51,193 nucleotides of DNA from a virus, in the IMG/VR virus record IMGVR_UViG_3300027868_000011, positions 1 through 51,193 of that record; one strand, 5' to 3'. The position numbers were made by a program, and so were the translations under genes. The notes under the pieces were generated by a model. The model ran no database searches. It worked only from the letters and a program-made list of their open reading frames with translations, and was not told where the DNA came from. Positions 1 to 51,193 of this stretch are shown here, piece by piece (position 1 is the stretch's first letter; each line of letters begins with the position of its first letter).

Positions 1-1
1 G

Positions 2-1102
2 TTGAATCGTAGAGTTCAGTCTGGTACTGCTCGTTTCCCTGAGGGTTATGAGCATGGCCCTAGAATTCAAGTTGGTAACAGAACTTATCCTGTAAGAGAC
101 CTTCTTTGGCAACCTGGACATGAACGAGAATTAGTGATGGGTATACCTAAGGAATTCACAAGTGGGAAGAAGAGAGGGGAGCAAAGGAACATATTTGGCC
201 CTGATAACAGACATTTAGATGTTGGAAAACATCCTGTTCCCGGAAGGACAGTCTTTGGTCCCGGAGGATATGTAGAGGGATTCAGAGATTGGTACCAAAG
301 TGGTATGAGTAATGCTGATAGGGATGCTGGTAGAAGAGCCGCTTTCCTCAATGATAAATTCTCTCGTCAAGGGTGGCTCTATCCTGATGAGATGAGGGCT
401 CTACAAGACCATCATGCTAGTGTTAATCCAATGTTAGTTGCTGGTGCTGCTGATAAACTCGGCCTGATTCGTGAAAAGAAGGTTAAGGACAAGAAAGGAG
501 AGGCTGAAGAAGAATCTTCAGATGATAGTCTTGAAGATGGTCTTAAAGAAGAGAGTGAGGAACTAAAGCGACTTGCAGAGAGAGGTAAGAAGAAAACTGG
601 TAAAATTTCAGTAACGGAGCCTTCTGAATCGGAATGGCATGAGAATTTCGAGACACACACAGCCAAGGGTCATGCAACGAAGGATGGTAGTACAGATACA
701 TATCACAATATGCATGCAGATACTTATGCCAAAAAGATGAAAGCGGCTTGGCCCAAGGGTTTTGATTTGGAGCCTCCTGAATCAAATAAATGGAGATTGG
801 GTGATTGGGTGAGGAAGAGACATTTCGGAGTTTCTCCTGAGGCTAAGAATTTGAGTAAGTACTGGAAGACGATGCAGAAAGTCTTACCTCATTTGGACCA
901 AGAGGGTATGTTGAAATGGATGCGTAGTCATCCAGGCTGGGAAGGAGTTCCAGACGATTTCCAGTGGCTTCCTGAAAAGGGCTCTAAATCTAGTGAGATT
1001 AAATCAGAAGGAGTCTCAGACTCTTCTGGTAGAAAGTCGAAGAAAAGTCTACATCAAATACATCCTTTAGAACAGGCATGGGCCTTATTGAAGATAGGGT
1101 GA
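2..1102 (+). CDS. Partial unknown protein upstream of terminase
   Basis: The reading frame is open to the left edge of the window, so this is probably the C-terminal part of a longer protein; the TTG at position 2 is not a convincing start. About 366 residues are visible. The N-terminal half is Gly/Arg/Pro-rich and globular-looking. A highly charged Lys/Glu stretch (residues ~155-200, coiled-coil-like or disordered) follows, then a Trp-rich segment (residues ~205-320), and the end is the short motif HPLEQAWALLK. I recognise no family. Its place directly before the large terminase is where a small terminase often lies, but I see no helix-turn-helix and the protein is too long, so I do not call it that. 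It ends 4 bases before the next gene, and its GGGTGA stop region doubles as that gene's ribosome site. The style (hydrophilic, Trp/His-rich) resembles the giant protein at 7415-14602. Confidence 0.7.
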   Translation: MNRRVQSGTARFPEGYEHGPRIQVGNRTYPVRDLLWQPGHERELVMGIPKEFTSGKKRGEQRNIFGPDNRHLDVGKHPVPGRTVFGPGGYVEGFRDWYQSGMSNADRDAGRRAAFLNDKFSRQGWLYPDEMRALQDHHASVNPMLVAGAADKLGLIREKKVKDKKGEAEEESSDDSLEDGLKEESEELKRLAERGKKKTGKISVTEPSESEWHENFETHTAKGHATKDGSTDTYHNMHADTYAKKMKAAWPKGFDLEPPESNKWRLGDWVRKRHFGVSPEAKNLSKYWKTMQKVLPHLDQEGMLKWMRSHPGWEGVPDDFQWLPEKGSKSSEIKSEGVSDSSGRKSKKSLHQIHPLEQAWALLKIG

Positions 1103-1106
1103 TTGC

Positions 1107-2510
1107 TTGGTTGATAATGAGACTCAGGATGTCATTGAAGATATTGATTGGGAGATGTCCAAGAGGGACTTCAAGTTCTTTTTCGAGGAAATACTTGGTT
1201 GGCAGTTGGCTGACCATCATGCTAAGTGGTTTCATAATCTAAACACACACAACAGGTACTGTGTCAAAGCGGCTCGTGACCATGGGAAATCCACTTTGTT
1301 TCTAGGTTATATCCTTTGGAAGGCAGTATTTTGCCCTAGAACAGATATTATGATATTCAGCCACAGCCTAGACCAGTCAATCCGCCATATGAGAGGTCTC
1401 AATGACCTGATAGAGAGTAGCCCTATGCTGGCTAAGATGAAGGATAATGATGCTTGGTCCAAAACATTCTTCGGTTTCACTAACGGTTCTCGAATAAACG
1501 CTAAGTCAGTGGGTGGTGGTGTCCGTGGTGCTCACCCGGATATTGTCCTCCTAGACGACATATTGTGGGGTACTACAGAAACTGAATTGCAGAGAGTAGC
1601 ATCTTGGTTCTATGAGGTAATGGTACCAACAGTGCATCATACCTCTCAGTTGTGTATAGTAGGTACACCATTCACTCCTACTGACCTGTATACTGAACTT
1701 GAGGCTAGGGATAATTATCTAGTTGAAACTTACCCAGCAATTAACGAGAAGGGTGAGCCTCTTTGGCCATGGCGTTGGTCACTCGAGGCTCTTGATTCTC
1801 GAAGGATGGATATGCCAGCCATAGCCTTCACACGCGAGTATCTCTGTGAACCAATGGATGATATGTCCAGCCTATTCCCCTCTACTATTGTCAATGCCTG
1901 TAAAGACCCGTATCTCAATATCATAGATAGAAAGGACCCCGATAGTGATGACCAGTATTTTATCGGTTGGGACCCAGCCATATCTTCTGACCGGCAGGCT
2001 GACTATACTGTCATGCTAGTGTTACGAAGACCTGCAGATAACCCTGAATTACTGGAGTTAGTACATGTCGTGAGACGAAAGGGTATGGATTTCCGTACTC
2101 AGATTTTTGAGATTACCAGGCTTAACAGTAGATTCCGACCTGATGTGATAGAACTTGAGGCTAACCATTTCCAGCGAGTCTTTGCTACAGAACTAAGAGC
2201 AGATACTGACCTTCCTATCAAGACATTCATCAGTACCAAGCAAAGAAGGGAGAGCCTTTTAATGGGATTAGTTCTACGCTTTGAACGCGAGCAGATGCGT
2301 CTGCCATGGGGTGACGAGAGGTCTCGGGACCTCATCAGCCAATTGGAGCACGAACTCATCATGTTTGGAATGAGCAGAGAAGGTAAGTTGGAGAGCATTG
2401 CTCGACATGATGACTTTGCTATAGCGCTTGCTTTGGCAGTTTGGGCAACTACTGAGTTCCGTGAGAGGATAATCGACTTGGATGACTTGATGGCGGGGTT
2501 GATAGATTGA
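1107..2510 (+). CDS. terL: Terminase large subunit (packaging ATPase/nuclease)
   Basis: This is the motor ATPase and headful/cos nuclease that pumps viral DNA through the portal. The 467-residue protein has the usual length. The ATPase half shows an adapted Walker A ARDHGKS (residues 56-62), a Walker B DIVLLDD (145-151, hydrophobic strand followed by two Asp), and a coupling-like VGTPFTP segment (185-191). The nuclease half (RNase H fold) shows the first acidic site in GWDPAISSDRQADYT (Asp289), a second in VIELEANHFQ (Glu349/Glu351), and a C-terminal ARHDDFAIALALAVW with the third acidic cluster. The start is TTG, preceded by GGGTGAT three bases upstream, which overlaps the previous gene's stop. 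It overlaps the next gene by four bases (TTGA). The family assignment is firm; the packaging type (pac or cos) cannot be read from the sequence. Confidence 0.95.
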   Translation: MVDNETQDVIEDIDWEMSKRDFKFFFEEILGWQLADHHAKWFHNLNTHNRYCVKAARDHGKSTLFLGYILWKAVFCPRTDIMIFSHSLDQSIRHMRGLNDLIESSPMLAKMKDNDAWSKTFFGFTNGSRINAKSVGGGVRGAHPDIVLLDDILWGTTETELQRVASWFYEVMVPTVHHTSQLCIVGTPFTPTDLYTELEARDNYLVETYPAINEKGEPLWPWRWSLEALDSRRMDMPAIAFTREYLCEPMDDMSSLFPSTIVNACKDPYLNIIDRKDPDSDDQYFIGWDPAISSDRQADYTVMLVLRRPADNPELLELVHVVRRKGMDFRTQIFEITRLNSRFRPDVIELEANHFQRVFATELRADTDLPIKTFISTKQRRESLLMGLVLRFEREQMRLPWGDERSRDLISQLEHELIMFGMSREGKLESIARHDDFAIALALAVWATTEFRERIIDLDDLMAGLID

Positions 2511-3952
2511 CTTGGGGTAGTATGCTAATTGGTGACGATTATGATGCTGAAACTGACGAGCCTGATGCTCATAAGGCTTGGGTTATCAAGCAACTCATGC
2601 AACATCCTTTGTTCAAAACCAATCAGATAGCCGCCCCACAGTTTGGGGCTGCTCCTCCTACACCTAAAACGGGTGAGGGTAAGTTAACTCCTATTCAACC
2701 GCCAGCCGGAAATCCCAAGGAAGAGGAAGAGAAACGCAAGAAACTGATGCAACTCAGTGACGATAAAGTAGTAGATGGGTGGTTCGAGGACCAGTTTGGG
2801 AAGTCTGCTTCTGAACTCATCAAAGACCTTCGTATGAAAAGGAGAGTACACAAGCAGTTTTCCGGGGATATTGACCAATTGATAGACGCTGTAAGAAAGG
2901 CTAAGGAAGCAGAGATTGAATCTGTACTGGATAATTTACAGTGGGCTTCGGAACATTTGGATGCTATCAGGGGTTTAGGTATAACTGACCGAGATTTGAA
3001 AGCATTGAGAAAGTACGGTACAAACAGAGAGATATCACTCAAACAAGCATGTATCCAATGGGGTAATGCTAACAATGTTATCAAGAGATTATCCCAAATA
3101 GAGGGAGAGTGGGATAATGAGCAAAGGGATTTATGGGTAGAGTCTGTGAGTAAGAGAAAAGAGTCTAAGGGAATGTGGACGACTACATTGCATCAAGTGG
3201 ATAGTCTTAACAAGTCAGAGTCTGCATATTTGAATGCCGCAGTAGATATTTTAGGTCACAAGGGGTCTATGGATTCTAGAACTCTTTTGGAGAACATGTC
3301 CTATATGGATGGTAGAAATAAGTCATTCTCGGTACAGAAATTGAGCGCTTTACTCAAGACCTATGGGCTTGAATACAACATCATTAAACATCGTGATAGA
3401 TGGGAGTTACTACCAACAGACTCTTCTGATATCATCAAAGACCCTTGGGCATATGCTGCAGGGTTTCTGGATGCTGATGGTTATATCACCATATCTAAGA
3501 GAGGAGAGCCTAGAGCAGGGATAATAGCCACAGGTCAGCGAGGGAAGGCTCATTGCGAACAGATGCACGATTTACTGGGTTGTGGAGTCTTACAATTAGA
3601 CTTGAAAGTACATAAGACCAGTAAGAAGAGTCAGCACCGGTTGCAGTTCTATAGTGCTGATGACCTAAGGAGACTTCTACAAGGTACTAAACCTCATCTA
3701 AGACTCAAGAAAAAGCAAGCAGAGAGTGTTCTAGAATTATTGAATTTACGAGGTCGTAATGGTGATATGATTACCAAGCGGAGAGATGAGTTGTTCAAGA
3801 TAGTCAAGTGGGAAAACTGGCATGATGTCAAGGGTGATGAACTACTTGAAGAGTGGAATGTTGATGAACAAGAGGTCCTCTCATGGGGTAGGAGTGACCC
3901 CGAGGTCATCAGGCTTGTTGACGATATGAGTAAATTGGTAGGTGGTATCTGA
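2507..3952 (+). CDS. LAGLIDADG-domain protein between terminase and portal
   Basis: A 481-residue protein. The first ~80 residues are low-complexity (Pro/Gly/Lys/Glu). Residues ~85-200 are helical and charged. Residues ~235-302 look like a small winged-helix module (SRTLLENMSYMDG ... LLKTYGLEYNIIKHRDRWELL). Residues 315-326 (AYAAGFLDADGY) are a clear LAGLIDADG signature, followed by the usual beta-rich half (residues ~326-410, ending with a charged helix). A single LAGLIDADG unit would act as a dimer in known homing endonucleases. It starts with TTG inside the terminase stop (TTGA) and ends in a TGATG overlap with the portal gene, so it is a stable part of the operon and not a free-standing intron or intein insertion; no splice-junction residues are visible. 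It may be a packaging accessory nuclease or a domesticated DNA-binding protein. The domain call is good; the role is unknown. Confidence 0.8.
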   Translation: MTWGSMLIGDDYDAETDEPDAHKAWVIKQLMQHPLFKTNQIAAPQFGAAPPTPKTGEGKLTPIQPPAGNPKEEEEKRKKLMQLSDDKVVDGWFEDQFGKSASELIKDLRMKRRVHKQFSGDIDQLIDAVRKAKEAEIESVLDNLQWASEHLDAIRGLGITDRDLKALRKYGTNREISLKQACIQWGNANNVIKRLSQIEGEWDNEQRDLWVESVSKRKESKGMWTTTLHQVDSLNKSESAYLNAAVDILGHKGSMDSRTLLENMSYMDGRNKSFSVQKLSALLKTYGLEYNIIKHRDRWELLPTDSSDIIKDPWAYAAGFLDADGYITISKRGEPRAGIIATGQRGKAHCEQMHDLLGCGVLQLDLKVHKTSKKSQHRLQFYSADDLRRLLQGTKPHLRLKKKQAESVLELLNLRGRNGDMITKRRDELFKIVKWENWHDVKGDELLEEWNVDEQEVLSWGRSDPEVIRLVDDMSKLVGGI

Positions 3953-5928
3953 TGGCTGGTGAAGACAATAAAGGTGTGGTCAGTAGGTTCATTGATAGGA
4001 TAACCGGCAACTACCGCAGGAAGACTACACCTGAACCCATAATGCCGCTTTGGAAGGCGGGCATACAGGAGCCTGTACTAGTCCAGGGTGTGAGCATACC
4101 AGCCCTCTACGCCACAGTGCAGGAGAGCATCATACTCAGAACTACAATCAATACCCTCTGTCAGGAGATATTCAGGAGAGGTCACTATTGGAAGAAGAAG
4201 TTTCACATGAAGTGCTCTCAATGTGAGGAGGAGTATCAACATGATACTGTATCTGAGTGCAGAATGTGTGGAGGGGGTGATTTCCAGTCCCCAGACGCAG
4301 ACCAGATATTGTACCCCCGATGGTTTGTCAAACAGAGAAATGGAATGGACCAATCTTTCACTGATGTGTTGAGAGAGGTCGAATGGGACTTGGACATTGT
4401 CGATGACGGATTCATCGTCCTCATTAAGGAGTATTTCCTCGACCCCGATTCTGGTAAGATTGAGTTTTTCAGAGTTAAGGAAATGATGCGTGGTGACCCC
4501 ACTTTCATGAGGATTGTAGCAGATAAGAGAGGGACCAGAGGAGGTAGATATCTCATTTGCCCAGTTCATAGAGATAAGACCTATCCCTTTTCAAATGAAG
4601 ACAAAAAGTGTGATATCTGCAATTTAGATTTACAGGATGTTCAGTTCATCAATACTGCCGGTTCAGGAAAGACTCAGTACTATATTGAGGGAGAAATTGT
4701 TCATGTTTCAAAGTATAGCCCTTCTAAACTGTATGGTCGTAGCCCAGTAGCCACAATGTGGAGACAGGCTATGACTCTTACAGCCATGGACAATTACATG
4801 TATCTGGCTTATCAGAAGCGTAGGATTCCAAGAGGTGTCCTGTCTATCACCACTGATAATATCCAATCTACTGCAGCATTCTGGAAAGGTGCTGAGGAAA
4901 AGATGGAGCGTGACCCCAATTATATCCCCAAGGTGGGTGTGGAGTCTGCTACAGGAAGAGGTCGTGTCGAGTTTGTCAGATTCATGGACACTCTTGATGA
5001 GATGCAATATGGTGCAGTTCGTGATGAACTACGCATGCGTATAGCAGCATTCTATGGAGTCTCAAACATCTTCATGATGGACTCTGGTAAGGGTGGGGGT
5101 CTCAACAACGAAGGTCTGCAAATTCTAGTGACCAACAGGGCTGTAGAGTTTGGACAGAAATTATACTCTCGTGATATCTTCCCAAGGCTCTTTTCTGAGA
5201 TGGGTATCACAGATTGGGAGATGACATTATATCCGAATGAGGAGGAGGATGAAGTCACTCGACTCAGAAGGGATGAACAGGAAGTCAATATCGCTCAGAG
5301 GATGGCTCAACTCGGATTCCAACCTGAACTTACTGAGGATGCAGGTAGAGATATCAGATTTGTCTACAAGAAACCAGACCCGCAGGAAGTGGCTGCTCAA
5401 CAACAAGCAGCAATGCAGCAAGGTGGAGGTGGAGAGGCGCCCCCACCAGACGCAGGAGGAGGCGGTCCACCACCTGGTATGATGCCACCTCAAGGTGGTG
5501 GTGCTATGCCTCCTGGTGGTGCTATGCCTCCACCACAGATGCACCCAGCAGCAGGTGCAGGTCCAATGGTAGTTCCACCAGCAGGTGGGCCTCCGGCAGG
5601 TGGACCTCCAGCAGGTGCTCCTATGCCCCCTCGAGGAGGAGCGCAGCATACATTCCATCCAGGTGATGCTCGTAGAATGCCCATGATGACTAGGAAAAGC
5701 CTGGGAGCAGGTTCAGATTCTGAAAGTCAAGGCTTGAGACATGGTAAAGTGCCAGGGGTGAAAAACATAAGTGCTCCATCTGGAACCCCATCTGGTGCTA
5801 CAACCACTAATCAACGAGGGTCCAAGAAGACATCAATGGAGGAGGCTTTAGATGCAATACAGGATGCTAAGGAGTCTGCGGCTAACCCTCAGGGAGACAA
5901 GAAGAAGAAAGGTGGACTCCCACGATAG
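3952..5928 (+). CDS. Portal protein with two zinc ribbons and Gly/Pro-rich tail
   Basis: The dodecameric portal forms the DNA channel at the capsid vertex and docks terminase and connectors. The 658-residue protein shows typical portal features: an N-terminal helical clip region (ALYATVQESIILRTTINTL, residues 51-69), an ISxY-like segment HVSKYSPSKLYGRSPV (251-266), a following long helix, and an FYGVSNIF motif (367-374). Two putative zinc ribbons are inserted. The first has Cys88, Cys91, Cys103 and Cys106; the second has Cys203, His206, Cys220 and Cys223. The C-terminal ~180 residues are Gly/Pro/Gln-rich, with GGPPAG-type repeats (residues ~475-570), and probably disordered. The ATG overlaps the preceding TGA. 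The portal call rests on position (after terminase, before protease and capsid) plus these motifs. The ribbons are unusual for portals and may bind DNA or stabilise the ring. Confidence 0.88.
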   Translation: MAGEDNKGVVSRFIDRITGNYRRKTTPEPIMPLWKAGIQEPVLVQGVSIPALYATVQESIILRTTINTLCQEIFRRGHYWKKKFHMKCSQCEEEYQHDTVSECRMCGGGDFQSPDADQILYPRWFVKQRNGMDQSFTDVLREVEWDLDIVDDGFIVLIKEYFLDPDSGKIEFFRVKEMMRGDPTFMRIVADKRGTRGGRYLICPVHRDKTYPFSNEDKKCDICNLDLQDVQFINTAGSGKTQYYIEGEIVHVSKYSPSKLYGRSPVATMWRQAMTLTAMDNYMYLAYQKRRIPRGVLSITTDNIQSTAAFWKGAEEKMERDPNYIPKVGVESATGRGRVEFVRFMDTLDEMQYGAVRDELRMRIAAFYGVSNIFMMDSGKGGGLNNEGLQILVTNRAVEFGQKLYSRDIFPRLFSEMGITDWEMTLYPNEEEDEVTRLRRDEQEVNIAQRMAQLGFQPELTEDAGRDIRFVYKKPDPQEVAAQQQAAMQQGGGGEAPPPDAGGGGPPPGMMPPQGGGAMPPGGAMPPPQMHPAAGAGPMVVPPAGGPPAGGPPAGAPMPPRGGAQHTFHPGDARRMPMMTRKSLGAGSDSESQGLRHGKVPGVKNISAPSGTPSGATTTNQRGSKKTSMEEALDAIQDAKESAANPQGDKKKKGGLPR

Positions 5929-5958
5929 ATTGAAGTGTAGAGGGGGTATCGGATAGCC

Positions 5959-6312
5959 ATGACTGAGCCGATTATCAAGTTGGACCCTATGGTCAGAAAA
6001 TTGGAAACTACGATGGCAGAGTTCAAAATGGCTCTGAGAAATGATGACCTAGTGTCTGCTCAACAACTACTTCGTGCGCTTAGTCAGACAAGTGATTATC
6101 TGGCAGAGGATGTGACTTCAATTTACAAGAGCAATACAGAAGCAGACACTACTTTGGGTGTCAATGACATCTATGCTGGTGGTACTCCTGTGATGGAGTT
6201 CAAGGACCAAGGTTCTATCATCAAAGGGGACCGCCCTCTAGGATATATTGGCCCTGATGGAATTCAGAGCAATTGGCAACCACAATATGGATTCGGTCAG
6301 AGGGTTGACTGA
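5959..6312 (+). CDS. Small helical protein in the head module
   Basis: A 117-residue protein of unknown family. Residues ~8-60 are predicted helical by eye (PMVRKLETTMAEFKMALRND ... SAQQLLRALSQT) and acidic. The rest is Gly/Asp/Pro-rich with little regular structure (YIGPDGIQSNWQPQYGFG). It lies 30 bases after the portal stop, one of the larger gaps in this operon, with a purine-rich GAGGGGGT about 13 bases before the ATG as a weak ribosome site. It ends in a TGATG overlap with the next gene, so the two are probably translated together. Its position between portal and protease suggests a head-assembly or portal-associated role; that is inference only. Confidence 0.7.
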   Translation: MTEPIIKLDPMVRKLETTMAEFKMALRNDDLVSAQQLLRALSQTSDYLAEDVTSIYKSNTEADTTLGVNDIYAGGTPVMEFKDQGSIIKGDRPLGYIGPDGIQSNWQPQYGFGQRVD

Positions 6313-6671
6313 TGGCAGACGATGTCACTAACTTGGTAGATGCTCTCATCACTAAGATGGAGCGCATGGATGGTGACATTGGTGTTTTACAAGACCAGAA
6401 TCTAGAACTCAAAAAGATGATTTCTAATCCTAGTGCACTTCTACGGAAGGCTGGATATGTTAAGACATCTACTCCTGCTACTGAGGATGTATGGGGAGAC
6501 CCTCTTCGTGGTGAAAGAAATGAAGTTATTGAGAAGGCTGCTGTTATGGTAGATGGGATTATGGTAGAACCACCTACTAATAACCAACAGTGGCATGATA
6601 TGGGTTGGGAAGAAATTCACGCTATGGCTGAAACAGCCGCAGTAGCAGAAGGAAGGCCGGTGGACCAATGA
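6312..6671 (+). CDS. Small coiled-coil protein in the head module
   Basis: A 119-residue protein, unknown family. The N-terminal ~40 residues form a heptad-like coiled coil (VDALITKMERMDGDIGVLQD), followed by a short linker and an acidic C-terminal half with Trp-containing patches (QQWHDMGWEEIHAMAETAA). The ATG overlaps the previous stop and the gene overlaps the next by four bases (ATGA), so it sits in a translationally coupled trio between portal and the giant protein. Coiled-coil proteins in this position are often assembly factors or minor capsid components, but nothing in the sequence proves that. Confidence 0.7.
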   Translation: MADDVTNLVDALITKMERMDGDIGVLQDQNLELKKMISNPSALLRKAGYVKTSTPATEDVWGDPLRGERNEVIEKAAVMVDGIMVEPPTNNQQWHDMGWEEIHAMAETAAVAEGRPVDQ

Positions 6672-7396
6672 AGCCAATGCAGGTAGAAGCAGGGCAACAT
6701 GCCCCAGATGTAGATGAACTAGTAGAGAAAGCAGGTAGTATGATGGAGAAGTTACAGATGGATAACTCTCAGATTCGTAATATCACTGGAGTCGAAGAGG
6801 CTCCAATGAACCATTATCATACTAATCAGTATATCGAGGATGCTCCTGAAGATGTTACTAACAAGGGAGCCACTAGTGAGAATGTATCTTTCATAGATGC
6901 TAACCCTCACCAGTCTGGCTCTACTCTAAATGCTCATGAGAACCCCTCAGGTGGAGACCCACACCCTCCGTCTTCCTATACTCATTCCAGTGTAGGTAAA
7001 CCTCCTTCTGACCTTAAGAAACAGATTCAGATTATTCTCAAGAAGGCTTGTCCCTCTTGTGGCACTGAATGCAGTGGTGGCCTTTGCAAAAATGTATCTT
7101 GTAGTGTCACCAAGGCGGGCGACCCCTTAGCGGCTTTGGCTGCTCTTGGTGGTGGCGGAAAAGGTGGCCCCCCAATGGGTGGCCCAGATGATGGTGGTGG
7201 ACTCCCTGATGACATGCCTCCGGGGGACGATGAACCTTCTGACCCTGAAGGGCTTGCCGCTAAGATAAGTGACCTAGTGGATAAACTCAAAGAATTGGCT
7301 GCTCCTGGTGGAGATGAGGGGCCACCAATGGGTGACGATATGGGTGGTGGGCCTCCAGGTGGCGGACCTCCGATGGGTGCACCTGCTGGCATGTGA
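6668..7396 (+). CDS. Zinc-binding, Gly/Pro-rich low-complexity protein
   Basis: A 242-residue protein of unknown family. Residues 1-110 are polar and His/Asn-rich. Residues ~127-145 contain a cysteine cluster, CPSCGTECSGGLCKNVSC, which could hold one zinc ion. The last ~90 residues are Gly/Pro/Asp-rich (GGPPMGG, GGGPPGG) with a short helix (AKISDLVDKLKELAAP) in the middle. The low-complexity tail closely resembles in composition that of the portal two genes upstream, and both proteins also carry zinc-ribbon-like cysteines, so the two may share origin or partners. It overlaps the previous gene by four bases and ends 18 bases before the next start. A virion component near the portal is plausible but unproven. 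Confidence 0.68.
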   Translation: MKPMQVEAGQHAPDVDELVEKAGSMMEKLQMDNSQIRNITGVEEAPMNHYHTNQYIEDAPEDVTNKGATSENVSFIDANPHQSGSTLNAHENPSGGDPHPPSSYTHSSVGKPPSDLKKQIQIILKKACPSCGTECSGGLCKNVSCSVTKAGDPLAALAALGGGGKGGPPMGGPDDGGGLPDDMPPGDDEPSDPEGLAAKISDLVDKLKELAAPGGDEGPPMGDDMGGGPPGGGPPMGAPAGM

Positions 7397-7414
7397 TAGG
7401 GTGGTGGTGATGGT

Positions 7415-10400
7415 GTGCGTGAAGGCCCTGAGGACTTTCTCCTAAGTAGCAAAGCACGCTATCAAAACTCCCAAGACGAAGAAGACGCTGCAGAACTTTT
7501 CTTCGCTATACGGAATATGCTCAATCATGGGCTAGATGTCATCTGGGATGACACTATCACTAAGGCAATGGAAGACCTTGAAAAGCCTGGTGAGACTAGT
7601 AAGCGCTCTATGGAAGCGGCTGTTACAAGGACTAAAACTAAGCCCGAGGCTAAACCTCTACCAAAGGTGGAGCCTAGAACAACAGAAGAAACTAAGCCTT
7701 TACCTCCTACACCATTAGAAATTCAGGGCCCTATTCGGTATGTTGACCGATATAGAATAGCCCCTTGGTTGTTCAATCAACAGAAAAGGACTCTACCTGG
7801 AGGTGTCACCGAAGATGGTACTCCTGAAAAAGGGCAGGACATAGCGTTTATGGAAAGCCTCATGATAGGTGGTAGAGAGGCTACTAAACCTGATAGTCCT
7901 GTCATCCCCAGTAGGTATTTCGATATCCAATCTCATATGTACTACATTGACAATTATGGGAATAGAGTCAATTTCACAATGAAGGATTTAGACCCTAGCA
8001 TTTGGCTTGAAGGGCCTGAAGGTTGGGGTGGTGATGAAAAGAGTGTGAAAGAATGGGAAGAAGACCCTTTGAAATGGCTGAGAGACCATGCAGATGAGAA
8101 TGTACCAACGCAGTCCGGGGGTAATAAGGGTATCAAGTTTAGAGATTACTTGCGCCCATTAATTGGCCGACCTGAGTATACTGGTGAAAGAAGATTCGAG
8201 CATGGTGATAACACTACTGATTTTAGGAGTAAGAAGGGGAGAGAACTAATTCCTCATAAATCACTTAATTCATTAGACCCTATACAAGCACTGCATTTCT
8301 TTAGTGATTCACCAGTTCTTGAGAATTCGGCTAGCAAATTCCATTCAGAGTTTCTTAACCCGGATAGTCCTCATCATGTGCGTTCAGTAGAAGCAGCCGT
8401 CAAGAAGAAGAATGACTCTTTGAAAGAGATGATGGGAGTTAATTGGGGGCAAAAAGGGCATGAAACTCATCACCAAGATAGAAGGGCGATTAACAGTCAG
8501 GGAGAGATAGCCGGCGATGATGTATCCCCGTCCTATACCTTTACTAGGATGTATGAGGATTACTATAGTGATTGGCTTAGAAGGAATGGTTCTAGATTGA
8601 GAAAGGATATGAGTGACAAAGACAAGAGGATATTATTCTCACATTGGTATGATTTGGAATATGATATAGGACAAGGTCATGATGATTATATCGCTCAGAG
8701 ACTTCTTCGTACCGATAAGAGAATGAGGAAACGCTACAAGCGTGCCGATGTGACGCTTGACCCAGAATTCCAACATAGAAGAGATGACGAATCTAGTCAT
8801 CATCGTGTTGGTCTCATTCCTCAACTCTTAGGTTTGCAATTGGCTAGTCCTGAACATCGGATGTACGCTATTGCAGACCTGTTCTCTTACCTCAAACAGC
8901 ATGAGGAAGGTGGCCATCATCCGATAGATGACCCTATTGAGGATAGAAAACAGGATGCTGCAGATAATGCTGGTGGGTTGAGGGTCGACGAATTGATTGA
9001 CCATATGTATTCGGCTCTAGGTAAGAACATGACGGCTATCGCCAATAATGTAATGGGTCACCCATTAGACCCTGAAGGGACTCATATACCACCGTACTTT
9101 GACAAGCACTCACGAGTTAAACAATCAATAATCAGAGAGGGTTTGGAACTAGCGCATTTGTCACCACTGTCTCCTGATTTCAAGAAGAAGAGAGGTAATA
9201 AGTCTGGTTATGATACTCCAGAAGGTGGTAGAACTAGTCAGAAGAGTATGGCTCAAATCATGAAAGTCCTTGATTTGCTTGATGAAGTAGGAGTACCAAA
9301 GGGGTGGAATATCGACAATCCTGACATCATGGAGGAATTTGATAGAGTAGTTCTTCCTTATCTTGATAACAAATTCAAGAATAGTGCTCGAGATAGATTC
9401 GAGAGTTGGTTTCACACAGACCCTAAAGCCAAGTTGAGAGGGAGGGCTAGAGAATATCAATCAGCCATGGCTCATGATAATTGGTCTTTGGAAGCGAGAG
9501 TAGAAGGCGAGACATCGAAACCACATGAGATTACTGAGAATCATGACATGAGTCCTTCTTGGTTATGGCACCACAGTTTACCAAAGACTGGGTATAATTT
9601 GTATGGGCCTGATATTGCTGAGATTCTCTATGGGGTTATCCCTTGTCTTGGTGAGAAGGTGAAAAATAGTGAGAAGATACTTTTCGATTCGATGGGCACT
9701 CGCCCTCCTCATTTTGACAAAGAGAAGAGTAATGAGCATCCTGATAATTATGACTATGCAGAGTGGCTAAAGGGGATTGGTAATGGTCCAGCACCAGAGA
9801 CTTGGGATAATGACCCTAGTATACCATTCACAGAAAAAGGTGGTATGTCAGGTTTAGCCATGGAGATTGATGCCTATCTAAGAGGTGGTGAGTTGGGACC
9901 AATAATGGGAGAAGTCTACAAGAGATTCTACGGTGATTTACCCCTTAATCCTCACAAGGGTGATTTCGTAAGTAGACTCTTGAAAGGGCGCCTTGGGGAG
10001 GTTTATGGTGAACATGAAGAGGCTACAATGGCAGAAGACTCACCAGAGCGAGCCAGACAAATAGGTATGACAGAAATGAAAGATGTCACTGGTGAGAGTG
10101 CAGTTGGTGAGCGTTCTAGTGGGTATGGGGTTAGAGTGGCTGGACCTTCTGAAGTGACAAGGAGAAAGGAGGCTGACATAGCAGGGGCTCCAGATACACT
10201 GCCGAAATCTATCGTAGAAAATTACCCCCTAGGTAGGCGACCTCTCAATGAGAGGATACTTAGGATGATGCTTCCTATTGCTGGTGCTAAAGATACTTTC
10301 TTCTTGAGAGAGGCATTACAAATGGGGCTTAGAGAGCCAGCGTTACAATTGCTAGAAGCGTTACGAAAGAAATGGGGCGGGGCTGCTGTACCGAAAAATG

Positions 10401-13400
10401 AAATGGAAGACCGCTTACTTACTATGGATGAGGCTGTTGATAGAAGGACAGATGAACTAGGGCAGATGGTTGACAGGGCGACTATTCTAAGAGGTTCATC
10501 AGGAGGCATAGTTTTCCCTTATCATAATCGTGGCCTTATAATGCCTGCAGATACTCTGAGGATGATAGAACTAGGGCAGATGTATCCTGGCTTGGTCAAC
10601 CAGAGTAACCATGACGGCTATAGGGATGAGGGGGCCAGTAGAGGTTCTGCAATTCTAGACCAACTTGGTCGTAGTGGAGTTACAGAGAACAGAGGGCTGA
10701 CTGCTGCTATGTTGGGATTACTTTGCTCAGCATTGATGGGTGGTGGCTCTGCTGAACCTTGGTCATTTGAACATAGAGGGAATGAGAAGGCTTTGGTTGT
10801 AGACCACCCTGGACAATGGGGAGATGAATTCATGGGAAATTTGGCTAATTGGATTCGTAAGCAGCCACATCCACACATTGAGGGAGAGGAAATTGGAAAC
10901 CAATTAGGTGGTTGGGAGAATGAAGATTGGCGTCATCGTGTGGCTGACAAGAGATTCATCTACCCTGTCAATAAGCACATGAATGATGAGGGCATAGAGG
11001 AATATAGATTACCTTTCAAGAAGACCGGTGGTAAGCATGGTCTGCAATTCAAGGTTCCTGATTTAGATGTATGCAGTCCTTATCCCGAGAAAGCATTAGG
11101 AGATGGATTGAGTTTTTCGCACCCATTCAGTATACAAAACCAATTGCAGGATATAGTCGGCTCCAGAGGTATCTATCCTTCTTGGACTACACCTAGAGAT
11201 GGAGAACAGCATATCCAATCCATGCCTAAGCCGTGGATGGTGATTCCCAAAGAGAGTATCATAAATTACAATGGGCAAGACTATGTTGTTGCTGAACACC
11301 CTTCTGTAATCAAGGACGAGTTTAGTAACTATCTATCTGATTATGATAAGAGTCAAGGTAACAAACAACATAAGGACCTGATACTAGGACTTCGGAGAGA
11401 GGCTAAAAATATGGCTCCCAAGATGGAGGGGGGATGGGAGAAGAGTGAGAAGCAACGAGGATGGATGATGACCATGGAAATGTTGACTAGGGCTGTGGGG
11501 ACAGGTCACCAAGCGGCTAAGGCCGTTTTACCTTTCATAATGGCCCACCTTGCTTCTAATCATACCCCTGATATAGAACAAGGAAATCAAAGTGAGTCTC
11601 AATGGAAGTTGGATGATTTCACGGAGAAGTATCTAAGGCAGCACAAAGGAGATACTTCTGAGGAGGCTCAAAGGAAATATGCTACATTATGCCACTTGTA
11701 CGAATTGGCTTGGAATTATGCAGACCGTCATGGCCCTGTTAAAAGAGGCTTATTCCTTGAGCAATTAGAGAAGCAAGGTCATAACTTCACTGATGAGCAG
11801 AAGGAAGGATTCCTAAGTCCTGATTTGAATGTGAACAGTGTGCAAGGTCATAAGGAATTCGTCATGCCCAAACATGGGATGGACACAAACCATCCTTTCT
11901 ATGAGGCCTTCCACGAAGGTATAGGGCAGAATGTAGAAGGATTGAACCTTCTGCGTGCTTTTACCAACAAACGATATGGAGATGATGAACGATATGAAGG
12001 ATTGATGGATGCAATTGAAGATATCATGAATCAACATTTCTCTTGGGGTTCTGAATCGGTTGGTCAACCTGGCTTGGCTCCAGAGGACTGGAAAACGAAA
12101 AGCGGTCAACCTATGTCCTTCAAATTAAAGAAATTATTCGAGACTTCACAACAGGACCATGACAAAGCCATGTATCAAGCAGACCATTATGAGAAAGGTC
12201 TGGATGGAGGTGATGACCCTCTTTGGTATATTCCAGAGTCTGACGCTCCATTTTCAGATGAGCATCCTGAGCATAGGACGAAGAATGTGGAGAGGGCTAA
12301 AAGGGGTAGTAGGGCTCAGATGTCCTTGAATACAAAAAGCATCTTGAATACTGTAGGTGATGAGCACGATTCAGATTATAGTATAGAGGACCATAGAACA
12401 CTCAATCAATTCATAGTTGCTATGGGGCCTGTGATTAAGGATTTGGTAAGTGAACTAGATAAGGTTAATTATCTGCCAGAACACGCTTCACACCAACGAT
12501 TTGATGAGAATGACCCCCAAGATGTAATGAGAGAATATTGTAGACTTTTGTTCCTTCGGGGTCGTATCAATCCCAAGTATCAACCTAGGCCTTGGTCATA
12601 TCGCTCTTCTGGTATGAAACAGATAGGTGATGATAGCGAGCCTGGTGTGATAAATCTTAATAGAACACGACTCTCGAATCTATCTAGTGTCCATGCACAT
12701 GATTCATTCCACCAGTCAGAAGTTATGCCTTTCACTATGGATGTCGAGAATCATATACCTGACCTTCATAGTAGAGGGTCTCCTACTCCCCCTTGGGATA
12801 TTGGTGTAGGTGGTGAGTACCAGAACAATTCTCAAGACCCTACAAGAGACCAACGCTTGGGCCATGAGGAGATGCAAGAGGGAAAGAGAGATACAGCCAT
12901 TGCTACTCCCTATAGGACTGTCCACTCTAATATTCTTAATTCAGCATTCGGTCAGAGACTTGCTATTACTGGGGATAACTCTAACATTGGAGCGTCACTC
13001 CAGTATACGGAGGATGATGAGGTGAGGTATTCGTTGGATGTTTTGACTGATGTAGACTTGCTCCTGAAAGAGGAAGAAAGGGATAAGGGTAAACCTGCTC
13101 CTGTTAAAGCCATGCATCGTATCTTTGACCTTGATGATTTAGAGTATCTCAGAGGGTTTTCTGATGATTGGGTAGTTACTTCATGGCCTGCTGGTACAAG
13201 AGTTATTGTAGAGAAGAAAGGTAAGAAGGTTAAAGCCCGAGATGCAGAAGGTAAATCTGTTACTCTACCCAATGAAATTAAGACCGGTGTTAAAGATGCT
13301 CATGACAAGGATTTCTTAATAGATGCCATTTGGGATGAAGACAGATTATGTATTGTGGATATCTTGGAATGTGAAGATGATGATTTGTGTAATAAGCCCA

Positions 13401-14602
13401 CCAAAGATAGAGTCAGGCATCTAAGGGCTCACTTTGAGTCTACTGAGAAGGTTAGTACTCCAGCACCAGTAAATACGAAGAGAGTTGATGGGCAGGGTCT
13501 CAAGAGAGCAGTCAAGGACCTCATGAAGGAACCTGATGTAAAGCAGGTCCTATTGAGAGATGCTGAGTCCACTTACATGCGTGGAGAAATGAGGCACCCA
13601 AAATGGGTATTACTTACGCCAGACCATCAAATTGATGTTTTAATTCTATCTTCCTCTGGGGTTGATAACCATCTGATTGGAGTTGGGCCATTGTATGAAC
13701 AGGATGCTAAGGCAATTGGTAACAGGGCGGTTCGTTATGATGGGGATTATTACATGGATGTAGGTACAGTCTCGCGTTCAGGTTTGGAAGAGGGGATGTA
13801 CATAACTGTGAAGACATCAGGTATTTCTCATTCGGCTAGAAGGAATTATTCAGTTTACCGATTAAATGCACCTCGTTATCTGAGAGAATCTGAGAGTGGA
13901 GCGACTGACAGTGTAGAGACTTTGGAGATACTGCGTCACAGGCAGGAAGGTAATGTACCTCACAAGGTTCGGATTAAGAAAGGGAGAATCCACATAGATG
14001 TACCTACAGGACATGTAGTCTATGAAACAGAAGTGTCTGGGAATGCATTTCTTTTGAAAGATGTAGATTCCCCAGATGATTATACTCTAAGAGTGACTCA
14101 AAGCCAAATGGAATATTGGTCACCGCTGGCTGCAGTTCTTTTGCGTTCTGAAAGAGAGGGAGAGAAGGAAGAGATAGAGCCAGAGCCTGCGGCTAATCAT
14201 GATAAGAAGCCAAAGAAGGTGCTACCGAAAAGAGATGAGTTGCTCAAAGACCCTGAAGTCGTCAAGACTGTAGTTCTAGCATTAGAGACAGTAGATGGTA
14301 TGCTCAAAGAGAAGGTTACTTGGACTGGTCCTAAGGCTCTAGGTATTGATTATGGTACTCCCATAGAATCACCTCATGGGCCTACTGATATAACTGAACC
14401 ATATGATATGCCTGACCATGACCCTGCTGCTAGACAGTCTGAACCTAAGGCATGTTGGTGTGGTGCTGAAAAGGGAGAAGAATGTAAACAAGGCATGGGT
14501 CACGATATGGAAGATTGCCCCAAGGCTAGACCACCAGATAGTGATGAAAAGCCAGAACATCTCACCGTTTCTCAGGATTCTCGCGATGTTTCTTCCGTGT
14601 GA
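7415..14602 (+). CDS. Giant head-region protein with C-terminal DNA-ligase-like pseudoenzyme module
   Basis: A 2395-residue protein starting at GTG after a GGTGGTGGTGAT stretch. The first ~1900 residues are hydrophilic, His/Trp/Asp/Glu-rich and match no family I recognise; no signal peptide or membrane segment is seen. Residues ~1915-2075 follow the order of the ATP-dependent DNA ligase adenylation domain: SWPAGTR (1923-1929, at the K-x-D-G-x-R site), LIDAIWD (1968-1974, at the D-G-E site), VDILECEDDDLCNKP (1981-1995, matching the conserved FDLLYLDGEDLxxxP stretch), KQVLLRDAESTY (2043-2054, at the EGVVLKDxxSPY site) and KWVLL (2063-2067, at the W-x-K site). Residues ~2085-2158 fit the ligase OB fold. 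The nucleotidylated Lys, the DG/DGE acids and the motif IV/V lysines are all replaced, so catalysis is not expected. The last 50 residues hold a CWCG...C...C cluster. Position between portal and protease suggests a virion or injected protein. Confidence 0.8.
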   Translation: MREGPEDFLLSSKARYQNSQDEEDAAELFFAIRNMLNHGLDVIWDDTITKAMEDLEKPGETSKRSMEAAVTRTKTKPEAKPLPKVEPRTTEETKPLPPTPLEIQGPIRYVDRYRIAPWLFNQQKRTLPGGVTEDGTPEKGQDIAFMESLMIGGREATKPDSPVIPSRYFDIQSHMYYIDNYGNRVNFTMKDLDPSIWLEGPEGWGGDEKSVKEWEEDPLKWLRDHADENVPTQSGGNKGIKFRDYLRPLIGRPEYTGERRFEHGDNTTDFRSKKGRELIPHKSLNSLDPIQALHFFSDSPVLENSASKFHSEFLNPDSPHHVRSVEAAVKKKNDSLKEMMGVNWGQKGHETHHQDRRAINSQGEIAGDDVSPSYTFTRMYEDYYSDWLRRNGSRLRKDMSDKDKRILFSHWYDLEYDIGQGHDDYIAQRLLRTDKRMRKRYKRADVTLDPEFQHRRDDESSHHRVGLIPQLLGLQLASPEHRMYAIADLFSYLKQHEEGGHHPIDDPIEDRKQDAADNAGGLRVDELIDHMYSALGKNMTAIANNVMGHPLDPEGTHIPPYFDKHSRVKQSIIREGLELAHLSPLSPDFKKKRGNKSGYDTPEGGRTSQKSMAQIMKVLDLLDEVGVPKGWNIDNPDIMEEFDRVVLPYLDNKFKNSARDRFESWFHTDPKAKLRGRAREYQSAMAHDNWSLEARVEGETSKPHEITENHDMSPSWLWHHSLPKTGYNLYGPDIAEILYGVIPCLGEKVKNSEKILFDSMGTRPPHFDKEKSNEHPDNYDYAEWLKGIGNGPAPETWDNDPSIPFTEKGGMSGLAMEIDAYLRGGELGPIMGEVYKRFYGDLPLNPHKGDFVSRLLKGRLGEVYGEHEEATMAEDSPERARQIGMTEMKDVTGESAVGERSSGYGVRVAGPSEVTRRKEADIAGAPDTLPKSIVENYPLGRRPLNERILRMMLPIAGAKDTFFLREALQMGLREPALQLLEALRKKWGGAAVPKNEMEDRLLTMDEAVDRRTDELGQMVDRATILRGSSGGIVFPYHNRGLIMPADTLRMIELGQMYPGLVNQSNHDGYRDEGASRGSAILDQLGRSGVTENRGLTAAMLGLLCSALMGGGSAEPWSFEHRGNEKALVVDHPGQWGDEFMGNLANWIRKQPHPHIEGEEIGNQLGGWENEDWRHRVADKRFIYPVNKHMNDEGIEEYRLPFKKTGGKHGLQFKVPDLDVCSPYPEKALGDGLSFSHPFSIQNQLQDIVGSRGIYPSWTTPRDGEQHIQSMPKPWMVIPKESIINYNGQDYVVAEHPSVIKDEFSNYLSDYDKSQGNKQHKDLILGLRREAKNMAPKMEGGWEKSEKQRGWMMTMEMLTRAVGTGHQAAKAVLPFIMAHLASNHTPDIEQGNQSESQWKLDDFTEKYLRQHKGDTSEEAQRKYATLCHLYELAWNYADRHGPVKRGLFLEQLEKQGHNFTDEQKEGFLSPDLNVNSVQGHKEFVMPKHGMDTNHPFYEAFHEGIGQNVEGLNLLRAFTNKRYGDDERYEGLMDAIEDIMNQHFSWGSESVGQPGLAPEDWKTKSGQPMSFKLKKLFETSQQDHDKAMYQADHYEKGLDGGDDPLWYIPESDAPFSDEHPEHRTKNVERAKRGSRAQMSLNTKSILNTVGDEHDSDYSIEDHRTLNQFIVAMGPVIKDLVSELDKVNYLPEHASHQRFDENDPQDVMREYCRLLFLRGRINPKYQPRPWSYRSSGMKQIGDDSEPGVINLNRTRLSNLSSVHAHDSFHQSEVMPFTMDVENHIPDLHSRGSPTPPWDIGVGGEYQNNSQDPTRDQRLGHEEMQEGKRDTAIATPYRTVHSNILNSAFGQRLAITGDNSNIGASLQYTEDDEVRYSLDVLTDVDLLLKEEERDKGKPAPVKAMHRIFDLDDLEYLRGFSDDWVVTSWPAGTRVIVEKKGKKVKARDAEGKSVTLPNEIKTGVKDAHDKDFLIDAIWDEDRLCIVDILECEDDDLCNKPTKDRVRHLRAHFESTEKVSTPAPVNTKRVDGQGLKRAVKDLMKEPDVKQVLLRDAESTYMRGEMRHPKWVLLTPDHQIDVLILSSSGVDNHLIGVGPLYEQDAKAIGNRAVRYDGDYYMDVGTVSRSGLEEGMYITVKTSGISHSARRNYSVYRLNAPRYLRESESGATDSVETLEILRHRQEGNVPHKVRIKKGRIHIDVPTGHVVYETEVSGNAFLLKDVDSPDDYTLRVTQSQMEYWSPLAAVLLRSEREGEKEEIEPEPAANHDKKPKKVLPKRDELLKDPEVVKTVVLALETVDGMLKEKVTWTGPKALGIDYGTPIESPHGPTDITEPYDMPDHDPAARQSEPKACWCGAEKGEECKQGMGHDMEDCPKARPPDSDEKPEHLTVSQDSRDVSSV

Positions 14603-14634
14603 TTCAAATACCATAAGAACCCGTTGTTTGGGCA

Positions 14635-16023
14635 ATGCTGATGATGGAAGCACCGCTAGACAGCCCTATTCTCATCAAAGGTAGGACTGGAGACCTAGTT
14701 GTTGCCGGCTATGCTTCAGTTGAAATGGTCGATAAACAAGGGGACCTGATAACTAAGGGCGCACTACGAGAAGCATTCAAGAAATTCATGGGTTCTCCAG
14801 GCTTTAGGAATGTGCAACTGGCTCATTCAAATATCCAAGTTGGTTCTGTCATTCCTGAGTATTCGGATAGTAGTGGGCGTGTCTGGAAGTCTGAAGTAGA
14901 CGATACTGGTATGTTCGTAGTTATCCAACTCCGTGATGATATCGAAAAGGCTCGTGAGGTAGCCGCAGAAATCCGAAAGGGTAACCTCAAATCATTTTCA
15001 ATAGGTGGGCAGGCTTTCGAGCGTGTCAACAAGAGTAACTCCGAGAGAGGAGATTACCGAGAAATACGCAGGATGGAACTGCATGAAGTTACCATCTGCG
15101 AGAAGGGCATCAATCCAGAGGCCCAATTCCGAATCCTGAAAGAGGATAAAATTGAAATAAATAAAGGTGAAAATATGACAGATGCAATGACAGAACTACA
15201 GGATGTCTTGGAAAGGTTATCCAAGAGGCTAGACGATGTTGACGAGGCTGAGTCTGCCCTGAAGGGCAAAGACGATGCTGAGAAAGGCAAAGACGATGCT
15301 GAAAAGGAAGACAAAGAAAAGGCTGATGTAGCAAAGGACAATGAAGACAAAGAATCTTCTGAGAAGTCTGAGAAAACGGAAAAGATGGACGATGTGATTA
15401 CCACAGAGTATCTTGACTGGCTAGAATCGACTGTGAAGTCTGCTGGGTATGACCCATCGGCTGCTCGCGGTCACTTTGATAACACAGAGGGAGTCGAAAA
15501 GGCTTACCTCCAAGAGGGTGCTCATGGTTACGACCATCGTGGACAGGGTAGTATCGAAGGCGCTGGTGAGGATGACTCCGGTAAGCGACCCAAGATGAAT
15601 ATGGGTGCAGGACCGAGTGGTAACAAAACCGTCATCAAGACAGATGAGTTCATCCATCCGGAAATGGTTTCCTCTGCACAAGTAGAGGAAGCATATCAGG
15701 TCTACAAGGCCGCTGCTCTTGAGCAGCAGTTCAAGTCTGACCTAGGCAACAACTTCTCAATAAGATTACAAAAAGAAATACAGAATAGTCAGAATGAGAC
15801 CGAGAGGTCATCATTCGATGCGCGTGGGCCTCTACAAGACCTACAGAAAGCAGTTCTCGCTCTAAGCGGTAGGATTGAGGATGTTTCCACCACACCTGGT
15901 GAAGATTTCCAGAAATCTGCAGATGCTTCGAGAGTAACTATTCCTGAGACAACCGAGATGGCTGCCTTGTCGTGGGACGATGTCCACCGACTAGCACACT
16001 CGGCTCTAAGGGGTGATAACTGA
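14635..16023 (+). CDS. Prohead protease fused to scaffold
   Basis: The 462-residue protein joins an HK97/XkdF-like S78-type prohead protease to a scaffolding domain. Protease domain (residues ~15-170): GYASVEMVDKQGDLI (25-39), catalytic His in QLAHSN (His64), catalytic Ser in KSFSIGG (Ser122), and the strand LHEVTICEKGINPEA (149-163), which parallels the LHEVSLxxxPANPEA of HK97-type proteases. After a Lys/Glu/Asp-rich coiled region with a GKDDAEK duplication (211-224) comes the scaffold portion, ending at the capsid gene. The protease would cut scaffold and itself during capsid maturation. No strong ribosome site precedes the ATG; ATGs at 14641 and 14644 are alternatives. It ends in a TGATG overlap with the capsid gene. 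A separate internal start is described at 15175. Confidence 0.9.
   Translation: MLMMEAPLDSPILIKGRTGDLVVAGYASVEMVDKQGDLITKGALREAFKKFMGSPGFRNVQLAHSNIQVGSVIPEYSDSSGRVWKSEVDDTGMFVVIQLRDDIEKAREVAAEIRKGNLKSFSIGGQAFERVNKSNSERGDYREIRRMELHEVTICEKGINPEAQFRILKEDKIEINKGENMTDAMTELQDVLERLSKRLDDVDEAESALKGKDDAEKGKDDAEKEDKEKADVAKDNEDKESSEKSEKTEKMDDVITTEYLDWLESTVKSAGYDPSAARGHFDNTEGVEKAYLQEGAHGYDHRGQGSIEGAGEDDSGKRPKMNMGAGPSGNKTVIKTDEFIHPEMVSSAQVEEAYQVYKAAALEQQFKSDLGNNFSIRLQKEIQNSQNETERSSFDARGPLQDLQKAVLALSGRIEDVSTTPGEDFQKSADASRVTIPETTEMAALSWDDVHRLAHSALRGDN
15163..15177 (+). promoter_or_regulatory. Internal ribosome binding site for free scaffold
   Basis: Inside the protease-scaffold gene the sequence AAAGGTGA is followed by four bases and an in-frame ATG at 15175. 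This is a better ribosome site than the one in front of the full gene, and it lies exactly at the boundary between the protease domain and the charged scaffold domain. It decides the start of the nested product. Confidence 0.7.
15175..16023 (+). CDS. Nested scaffold protein (internal in-frame start)
   Basis: Translation from Met181 of the protease-scaffold frame gives a 282-residue protein that lacks the protease domain. It begins with a helical segment (MTDAMTELQDVLERLSKRLD), continues with an acidic/basic coiled region, and has a C-terminal part with helices likely to contact capsid protein (QVEEAYQVYKAAALEQQF; LQKAVLALSGRIEDV). Phage lambda uses the same design, where Nu3 scaffold is made from an internal start in the C protease gene. 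Here the evidence is the strong AGGTGA site four bases before the ATG and its position at the domain border. A mix of protease-scaffold and free scaffold would allow many scaffold copies per protease. Confidence 0.65.
   Translation: MTDAMTELQDVLERLSKRLDDVDEAESALKGKDDAEKGKDDAEKEDKEKADVAKDNEDKESSEKSEKTEKMDDVITTEYLDWLESTVKSAGYDPSAARGHFDNTEGVEKAYLQEGAHGYDHRGQGSIEGAGEDDSGKRPKMNMGAGPSGNKTVIKTDEFIHPEMVSSAQVEEAYQVYKAAALEQQFKSDLGNNFSIRLQKEIQNSQNETERSSFDARGPLQDLQKAVLALSGRIEDVSTTPGEDFQKSADASRVTIPETTEMAALSWDDVHRLAHSALRGDN
15265..15306 (+). repeat. Two 21-bp tandem units in scaffold coding sequence
   Basis: Two adjacent 21-base units (15265-15285 and 15286-15306) encode GKDDAEK twice and differ at two bases near the end of the unit. 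They lie in the charged coiled linker of the scaffold. This is probably a recent in-frame duplication that lengthens the flexible linker. Confidence 0.8.
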
Positions 16024-17168
16024 TGGCGCGTAATTATGTAAGGACAATACAGGACATGGAGCGATACTACTACGGTGGTACCGCATTGACCGGGTACACC
16101 TACAGCAGTGGAGATATACTCAAGGCGGATGCACCGCTTCTGAGCACCACGGCTGGTACCTACCAGGCAATCTATGGCAGGAAGGTTTGGTCGCAGTTGA
16201 ATCAAGAGTTCAACGCGTTCAGCATCCTACCAAAGAAGCCGTGGGAGCGAAGTGGATGGCGCATCATAACTGCCAAGCCTTCGTTCGATGTTGGTGGAGG
16301 TCTGGCTGAGAACGCCACACTGCCCGACACCACGAAGCCTGACTTCCTGCATGTGGCTGCAAAGCCCAAGACCATTGGCCACTCGTTCGACCTGAGCGAA
16401 GTGTCCATGTTCCTTTCCGATAAGGATGATGGTCTCGGAGATGTGCGCCAAGTGCTCAAGGAAGAGATGGGGAAGCACCACGCTGACCACATCAACAGGA
16501 TGCTATTGGTAGATGTCGAGACCCCAGCGGGTAACGACTTCGAGTCACTGGACCGACTAACCTCGGACCCAGACTCGATGACAACTGGTACAGGCCATGT
16601 GAGTGCTACTACAGACCACGACCTATACTCTATCACACGCGATGGGAGTTCCGACTTCCACAGTGCTGAGGTAGATGTGTCGGCTGCGGCTAACACTAAC
16701 AGGAACCTAAGCCTGAATCAACTGGACGGATTGTTCCAGCAGATTTGGGTTCGAGGTGGTAACCCCAAGGTCATGCTGACTGGGTACGATACCCTGATGC
16801 GTGTGCAACAACTACTGCAGAGCCAGCAGAGATTCATGGAATCGAAGAGGGTCACCCCCACCTACAACGGTGTGAAGGGTGTGCCTGGTATCGAGGCCGG
16901 ATTCATTGTGGCTACCTACAACGGCGTGCCGCTGATTCCGTCCAAGGATGTAGTAACTGACACGAGTGGAATCTCGAGGATTTACTACTTTGATACGGAC
17001 TACTTGTGGTTCCAGACTGCTATACCGACCCAATATTTCGAGTCGGGTATCGAAACCGGCGACCCGTTCGCCATCAACAGACTAGGCCAAGAGGGGCTCT
17101 ACCGAACCATGGGTGAGGTATGGGACTCTTTCTTCGGCGCAGGAGGTTCTATCCGTGACCTTAAGTGA
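16023..17168 (+). CDS. Major capsid protein (HK97 fold expected)
   Basis: The 381-residue protein forms the capsid shell. It follows the protease-scaffold gene directly (TGATG overlap with GGGGTGAT as ribosome site), the classical order for HK97-type viruses. Seen features are an N-terminal arm (residues ~1-45), a central segment resembling the E-loop and spine region (LKEEMGKHHADHINRMLLVD, a long spine-like helix around residues 141-160), and an A-domain-like region with a QLDGLFQQIWVRGGNPKVML stretch and NGVPLIPSKDV, both common in HK97-fold capsids. The end, GEVWDSFFGAGGSIRDL, also fits this class. Codon use differs from the flanks, with more C/G in third positions, consistent with selection for very high expression. 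The assignment rests on order, size and these motifs. Confidence 0.85.
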   Translation: MARNYVRTIQDMERYYYGGTALTGYTYSSGDILKADAPLLSTTAGTYQAIYGRKVWSQLNQEFNAFSILPKKPWERSGWRIITAKPSFDVGGGLAENATLPDTTKPDFLHVAAKPKTIGHSFDLSEVSMFLSDKDDGLGDVRQVLKEEMGKHHADHINRMLLVDVETPAGNDFESLDRLTSDPDSMTTGTGHVSATTDHDLYSITRDGSSDFHSAEVDVSAAANTNRNLSLNQLDGLFQQIWVRGGNPKVMLTGYDTLMRVQQLLQSQQRFMESKRVTPTYNGVKGVPGIEAGFIVATYNGVPLIPSKDVVTDTSGISRIYYFDTDYLWFQTAIPTQYFESGIETGDPFAINRLGQEGLYRTMGEVWDSFFGAGGSIRDLK

Positions 17169-17200
17169 GGTTTATGGAGAGATAACAGAGGTGATATGAT

Positions 17201-17614
17201 ATGGCAGTAACATTTACGAGAAGCACAGGAAGCGGCGGAGTAATGACCGTCGACTTGGAACTAGACCTATATGCAGGGGCTTTGGGCTCCGATACAAGGT
17301 GGCTGGACGGCGCAGCAGGGGCAGCAGACGCATACCCCGGTAGTCTGACAGGCTTTACAGCAGCAAACGATGATACAACAAATACGGCAGGACGAGGACT
17401 GAAACTAGTTGTGGGTACTTGCACTTTGGTGCAGGACAACAACGCCTTCACAGTTGGTGGAGATGGTGACACAGTTCACGCAATAGTGGTTGGCGGCTCA
17501 GGAGTCGCAGCGACATCTTGCTCAGTAGACGCAGGGCTTGGAACAGGGATAATCACCTTCGCTTGCGAAGGAACCCTTTCTGGAAGCACCGGGTTTATGG
17601 CGATAGTATCTTGA
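17201..17614 (+). CDS. Small beta-rich structural protein, probable capsid decoration
   Basis: A 137-residue protein rich in Gly, Ala, Thr and Val with alternating hydrophobic residues, as in all-beta virion proteins (GLKLVVGTCTLVQDNN; GIITFACEGTLSGSTGFMAI). Two cysteines near the end (Cys107 and Cys120 region) could pair or be buried. A strong AGGTGAT lies upstream of the ATG; an out-of-frame ATG five bases earlier is ignored. Directly after the major capsid gene is a common place for decoration or stabilisation proteins. The name is inferred from place and composition; I do not recognise a specific family. Third-position G/C is high, as in the capsid gene, which hints at high expression. 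Confidence 0.7.
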   Translation: MAVTFTRSTGSGGVMTVDLELDLYAGALGSDTRWLDGAAGAADAYPGSLTGFTAANDDTTNTAGRGLKLVVGTCTLVQDNNAFTVGGDGDTVHAIVVGGSGVAATSCSVDAGLGTGIITFACEGTLSGSTGFMAIVS

Positions 17615-17629
17615 TTGAGGTGACCCAGC

Positions 17630-17968
17630 ATGCCAACACTACTTTGGAGAGGCCCTAAGCGGGCTGTCCGTACTAAGTACGGGTACTATGACAGGCACAC
17701 ACCAGTGGCTGTTACCCAAGTATGGTTGGATGAGCGACGCGGAGCATTTTCAGGTGACCATTGGCAAATTGAAGATGACTACCCCGGCGTTCTCTTTGCA
17801 GAGAATACTGATGACGGCCTACCAGACAACGACTGGTTGAAGGCTGACATCAAAATCTGGCTAGAGAACAATGGGGTGGAAGTCTCGTCTATTCGGACAA
17901 CGAAGGCGACAATGTTGACAATGGTAACTGAAGTCTTGGCGGACGGGGTTACTACCGAGGAGGAATAA
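17630..17968 (+). CDS. HeH/LEM-domain head protein
   Basis: A 112-residue protein with a ribosome site GAGGTGA seven bases before the ATG. Residues 1-60 are basic then acidic and Trp/Tyr-rich (TLLWRGPKRAVRTKYGYYD). Residues ~66-103 match the helix-extended-loop-helix (HeH/LEM) pattern seen in many phage head-tail region proteins: a start WLKADIKIWLENNGV, an extended turn, then TKATMLTMVTEVL. Such domains usually bind DNA or protein partners. The gene lies between two beta-rich small proteins after the capsid gene and probably encodes a head-completion or minor capsid protein. Domain call is good; exact role is inferred. Confidence 0.75.
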   Translation: MPTLLWRGPKRAVRTKYGYYDRHTPVAVTQVWLDERRGAFSGDHWQIEDDYPGVLFAENTDDGLPDNDWLKADIKIWLENNGVEVSSIRTTKATMLTMVTEVLADGVTTEEE

Positions 17969-17970
17969 TT

Positions 17971-18237
17971 ATGGCATTTAGTTTTACAATAGACCAAAGA
18001 CCCAGTACAATGGGAAACCTACTAATGGTATTCGGCACATTTACCAACACTAGCAGCACTACGGGGGGCGACATTGATTTGTCATCCCTCTTGAATGAGA
18101 TAGTTTCAGCAGGTGCTAACGGCGACGGTGCAGGTGCTACTGACACAGAGATTGACGGGACTGCTGCGGCAACCCTGACTCTTGTGGTAGCAGGCGGCCT
18201 CGACGGAAAGTGGTGGGCAATGGGACGCCGTGGCTGA
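17971..18237 (+). CDS. Small beta-sandwich virion protein
   Basis: An 88-residue protein with the ribosome site GAGGAG seven bases before ATG. It has the pattern of a small protein common near capsid genes of marine tailed viruses: a strand GNLLMVFGTFTNTSSTTGGD, a helical or loop part, and an end strand ATLTLVVAGGLDGKWWAMG. The family's role is not firmly known to me; capsid decoration, spike or stabilisation is likely. It follows the HeH gene by two bases. Length and composition suggest a single beta domain without membrane segments. Confidence 0.68.
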   Translation: MAFSFTIDQRPSTMGNLLMVFGTFTNTSSTTGGDIDLSSLLNEIVSAGANGDGAGATDTEIDGTAAATLTLVVAGGLDGKWWAMGRRG

Positions 18238-18253
18238 TTGGGGGTAAGACCCC

Positions 18254-18427
18254 ATGACAGATACTAAGATATACGAGTTCAAGCCTTCCGAGGCAATAGA
18301 ACTTGGCGCTTCTGTGGCCGGTGGCATACAGAAGGTCTTGGATGACTACACAAACGGTAAGACAGTAGAAGGGATTACCAGTTATTTAATGCTGGGAAAC
18401 CTATATGTCGTGGTTGTCACCGCTTAA
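18254..18427 (+). CDS. Small 57-residue protein
   Basis: A short open frame reading MTDTKIYEFKPSEAIELGAS at the start and ending in a hydrophobic strand LGNLYVVVVTA. It fills the otherwise empty gap between the two neighbouring genes and ends 10 bases before the next ATG, overlapping that gene's ribosome site (AAGGTGA). The start lies just after a small GGGG-TAAGA-CCCC hairpin, so its own ribosome site (GGGGGTAAG) is weak or masked. Composition is protein-like, with an amphipathic helix (EAIELGASVAGGIQKVLDDY) and a beta strand. No family is recognised. I support it by gap filling and codon pattern. Confidence 0.6.
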   Translation: MTDTKIYEFKPSEAIELGASVAGGIQKVLDDYTNGKTVEGITSYLMLGNLYVVVVTA

Positions 18428-18437
18428 GGTGACGACT

Positions 18438-18710
18438 ATGGATGCTGAAGACCTTCGACGCTTGTCCAAACAAGGGTGGAACTACGCAACCGGCGAGAGC
18501 GTTCGTACAGAAGCAGGGTCTGACGAGCGCCTCGCTGGCCAAATTGGTGAGCAAAATCTGCGCTCACGAAACATACGAGATGTCATAGACATCGGCAGTG
18601 GTACCCGCTGTAAGCACTGCGGCATGCTCCATTTCTGTTACTTGGAGCGCTGCGGTGCTTGCAGCAAGCCAATGGAGTATAATCTAGGAAAGGTGGATGT
18701 GAAGGTATGA
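18438..18710 (+). CDS. Small zinc-ribbon protein
   Basis: A 90-residue protein. The ATG at 18438 is chosen over one 33 bases upstream because AAGGTGA sits six bases before it. The N-terminal half is charged and helical (MDAEDLRRLSKQGWNYATGE). The C-terminal third contains CKHCGMLHFCYLERCGACSK, with Cys-x2-Cys, a middle Cys, and a second Cys-x2-Cys that make a zinc ribbon likely. The gene overlaps the next by four bases (ATGA), and that neighbour also starts with a zinc-binding motif. A role in head completion or nucleic-acid contact is possible; no specific family is recognised. Confidence 0.7.
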   Translation: MDAEDLRRLSKQGWNYATGESVRTEAGSDERLAGQIGEQNLRSRNIRDVIDIGSGTRCKHCGMLHFCYLERCGACSKPMEYNLGKVDVKV

Positions 18711-19384
18711 AATGTGATGTCCATTGGTGCAATGCTCTGAGTACCGGAAATTCCAGGTGGTGTGCAGTACACCAAGATGAGTATGAGCAGCAAGGTCCTG
18801 ATTTGCAAAGGGCAGAAGGCCCATACCCACTGGATATATCTTTCGCAATATTGAAGCAAGGGTGGGGTGCAGCCATAACAGGGGGCTTGAGTCCGCTATA
18901 TGATAAGGCGAAGCAATTCGGTGAGCGAATGGATAATGCAGCAATGGGAATGGTTCCGTCAAGCCAAGTAAGAGAAGGTGACCCGACTTATACTGGTGGT
19001 ACCAAGCAAGGTTGGGGTGATTCCATAATGGAAGTAGGGAATGAAATTCAGGATACTGCTCGAGAGGCTTTTGTGGACCCAGTGCAACAAGCGATTGGGG
19101 AACCGGGTAACCCACTTGCTGAAGAGGGTATGGTAGATGCTGGTACAGGTTTACGAGGGAAACTAGGAAGATTCAGAGAGAAGGTAGGGCATAAGTTACT
19201 TGGTGAGAAGGACACGAGGAAAAAAACTGGAATACTCAAACCGTTGTGGCAAGCAAATACGGTCACGGATGATTATGGGAATAAATCAAAGTTATCCCCA
19301 TATGCTCCTAGATTTGTGCGTAGACAGCAAAAGGAAATTGCTAGACAGAATAATCCGCTTGAGGATTATGGAGAAGGCTTCTGA
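18707..19384 (+). CDS. Zinc-finger minor virion protein
   Basis: A 225-residue protein beginning with a small Cys/His cluster (Cys3, Cys8, Cys19, His22; pattern C-x4-C-x10-C-x2-H) that probably binds zinc, as in short phage zinc fingers. The middle is Gly-rich with weak amphipathic helices (ISFAILKQGWGAAITGG; SIMEVGNEIQDTAREAF), and the C-terminal third is basic (GKLGRFREKVGHKLLGEKD; RRQQKEIARQN). A mixed Gly-rich and basic protein in the head module may be a minor capsid, injected or DNA-contacting protein. It overlaps the upstream zinc-ribbon gene by four bases. I recognise no family. Confidence 0.65.
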   Translation: MKCDVHWCNALSTGNSRWCAVHQDEYEQQGPDLQRAEGPYPLDISFAILKQGWGAAITGGLSPLYDKAKQFGERMDNAAMGMVPSSQVREGDPTYTGGTKQGWGDSIMEVGNEIQDTAREAFVDPVQQAIGEPGNPLAEEGMVDAGTGLRGKLGRFREKVGHKLLGEKDTRKKTGILKPLWQANTVTDDYGNKSKLSPYAPRFVRRQQKEIARQNNPLEDYGEGF

Positions 19385-19395
19385 GGTGATGTGAT

Positions 19396-21009
19396 ATGCC
19401 AATAGTATTCCAGACAGGTGAACGCGAGCCTAGACCTCTGTTCCCTAATGACCTAGTTTATTCCAGTGCTCAGAAGGTAGCAGACATTCTACAGATTCCA
19501 CTCCCTGACCCAGTATATCTCACAGCGGATTCTAACACCAGCGCTACTTCTGCCAAGATAGTCCCTGCTGACCAACGCATAGTTGGGTTTGAGGTTGGAG
19601 ATAGTGTAGAGATAGCGAGTGATGTTGAGATGGGAGAGACTGTAGTCCTAACTAGTGTTGCTCGAGACGGTACTGATGTGGTACTATCATGGAGTGGTGG
19701 AGTCACAGGGGACTACGATACTGCTGACAATGCTACTATTCAGAATCTACAGTCATTCACTAACGGTAAGCGGAGGGGGGTAACCCGTTCTGCCGTAGAG
19801 ACTATGATTCTACGCATGCAAGACAAGATAGATAACCTCTGTAACAATTCATGGAGGCCAATGCTGCAAACAGCAGAGTATCTCAATTTCGACACATACA
19901 AACCCTACAGGAGAAGGTACTATACTGACTATGTAGGTACAGTTCCACTCATGTTCCGCAATGTCCAACAGATACTGAGACTGGAAATATGGCAGGGACA
20001 GGAGTACAGAGAAGTAGGTTCTGCAGAGGCTCGACTCAAGATACTCGATAATTCCCTACTTACCACTGACGACTATGTGTTTCTTTGTCCTGGGAGTGGT
20101 GGAGTAGCCTCTTTACGGGTTGGTAGTACATCCAGTACATGGAGTAATGCATTCGATGTAACTACTACTGCACAGGAACTCTCAGACCTCATTAACAAGG
20201 ACCTAAGGAAGGGTAAATCGGGTGCAGCATTCTCACCTTCATTCACACTCCAGACAGCCAATACTGCTACTGGGGTAGAGACAGCCAATGTCCATCATGA
20301 GTTCATGACTTCTGCTAACGCTGATTATGGCACAGGGCAAATCAAACTGACCAGTATGCATCGTGGTGAAGGTGGAGAGAACTCTACTGTGGCTATTACT
20401 AATCACACTGGTATGAGCATCACTGGTCTGACAGACACCGTCCTCACAGTGACTGGTGTATCAGGTAGTTCTGGTAGTGCTACAATCACACTAGCCGATA
20501 CTTCTGCCTTGGTGCCCTATGGTATTATCTGCATTGGTACGGGCACTGCTGTCAAATGCGCCTATTATACAGCAAAGACTGCCACTACACTCACAGGAGT
20601 GACTGACTTGGCTAGCAGTGGCCTTGTTGCGGCACTGTCGAATGGGACTGATATCACACAGTATGCACTCAAGATAGACTATTTCGGTAGCACCACAGGA
20701 GATGAGGCTAGGCTTCGTGACTGGTGGTGTGACTATGACCTAGGTATCATCTACTTCAACAACACTTACCCCTACTTCCAATGGAACTCAGTGAAGGCTA
20801 CCTATGTCTATGGTGAGCGATATGTTGAAAAAGCAATAGAGGATATTTGTACCAAGATGGTAGCCATGGACCTGCTCTTGTCTGATGACCGTAGCGTCCT
20901 AATGCCTGAAGGGACTCAGAACATAGACTTAGGTTCCAAGTACCAGTTGTTCAAGCAACAGGTTGCTGAGACACTACCTCGTTACATGGAGGTGATTAAC
21001 ATTGACTGA
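19396..21009 (+). CDS. Head-tail adaptor protein with beta-domain insertions
   Basis: A 537-residue protein with ribosome site GAGGTGAT before ATG. The helical segment TRSAVETMILRMQDKIDNLC (residues ~134-153) and the C-terminal helix YVEKAIEDICTKMVAMDLL (residues ~475-493) resemble the helices of gp6/gp15-type head-tail adaptors, which are normally ~100-150 residues. Here they are split by two beta-rich modules. One (nt ~20073-20415) is of the kind also seen in the distal-tail and fibre proteins of this window. The other (nt ~20448-20630; SGSATITLADTSALVPYGI) resembles a module in the hub-like protein. The protein is thus an enlarged adaptor that may reach out from the neck. It overlaps the next gene, whose perfect ribosome site lies inside its last codons. 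Confidence 0.75.
   Translation: MPIVFQTGEREPRPLFPNDLVYSSAQKVADILQIPLPDPVYLTADSNTSATSAKIVPADQRIVGFEVGDSVEIASDVEMGETVVLTSVARDGTDVVLSWSGGVTGDYDTADNATIQNLQSFTNGKRRGVTRSAVETMILRMQDKIDNLCNNSWRPMLQTAEYLNFDTYKPYRRRYYTDYVGTVPLMFRNVQQILRLEIWQGQEYREVGSAEARLKILDNSLLTTDDYVFLCPGSGGVASLRVGSTSSTWSNAFDVTTTAQELSDLINKDLRKGKSGAAFSPSFTLQTANTATGVETANVHHEFMTSANADYGTGQIKLTSMHRGEGGENSTVAITNHTGMSITGLTDTVLTVTGVSGSSGSATITLADTSALVPYGIICIGTGTAVKCAYYTAKTATTLTGVTDLASSGLVAALSNGTDITQYALKIDYFGSTTGDEARLRDWWCDYDLGIIYFNNTYPYFQWNSVKATYVYGERYVEKAIEDICTKMVAMDLLLSDDRSVLMPEGTQNIDLGSKYQLFKQQVAETLPRYMEVINID
20988..21004 (+). promoter_or_regulatory. Perfect Shine-Dalgarno deciding a TTG start
   Basis: GGAGGTGAT (20988-20996) is a full-length complement of the conserved 16S rRNA 3' end. 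It is followed by five bases and TTG at 21002, which overlaps the stop of the preceding gene. This supports the TTG as a true start and shows that rare start codons here are rescued by very strong ribosome sites. Confidence 0.75.
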
Positions 21010-21271
21010 TGACATATTCAAGAAAGCAAAGGAGGGTCTTAAACCAACAATACAGAATGTTAGAAAGCAATCTATCTGGTCACCTGAAGGGAGAATGTTT
21101 CTAGATGCTGCTGCTAGTGCTGCAGGATACAAGGCTGATGACGCCGGTAATCTCATAGATGAGAGCGGGCGTGCCCTACCCAAGGAGCACGCGGATTACC
21201 AGTGGGTTAAGAGTATGGCAGAGCGTCAAGCAGCAGTGGAAAGTCCAATCGGTAGGGAGTTGTTAGAATGA
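21002..21271 (+). CDS. Small head-tail completion-region protein
   Basis: An 89-residue protein started by TTG with a perfect ribosome site. It is charged and mostly helical (DDIFKKAKEGLKPTIQNVRK at the N-terminus; EHADYQWVKSMAERQAAVE near the C-terminus). It overlaps the preceding gene by 8 bases and the next by four (ATGA). No family is recognised. Its place between the adaptor and the tail-completion gene suggests a connector or neck component. Confidence 0.7.
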   Translation: MTDDIFKKAKEGLKPTIQNVRKQSIWSPEGRMFLDAAASAAGYKADDAGNLIDESGRALPKEHADYQWVKSMAERQAAVESPIGRELLE

Positions 21272-21663
21272 GTGCGTTTGACTTGACTTGGATTAATCTC
21301 AAGAAAGCATGGTATGACAACGAGGATTTTCGTGGAGACCCAGATGATGAGGAGGCTCATAGGCGGGGAGAAGAAGAGGACCATCAAAATTGGCTGAATG
21401 ACCCTAAGAATCAGGACGATAGTCCTAACGAGAGGGTAGATGCCCCCACCTTGGATTCTAATCACATCTTGAGGTTGACTAGACCACAACTGGATAAACT
21501 TATGGAGGACATTCAAAGTGAGATTCAGCGTAGAGAGACTAAAAAAGCCAACAAGAATGTGGCTGTTGTCAGTAACAGCCCAAGAGACCTGAGTAGCGAC
21601 CCTTCCTCACCAGCAGGTAAAGATTGGATAAAGAACAACTCTTGGGCATTTGATGGTGGTTGA
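21268..21663 (+). CDS. Small acidic neck-region protein
   Basis: A 131-residue, strongly acidic and Asn-rich protein with an N-terminal Trp-rich helix (AFDLTWINLKKAWYDNEDFR), a Glu/Asp-rich middle, and a helix RLTRPQLDKLMEDIQSEIQR near residues 70-90. The C-terminal end is Ser/Asn-rich and likely flexible. It begins inside the previous stop (ATGA) and ends one base before the next chosen ATG. The family is not recognised; a head-tail joining accessory role is inferred from position. Confidence 0.68.
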   Translation: MSAFDLTWINLKKAWYDNEDFRGDPDDEEAHRRGEEEDHQNWLNDPKNQDDSPNERVDAPTLDSNHILRLTRPQLDKLMEDIQSEIQRRETKKANKNVAVVSNSPRDLSSDPSSPAGKDWIKNNSWAFDGG

Positions 21664-21664
21664 T

Positions 21665-22102
21665 ATGGCTGAATCCATAGAACTTTTGGTATCATTATTC
21701 GACACGAGTTGGAATCGTGCTAACAGTGGTCAGAGAAAGCCAGTGATAATGGACATCACCACACTAGACCCTGGTAGGGGTAAGAGGTTCGACCTTAACC
21801 GCAGTGATGCCGTTTTTATGTATGAGACTGCTCATAACGAGGAGCAACCTGAGATATTCTATGACTATGTCAACACTCGAATCAATGTAACCATCGACAT
21901 ACGAACTACACGAGGTAGAAGTCATTTGATGAATATGGAAGATGAAGTGAGAAGAATCATTCATAGTAAGAGAAAAGGGGACGCTGGTAACTACGACCGA
22001 CTACTCTATAAGACAAGGACTGACTTGTCAGATAGGACCAAGCATCTACATAGAATGACCTTTCAGGTCGAAATCGTAATATTCAGTGAACTAGTCGCAT
22101 AG
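21665..22102 (+). CDS. Tail completion/terminator-like protein
   Basis: A 145-residue protein. I choose the ATG at 21665 because GGTGGTTGAT lies just before it and it follows the previous stop by one base; ATGs at 21650 and 21653 would overlap the upstream gene. The protein alternates strands and helices: SIELLVSLFDTSWNRANSG, YDYVNTRINVTIDIRTTRG, MNMEDEVRRIIHSKRKG, HRMTFQVEIVIFSEL. This matches the size and alpha/beta outline of tail terminator or tail completion proteins, which sit directly before the tail tube gene, as here. The motif evidence is moderate and the position is strong. Confidence 0.72.
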   Translation: MAESIELLVSLFDTSWNRANSGQRKPVIMDITTLDPGRGKRFDLNRSDAVFMYETAHNEEQPEIFYDYVNTRINVTIDIRTTRGRSHLMNMEDEVRRIIHSKRKGDAGNYDRLLYKTRTDLSDRTKHLHRMTFQVEIVIFSELVA

Positions 22103-22113
22103 GGTGAGAGGAC

Positions 22114-24099
22114 ATGCCGCAGACAATCTACAAGGGCGATTTGGCCGAAGTAACTCTCGGTCACGAAACAGGAATAGTGCTATCAGATGGGGCTTTTGGT
22201 GGGCTCAATATCAACGCCAGTGCAAATGTCACTGGGGTTGATACAACGGTTTTGACATTCAGTGGAGTCGCTATCAATACCAACGGAAGCCATTCTTCGT
22301 ATGATACGATGTTTTTCAGGGCTCAAGAGTTGAAATATCCTAAGGGTCTACTCGCTGGCTCCAAACTGAGAGTTAAGGGTGGTGGCTCTTTTGGTGATGA
22401 TGACCATACCAAGGGTAACATGTATACTATCGTCGCTAATGAAGGTAGTACAATCACAATAACTCCCGCGATGAAAAGTACATCATCTGGTGCTGTCAAT
22501 TCAACAACTGGTGATGAGTTCATGATTGAGACTCTGGGAACTCCTACTCTAGATGCAGGTATGATTTATAATAGTAATGCACAGACCAGTGATGAGTCAG
22601 TTCTCACTGACCAGTTTATCGGTTTGGCTGCTGAAATAACGCTTCCAGAAACCAAGGTTGAAGTCTTTCGTTCCCACATCGTGGGTGTAGGGAGGCAAGT
22701 TGTAGTTCAGGAGCCTCAGCACATGGATAATGAAGGAGGCTCCCTATCTACTATGATGCATAGTGCACGATGGCTCTACTACGCCCTTGGTAACGAGGCT
22801 GTGAGCGAGACTAATCCAACAGGTGCAGCATCAGTGGATAGTGGTACTAACACAAGTGCTATAGCCATGGGTGATACCTATGTCTCATTCCTAAGGGCGA
22901 ATTCTAACGGCACAGTGAATGGTTCTTTCCCTGCTATCGGTGATTATATTACTGTAGAGGACACTACTGAAGTCTTAACTCCTTATGCTACTGAGCCCAC
23001 TGCTAGAACTAAGTGGACTGGTACACAGACCCAATTCCATAGCAGTGAAAGGTCAGAGATAAGGAGGGTGATTGCTACAGATAGCACTAACACCCACAAC
23101 CGTATCTATGTAGATGACCCATTCAATTTTGACCATGCCGCTGGTGCAGTTGTAAGAAAGATAGTTATGGCAGATAATGCTGACACTGGGAGTCCTAATT
23201 TTCTTACTACTACTGCTGCTTATGGGCAGATTGAGAACAGACAGAAGAGAGCCATGTGGAGTATGTGGCATCAACCTTCTTTCTCTCTAGAGACCAGTAT
23301 GAGGAGTCGAGATGTCGGTTCCTATGGTACAGAGCAGACTTCCAATGCACCTGGGTCATCGACGGACACAAAGCAACTCACTCGAGTTTACAAGGGCTGT
23401 AAGGTCAAGTCTTGGCAACTCACTGCTGATGCAGATTCAGAGGTCAAGATGAAGGTCGACTTCGATGCACTGATGTGCTATACTGATACTGGTCGTCTAG
23501 AGGATTCTAATCCTGGTGACAGGTACACTGCTCATAGGATGTTCGAGAATATCGCTAATGGGCCCTTGGAGAGGAAGACGGCTGGTATTGCTCCCAATAC
23601 TGAGAAACCGTTCTTCTTCTATAATGGTACAATCACTGCTTTCGGCACCAATCTAGCCCAAGTGACCAAGTTTGAGTTGGGTGGTGAGAACAATATTGCT
23701 CAACACCTAGTTGTTAGAGGCAACCCAGCGGTAGAACCCCGTAACACTGCTGGCCAGTCCTTGGAACAGATACCCTTCGCTGGTAGCAGGAACCCTTCAC
23801 TGGCTGTTGAGGGTAAAGTGGAGTATAACCTAAAGATAGAGATTCTACCTACTGACCCCCTTCTATGGCATGAGTTTAGAAGTGCTAGAAGTAAAGGCTA
23901 CAGTGAACCTATCACGCTGCATCTAGTCAAGGATGGAGCAGGGAGTGACAGAGAGGAGATATATGTCATCATAGATGATTACATCATCACCGAGGCCCCT
24001 CTACAAATCCCTGAGGATAAAGGGGTCATCAAGCATGAGTTGACAATACTTCCGAAGCATGTTAAAATTCTAGCATATGATGCGTTGTTGCATTCTTGA
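22114..24099 (+). CDS. Major tail tube protein (enlarged)
   Basis: A 661-residue protein with GGTGAGAGGAC before the ATG. It is beta-rich throughout, with alternating strands typical of tube proteins (VFRSHIVGVGRQVVVQEPQH; CKVKSWQLTADADSEVKMKV; EYNLKIEILPTDP). Its place before the tail chaperones and tape measure is the standard position of the tail tube gene. Usual tube proteins are 150-400 residues, so this one probably carries extra domains, for example around residues 60-150 (GSKLRVKGGGSFGDDDHTKG) and 290-420. There is no adjacent sheath gene, which supports a non-contractile tail. No signal peptide or membrane segment. Confidence 0.75.
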   Translation: MPQTIYKGDLAEVTLGHETGIVLSDGAFGGLNINASANVTGVDTTVLTFSGVAINTNGSHSSYDTMFFRAQELKYPKGLLAGSKLRVKGGGSFGDDDHTKGNMYTIVANEGSTITITPAMKSTSSGAVNSTTGDEFMIETLGTPTLDAGMIYNSNAQTSDESVLTDQFIGLAAEITLPETKVEVFRSHIVGVGRQVVVQEPQHMDNEGGSLSTMMHSARWLYYALGNEAVSETNPTGAASVDSGTNTSAIAMGDTYVSFLRANSNGTVNGSFPAIGDYITVEDTTEVLTPYATEPTARTKWTGTQTQFHSSERSEIRRVIATDSTNTHNRIYVDDPFNFDHAAGAVVRKIVMADNADTGSPNFLTTTAAYGQIENRQKRAMWSMWHQPSFSLETSMRSRDVGSYGTEQTSNAPGSSTDTKQLTRVYKGCKVKSWQLTADADSEVKMKVDFDALMCYTDTGRLEDSNPGDRYTAHRMFENIANGPLERKTAGIAPNTEKPFFFYNGTITAFGTNLAQVTKFELGGENNIAQHLVVRGNPAVEPRNTAGQSLEQIPFAGSRNPSLAVEGKVEYNLKIEILPTDPLLWHEFRSARSKGYSEPITLHLVKDGAGSDREEIYVIIDDYIITEAPLQIPEDKGVIKHELTILPKHVKILAYDALLHS

Positions 24100-24109
24100 G
24101 GTGAAAGAT

Positions 24110-24628
24110 ATGGCAAGATGGAGTTTACATCCTGGGGGTAGGGGAAAAGCCCCTTGGAAGAAGAAACTGGCAGCGGCTGAGCCTGAGCCTGAACCTGAGG
24201 TGGAGGAAGATTTCTTCAACCCAGAATATGCAGTAACTGACAATAATCCATTCCCTGAAGAACTAATGACAGAGACTGATGCTGTTACTGTTGCCGAGGA
24301 AGTGCAGATGGCTGCGGCGGTAGAACTTGAGCCTGAAGTAGAAGAGGTTGTAGAGCCTGAAGTAGAAGAGGTTGTAGAGCCTGAGCCTGAACCTGAACTT
24401 ACATATGATTCCATGACTGTATCACAGTTACAAGACCTATTGCGTGAGCGTGGTCTGACTGTTAGCGGAGTCAAGGCGGAACTTGTTGCCCGCTTGGAAG
24501 CAGATGATGCTGGCCCCTCGGAAGAGGCTCCGGCTGAAACTGTAGAGACCCCCTCGGAAGAGGCTGTCTCTAGCGACGAGGTGCCCCAGGAGGGCGAAGT
24601 AAGTGAGTCAGGAGGAACAGAACAATAA
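24110..24628 (+). CDS. SAP-domain protein with acidic repeats
   Basis: A 172-residue protein started at the ATG at 24110 because GAGGTGA sits six bases upstream; ATGs further up lie within the tail tube gene. After a basic N-terminus (RGKAPWKKK) come Glu/Pro-rich stretches, including a perfect 24-bp tandem duplication. Residues ~101-130 form a SAP motif (MTVSQLQDLLRERGLTVSG, then KAELVARLE), normally a DNA-binding helix-turn-helix-like element. A second acidic tail follows. It lies between the tail tube and the tail chaperones and overlaps the latter by 26 bases. Why a SAP domain is made with the tail genes is unclear; it may bind the chaperone or tape measure, or DNA. Confidence 0.8.
   Translation: MARWSLHPGGRGKAPWKKKLAAAEPEPEPEVEEDFFNPEYAVTDNNPFPEELMTETDAVTVAEEVQMAAAVELEPEVEEVVEPEVEEVVEPEPEPELTYDSMTVSQLQDLLRERGLTVSGVKAELVARLEADDAGPSEEAPAETVETPSEEAVSSDEVPQEGEVSESGGTEQ
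24329..24376 (+). repeat. Perfect 24-bp tandem duplication
   Basis: Two identical 24-base units (24329-24352 and 24353-24376) encode EPEVEEVV twice inside the acidic linker of the SAP-domain protein. A third, partial unit follows (GAGCCTGAGCCT). Recent slippage is the likely cause. Confidence 0.85.
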
Positions 24629-24989
24629 GACCTTAATAACCAACATTGATAGCCTGTTAGTTTCATCAGGAACTACACCCCACGATATAGCAGTGGACCC
24701 AGACGAGCCAGACATAGTTCTGCGCGTATGGATAAAGGAGATGTCATTTCTCCAGACCCAGAAGGCTATCGCAGAAGTGGTTCAACTAACACCAGATGGT
24801 CAGGTCAACATAGACTTGGCCAATTACTGGAAGTACATGATTGCTCAGTGTATAGACAAGACTGAGCCATCAATGACCAAAGCACAACTTTACGCACTCA
24901 AACCTGATATTGCAAATAAGATTACAGCATTGTTACCTCAACCACAGGATTTGGTGGCTGGCCCTTTGGAGGATGGGCTGACCGCATAG
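24603..24989 (+). CDS. Tail assembly chaperone, short form (G-like)
   Basis: A 128-residue protein started by GTG with AGGAGG about ten bases upstream. It is alpha-helical and acidic (VLRVWIKEMSFLQTQKAIAE; ANYWKYMIAQCIDKTEP), fitting the G-type tail chaperones that coat the tape measure during tail assembly. It precedes a second reading frame that is open in the -1 direction without its own good start, which is the classical G/GT arrangement. It overlaps the SAP gene by 26 bases. The functional call depends on order, size, helical character and the frameshift signal. Confidence 0.75.
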   Translation: MSQEEQNNKTLITNIDSLLVSSGTTPHDIAVDPDEPDIVLRVWIKEMSFLQTQKAIAEVVQLTPDGQVNIDLANYWKYMIAQCIDKTEPSMTKAQLYALKPDIANKITALLPQPQDLVAGPLEDGLTA

Positions 24990-25264
24990 ATGACAATCTA
25001 AATTTCCTAAGGGGGAGGAAAGAGGACCCGACATTAGGTCTTGAGTCCTCGATTTATTTTGTCATGAAACACTATGGGCTCAGCCTCAGAGACATCGACG
25101 ATTTGAGTGCCGAAGAATTCGGCATGATGTTCACTTGGGCTGCGGCAGCCTCTGCTCACGAGGCAGAGCAAATGGAGAAGCAGACCGGAGAATCCAAGTC
25201 CTCGATGGGAGTAGCGGGTACCAATATGGGTGGGCCTATGCCACATAGTGAGGGGAGGTGGTAG
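24603..25264 (+). CDS. Tail assembly chaperone, -1 frameshift form (GT-like)
   Basis: The frame-shifted product joins bases 24603-24968 to 24968-25264. After slipping one base back at C-CCT-TTG, the ribosome reads into the -1 frame, which is open from 24920 to the stop at 25262-25264. The fusion has about 220 residues: 122 of the G part followed by 98 of the T part. The T part continues GGWADRIDDNLNFLRGRK, then MKHYGLSLRDIDDLSAEEFG and an Ala-rich helix ending in a Gly/Pro tail. In lambda-like phages the T domain recruits tube subunits to the tape measure. The only ATG in the T frame (25064) lacks a good ribosome site, so frameshifting is the better explanation. Not experimentally shown. Confidence 0.72.
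24962..24968 (+). promoter_or_regulatory. Putative -1 ribosomal slippery heptamer CCCTTTG
   Basis: In the G reading frame the bases read C CCT TTG, an exact X-XXY-YYZ heptamer, 18 bases before the G stop codon and inside the region where the -1 frame is open. GC-rich segments just downstream could form a stimulating structure, but I have not computed one. Confidence 0.7.
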
Positions 25265-25266
25265 AT

Positions 25267-26811
25267 ATGACAGATGTTCTTAGCAATGAAGCATTGCAAT
25301 TGAAGGTACTGGCGCTGGAAGATGTCGCTAAACAGTTCCAAGCCACTGGTGGTAAGGCTCACAATTATGGCGTACAGATGGGTGTAGTTGAAAAGGCTCA
25401 ACAGAAACTAGTCAACATATGGCAAGGTAGTGTCATTGGTAAAGCACAAGTAGTAGGCAAGTGGTTCGGTAATCTGTCTAAGGTCGTAACAAAGTATTCA
25501 AATGATTCTAAGGATATGGAAGATGCCAATAAGAACCTTACAATTGCACAACGACATCTCATAGCACCTTTACTCAAAGGTACAGGCGCTGCCAAAATGG
25601 GGCAGAAGATGTGGGAGAAGTATAGGCATACTATCGTCGATGCTAATGGTGATATCAGTCAAGGAAGGAAAATGCTCCTAATGTTTGGTGCTAGTCTAAT
25701 GACTTTACTTGGACTCCTAGGGATAATAGGTTTCGCCTTCGCTGCATTCTCATTAGCCACAGAAGGTGCAGCCTCCCCCATCGCGCAATTTGTTGCTGAA
25801 CACTTCCCTCAATTTTCAGCAGGTCTACAGAAAATAATTGATTTGTTACAAGGGGATATGGTAGGCTCTATTCAATCTTATTTGTTACCAGCCTTTATTC
25901 TTTTCAAAGTAGCCTTGATGTTATTACCAGGTCTTTTCGGACCACTCTTTGTGGCTGTTGTCTTAGGTGTGGCACTCTTCAAGAGATTTCGAGCACAAGG
26001 AGATAGTTTCGGAACGGCCCTTATCAAGACTATCGGTGGAGTTGTTGCAGCATTCTTCATTCTAATGAGTCCAGGTAAGATATTGAAACTGATTTGGCTC
26101 ATCGTTAAACTTGCCGTCAGAACTTTAGGATGGGGTGGGAGTCTAATAATTGCAGGTATTGCTGGGCTTTTCCTTGCTGCTTCTGGTAAATTGTCAGGGT
26201 TTTGGTCAGTAGTAATTGGAATAATGAGTGCTGCAGCACTCTATGTTGGTATGCTCTTAGTTTCAGCAGCGTTGGGTACCACCTCGACAATAGGGGCTCT
26301 ATTTGCAGCAATTCCATTCTTCTGGGTAGCAGCATTGCTTTTGATGGTAGCCATGATTTACAGGTTCCGCGAACCACTCTGGGCCGCTTTCAAGGCTATA
26401 GGTAAGGGAATCGCTAACATCTTTATTTGGGTGGCCAATTTGATTATAGACATTCTATTGACACCTTTCAATTTCATTCTTGCCATGCTTTCCATGGCTA
26501 TACCGGGACTGAACTTTAGTCCTCTTGGGGCAGGAGATACAATACCAATGTTGGCTGATGGTGGTCCTGTTAGAGCAGGGCGCTCTTACATTGTAGGAGA
26601 GCGTGGTCCTGAGTTGTTCACCGCTGGGTCTTCTGGCCGTATCACACCTAACCATGAGATGGGAGGGGGTACCTCCAATATCACTATGAACATAGATGTT
26701 GGTGGGGTGACTGACCAAACTGATAAGCGAGCACTGGCTCGTCAGATTGGTGATGCTCTCAACCAAGAACTGAGGAGACTAGGTGGGAATCCAACAAGGG
26801 GTAGATACTGA
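25267..26811 (+). CDS. Tape measure protein
   Basis: A 514-residue protein that sets tail length. I choose the ATG at 25267 (GGGGAGGTGG upstream) over the GTG at 25258, which lies inside the previous gene. Residues 1-135 are amphipathic and helical. Residues ~135-415 contain several hydrophobic helices (MTLLGLLGIIGFAFAAF, GPLFVAVVLGVALF, WVAALLLMVAMIY among them). The C-terminal part holds GGPVRAGRSYIVGERGPELF (residues 432-451), a very typical end motif of tape measure proteins, followed by an amphipathic helix (ALARQIGDALNQELRRLG). At about 0.15 nm per residue it predicts a tail near 77 nm. It directly follows the chaperones, as expected, and ends in a TGATG overlap with the next gene. Confidence 0.9.
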   Translation: MTDVLSNEALQLKVLALEDVAKQFQATGGKAHNYGVQMGVVEKAQQKLVNIWQGSVIGKAQVVGKWFGNLSKVVTKYSNDSKDMEDANKNLTIAQRHLIAPLLKGTGAAKMGQKMWEKYRHTIVDANGDISQGRKMLLMFGASLMTLLGLLGIIGFAFAAFSLATEGAASPIAQFVAEHFPQFSAGLQKIIDLLQGDMVGSIQSYLLPAFILFKVALMLLPGLFGPLFVAVVLGVALFKRFRAQGDSFGTALIKTIGGVVAAFFILMSPGKILKLIWLIVKLAVRTLGWGGSLIIAGIAGLFLAASGKLSGFWSVVIGIMSAAALYVGMLLVSAALGTTSTIGALFAAIPFFWVAALLLMVAMIYRFREPLWAAFKAIGKGIANIFIWVANLIIDILLTPFNFILAMLSMAIPGLNFSPLGAGDTIPMLADGGPVRAGRSYIVGERGPELFTAGSSGRITPNHEMGGGTSNITMNIDVGGVTDQTDKRALARQIGDALNQELRRLGGNPTRGRY

Positions 26812-27953
26812 TGGCTGGAGTACCTATACGCTTGCTGAGAAAGGATGGTCAAGTGGTCAATCTAAATTGCACTGACTACCAAGTCAATATAACTCGGAGT
26901 CTAATCACTGTACCTGTACCTATCACTGCTGAGAGATTTGGGGCTGACTTGAACATGGTTCAAGCAGAGATAATTATGGAGTGTATCCTCATAGATGACG
27001 ATTGTACTACTGTAGACTTCGGTCTGTCTTATTCTGGTGCTACTATAGACTTCAGTTATCGGAGACCTAAAGAAGATGATGATAATACTGCACATACTGC
27101 ATGGTTAGAAAATGGTATTACTGCGGCTGACTTAGATGATGCTGTTTTCACATTCATTTCTACTGATGACACTAAGTTCACTGTGACCCTCAAGAATGGG
27201 AGTGCTACTACCAGTGGTACTGACATGCAGGTGAACATAAGCAGTGTCACAACGGCTGCAGGGATGGTCACTGCTATCAAGGCTGTTTTGGATGCTCATG
27301 CTGTTTTCCTATCAAAATTCACAGTGACTGCTGGGGCTGGTGCTAACGCCAATCTTTCTGGGAATACCAAATTAGACTTTGCTCAGAAAGGTGGTGGCTC
27401 GTCTGGGGCTACTGACACTCCTACTTTCGTAGCAGAAGGTCTTGATTACGACCCTCATATCAGTGTGTTCAGTAATGTGGAAGATACTGGTTGTAGGTCT
27501 GCTGGAGATAAAATCCAGAACATCCTAGCAACAGTAGCCAATAACTCAGTATTGGGTGGTATGGGTAAAGTAGGTCAGTTCGGTAGTTTTGGTGGCTTGG
27601 ATATAGGTGAAGATTCTTTCATGTTTGGCCAAAGCAAAAAGTCTGATTATATCATAGGTTTACAATTACCATACAACTCACTGGCTCAGGCTAATCTAAC
27701 GAATGTAGGTGACCCTGTGGCTGGTTACAATGTGCGTAATTTCCTTTTGGTCACTGGGGGTTCCATGGCCACTAACTTGAAAGATGCCAGTAGTAATACA
27801 AACGATGCTAGTACTCCTTTCATTTTCACTGATAAGCACACTGGCATATCTGGGACTGTCAAGACTGCTTCAATCAAATATGATGCTGGGGAGACAATCT
27901 ATAGAGCCACCCTGACTTTCCAGCCACTTGACTTCGTGCTGGGGGTTGGTTGA
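26811..27953 (+). CDS. Distal tail/baseplate protein
   Basis: A 380-residue beta-rich protein directly after the tape measure, where distal tail (Dit-like) or baseplate proteins are usual. The N-terminal part (VPIRLLRKDGQVVNLNCTDY) and C-terminal part (KTASIKYDAGETIYRATLTF) look like halves of one beta domain. Between them lies an inserted module (nt ~27140-27410; KFTVTLKNGSATTSGTDMQV ... TAAGMVTAIKAVLDAH) with the same outline as one in the head-tail adaptor and one in the first fibre protein. It is joined to the next gene by TGAATG. The function is inferred from position and fold type. Confidence 0.7.
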   Translation: MAGVPIRLLRKDGQVVNLNCTDYQVNITRSLITVPVPITAERFGADLNMVQAEIIMECILIDDDCTTVDFGLSYSGATIDFSYRRPKEDDDNTAHTAWLENGITAADLDDAVFTFISTDDTKFTVTLKNGSATTSGTDMQVNISSVTTAAGMVTAIKAVLDAHAVFLSKFTVTAGAGANANLSGNTKLDFAQKGGGSSGATDTPTFVAEGLDYDPHISVFSNVEDTGCRSAGDKIQNILATVANNSVLGGMGKVGQFGSFGGLDIGEDSFMFGQSKKSDYIIGLQLPYNSLAQANLTNVGDPVAGYNVRNFLLVTGGSMATNLKDASSNTNDASTPFIFTDKHTGISGTVKTASIKYDAGETIYRATLTFQPLDFVLGVG

Positions 27954-30900
27954 ATGACACTCATAGGGAAAACCAGTCACTCCTTATTCTTCAATGGGAT
28001 AAGCGATAGCGTTGTATGCCCATCACATGAGTTTGCTTCTACAGGTATCAAGACTACTATAGGAGGTGACGAAGTTAGGTCCTCCCGCCCTGTTCTTGGT
28101 GAGAGGAGTGAGGAAGGTAGTTCATCTTCATCGACAGCCATGGTATCCAGTTTTTCAGTAGAGGCTTGGATTAGACCAGACTGTGGTGGGGTAATTGCTT
28201 CCAAAGAAGGAATGTTCAAACTAAGTGTTGGCAGTGTTGGTGCTCCAGCCCCTGCAGTATTCAGTGTGACAACTCGTACCAAGACAGGGGATGTAAGAGT
28301 CTTCACGGCTCGAAGTGCTCAGACTATCAGTGACAGTTACTCTGGTATCATCTATCCAACAGCAGGTCAGTCCTTCATCGAGAATAATACGGAACTATCT
28401 AAGGGTGGGAGAGAACTGTTGCATGTCGTAGGTATGTTCAACGAGAGGAGAGTATCCATATTCGTCAATGGGCAAATAGTGGCTAGTAACAATATATCCA
28501 CTGGTTCTATGTGCATGTTAACTAACTCAGACCTATACCTAGGCGGTAAAGGTGGTGAATTCAGAGGCTATATCGAGGGAGTGCACTTGCGTCTTGGTGT
28601 TGATGAGGATTCTGTCATACCAGCCCCTATAGTAAGGCAGAGTAGTACTGTTGGGCTGTGGAGATTCGAGGAACCTGTAGAGGTTGAGGATACTGAGTTC
28701 TATATCAAAAGTGGAGTCAATGCAGGGGATACTGTTCTCACTCTAGATACTACACAGGTCCAAGAACTGTATGAACTTATCAGTGGTGAATCTATAACTA
28801 TGCCTTCTAGTTACACGGTACCTTCTCTAGGAAATTATCAAGTTGGTGTAACTACTCATAGTGATGGTGCTAAGAAGGTCGAGATTGCTCACACTTCAAT
28901 CAATTTACTCATCAACCCAACTGGGACTGATATCAAGACTGGTAAGCCCAATAGCAAAGCACCTGAGAGGGTAAGACTCAAGTCCATCTCATCCAGTGGG
29001 TCCATCACAGTAGAGAGTATCCATTTGGATTTCGATGTGTCTACTGACACAGGGTCTAGAGGGGTGCTTCATGATAGAACTGCTTTCGATAATACTAGCA
29101 ACCTCGCACATGATAGTTTAATAGTAATACTCAGGTCTGATTTGTTACTAGACCCTGGCACTGGTAGGCCCATGCAACCACCTGGTCTTGGTTCTCAAGC
29201 AATAGATAGGAACGGTATGACAGTCATAGATGAGAGTGGTAATGGATTTCATGGTTTTCTACACAGTCGTACTATGAGTATCAACAAGTCTGGTAACCCG
29301 TATACTGTCAGTAATGCAAACTGGACAATAGATACTAAATTCCAAGTAGGCCATTCGGGTAGACACAAGTTCTCACATTGTTCAGGTCATCCATATCTGA
29401 GAATGCTTCCAAGAGCGTCAAAAGAAAGAGTGACTCAAACTGTGGATGGTCTATCTGACAGTATCTATGCTGTGTTCGATGGTCAGAGTATCAACCTTCC
29501 TGAACAAGTTCCAATCAATAGTCAGATATCTTTACTCAAGAGCAACTCCCTCTTAGATGGTACTCGTGTCATCACTACAGGAGTTATCTCTCAGATAAAG
29601 AGGAACGGTTTAAGCACTCTTGACCCTGATAGAGATGAGATAATTTCTATAGGTGGTTCTGGATTCAATATCACTCCCTTCCTTTTGAAGTCCCATGCTA
29701 CTAGTGGAGTGGAGGCTACTGATGATGTCTACAATCTACATTTGGCACCAGAGATTGAGTCTAGAGTGGCTATCTTGCAGACCGGAGACACTGACTTCCC
29801 ATATGTGGAGATTCACTACAACGCGATAGACCTCACAGGAGGAACAATTGGGGCCAATGGTCCTGCCTTGTTAGTTAGTAAGACTGTGCCTTCAGGTGGG
29901 TCGGTTATCAACACTAAGAGAGTGGCTGATAGAATCAATACCCTCCTAGGTAGTGGTACTATGACACTCCATGCTCCAGGAGGTATCATTCATGTCAAAG
30001 CGTCTAGAGTGGCTGAGATGGATACTCTGTTCAAGGACCACAATCTAGCAGGTGATAACACTGGAGGAAGGCAGTATGAGGTAGAATTGGACCTGAGTAT
30101 GACACCCCCCAATTACACTCCACAAGTTGCTACAGACCCACCGAACTCACCACCTATAGGTGTAGATTCTTCTCATGCTAATGACTCATCACACCCTTCT
30201 GTATATCATCATCTTGTTTTGAGAGACAACGGTGCTGCAGCCAAAAGCATTCCTGATGACTCTGATGATTTCAGGTTAACAGCGAAAACAGGTAACAAAG
30301 GGCCTACTAACCAATCTACTCATGCATTTGAGATGTTCGATGTGATAGACAATTACTCGGACAATAAGGGAGTGAATATCATTGTCCATCCCACTGACAG
30401 AAGTAGAAATCTACAACTCAGTAAGTTCACGAATGATATCAATGACCCCTCACTCTTCAGTCTAGAGTTCCTAATGTCAAGAGGGAGGGTGAGTTCTTTC
30501 AGGAGTGAGCGTACTGAAAGAGGTCTCATTCTAACGATGCAAGGTAGAGGATTGATGGATGATGTGGCAGCCATGGCTTCTGAGTATATTGGTGAAGGTT
30601 CACCAGACTCTATCATAGTGAAAGAGAGTAGACCTGATGCTCCTGTGGTCACTGTCACTCTAGGTGGGCCTGGGCAGGGTGCTGTAGAGACTACACCCAC
30701 ATGGGACAAGAGTCCACTGACTAGGCTGGGGTGGAATACTAGGAGAGATGGTGGGGCTAGGGTGACTGATTCTAGTAGCACTTCTTTGACAGTAACACCA
30801 TTGAATAATAATTCAGATGCTTTGGCTAGTTGGGGGACTTACATGTTCCCTGTGCGTGGTAGGATACATCTAGAGAATGGTGCTAGTGCTGAGTACTATG

Positions 30901-33900
30901 ACACTACTGCTACTGCTTTCACAATCAAATCTGGTGACCAGTCTGGTACTGGGCGTTTCATCAACGGTGATGGGTCTGAACAAGATACCTTTGCTAATTG
31001 GCTTACTGCTAATTCTGTAGTGAAAGGCCAGACTAATGTTCTTCTTGACCCTCTGTTCGATGAGGCTAGTGTGGTGTCTGATGGGACTACTATCAATGAC
31101 CGACTCTTCCAAAGCATAGGAAGTGTTGCACACGATTACCAATTAGGTACTCAGTACGCTAGTACTAGAGCCCTAGTTGAGATACCAGTGTTTGGCAACC
31201 AGTTCTTCGATGACCCAAGAAATGGTGTATTCCCTGGGCCTGACAACAGCATGAAGATACATTTAGACCCCACACTCACAGCCCATTCTTGGGCACCAAA
31301 CCCTGTGGGAAGAAGGGCAATGGGAATTTCCCCTGCAGACCGGGATGTACTAGGTCCTTATCACAAGAGATGGATTGAGAACACTACTAAATCGGCTGTT
31401 GTTGTCACCAAGATGGATTGTGCATCTTCTGGTTACAAGATTTACTTTGATGACCTCAGTAAATCCTTCCCTGCTTTTGAGGAGGCTATCTCATCATTCA
31501 GAGACATCACAGGAGTCCAGAAGGCCGGTACTAATGCTGGTGTCGCTGAAGTAGCAAACACTATCATGCATAGACGCATTTACACTCCTGAAGGGGAGTG
31601 GGCTATCGTAGAGTCAAACTCTGGTAGTGAGTATGTAACTGTCAACAATCCTCTTAGCACTGGGACTAGTGAACATTTCTGGAAGAATTTCTCTGAAGGG
31701 GGGATAGTTTCCAATATAGTAAGTGGGAGTTATGGGGAACCTCTTAGAGGTGACCCTGCATTAGAGAGTACCGAGAATGAGTTTCGTAGGCCCTACTACT
31801 ATGACCGGGCTAATGTTCAGACTCAGGGTGGTAATATTGACTATGGTCTTAGGCAATATGTCAGTGCTGTCGAGTTCAAGGAAGGTCCTACTGCCAACCC
31901 ACACGCTAAGAAGATAGAGAGTGGTGCTGCTACTTTTGAGATTATATCTTGGTCTAGTCCTAATGCTGGCTATATCAGTGACAATCTACCTAGTTTTACG
32001 GGCTCTAGTTGGACTGACACTACGATGGAAGCCATCAATCAAGATGATGAGATACTGTTATTCACCCACCATACAGATGGAGATAAGATTGTAGTATCAT
32101 CTGGTACCCCAGCAGTTGGTGATATCTACACTCTTAAGCGATTGAAATTTTCACAGAATAATTTAGGTATAACCACTACCAACTATTTCGATATCCATGA
32201 TGGTTATGGGGTAGGAGAACAGTCATGGAAGAATACTCTCAACAAGACATGGAACAACCCCTATGCTCCGGGTGGATTGAGGCATGGTGATACTGTATGG
32301 ATGAATATGCACTACACCAATCCCCATGCCATCGAGGGTCTATTCTGTAAGTCTCGCGGAGTTCTCAACGAGTTCCTAGTTTGGAATGGTTTCAATGGAG
32401 GTAGAGGAGAACTAGGGACACAGGCTCGTGATAGCATACCACTCGAGAACTTCCTGATAGGTAACACCTGTATGGAGACTGCTCAGAACTTCGTGCAGCA
32501 TGTGAACAAGACAGTGGAACTTAACTGGTTGGAACTGGGATACTCAGCCTCAGAAGTTCCTGTGGTAGCATACCTTGACCCATACTTAGCCAAGGAGGGT
32601 CACGCACGCGTACTACTCTATGATGTGGCTCATGACAGGGAGTTCATAGCCTTCCATGACATCCACATGCAAGTTCAGACAGGGCAGGCTACCCCTAAGG
32701 TCAACGGATTGGATATTGCTAATGGGTTCTATAGCCAAGATAAACACAGAAATAACAGTAGTCAAACCAGTGGTGGGGCAGCAATAATAGAACAATCTGA
32801 CTTCATAGAAGGGGCTTATGCTCACAAGAGTAGTCCTTACATGGAAGTGACTACTAGCGGACAGACTCACAATGCCTATGGTATGAATGATGCTACAATA
32901 TTCTATGGCTCTTCTTTCCTAGGTAGCACTGGTAGGACAGAGAACAGTACAGTAAGAACAGAAGACCTAACCTATGGGGTTAATTATACAGAGAAAAGAC
33001 ATCAGTTGGAGACTGCTACTACGAATCGTTCCACCTTCTTTGATACACCTGATGGCACTAGGGCTATACCGGCTTTCCTTTGCCTCAAAGGAAATCGAGC
33101 AAATACACTTGACCTGACCACACATTCAGAATCTAGATTGCAGCACCTCCCACAATGGAAAGATATGGATTTCGTGAGAAGATTGACACTTGATTTGGGT
33201 GAGATAGGGCAGGCTGATGGGGTATCTAATACTGAGTCGGCTGTGCGTGAGATGGTTAGAAGAGTGAATCAAGCCGCTGCTTTACAGGGTAGAAGTGTTG
33301 GTGGCTCTACCCATGACCCTGCTACTTTCTGGGATGATACAGCATTCAATGGTGACAAGGGTTCCCATATGGGGTATCTTAGAGCCCATTTCGGTAGGGC
33401 TGTAAAGGACTTGGATGGTAATGATGGGTATACCATTGTGATACACAGTACAGTACCAGGTGCTTCTGGTAGGAACTTCTGTGCTTGGTTGGACAACAGC
33501 AAGGGTCAAGCAGAGTATAGACCTCAGTTTCTAGTTGGTCATGGTGGTAGATTCCGTAGTTTTTGGGCTATGCCAATGGAAGGAGAGGATGAGAATATGC
33601 ACCCGGCTCCTATGCCTATCACCAAGAATGGAAGGCCCTTTGCTCCCATTACTACATTGAGACAGATGGTTCCACCCGATGATGAGGATGAGGAATTCAT
33701 CAATAACTTGGCTGATTATGAAGGTACCAATACTAGGAGAAATAGTGAGATGGCCACTGGTCGTGGTGCTAATACTGTCTATCAAGAGTCGTTTGAATCA
33801 CAGGGTGATGCTAATAGAATGGTAGAAGGTCTGAGGACTGGGACTCGTGCTCGTGCTCGTATCAATTTCGGGGGATTGGTAGCCAGTGGTGTACCAGGTT

Positions 33901-36900
33901 GGGCACCTGATGCTGGCTCCATGGGTTTTGGTATACTCAACAAAGGAGGTAGATTTGACAAAATCTACAATGATGATAGTAACACCACTTACTCTACCTA
34001 TGTGACAACAGATGAACAATCGAAAGATGAAGTTGGTAAGGGGGAGTTATATGGTTTTAGATTCACTGACCACAGAGATAAAGACCATACAATTAGGTTA
34101 GTTTACCGTGAGAAGGGTCAATCTTTCGCAAATAACAATACTGTATTACCACCAGGTTTAGAGAATGAGATAATTATCTCGTTTGATGATAGAGATATAG
34201 GTAAGGGGGGCTTTACTGTAGGTAAGCATATGAAAGGTTCTACCTATCCTGTTACTATTGACGCAGGAGAAGATAGTGTTGGTGATGATATCACTACTAG
34301 TGTGACATGGCGAGGTAATAGTTGGAATGGTATAAAAGCACCATCGGCAGGTTATCCAGTCTCTACTGCTTCTGTCAGTGGTAGTAATCTATCTATCACA
34401 TTGAGCAACATATGGTATACAGATGCTTCTACTGCTACTTCTTTGGATTATCTTGGGCTACTAGGTTTCCCTGAAGAAGGTCTCTTCATTTACACAGACA
34501 ATCATTCTAGTTCTCAAACAACCAAAGTCTTCCGCTATACATCTCGTTCTCATAAGTCTGCTGCTAGTGATGCTAATGGTACTATGTCCACCCACTCTTT
34601 CTATGGTGTTACTGGAGGTACTCTTGATACTAGCAATATGAGTGCTGAATACGCTACTATCAGCCCTATGCTCAACTGGACTACTATAGTGACGGATGAA
34701 CTCATCGCTGCTGCCGTAGAATATGCTATGGGTGTCGACCCTAATACTGCAAGTGAGTTTGACTGTAGTAAGTTGTATGGTCCTGATGGTCGAACTTACA
34801 AGGAATGGATGGGTGATGCTGCCACTACTGCTATACAGATTCATACTCTGAATGATAAGAAGAAAGTCACTCCCTTAGGAGATTTATTTTCAGTATCTAG
34901 AGAGATAGATTTAGGACTCTATGCTGGTAATGCTGAGACTTATTTAACTTCAACCCAAGTTGATGATGGGGTAGTAGTTGATACTGGTTATCTACCTAAA
35001 ACCTTGTTGAATATCACAAGCAAGTTCAGAGGTGAGAATGCTAATACTGTAAGTCCTACTTTCATCAAGAGTAATGGTGATTCACTATCTACATCTGATT
35101 GGAAGAAGCACTTGAGAGGTGAGAAGTTCACTGCTTATGCGGGAGACCACATCACCCCTTGTATTAATAATGTTATAGTGAAAGTCACTAGTGTTTCTGG
35201 TACCACCATAACAGTGACTCCTTGGCAGTTGTTAACACCATATGACCCTGCTATTGCTGCTCTTGATAATTACTTCTCAGAATTGTACACCCTCTATGAC
35301 CCTAATGGTAAGTGGGCTACATATCAACTAGTACCGGCTGGCAACAATGATTCCGGTGGTAAACTAGAACTGGTCAACAAGCACAGTGATTTCTCAATTG
35401 CTCAGAATAATCATCTTTCTACTTGGGGGCCTGAGAAAGACCCTAGGGCTAGAGAATTTGCAGGGCATCGCTTAACAGGGAACACTTACGGGGAGCCACT
35501 GACCTATTTCCGTGGGGCTCATGATAGCCCTGACCATAGTGTCCCACTTTACTTCGGGGGTGGCTTCAGTGGTGTGGTTATGGATATCAATGACGGAACA
35601 CAGAATGACTATACTGAGTTCTACTCTCACCCCTACGCTTCCGGTCCAACAGGGTGTGCTGGACTGCAGAATGTGGGAGAGAACATGGGGGCTCATGCCA
35701 TACTAGATACTACTGCGATGCTAGCCATGTTCCCTGGCACTCCATTCCTTAATCAACACAGAGGTGAATCCCAACCCCCATTCACTAATGCCGATGCCCT
35801 ATTGGCTCCAGATATGAATGTCAAGAGTGGTAGTGGGAGCAATTTAGCAGGTAATACTACTCAACTGGTGGGGTATGACAATGATTCTGATAAGGCTACT
35901 AGGTACAAAGATGATGGTAGTGATGTAGATAACCAAACCACCATCACCCACCCTACTCCTATAGTCCTTAGGTTCGCTCACCCTTATGCGAGATATACTG
36001 ATGCTGCCAGTGGATGTGCTGATGAGGTAGCCTACATTGTGTTTGGTCCTGGTCAATCTGTACCAAAGAACATACAGATGTATGCCAGTAGTGGTGTGAA
36101 AGAGCCTACTGCTCTTAAGACTGTGAGTGCTAAGTTCACACATGTCTATCACAATGACCTGGGTGGTATTTCTTTGAGAGGCTCTGGGACTGAGCCTGGT
36201 AAGTATCACCCTAATGAGATGAGCAAGGGATGGAAGAATAGTGGGACTTATACCGATAGGGCTGGACTCTTCAAGCCATATCTACCCCCTACTATGTCTT
36301 GGCAAAGGAGTGCTGAGTATCCCTATGGAGTTCTGAGAAACTGGGAGCCTGCTTGTGGTACACCAAGTGAGTGGTTGAATACTGAGTTCGACTCTAGTAG
36401 TGCTTCACTCATTACCAATCACTGGGCTAGTAGTAAAGCCACTGCATCATTGACAATAGCACATCCAATGTTCACACAGACTACTGCTGATGCATTGTAT
36501 TACCACTGGCATATGGATGGTGGGTACCCTGCTGGTGGTAACTGGATGGACAATGCTATCGCTAAGAATCCTACACATCCTACTACTGGAAATAGGTTAC
36601 CTGATAATCAAGAACACTCTATCAATAGTGAAGACATCACTCTAGGGCTGAATGCCAGTATGTTCAGAGTAGGTGCTCTAGCCCTCGAAGACTATGACAG
36701 GGGACTAACAGAAAATACCACAGGAGATGGGACCACTAGGGATGTCTTCGTAGTTGATGCCACTAGGGTACAGAACTCAGAGGAACTGGCTACCATCATC
36801 TCAGCAGCCATTAACTCCTATCCCGGTGAGGGTAATCTCAAAGCCATGGGCGGGACATTCCTCCCTTCCTTCCAAGATGCCATAAGACAGGATAGGTATG

Positions 36901-39900
36901 CTTGGATTAATGTCGGGATGGTGAAAGATAGTGGTTATTCCAATGGCACTACTCTGACTACGGATGAGAGGTTACCGAAATATCTTCCAGAGAAGGGATG
37001 GTTGAGGGTCAGTAAAACAGGTACTGGTGTGTTCTATGGTAGATACACTGCCCATGATGATGATGCTAGTGGTGAGGGTACATTCACCATAGGTACTAAC
37101 TGGCGTAGTGGTGGTGCTAGACTAGAGAGTCCTACGATTGGGAGTGGGACTACTGCAGGTAACCATGACGCTGCTGCTATTGATGACTCTTGGACAATCT
37201 ATGTATGGTCAAAGACAGGTAATCTGAGGTGGAGTAACGGTGCACCTGAAGCATTGCATACTGCAGACGCTTCTACAAGTAACTGGGATACTAATGTGTT
37301 CCATCATCTCGCTGCTACTCAAGTCCACTTCAATGGCTTCGTAGATGCTATAGACAGGACCAGACCAGTGGGTGCTGTAGGATGGCATGGTGAGAGATAC
37401 TCCTATCTGAATAGTCTCAAGGTAGCCAAGACTACTACTGGTCATGGTATTAGTGCTGGTCTAGGGGCATGGCATCCTCTACTAGGCTTCAATCCATATG
37501 GGAGTGCTATGGGAGTCCACGCTCTCAATGGTGCTACTGCTGCTTATGCACAAGCCGGGGCTACCGCCTCATTCACTCAAGACTCGACTGGTCTGAATAG
37601 TGGGCTACACCCTAGACACTATGTTGTGGTATCTAATGAAGCGGAGTTACCTATCATAGCGAAAGCAGACAGAGATGGTCTACTACTTTGTGGAGATATG
37701 CTAGACAAGAGATGGGCTGCTAGTAGCAAGACTGGTGGTACAGTCATAGCCTCTCATAATGCTAGGCACAACAATGACAGGTTCGCTGCTTATGCTCATG
37801 GGGGCCCTCATGTGGATGCACAATTTGCTAAGGATTTTGCTGCCCCTTCTAGTAGTAATGGTGAGTGGGCAGCCAACATTCCAACCGCTGGTGAGTTGTA
37901 CCCAATGGAATCTTGTCTATTCCCTACCGGGGACCTGTTCTACGATAGGCTAGAAAACCCAGGAGTGGCACACTACCCACAGGAAGACCCCATCAATCAC
38001 AATGACATAGGCTCTAACACTTTAGCAGCACAATCTGCTGTGTTAGCAGCACCTTATTCCTTTTGGAAGGGTAAGAGTGCTGCTCGAAACTTCTTCACTA
38101 ATCATGTGGTTTGGAAGAGGATGGACGGTGGTAATCTATGTATGCCTGCCTCTAATGCTAGAGGATTAGGTGCTGTCCCTTGGGTGTGGCGTAAGGTAGG
38201 TAATTCCTATGTGAAGTTCGGGGAGACTATCTATGGTAACACTCGTTTCTCGTTCGAGACTACCAATGCTGCAGTGTTCCCTACTGTACAGGCTCAGGAG
38301 TTAGCCCACCCTCAGTTAGCAGAGAAATACCCAGTGGAGATAGGGGCCGCTTTGTCTATACCCAACGAGGAGATACAATTTGAGGCTATCACAGTGGTCG
38401 ATGACTCAGGTCAGGAGCACAAGATAGAGGGTGGCTCACCTCTAGGTACTGTGATTAGAGACTTTTCAAGAGTAGGGGGGAGAGATATCCAAGGTCCTGC
38501 TTTATCAGGCTCTGGTAATGAGCCAAATCTATCTATTAATCTACCAGACCCTAATACCATTCCTGGTAACATTCTAGTGAGAAGTGGTTTCGATAAGGTG
38601 CAGGCTTACCAACATGAGACCATGGGGGCTGGTGGACTTCAAAGACCTGACCTACCTGACGCTGTAGTGAGCAGCAACTTCGACTCAACTAATGAGAATC
38701 CATCAACCAACCCATTTTGGGAGAACGAGGGATGGGAAAGAGTAGACAATAGTGAGACCAGCGAGGTGGGTACAGGTTTCCCTTACAGTAAGAGTGGGAG
38801 CATGGATGATAAGGCCCCTCTACAGACCTCCTATGAGCCACATGATAGGGCACTCTACTTCCATCTAACCAAGATGGGTTGGGGGTACACTGAGAGAGAA
38901 CCCCTAGGTATAGTCAGTGCTACTACTAACGGAGTCACCACTAACACCATGACTCATAATCCACTGACATTCGTGAGTGTGAGTGGCTCAGTTTTAACTG
39001 CTAGTGGGACTATCACTGCACCCATTTGGCAAGCCGAGCAGACTCCTGATGGCAGGTCATTCCTTACTGTCAATGGTCATGTGGTATCATTCACAGGGGT
39101 CAGTGGCTCGACATTTACTGGCTGTAAGTTCACTCCAGGCTTCACAGCCACTAACGGGAATATGATGAAGCCCTCGTTTTATGTTCCTGCTGGGAGCACT
39201 CGCCACTTCGCTGCTAGGAGGCTCAGAGACCATGCTGAGGTCAGTGGAGAAAGCCCAGACAAGGCACCGATTGATTGGGTGGGCGTTGATGTCGATGCTA
39301 GCCCAGCAACTGCCATTAGAGATGACCGTCTGACACCAATGCCCATACCTCGAATGGGACACCACTATGTAACGCCTACTATGGCTGTGATGCCTGGGCA
39401 TTTATCTCACCCTCTCTATCAGAGAGTCTACAACCTCAATAGGGCTTACCAAGGTGCTACTACTAGCATAGAGCAAGCACAATGGTACACTTCAGTGGAG
39501 AACAGCCTCATAGGTCTAGACAATGGTAGTCTATTGGAGGAAGAAGGTGTAGGGGTCAACGCCCTGATGTGGTTCTCATCCCCTTCAAGCCCTCACCCCC
39601 CATCTGATATCCATGGTGGGGCATTCACTCTGATGGTAGAGACCAAGGTGAGATATGATGGCTATGGTATACTAGCCTTCGATGCTGAGAATAATAGTGG
39701 TGACCATAGGCTCAAACTAGAGGCTGGTACAAACTACAGTACTCATTGGAACTTCCCAGACCCACTAGAGACTGGGGCATACCAAATTATTATTCAGCCT
39801 AACCTATTTGCTCAACAACTCATGGGGTTCAGTACTAACTATGACTTTGGTGCTGATAGTAGTACTCAGTACCCCCTTCTCACTGACCAACAGGTGGCCA

Positions 39901-42900
39901 CAGTCATAGCCTTACAGTGGAACGGTACCACCTATGATTTCGTATTGGCTGAGGCTCTCAAGGCTGATGTCAGAGGCTGTGAGGTCTATCTGAATGAGGT
40001 GATTTTGGACATAGACCCATCACCTAATCAGCAATTTACTAGCCTCCCGACATTAGCACTTTATAATCCACTAGGAGTGAATGAATCTACCTCGCCTGCT
40101 TGGAGTCGCAAGAGTCTACCTTACTATCCTGGTATGTTCCAACTTGCTAGTCCAGGCTATACTCTCACTGTGCCTTGGTGGTCACCAGCATATACCACTG
40201 CTAGTGGGACACTTACCAATGGCGTGTTTGCAGGAGTCAATACTGATACCCAAGGCAATTCATATAATTGGAGAAACACTGAACAGTATCATCCTAATCA
40301 CTACTATCACTTTTCTCGAACTGGTTACGGTTCCGTGGGCGCTCAGTCAGTCATGACTGGCTATCCTACCCATTATCTGAACCCGTATCTACATTCTTAT
40401 GAGTCACTCAATCCTAGTTGTGTAATCAAGTATGCTGATGATGGTAATGACCAAATATTGGTAGACAATAATAATTTATTCCCAGAAGTTTCGTTTGTTT
40501 ACGATGATTGTATGTTGACTGTTATTGACCCAGATGGAGGTACATATGAAGCCAACTATGGTTATCGTGGGCAGGCTAGTGGTGAAGAAAATGCTACCAC
40601 GAACAGATTCTATCAAGTGAATGGTTCAACACAATTCTGGGCCGCTTGTATTGAAGGTAGGAGGTTGACCCTTACTGGTACTACTAGGAAGCCAGGGGAA
40701 GTCTATACTGACAAACTATCCAGTGTTGCTGCTCATCATATACAGGACCTAAGAGCAGGTACTGGTGATACTGGCACTAGTCATCTACCCGACGCCTATC
40801 TATCCATGTGGCATTACAATCTTGGTAGACCCATGACATATTACTCTGATAATAGGGCAAGCGCAACTGCTGCTGCTGTAGATAAGAAGCCCTACAACCA
40901 TCTACCTGAGCACTATGAAACTGTACACTATCATGACTTTGGTTATGTTGCTAGTGATGGTCCCTTTGACTTTAGGGGATATGGTTGGGATGATGATGGG
41001 GCTAACATTGTCACTCCTAACTCAATGGGTACTGGGTCAGGAGATTGGTTCCCTCAAGCCCGCACTGCTAATAGTTTGTACTATCACTATGGCGCATTCT
41101 GGCCTGGTGGCTCACGCTTTGGTGCACAGGCTAGTAGGATGGACCTTTGGGGAACTGCTGGGCCTGGTTGGGGTAGATTCTGGGACTCGGACCACATCAT
41201 ACAAGAGCAAAGTACTGCAACACAGTTCAGATATGACAGTGCTTCTGGTATAACTGATAGTATCAGCAGTGTAAATCATAAGAGAAATGCTGCTTTCGGT
41301 TTCCGTTTCTGTGTAAGAGGTCCCTTCAATAGACCAAGGGCTGCGCTTTGGTCTGCCCAAGGGTTCGATGATACCTACGATAATGAGCACGCTGGTTACA
41401 GATTCGGACCATATGTACAGAATGATGCAGTTACTGCTGCTATCTATACTCCAGCAACTAATGCTAATACTTCTACTGCAGGTACTGAGTCTATAGCCTC
41501 TGGTTATTCTGGTATCATTGAGAGGTTGACTAATGCTTCAGCCTTAATCGGTTCTGATTTGAAAGGGCAGCAAGTCAAGTATAGTCATGGTAGAAGAATG
41601 TGTAGACCATTCGGCTGTGCTGTTAGGAATATTGTGAATGACCCTTATGCTATACGCCACCACCAAGGAGATTATGTGGCGGGAGCAGCCTCTGCTGATA
41701 CTGATATCACCAATAGGAGAAGAGACTTGGCAACAGCCCTCGCTCACTACATGACTGATTGGTGGGGTAATACTACTGGAGAAGATGTGCGTAGGCTTCC
41801 AGTAAGAGGGTTTGGTATCAGACCGGCTTGGGACCCGGAAGATGCTTACAGGGCTACTGATAGAACTAGAAATGCTCAAGTATTTGCTGCTCCAAGTGGA
41901 CATGGTAAGGCTCGAGTCACTCTCGATTTATTTGACCCTGCTACTGCTAAGAGAGTAGGAGATAGAGGAGATGGAAGAGGAGTTAGATGGCCTACGGTAT
42001 TCAATGAAGATGTACTACAAGAAGTGGACACTATCATGGATGCTACTGGCTTAGTGCTCTCATCCAATACTGCAGAGCCACCCCTAGGTAATGGCTATAC
42101 TCGTGCACGCAATGATGACTTACAACTCAATGAAGTGCCAAGAGGGATTAGTAGGAGACTGGATGTACATGCTGATGATGGTTTGTTGAAACCAGAAGCC
42201 ATGGCAGGTTCCAATGTAGAGAAGGCTGCTAATGATTTACTACCAGCAAGTGAAGTTCTGCAGGAACCAATATCCCGTATCGCTCCTCGGATTGGGCTTG
42301 ACACTCTGACTATAGGAGAAAGTACAGGGGGCATCGCAAATACTCATGTTGCTCTTGGGACAGAAGCCCATAGCCTACATACAGATAGAGTGGCGGGTCG
42401 TAGATATACATTATCTGGGGGGATAAGAACAAACGATGCATACAGTAAACCCTTAGCCGACTATGACCTTTCATCCCTCTCCTTTGTGCAGAAAGATGGT
42501 CCTAGTGGTAGTTCCAATGTACCTCATTTCGTACAGGTTATGCGACTCAATTATACTCATGGTCTATGGCCTTTGGGTGGTAATCTCATTATGGATTTGA
42601 GAAACTATACAGAACCTGTGGATGATGAGAATTGGGGTACTCATTTTCAAGGGAGAAATAACTATTGGAGTGCTAATCCCTATGAAACAACCAGTCACAA
42701 TGCTGATACTACACGCACTAACAACTCAGATTACTCAATCAAATTCCTACTAAGACCTGTAAGAGTATTGGACCATCGACATCTAGAAATATTCCGAGAC
42801 CGATTCACTAATGCATTGAGTGCTACTGCTGCTGGTCGCTATGGGGTCTTCACCTATGATACTCCTAATGCTAGGGCTACTACTGGTGGATTTTTCCTTA

Positions 42901-43256
42901 GAGGTACTAACCCTGCCCCAGATAATCCTCCTTATCCACCAGCATATCATTTCTTGAATGACACTGTTGTCGACAACACCATTTCTACAGAAACCAAAGA
43001 CTACAGATTACCTATCAGTGTTGGCCCTATTATTCCTGGGACTGAGGCCAGTGGTTTCACTAACAGTTTGAAACAAACAGTTGCTAGAATAACAGTGGCT
43101 GATAATACACTTCAGCATCTAAGGGCTGATGCTAGCAGGAGAGGTGACTTCACTGTCCAACCACGCTACACTCAGTCCCTCTATCCAGGTACCAACCTCA
43201 ACAAGAGTGACCACAGTGGAGAGAGTTCCCATACTGACAACGAGGTGGATGGCTGA
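27954..43256 (+). CDS. Giant 5100-residue tail-tip/adhesin protein with LamG domain
   Basis: One uninterrupted 15.3-kb frame, about 550 kDa. Residues ~66-240 form a LamG/concanavalin-like carbohydrate-binding domain: FSVEAWIRPD (67-76), VVGMFNERRVSIFVNGQIVA (158-177), YLGGKGGEFRGYIEGVHL (195-212) and GLWRFEE (234-240). Around residues 804-870 a segment (NIIVHPTDRSRNLQLSKFTN; RTERGLILTMQGRGLMDD) looks like a tail or baseplate structural part. The remaining ~4200 residues match no family I know. They are rich in Tyr, Trp, His, Asn, Ser, Thr and Gly and poor in Lys, as in cell-surface adhesins. No signal peptide or membrane segment. It lies between the distal-tail and hub-like genes, so it most likely builds the tail tip and binds the host surface. 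A scaffold for side fibres or a polysaccharide-degrading device are alternatives. Confidence 0.78.
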   Translation: MTLIGKTSHSLFFNGISDSVVCPSHEFASTGIKTTIGGDEVRSSRPVLGERSEEGSSSSSTAMVSSFSVEAWIRPDCGGVIASKEGMFKLSVGSVGAPAPAVFSVTTRTKTGDVRVFTARSAQTISDSYSGIIYPTAGQSFIENNTELSKGGRELLHVVGMFNERRVSIFVNGQIVASNNISTGSMCMLTNSDLYLGGKGGEFRGYIEGVHLRLGVDEDSVIPAPIVRQSSTVGLWRFEEPVEVEDTEFYIKSGVNAGDTVLTLDTTQVQELYELISGESITMPSSYTVPSLGNYQVGVTTHSDGAKKVEIAHTSINLLINPTGTDIKTGKPNSKAPERVRLKSISSSGSITVESIHLDFDVSTDTGSRGVLHDRTAFDNTSNLAHDSLIVILRSDLLLDPGTGRPMQPPGLGSQAIDRNGMTVIDESGNGFHGFLHSRTMSINKSGNPYTVSNANWTIDTKFQVGHSGRHKFSHCSGHPYLRMLPRASKERVTQTVDGLSDSIYAVFDGQSINLPEQVPINSQISLLKSNSLLDGTRVITTGVISQIKRNGLSTLDPDRDEIISIGGSGFNITPFLLKSHATSGVEATDDVYNLHLAPEIESRVAILQTGDTDFPYVEIHYNAIDLTGGTIGANGPALLVSKTVPSGGSVINTKRVADRINTLLGSGTMTLHAPGGIIHVKASRVAEMDTLFKDHNLAGDNTGGRQYEVELDLSMTPPNYTPQVATDPPNSPPIGVDSSHANDSSHPSVYHHLVLRDNGAAAKSIPDDSDDFRLTAKTGNKGPTNQSTHAFEMFDVIDNYSDNKGVNIIVHPTDRSRNLQLSKFTNDINDPSLFSLEFLMSRGRVSSFRSERTERGLILTMQGRGLMDDVAAMASEYIGEGSPDSIIVKESRPDAPVVTVTLGGPGQGAVETTPTWDKSPLTRLGWNTRRDGGARVTDSSSTSLTVTPLNNNSDALASWGTYMFPVRGRIHLENGASAEYYDTTATAFTIKSGDQSGTGRFINGDGSEQDTFANWLTANSVVKGQTNVLLDPLFDEASVVSDGTTINDRLFQSIGSVAHDYQLGTQYASTRALVEIPVFGNQFFDDPRNGVFPGPDNSMKIHLDPTLTAHSWAPNPVGRRAMGISPADRDVLGPYHKRWIENTTKSAVVVTKMDCASSGYKIYFDDLSKSFPAFEEAISSFRDITGVQKAGTNAGVAEVANTIMHRRIYTPEGEWAIVESNSGSEYVTVNNPLSTGTSEHFWKNFSEGGIVSNIVSGSYGEPLRGDPALESTENEFRRPYYYDRANVQTQGGNIDYGLRQYVSAVEFKEGPTANPHAKKIESGAATFEIISWSSPNAGYISDNLPSFTGSSWTDTTMEAINQDDEILLFTHHTDGDKIVVSSGTPAVGDIYTLKRLKFSQNNLGITTTNYFDIHDGYGVGEQSWKNTLNKTWNNPYAPGGLRHGDTVWMNMHYTNPHAIEGLFCKSRGVLNEFLVWNGFNGGRGELGTQARDSIPLENFLIGNTCMETAQNFVQHVNKTVELNWLELGYSASEVPVVAYLDPYLAKEGHARVLLYDVAHDREFIAFHDIHMQVQTGQATPKVNGLDIANGFYSQDKHRNNSSQTSGGAAIIEQSDFIEGAYAHKSSPYMEVTTSGQTHNAYGMNDATIFYGSSFLGSTGRTENSTVRTEDLTYGVNYTEKRHQLETATTNRSTFFDTPDGTRAIPAFLCLKGNRANTLDLTTHSESRLQHLPQWKDMDFVRRLTLDLGEIGQADGVSNTESAVREMVRRVNQAAALQGRSVGGSTHDPATFWDDTAFNGDKGSHMGYLRAHFGRAVKDLDGNDGYTIVIHSTVPGASGRNFCAWLDNSKGQAEYRPQFLVGHGGRFRSFWAMPMEGEDENMHPAPMPITKNGRPFAPITTLRQMVPPDDEDEEFINNLADYEGTNTRRNSEMATGRGANTVYQESFESQGDANRMVEGLRTGTRARARINFGGLVASGVPGWAPDAGSMGFGILNKGGRFDKIYNDDSNTTYSTYVTTDEQSKDEVGKGELYGFRFTDHRDKDHTIRLVYREKGQSFANNNTVLPPGLENEIIISFDDRDIGKGGFTVGKHMKGSTYPVTIDAGEDSVGDDITTSVTWRGNSWNGIKAPSAGYPVSTASVSGSNLSITLSNIWYTDASTATSLDYLGLLGFPEEGLFIYTDNHSSSQTTKVFRYTSRSHKSAASDANGTMSTHSFYGVTGGTLDTSNMSAEYATISPMLNWTTIVTDELIAAAVEYAMGVDPNTASEFDCSKLYGPDGRTYKEWMGDAATTAIQIHTLNDKKKVTPLGDLFSVSREIDLGLYAGNAETYLTSTQVDDGVVVDTGYLPKTLLNITSKFRGENANTVSPTFIKSNGDSLSTSDWKKHLRGEKFTAYAGDHITPCINNVIVKVTSVSGTTITVTPWQLLTPYDPAIAALDNYFSELYTLYDPNGKWATYQLVPAGNNDSGGKLELVNKHSDFSIAQNNHLSTWGPEKDPRAREFAGHRLTGNTYGEPLTYFRGAHDSPDHSVPLYFGGGFSGVVMDINDGTQNDYTEFYSHPYASGPTGCAGLQNVGENMGAHAILDTTAMLAMFPGTPFLNQHRGESQPPFTNADALLAPDMNVKSGSGSNLAGNTTQLVGYDNDSDKATRYKDDGSDVDNQTTITHPTPIVLRFAHPYARYTDAASGCADEVAYIVFGPGQSVPKNIQMYASSGVKEPTALKTVSAKFTHVYHNDLGGISLRGSGTEPGKYHPNEMSKGWKNSGTYTDRAGLFKPYLPPTMSWQRSAEYPYGVLRNWEPACGTPSEWLNTEFDSSSASLITNHWASSKATASLTIAHPMFTQTTADALYYHWHMDGGYPAGGNWMDNAIAKNPTHPTTGNRLPDNQEHSINSEDITLGLNASMFRVGALALEDYDRGLTENTTGDGTTRDVFVVDATRVQNSEELATIISAAINSYPGEGNLKAMGGTFLPSFQDAIRQDRYAWINVGMVKDSGYSNGTTLTTDERLPKYLPEKGWLRVSKTGTGVFYGRYTAHDDDASGEGTFTIGTNWRSGGARLESPTIGSGTTAGNHDAAAIDDSWTIYVWSKTGNLRWSNGAPEALHTADASTSNWDTNVFHHLAATQVHFNGFVDAIDRTRPVGAVGWHGERYSYLNSLKVAKTTTGHGISAGLGAWHPLLGFNPYGSAMGVHALNGATAAYAQAGATASFTQDSTGLNSGLHPRHYVVVSNEAELPIIAKADRDGLLLCGDMLDKRWAASSKTGGTVIASHNARHNNDRFAAYAHGGPHVDAQFAKDFAAPSSSNGEWAANIPTAGELYPMESCLFPTGDLFYDRLENPGVAHYPQEDPINHNDIGSNTLAAQSAVLAAPYSFWKGKSAARNFFTNHVVWKRMDGGNLCMPASNARGLGAVPWVWRKVGNSYVKFGETIYGNTRFSFETTNAAVFPTVQAQELAHPQLAEKYPVEIGAALSIPNEEIQFEAITVVDDSGQEHKIEGGSPLGTVIRDFSRVGGRDIQGPALSGSGNEPNLSINLPDPNTIPGNILVRSGFDKVQAYQHETMGAGGLQRPDLPDAVVSSNFDSTNENPSTNPFWENEGWERVDNSETSEVGTGFPYSKSGSMDDKAPLQTSYEPHDRALYFHLTKMGWGYTEREPLGIVSATTNGVTTNTMTHNPLTFVSVSGSVLTASGTITAPIWQAEQTPDGRSFLTVNGHVVSFTGVSGSTFTGCKFTPGFTATNGNMMKPSFYVPAGSTRHFAARRLRDHAEVSGESPDKAPIDWVGVDVDASPATAIRDDRLTPMPIPRMGHHYVTPTMAVMPGHLSHPLYQRVYNLNRAYQGATTSIEQAQWYTSVENSLIGLDNGSLLEEEGVGVNALMWFSSPSSPHPPSDIHGGAFTLMVETKVRYDGYGILAFDAENNSGDHRLKLEAGTNYSTHWNFPDPLETGAYQIIIQPNLFAQQLMGFSTNYDFGADSSTQYPLLTDQQVATVIALQWNGTTYDFVLAEALKADVRGCEVYLNEVILDIDPSPNQQFTSLPTLALYNPLGVNESTSPAWSRKSLPYYPGMFQLASPGYTLTVPWWSPAYTTASGTLTNGVFAGVNTDTQGNSYNWRNTEQYHPNHYYHFSRTGYGSVGAQSVMTGYPTHYLNPYLHSYESLNPSCVIKYADDGNDQILVDNNNLFPEVSFVYDDCMLTVIDPDGGTYEANYGYRGQASGEENATTNRFYQVNGSTQFWAACIEGRRLTLTGTTRKPGEVYTDKLSSVAAHHIQDLRAGTGDTGTSHLPDAYLSMWHYNLGRPMTYYSDNRASATAAAVDKKPYNHLPEHYETVHYHDFGYVASDGPFDFRGYGWDDDGANIVTPNSMGTGSGDWFPQARTANSLYYHYGAFWPGGSRFGAQASRMDLWGTAGPGWGRFWDSDHIIQEQSTATQFRYDSASGITDSISSVNHKRNAAFGFRFCVRGPFNRPRAALWSAQGFDDTYDNEHAGYRFGPYVQNDAVTAAIYTPATNANTSTAGTESIASGYSGIIERLTNASALIGSDLKGQQVKYSHGRRMCRPFGCAVRNIVNDPYAIRHHQGDYVAGAASADTDITNRRRDLATALAHYMTDWWGNTTGEDVRRLPVRGFGIRPAWDPEDAYRATDRTRNAQVFAAPSGHGKARVTLDLFDPATAKRVGDRGDGRGVRWPTVFNEDVLQEVDTIMDATGLVLSSNTAEPPLGNGYTRARNDDLQLNEVPRGISRRLDVHADDGLLKPEAMAGSNVEKAANDLLPASEVLQEPISRIAPRIGLDTLTIGESTGGIANTHVALGTEAHSLHTDRVAGRRYTLSGGIRTNDAYSKPLADYDLSSLSFVQKDGPSGSSNVPHFVQVMRLNYTHGLWPLGGNLIMDLRNYTEPVDDENWGTHFQGRNNYWSANPYETTSHNADTTRTNNSDYSIKFLLRPVRVLDHRHLEIFRDRFTNALSATAAGRYGVFTYDTPNARATTGGFFLRGTNPAPDNPPYPPAYHFLNDTVVDNTISTETKDYRLPISVGPIIPGTEASGFTNSLKQTVARITVADNTLQHLRADASRRGDFTVQPRYTQSLYPGTNLNKSDHSGESSHTDNEVDG

Positions 43257-45022
43257 TGGTTGGTACTGCTATTTTCCCTGTGCCTGGTAATCAGAATACT
43301 GTTCCAGGTGGGAGAGATGACGATATCAGAAGTAGTGTAGGCTCTAAGGTATCTACTGCCAAGTTTGTAGATAATACTGTACACCATGCTGTATACAAGA
43401 GAAGCAGTAACACTACAGGACAGTATATGACTGTAGATAGACCTACCAATACTGATTTCCAAGTTACTAGTGAAAGGGCTTATGACATTATAGAAGAGGA
43501 GAGTTCGGTGATATTGAACCACTCATTGGCTGCTGGAGTTAAGAGTAATATCTCACCCTTCTTCTCAGACAGGAAACTAATCACAGGTGTTACCCCACCA
43601 CTTCTCTTGATGTCTAGAAGTGGTAGAATGATACCTGACACAGTAACTATTATAAATAAAGGTAGTAGACTGGACTTCCGAAATCTAAGGGGACTCACTC
43701 CATCTGGTATTAGTGAAGAATTTACTACTGGTACTAGTGTCCATGCTGGACAGATAGTAGATGTGGGGATGAGAACCAGTGACTTGGTCATGAAATTATT
43801 CAATGGAAAAAATCACTCATTGAATTCTATATCTGTGGGTAGGCCATTTGCTGGTCCTAGAACTGAGGAAGTCACGACTTACAAAGGGGCTAGCCTTGCT
43901 AAACATTCCCATAGATTCCTATCTAAAAACTTCATCTCAACTACGATTCCAGATGCTGCTAGATTCATCAGTAGACATGACAATTATCACATCTTCTTCG
44001 ACAGATATGGAAATTTCATTTATGCTCCTGATGGATTCTCCAATATAGACAAGCAGATAGACCCCCTTATTGCTTCCAATGTAGAAACAGATTCTGTTGT
44101 GGATGTGGCTAACAGTGTATCAGTCAAAGGTAAGGTTGTAGCAGATAATGATAACAATAGGGTCACAGTCAATGATGTAGAAATGCAAAAGAGAGATGGG
44201 ATAGTGAAAACCATGAGTGTTTTTGACCCTGCAGCAACTACACTCACTGCTTCTAGACGCTCTGCGAATCAACTACTTCGACTCAACAGGAAAGCGCAAG
44301 GTGTAGTCAAGAGTAAGGGGCATCAGATGGCTTGGGACTTGTACCCTAGTGACATTATTGATTATAGAAGCCCCATAGATGGTGGGGTTAGTAGAAAGGC
44401 GGTACTGGAAGTAGAGCATAACTTAGAAACCATGAGTAGCGACTTCCAATTATTGTCATACGAAAGTGGTATTGAAAGGGTATTAATTGACCATAACTCA
44501 AAGATAGATGATGAGGAACCTACTGTTCCCAATGATAAAACCAAAGCGTTAGAGATGGGTAGTGGTGACAGGGCCATGTTTAGGGTTAGAGGTAAGATGT
44601 TGACTAGGAACTTATCTAGTATTCTCAAGCGAATTAACAGTGACCCTTACACCCTAGCAAATGCTGGTAATGACATACATAGTGGCTTCTTAATTGGGCA
44701 TAGGAATTATGACACTGGCAATGGTGCTGGTCGTGGTGCAATAGGTACAGGTTTGGCTCCTAGATTGACTGGTGGTACTCACAATAGTGGTACTATAACA
44801 GTGTCCTCGACAACAGGCTTCCCAAGTGCAGGTCATCTTATCATAAACGAGGCTATACATATACAGTATACTGGTAAGAGTGGGACAACATTCACAGGTG
44901 TGACAGTACAGGCTCCTTCAGGAGAGAGTGTGCCAGCAAGCGGTTTGAGTGTTAGGTTGCTTAGAAGTAGGGGACATGAGATGAGAACTGTGAAGAATAC
45001 GGTGAAAGTGAGGATGTTCTAA
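43256..45022 (+). CDS. Tail hub-like protein
   Basis: A 588-residue protein with an ATG overlapping the giant gene's stop (TGATG). The middle (residues ~225-400; YHIFFDRYGNFIYAPDGF, DVANSVSVKGKVVADNDNNR, RSANQLLRLNRKAQGVVKSK, MAWDLYPSDIIDYRSP) resembles the layout of gp27/gpD-like tail hub proteins in which two beta barrels ring the tail axis. Near the C-terminus (nt ~44781-44905; TITVSSTTGFPSAGHLIINE) sits a small beta module related to one in the head-tail adaptor. The following gene is a small baseplate-like protein. The hub call is moderate: the motifs fit, but the family identity needs a profile search. Confidence 0.65.
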   Translation: MVGTAIFPVPGNQNTVPGGRDDDIRSSVGSKVSTAKFVDNTVHHAVYKRSSNTTGQYMTVDRPTNTDFQVTSERAYDIIEEESSVILNHSLAAGVKSNISPFFSDRKLITGVTPPLLLMSRSGRMIPDTVTIINKGSRLDFRNLRGLTPSGISEEFTTGTSVHAGQIVDVGMRTSDLVMKLFNGKNHSLNSISVGRPFAGPRTEEVTTYKGASLAKHSHRFLSKNFISTTIPDAARFISRHDNYHIFFDRYGNFIYAPDGFSNIDKQIDPLIASNVETDSVVDVANSVSVKGKVVADNDNNRVTVNDVEMQKRDGIVKTMSVFDPAATTLTASRRSANQLLRLNRKAQGVVKSKGHQMAWDLYPSDIIDYRSPIDGGVSRKAVLEVEHNLETMSSDFQLLSYESGIERVLIDHNSKIDDEEPTVPNDKTKALEMGSGDRAMFRVRGKMLTRNLSSILKRINSDPYTLANAGNDIHSGFLIGHRNYDTGNGAGRGAIGTGLAPRLTGGTHNSGTITVSSTTGFPSAGHLIINEAIHIQYTGKSGTTFTGVTVQAPSGESVPASGLSVRLLRSRGHEMRTVKNTVKVRMF

Positions 45023-45369
45023 TGCCGATGTTGAACTCAATCAAAAGGAGATTGATAGAGCATCTATCAGGTCTAGTCAATGAGTTGCATATCGGTAGTG
45101 ATGGTACAGTCGCTAGTGTAGATGATGGTGGCTCTAGAACCTTGGCTACAGTTACTCCTACTGTCAGAATTCTAGATGACAACAGCCTTCTAATCGAAGG
45201 AACTTTTGACTCTAGTCATATTTATTCCACTGATATACAAGAGGTCTATTTACAATACAAGGATGCTACAACTGGAGAATTCATACCAGTATATCGTACA
45301 GCCTTACCAGCCTTCACTAAGGATGGGCAGAATGAAGTTAAATTTTCATTCATACTGGAGGTAGAATGA
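45022..45369 (+). CDS. Small baseplate-like protein
   Basis: A 115-residue protein whose ATG overlaps the preceding TAA (TAATG). It starts with an amphipathic helix (MLNSIKRRLIEHLSGLVNEL) and continues with several strands (PTVRILDDNSLLIEGTFDSS; IQEVYLQYKDATTGEFIPVY; KFSFILEVE), giving a small beta-sandwich appearance. It lies between the hub-like protein and the fibre genes. No family recognised with certainty. Confidence 0.68.
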   Translation: MPMLNSIKRRLIEHLSGLVNELHIGSDGTVASVDDGGSRTLATVTPTVRILDDNSLLIEGTFDSSHIYSTDIQEVYLQYKDATTGEFIPVYRTALPAFTKDGQNEVKFSFILEVE

Positions 45370-45551
45370 TGGCTAAGAGTTACATTTCACAGAGACCTGC
45401 TAAGTTGGCTCAAGCCCGAGTCAAGAGAATGTCTCAAAAGAACCAGAAAAAGAGGAAGATGCGACAATATCGTAGGCACAGTAAAATCGGGGTGCGGCGT
45501 CCGAAGATGCGTAGGCAGATTGGATTGACTAGAGTGTCAAGGAGTAGATAG
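45369..45551 (+). CDS. Very basic small protein
   Basis: A 60-residue protein started at the second of two adjacent ATGs (45366, 45369) because GGAGGT lies six bases before it, a normal spacing. More than a third of the residues are Lys or Arg (for example KNQKKRKMRQYRRH and RRPKMRRQIG) and there are almost no acidic residues. This would bind nucleic acid or acidic partners such as the acidic tail and scaffold proteins. It overlaps the previous gene's stop and ends two bases before the fibre gene. A protein of this kind between hub and fibre genes is unexpected. I recognise no family. Possibilities are a packaged DNA-binding protein, a ribosomal-protein-like mimic or an assembly helper. Confidence 0.65.
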   Translation: MAKSYISQRPAKLAQARVKRMSQKNQKKRKMRQYRRHSKIGVRRPKMRRQIGLTRVSRSR

Positions 45552-45553
45552 AT

Positions 45554-47887
45554 ATGGTAGACCCTCTCAGTGGACATACAGCAGCAGGTAATACGCTAGG
45601 TGGAGATGGGCTTAGAGATGGTGATGCTCTAGCCTCACCAACACTCACCAACATTCTCCAAGGACTCAAAGGTAATGGTATAATCAGACTTCAGGATGCT
45701 GCCTATGGTTCTACTAGAAATGCTGTTAATGACCAGCCCGGAGCAGTAGTAAGGGCTACTGCCCATACTCTCACTGTAACTGGTGGGTATGTAGTTTTGG
45801 ATGGGCAACTGTATGAGTTTGCAGGTGGTCCAGGAGGTGCTGCTACTATCACTCTAGGTTCTGATGGCACAGGTACTGCTCTTGCAGCCAGTGGAGAACA
45901 GTCAATCTATGTCCTTTATCTGACCTCCCAAGGTGGTAATGCACAGGTTCATGTTGTTGGTGGTACTCCAGTCCAAGTCAGTACTGGACTCTATCCCTCT
46001 ATCCCCTCTCAATATCTCACAAATTATGATACAGGTACAACTCGAGATAATCAACAGGTAGTGGTCTTAGCCACAGTTAGATGTCAACATGTGAGTAGTG
46101 GTGGTGGTAACCACCTTGTAGATGTTCAAGAGGTGAATGACAAGAGACATTTCCTTAGAAACAATCCAATCTATATGTTCCCATTGACTTCATCAACCAT
46201 AGTTACTGACGGGACTGAGGTCAGTCAGGTACGAAGGAACCCCGATGATGGAGTACAGTCACCTGCAGACCTTAGAGGGCTGTTCGGCTCAGAGCCTGGG
46301 AAATTAGGATTGGCAGCAAATGGTAGTACACTTATTGATGCTGGTGCCATGTGGATGTCCACATCTAAGAGTGGGGCTGGGATAGGAGCCACTGCTACCA
46401 TCACCATTACAGATTTCACCGAACTCAACACACCCGACAAGGTGAACTTAGTCGCCACTGATGGAACTAACTATGACTTTGTGCAGGGTGACCAGAGTTC
46501 TGTTGCTGGTACATTTGAAGCCACTACATCAAACGATGTAACTGCAACTAACCTGATGAATGTCATTAACACATCATCAGGGCCATCGGGAACGAGATTT
46601 ACCGCCACGGTTGATGGGGCAGTTGTGACTGCAACTCAGGCGGTGGGTGGTATAGCCGGCAATACAACTGTCACTCTTACAGACAGTGGGACTGCTGGTA
46701 TGACCAAGACTGATTTCGTTAGTGGTTCAGGTTATGGGTTCGGTCCTGGTGATGGAGAAGACAGGGGTGAGAATCAAATGAAAGATGAACTGTTCTTCGC
46801 AGGCCAGAATAATACTGAGACTGCTTTGGTCAGCAAGAGACTGTTCAGTAAGGGTGTGTCTGCTCCTACTGCTGCCATCAGTACCAGTATTACTTACAGT
46901 ATTACATCATACGGTGACTCATTCTTCATCCTTAGCCCTGCTTCTACTAAGGTTGTGACACTGGCACCGGAAAAGAGTGGCAGTAACTATCTATTCCCCG
47001 AGGGTCACATCATAGAAGTGGTCAACAGTGCTAGTGCAGGTGGAGGAAATATTACCTTCGACCCTAGTGGATTAGATTCAGATGTCGCTCCTGAGTTTCG
47101 CGCTACATTCATATTCGAGGGTAGTGTGTGGTTACGCACAGCATATGAAACATCTACTTCTGCTGCTGCAACTACTTTCCTAACACTGACTGATACCCCT
47201 AGTGCTTTCACTAGTCAAGCAGGTAAAGGAGTAAGAGTGAATAGTGGCGCTAATGCTCTTGAGTTCTATACTATACAGAGCACCCTTGCTGGTATAGATG
47301 ACCAAACATCATCTAATGATGACCAGTTGACTATCACTGACACTGCTGTAACCATCAATGTAGACCATGATGACTTGGACTTCAAGGTGATATCAGATGA
47401 TAACAGTGCAACTCTGCATGTAGACGGTGCAGGTGCAGGTAAGGTAGGTATCAATCAGGCTACTCCTGAGATGACCTTCCAAGTAGAAAGTGCTGGGTTT
47501 GAATATGGGACTGCCACTAGTGGTAGTAGCAATAGTAGTACTAGTACAGCCATCCCTCTCAACCTATTCCATATTCAGAACTTTAGGTCTGCCAAGATAC
47601 TAGTAGAGACTGAGAATAGTAGTGAGGAGAAGTATGAGGTAGCAGAGATTGTAGTGACCACTCCTTACAAGAGCAATAGTACTATCAGTAGTGACGCTGA
47701 GATGCCTATACAGGTCTACGGTGTCACATCTTCAGACAGTCAGGACAATAACCCAGGTACGACTGTAGTCAATACCTACAGCGTATACGCGGAGAGTAGT
47801 AACAGTAACATTCAATTGCGAGTGACGCCAGCACACTCCGGCGATACGGTAACCGTGAAGGCGTTTTGGTATGCAATTGGGCTATGA
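45554..47887 (+). CDS. Tail fibre protein 1
   Basis: A 777-residue protein with AAGGAG before the ATG. The N-terminal part (residues ~1-220) is a globular beta domain likely to attach to the baseplate (GGYVVLDGQLYEFAGG, EQSIYVLYLTSQGGNAQVHV). A central insertion (nt ~46436-46720; DKVNLVATDGTNYDFVQGDQ, NDVTATNLMNVINTSSGPSG) matches the module type in the adaptor and distal-tail proteins. The C-terminal third is shaft-like and ends in a Ser/Thr-rich, beta-structured tip (SNSNIQLRVTPAHSGDTVTV), a plausible receptor-contact or trimerisation end. Fifteen bases separate it from the second fibre gene. Confidence 0.78.
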   Translation: MVDPLSGHTAAGNTLGGDGLRDGDALASPTLTNILQGLKGNGIIRLQDAAYGSTRNAVNDQPGAVVRATAHTLTVTGGYVVLDGQLYEFAGGPGGAATITLGSDGTGTALAASGEQSIYVLYLTSQGGNAQVHVVGGTPVQVSTGLYPSIPSQYLTNYDTGTTRDNQQVVVLATVRCQHVSSGGGNHLVDVQEVNDKRHFLRNNPIYMFPLTSSTIVTDGTEVSQVRRNPDDGVQSPADLRGLFGSEPGKLGLAANGSTLIDAGAMWMSTSKSGAGIGATATITITDFTELNTPDKVNLVATDGTNYDFVQGDQSSVAGTFEATTSNDVTATNLMNVINTSSGPSGTRFTATVDGAVVTATQAVGGIAGNTTVTLTDSGTAGMTKTDFVSGSGYGFGPGDGEDRGENQMKDELFFAGQNNTETALVSKRLFSKGVSAPTAAISTSITYSITSYGDSFFILSPASTKVVTLAPEKSGSNYLFPEGHIIEVVNSASAGGGNITFDPSGLDSDVAPEFRATFIFEGSVWLRTAYETSTSAAATTFLTLTDTPSAFTSQAGKGVRVNSGANALEFYTIQSTLAGIDDQTSSNDDQLTITDTAVTINVDHDDLDFKVISDDNSATLHVDGAGAGKVGINQATPEMTFQVESAGFEYGTATSGSSNSSTSTAIPLNLFHIQNFRSAKILVETENSSEEKYEVAEIVVTTPYKSNSTISSDAEMPIQVYGVTSSDSQDNNPGTTVVNTYSVYAESSNSNIQLRVTPAHSGDTVTVKAFWYAIGL

Positions 47888-47902
47888 TAAGAGGTAGAAA
47901 TA

Positions 47903-50900
47903 ATGGCAAGTGCATCAGATTTTAAGGTCAAGAAAGGATTGCAGGTACAAGGCGGAGACCTCAATTTAGGTAACGCTCAGAACGCAGTTATCCAAGTCGA
48001 TGCAGTTTCCGGTACTAATACTGCAGGTAAGACTCTCACTATTAGTGGTGGGGAAGGTACTGGTACAGGTGCTGGTGGTAGCATCATCTTCCAAACTGCA
48101 GACGGAGGGGGCACTGGGTCCAGTGTTAACCCTCTTGCTACAGCATTAACAATCGCTGATGATTTGTCTTCTGCTTTCACTGGTGCAGTAACTCTCAATG
48201 GTGCAGTGACTCTTGGTAATGCTAGTGGAGACGACATTACGAACACAGGTCGATGGGTTGGGGACTTTGTACCAAAGACAGACAGTTCGATAGACCTCGG
48301 TACTTCTGCACTCCAGTTCGCTGAAGCACACATAGATACTGGACACATTGACGACATCACTTCGACTGGTACATCCACTCTAAGCACTGTGGATATAGGT
48401 GGAGGTGCGATAGATGATACAACTGTTGGTGCAACTACTGCTTCTACAGGGGCATTCACGACACTCAGTGCGACTGGTGCTACATCAGTAGGTGTTGATG
48501 GTACTGGTGCCGATGTTACATTCCATTCAGACACTTCTGGCGACAATATGTTGTGGGATACCAGTGCTAAAAAATTAGTGATAACCGGCACTGACATGAC
48601 GACTGCTCTAGAAGTTGCAGATGGTAATGTCACTATGGCTGACAATTTAACTGTCACTGGCAATTCAAGTGTCACTGGTAATTTAAGTATCACTGGCACT
48701 AGTGCTCTTATAGGTGCTACATCAGTAGGGTCGGCAACTGCAACCTCCACAGTCACTCAAGTAGCATCTGGTCAAGGTATACATGGGAAGTCACTGACTA
48801 TCACTGGGGGTAACACAACAACTGGTGGTGTAACTAATGACCGTACTGGTGGTGACCTCTTACTTCAGGGTGGGCAAGGTACTGGTACAGGTGCTGGTGG
48901 AAGTATCATATTCAAATCAGCCGGTGCTGCTGGAAGCACTGCTAACTCCCCTCTTAACCCTCTCGATGATACGCTGCTTACTTTAGCCTCGACTGGGGCT
49001 GCTACATTTGCAGGGGCTGTATCTGGTATCACTACACTTGCTACAAGTGGTGCTGTGACAATAGGTGCTAATGAAGCAGGTGCTGATGTTCAGTACTATG
49101 GAGACACAGATGGCTTAGGGATGCTTTGGGATACAAGCACTGACAAATTAGTCATTCATGGACGCGCTGCTTACGACGCTCTCCAAGTTACTCAAGGAGA
49201 TGTTCTTGTATCCCAAACCATCAACACTAATGTCCTGGAGACAGACACAATAAATGAGTCGACCGCTGACGCTGGTGTCACAATAGACTCTGTTCTTCTG
49301 AACAATTCAGCAGTGTATACTGGAAGTAATACCACTGACAAGGGTAAACTGTATGGCAACGCAACCAATACTTACCTCACCCACACCGCTACCAGTGGTA
49401 ATATCAACCTAGTGGCGACGGGGACTGGTGAAGTCCTAATGGACAATGTCCGTGTAGGTGGTGACACTGTTTGGAATAATACAGCCAATCTGAAACTGAA
49501 CGGTATTGCTACTGGTGGTGTGAACATAGCCAGTACTGCTGGTACTCATGCAACTGTAGCGGGTACTGCTATTGATGTGAATGGAGGTTCGGCAGGTAAC
49601 TTCGACATAGGTTTACAGGTTAACCCCGGCGCTTCTGCTGGACAATATGCTGAGGTCAGGATTAAGACCAGTACTGAATCACCTATTGCGAACAGTGCTC
49701 CTGGCTCTTGCTTGGTTCTGAGGAATGCTAACACTGCTGCTACTGGAACCAATGCAACATACTATGATTTTGGTACCGATAATGATGGTAGAGTATGGGG
49801 TACTGGTACACTACATGGTGACCCTGACATATTCACGATAGGGAATTTCATTGGTAAATCATATGATGGGGCCAAGAACAGTAGTACCCAGACACCTACT
49901 GTAGCAGCCAATTCAGTCTTGGAGATTAGCAAGCCGACTGCTGCTACTGCTGTTAAGGATGTATTGACACTAGTCAACACAGTTAACGCGACTGGTGGTG
50001 CAGGCGGAGGCGGACATACTGGTACTGGCTCAGCGATTGCATTTGACCAGTGGTATTTCGATAGTACTATCCCAGCAAGAGCAGATGCAGGTAGGATTGC
50101 AGTCAAAACAGCGGCTGATTGGACTGCTACTAGTACTACTCGTGATGCTACAATGGTATTCGGTGTCGCTCTGAATAACACAGTCACTGATTCCCTTACT
50201 CTCAACAGTGACGGTTCAGTCGGTTTCCGAAGTTACACATTCCCAACCGCCATAGGAAGCAGTGGTGAAGTTCTCAAGGCCCCATCTAGTGGTACTCTAT
50301 TGGAATGGGCCAGTGATACTGGTGGTGGTACAGCATCAGATGTGGCTGCGGATGATATCACTGTTGGTAACGCTGCAGTAGAGATTGAGACTTCAACAGG
50401 TGGAGTCGATATCAGTACAAATGCTGTGAATCAGGCTCTCACAATGGGTAACACCAGTGGGGCTACTGCCATTCTTGGCTCGACCATTGATTTGACTTCT
50501 ACTGGTGCGATTGGTATCACTGCTCCCGTATTCAAAATTAGCAGTGGTACTACTGACAGACCAGTTTTCACAGTTGAAGGTACTGCTGCCGATGCTACTG
50601 CACCTACTATAGAATTGAGAAGCACTGCTGGTACTGGGTCTGCTGGTATTGGAGAGGATGGTAACCCTAGCGGTTTCTTCACCTTCAGTAGTAGAAACGA
50701 CAATAATCAGGACCATATGTATGGTAGAATTAGGACTATCGGTTCTGCTGCGGCTGATGGGTCAGAAGAAGGCACCATGACACTCGCTGTATCTACTACT
50801 GATAGTGGTACCATAACTGACATAATTACCATAGCAGGAGGTGCAAATGCTGCAGGCTCCACTACTACCATCAAGGGTAACTTGGCCGTGGAAGGTACAA

Positions 50901-51193
50901 CGACCACGGTGAATCAGACTGAGGTCAATGTCACGAACGCCTTCGTGTTTGAAGGAGCAAGCGCAAATGACTATGAAACGACCCTAACTATTGTAGAACC
51001 TACTGCTGACAGAACAATCAATCTTCCAGATGCTGCTGGTACTGTCACTGTAGCAGGTGGCACTGGTCTTACCCTATCATCCGCTGGTTCAATGAGCGTC
51101 AATGCATCACAGACTCAGATTACATCAGTGGGTGCTCTCAATGCTGGTTCGATTACATCTGGTTTCACTTCAATAGATGTAGGCTCAGGTGCT
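47903..51193 (+). CDS. Tail fibre protein 2 (partial, runs off the window)
   Basis: The frame starts at ATG 47903 with GAGGT about seven bases upstream and is open through the last base (1097 codons visible). It is a Gly/Thr/Ala/Ser-rich, repetitive fibre of the kind common in marine tailed viruses. It has many ~12-residue strands such as TGAVTLNGAVTLGN, the attachment-like DSSIDLGTSALQFAEAHID (residues ~130), and paired motifs DNMLWDTSAKKLVITG and GMLWDTSTDKLVIHG. Two GGxGTGTGAGGSIIF segments (start near nt 48054 and 48876) share 25 identical bases. Near the right edge the segment TTTVNQTEVNVTNAFVFEG and following repeats resemble the shaft of these fibres. The C-terminal tip or chaperone is not in the window. 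Confidence 0.85.
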   Translation, partial: MASASDFKVKKGLQVQGGDLNLGNAQNAVIQVDAVSGTNTAGKTLTISGGEGTGTGAGGSIIFQTADGGGTGSSVNPLATALTIADDLSSAFTGAVTLNGAVTLGNASGDDITNTGRWVGDFVPKTDSSIDLGTSALQFAEAHIDTGHIDDITSTGTSTLSTVDIGGGAIDDTTVGATTASTGAFTTLSATGATSVGVDGTGADVTFHSDTSGDNMLWDTSAKKLVITGTDMTTALEVADGNVTMADNLTVTGNSSVTGNLSITGTSALIGATSVGSATATSTVTQVASGQGIHGKSLTITGGNTTTGGVTNDRTGGDLLLQGGQGTGTGAGGSIIFKSAGAAGSTANSPLNPLDDTLLTLASTGAATFAGAVSGITTLATSGAVTIGANEAGADVQYYGDTDGLGMLWDTSTDKLVIHGRAAYDALQVTQGDVLVSQTINTNVLETDTINESTADAGVTIDSVLLNNSAVYTGSNTTDKGKLYGNATNTYLTHTATSGNINLVATGTGEVLMDNVRVGGDTVWNNTANLKLNGIATGGVNIASTAGTHATVAGTAIDVNGGSAGNFDIGLQVNPGASAGQYAEVRIKTSTESPIANSAPGSCLVLRNANTAATGTNATYYDFGTDNDGRVWGTGTLHGDPDIFTIGNFIGKSYDGAKNSSTQTPTVAANSVLEISKPTAATAVKDVLTLVNTVNATGGAGGGGHTGTGSAIAFDQWYFDSTIPARADAGRIAVKTAADWTATSTTRDATMVFGVALNNTVTDSLTLNSDGSVGFRSYTFPTAIGSSGEVLKAPSSGTLLEWASDTGGGTASDVAADDITVGNAAVEIETSTGGVDISTNAVNQALTMGNTSGATAILGSTIDLTSTGAIGITAPVFKISSGTTDRPVFTVEGTAADATAPTIELRSTAGTGSAGIGEDGNPSGFFTFSSRNDNNQDHMYGRIRTIGSAAADGSEEGTMTLAVSTTDSGTITDIITIAGGANAAGSTTTIKGNLAVEGTTTTVNQTEVNVTNAFVFEGASANDYETTLTIVEPTADRTINLPDAAGTVTVAGGTGLTLSSAGSMSVNASQTQITSVGALNAGSITSGFTSIDVGSGA
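48054..48078 (+). repeat. 25-bp direct repeat, copy 1
   Basis: This 25-base segment is identical to 48876-48900. The copies are 822 bases (274 codons) apart, in frame, and encode GTGTGAGG. They mark a duplicated fibre module. Confidence 0.8.
48876..48900 (+). repeat. 25-bp direct repeat, copy 2
   Basis: Identical to 48054-48078 and in the same reading frame. The flanking protein sequence is also similar (GGSIIF follows each copy, then an NPL motif within about 20 residues). Confidence 0.8.

Follow-up and report, generated by a model that had tools for sequence, protein, structure and literature searches.

The head gene region and its giant gene

The window analyzed here is the complete 51,193-nucleotide stretch of viral DNA deposited as IMG/VR record IMGVR_UViG_3300027868_000011. 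One of its genes encodes a protein of 2395 residues and is flanked by genes of capsid assembly. Homologues of this giant gene were found by sequence searches at more than 150 loci, including a 99.96% identical copy within a 118-kb contig, and they are treated below as a giant clade, with the protein of the window, and a compact clade of shorter proteins. The main features of the region are:

3952..5928, + strand: portal protein (PF04860, E 3.7e-6; phrog_18178, E 9e-70)
7415..14602, + strand: gene of the 2395-residue giant protein, with a GTG start
7415..7579, + strand: conserved N-terminal segment of the giant protein, residues 1-55 (blastp against giant-clade relatives)
14635..16023, + strand: S78-type prohead protease, directly downstream of the giant gene (PF04586, E 2.1e-10)
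16023..17168, + strand: HK97-type major capsid protein (MCP) (phrog_24667, E 1.3e-55; druskavirus MCPs, E 1e-54)

The giant gene sits within the head gene cluster in the relatives as well. Among loci with enough flanking sequence, a portal gene lies upstream in 45 of 45 and an S78 protease gene downstream in 147 of 147; some contigs contribute more than one locus to these counts, which are therefore not all independent. This position among head genes suggests that the giant protein is part of the virion. Judged by the sequences of its MCP and portal, the virus falls near the Druskaviridae and other archaeal tailed viruses. We infer a group A magrovirus on the strength of the 118-kb contig and of published work.

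Further genes of the window and its neighbors deserve mention. The gene at 2507-3952, between terminase and portal, gives HNH and LAGLIDADG-like matches, and an HNH gene occupies the same place in the druskavirus HVTV-1. The C-terminus of the HVTV-1 'zeta toxin' (L091:10623-14564) looks ADP-ribosyltransferase-like by eye. A gene at 25258-26811 gives tape-measure-like matches, and two genes downstream of its start lies a 5100-residue open reading frame (27954-43256).

A DNA ligase fold in the C-terminal part

A DNA-ligase-like module had been placed at residues ~1915-2158 by the first-pass annotation. The location was right and the extent proved slightly wider (~1896-2174), comprising two domains:

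13100..13630, + strand: DNA-ligase nucleotidyltransferase (NTase) domain, residues 1896-2072, catalytically dead as judged from its motifs (profile, AlphaFold2 and Foldseek, relatives)
13631..13936, + strand: OB-fold domain, residues 2073-2174 (AlphaFold2 model, Foldseek)

The single sequence of the window gave only weak Pfam matches, to SPN1_m3Gcap_bd (E 0.045) and DNA_ligase_A_M (E 0.14), both at the right place in the protein and both to families that we take to share the nucleotidyltransferase fold. Among 49 relatives, DNA_ligase_A_M was matched by 42 (best E 1.3e-8) and SPN1_m3Gcap_bd (PF21974) by 24 (best E 6.3e-6), the scores of the latter staying under the curated cut-off in every protein among the scores listed. 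The curated ligase cut-off of 26.2 bits was passed in four related genomes when same-frame pieces were summed in a genome search; for two of these four, the whole proteins score under that cut-off in hmmscan.

Profiles built from the relatives gave clearer results. With a profile from five relatives, an archaeal DNA ligase was the sole PDB match up to E 10; with the 49-member profile, the archaeal DNA ligase 4eq5 was matched at E 7.5e-5 and 23 of 24 matches were DNA ligases. T7 ligase alone, compared with the module by profile, aligned collinearly but weakly.

Predicted structures of both clades were compared with the PDB by Foldseek, and DNA ligases came first in each case. For the C-terminal 531 residues of the window's protein, the AlphaFold2 model (mean pLDDT 61, about 75-90 through most NTase and OB strands) had ATP-dependent DNA ligases as its first 50 matches (best E 7.7e-13, probability 1.00). 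The TM-scores did not exceed 0.37 of the query, a modest value that may reflect uncertain orientation of the domains together with a disordered tail. A 1169-residue compact-clade protein, modeled from an alignment without giant-clade rows (mean pLDDT 73), again matched DNA ligases first (best E 4.2e-8), with a TM-score of 0.63 of the target at 3.8 A for 10ye_L. The ligase NTase and OB folds are thus present in the window's protein by the 49-member profile and by Foldseek on the predicted structure, which bears out the ligase-like order and spacing noticed at first pass. The module is homologous to ATP-dependent DNA ligases beyond chance, and it shares the NTase plus OB layout and the motif order and spacing with archaeal ligases (4eq5, 3rr5, 2cfm) and human LIG1. 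The second Pfam family of the module, the m3G-cap-binding domain of snurportin-1, is a non-catalytic binding domain with a nucleotidyltransferase fold; Foldseek favors DNA ligases instead.

The closest structural match of the module was BFVD A0A516LT18, an 827-residue viral protein (E 5.9e-23, 21% identity) and possibly a relative in a named database. No match was obtained when a phage collection was searched with the giant protein and the compact-clade module, nor when cellular genome contigs were searched with the module of the window. A 43-residue match of the compact-clade profile to a Rhizobium protein on the cellular contigs does not look like a ligase and was treated as chance.

Loss of the catalytic residues

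Catalytic positions were tabulated over 111 distinct modules, motifs I and III being scorable in 108. The residues that the first-pass annotation had quoted for the window are all found at the catalytic positions:

13184..13201, + strand: motif I remnant WPAGTR, Trp1924 at the catalytic Lys of KxDGxR (HMMER alignment to 4eq5)
13322..13330, + strand: motif III remnant, Asp-Ala-Ile replacing Asp-Gly-Glu (tabulation of modules)
13541..13561, + strand: motif IV remnant KQVLLRD, Lys2043 for Glu and Arg2048 for Lys (tabulation of modules)
13601..13618, + strand: motif V remnant KWVLLT, KxK lost and Trp kept, Leu2066 at the first Lys (tabulation of modules)

The motif I position is Trp in 20 of 20 rows of the window-clade alignment; the rest of the giant clade has Trp, Phe, Ile, Met or Ser there. 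Loss of the lysine holds throughout the giant clade and fails in the compact clade, where all 36 of the 108 scorable modules with a motif I Lys are found, alongside Met and Val. The motif III Glu occurs in none of the 108. In motif IV, Lys is absent from all 111 modules while Arg and Asp are invariant, and in motif V the first Lys is kept once in 111 and the Trp always. Compared with ATP-dependent DNA ligases, the Gly-x-Arg after motif I, the motif IIIa Asp, the Asp after motif IV and the motif V Trp have been kept, whereas the motif I Lys has become Trp in the protein of the window, and the Glu of motif III and the lysines of motifs IV and V are gone. On these residues, the module is catalytically dead as a ligase.

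Published work appears to treat the gene differently. It is probably the one annotated as an ATP-dependent DNA ligase (PMC12999244; PMC10768690; PMC7318539), and the ICTV profiles of Apasviridae and Aoguangviridae name such a ligase among the replication proteins. For the group A magrovirus contig_156409, PMC7318539 describes a read that covers both an 'ATP-dependent DNA ligase' and a prohead protease; the annotated gene lies on a genome of ~118 kb and, like that of the window, adjoins the prohead protease, and neither a dead site nor a giant size is mentioned in the accessible text. This shared adjacency makes it very probable that the magrovirus 'ligase' gene is the giant gene of the window. 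The gene itself is therefore not new, and published gene lists appear to count a dead module as a working ligase. These annotations, together with the motif I Lys of the compact clade, could point to an active nucleotidyltransferase or ligase with altered motifs. Such an enzyme is very unlikely, as the motif III Glu and motif IV Lys are missing everywhere, the motif V Lys is missing in 110 of 111 modules and Trp stands for the motif I Lys in the clade of the window. Residual chemistry in the compact clade, where many members have that Lys, is formally conceivable from the sequences.

Twenty related records of 53-118 kb, which may be fragments, yielded no intact ATP- or NAD-dependent ligase. 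For PF01068, PF04679 and PF01653 in these 20 records, and for PF09414 and PF04675 in 10 records, no match elsewhere than in the giant gene passed the cut-off. The N-terminal ligase DNA-binding domain (PF04675) was not detected in ten relatives; its absence, and the embedding of the module in a 2395-residue protein encoded among head genes, set it apart from ATP-dependent DNA ligases.

A second protein of ~460-525 residues occurs in some related records (L098:1471-2859, - strand; L095:476-1855, - strand; L097:1102-2679, + strand; L099:1486-2907, - strand), in L098 and L097 near a clamp-loader-like gene. Its profile aligns collinearly with that of the module, though weakly (hhalign E 4.6e-4, probability 33), and a search of the PDB gave no ligase. 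It may be another degenerate ligase, lacking KxDG.

Domain layout in the two clades

Downstream of the OB fold, three further elements could be delineated:

13955..14146, + strand: third small beta/helix domain (matched by compact-clade profile positions ~848-953)
14330..14386, + strand: conserved tail motif PKALGIDYGTPIESPHGPT (alignments of relatives)
14453..14518, + strand: possible zinc-ribbon-like CxCG...C...C segment (sequence), conserved in the alignment of relatives wherever the region is present

The dead NTase domain is also seen in the model of the compact-clade protein, and the third domain is common to both clades (AlphaFold2 pLDDT mostly 72-82). The OB fold is absent from the compact clade, in which the profile runs from the NTase directly into the third domain. 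The conserved unit common to both clades is therefore the NTase domain, the third domain and the tail motif.

This layout bears on the role first proposed for the module, that of a DNA-gripping clamp. A pseudo-ligase could wrap DNA and hold the packaged end near the portal or guide ejection: ligase cores bind duplex DNA, NTase and OB are both kept in the clade of the window, and the giant gene follows a few genes after the portal. That role was not borne out, as the compact clade has lost the clamp-closing OB and still conserves the NTase, and we consider a clamp unlikely. A conserved unit without OB fits a docking surface better, though one that may still bind DNA. The net charge of the module (about neutral) was dropped as an argument against DNA binding, since T7 ligase is acidic too (net -13) and charge is uninformative here.

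Selection on the module and the divergent middle

In the giant clade, the N-terminal ~55 and C-terminal ~530 residues are conserved and most of the middle has diverged past recognition by blastp. Residues 1-55 share 36-64% identity with giant-clade relatives, and most of the ~1700 residues that follow could not be aligned in the same relatives. The module with the C-terminus is the best conserved large part of the giant protein.

Ten close pairs were scorable for dN/dS in both parts. The ratios, which are rough as some synonymous distances are near saturation, were 0.03-0.09 for the module with the C-terminus and 0.09-0.22 for the rest in nine pairs; the tenth (L061/L062) was reversed, with 0.19 against 0.14. 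Values mostly of 0.03-0.09 argue strongly that the module is under purifying selection and is not decaying. A functionless relic, which the lost catalytic residues might by themselves suggest, would leave unexplained why selection on this part is stronger than on the rest in nine of ten pairs, and it is the least probable reading of all. The module has a ligase fold that has lost its catalytic residues and is yet maintained by selection, and in this it resembles a viral structural pseudo-ligase of the A20 kind.

The fast evolution of the middle is also what might be expected if the giant protein were an effector, loaded into the head as packaged cargo and delivered to the host, with the pseudo-ligase as packaging or host-target domain. 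HVTV-1 and HCTV-1, druskaviruses related by MCP and portal, have a zeta-toxin-annotated protein of ~1200-1300 residues encoded at the equivalent position, with a head-assembly or MuF-like gene on one side and the prohead protease gene on the other. In ten full-length giant proteins, however, Pfam recognized no enzymatic or effector domain in the middle, and no ligase module was found in the druskavirus neighbor proteins, unlike the protein of the window. Delivery as cargo seems unlikely.

A probable pseudo-ligase encoded among head genes

A module that has lost its catalytic residues and is yet so closely guarded by evolution probably has a binding role rather than an enzymatic one. In the reading we favor with some confidence, the NTase and OB core of an ATP-dependent DNA ligase would have lost its adenylation chemistry and become a pseudo-enzyme, built into a large, putatively head-associated protein of magrovirus-like tailed viruses. 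The module would serve as a non-catalytic docking or architectural domain for a fixed partner, for instance the portal, the capsid, another head protein or the packaged DNA, and the fast-evolving middle of 1100-1800 residues may do lineage-specific work. Virion presence, the binding of a partner and its identity are conjectural parts of this reading.

A precedent for an inactive ligase domain as a structural element is provided by poxvirus A20, the middle domain of which is an inactive DNA ligase, with catalytic subdomain and OB fold, in a larger viral protein (PMC11142717). The likeness is one of kind. Unlike A20, which belongs to the DNA polymerase holoenzyme, the module is encoded between portal and prohead protease. 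The first-pass annotation knew of no described example in this setting. The gene appears to have been annotated as a ligase before and viral inactive ligases were known, so that what stands of this claim is the dead state and the head-gene setting, for which no published report was found. The dead module encoded between portal and prohead protease has proved to be a conserved family and not a local oddity, and its setting among head genes is an addition to the known viral pseudo-ligases.

Magroviruses are reported to be abundant and widely distributed in surface seawater (PMC10160649), and the case that they rely little on the replication machinery of the host has drawn on their gene lists (PMC10768690). 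If the listed ligase is the dead module, that case has one enzyme fewer to rest on, and the viruses would need the ligase of the host or an unrecognized one. Tentatively, and with somewhat less than even confidence, a ligase core may have been recruited, stripped of its chemistry and permanently incorporated into the machinery of the head or of DNA ejection in an abundant group of marine archaeal viruses, the 'ligase' credited to their replication being that structural part. The module is in any case a conserved domain open to tests in virion assembly or DNA ejection.
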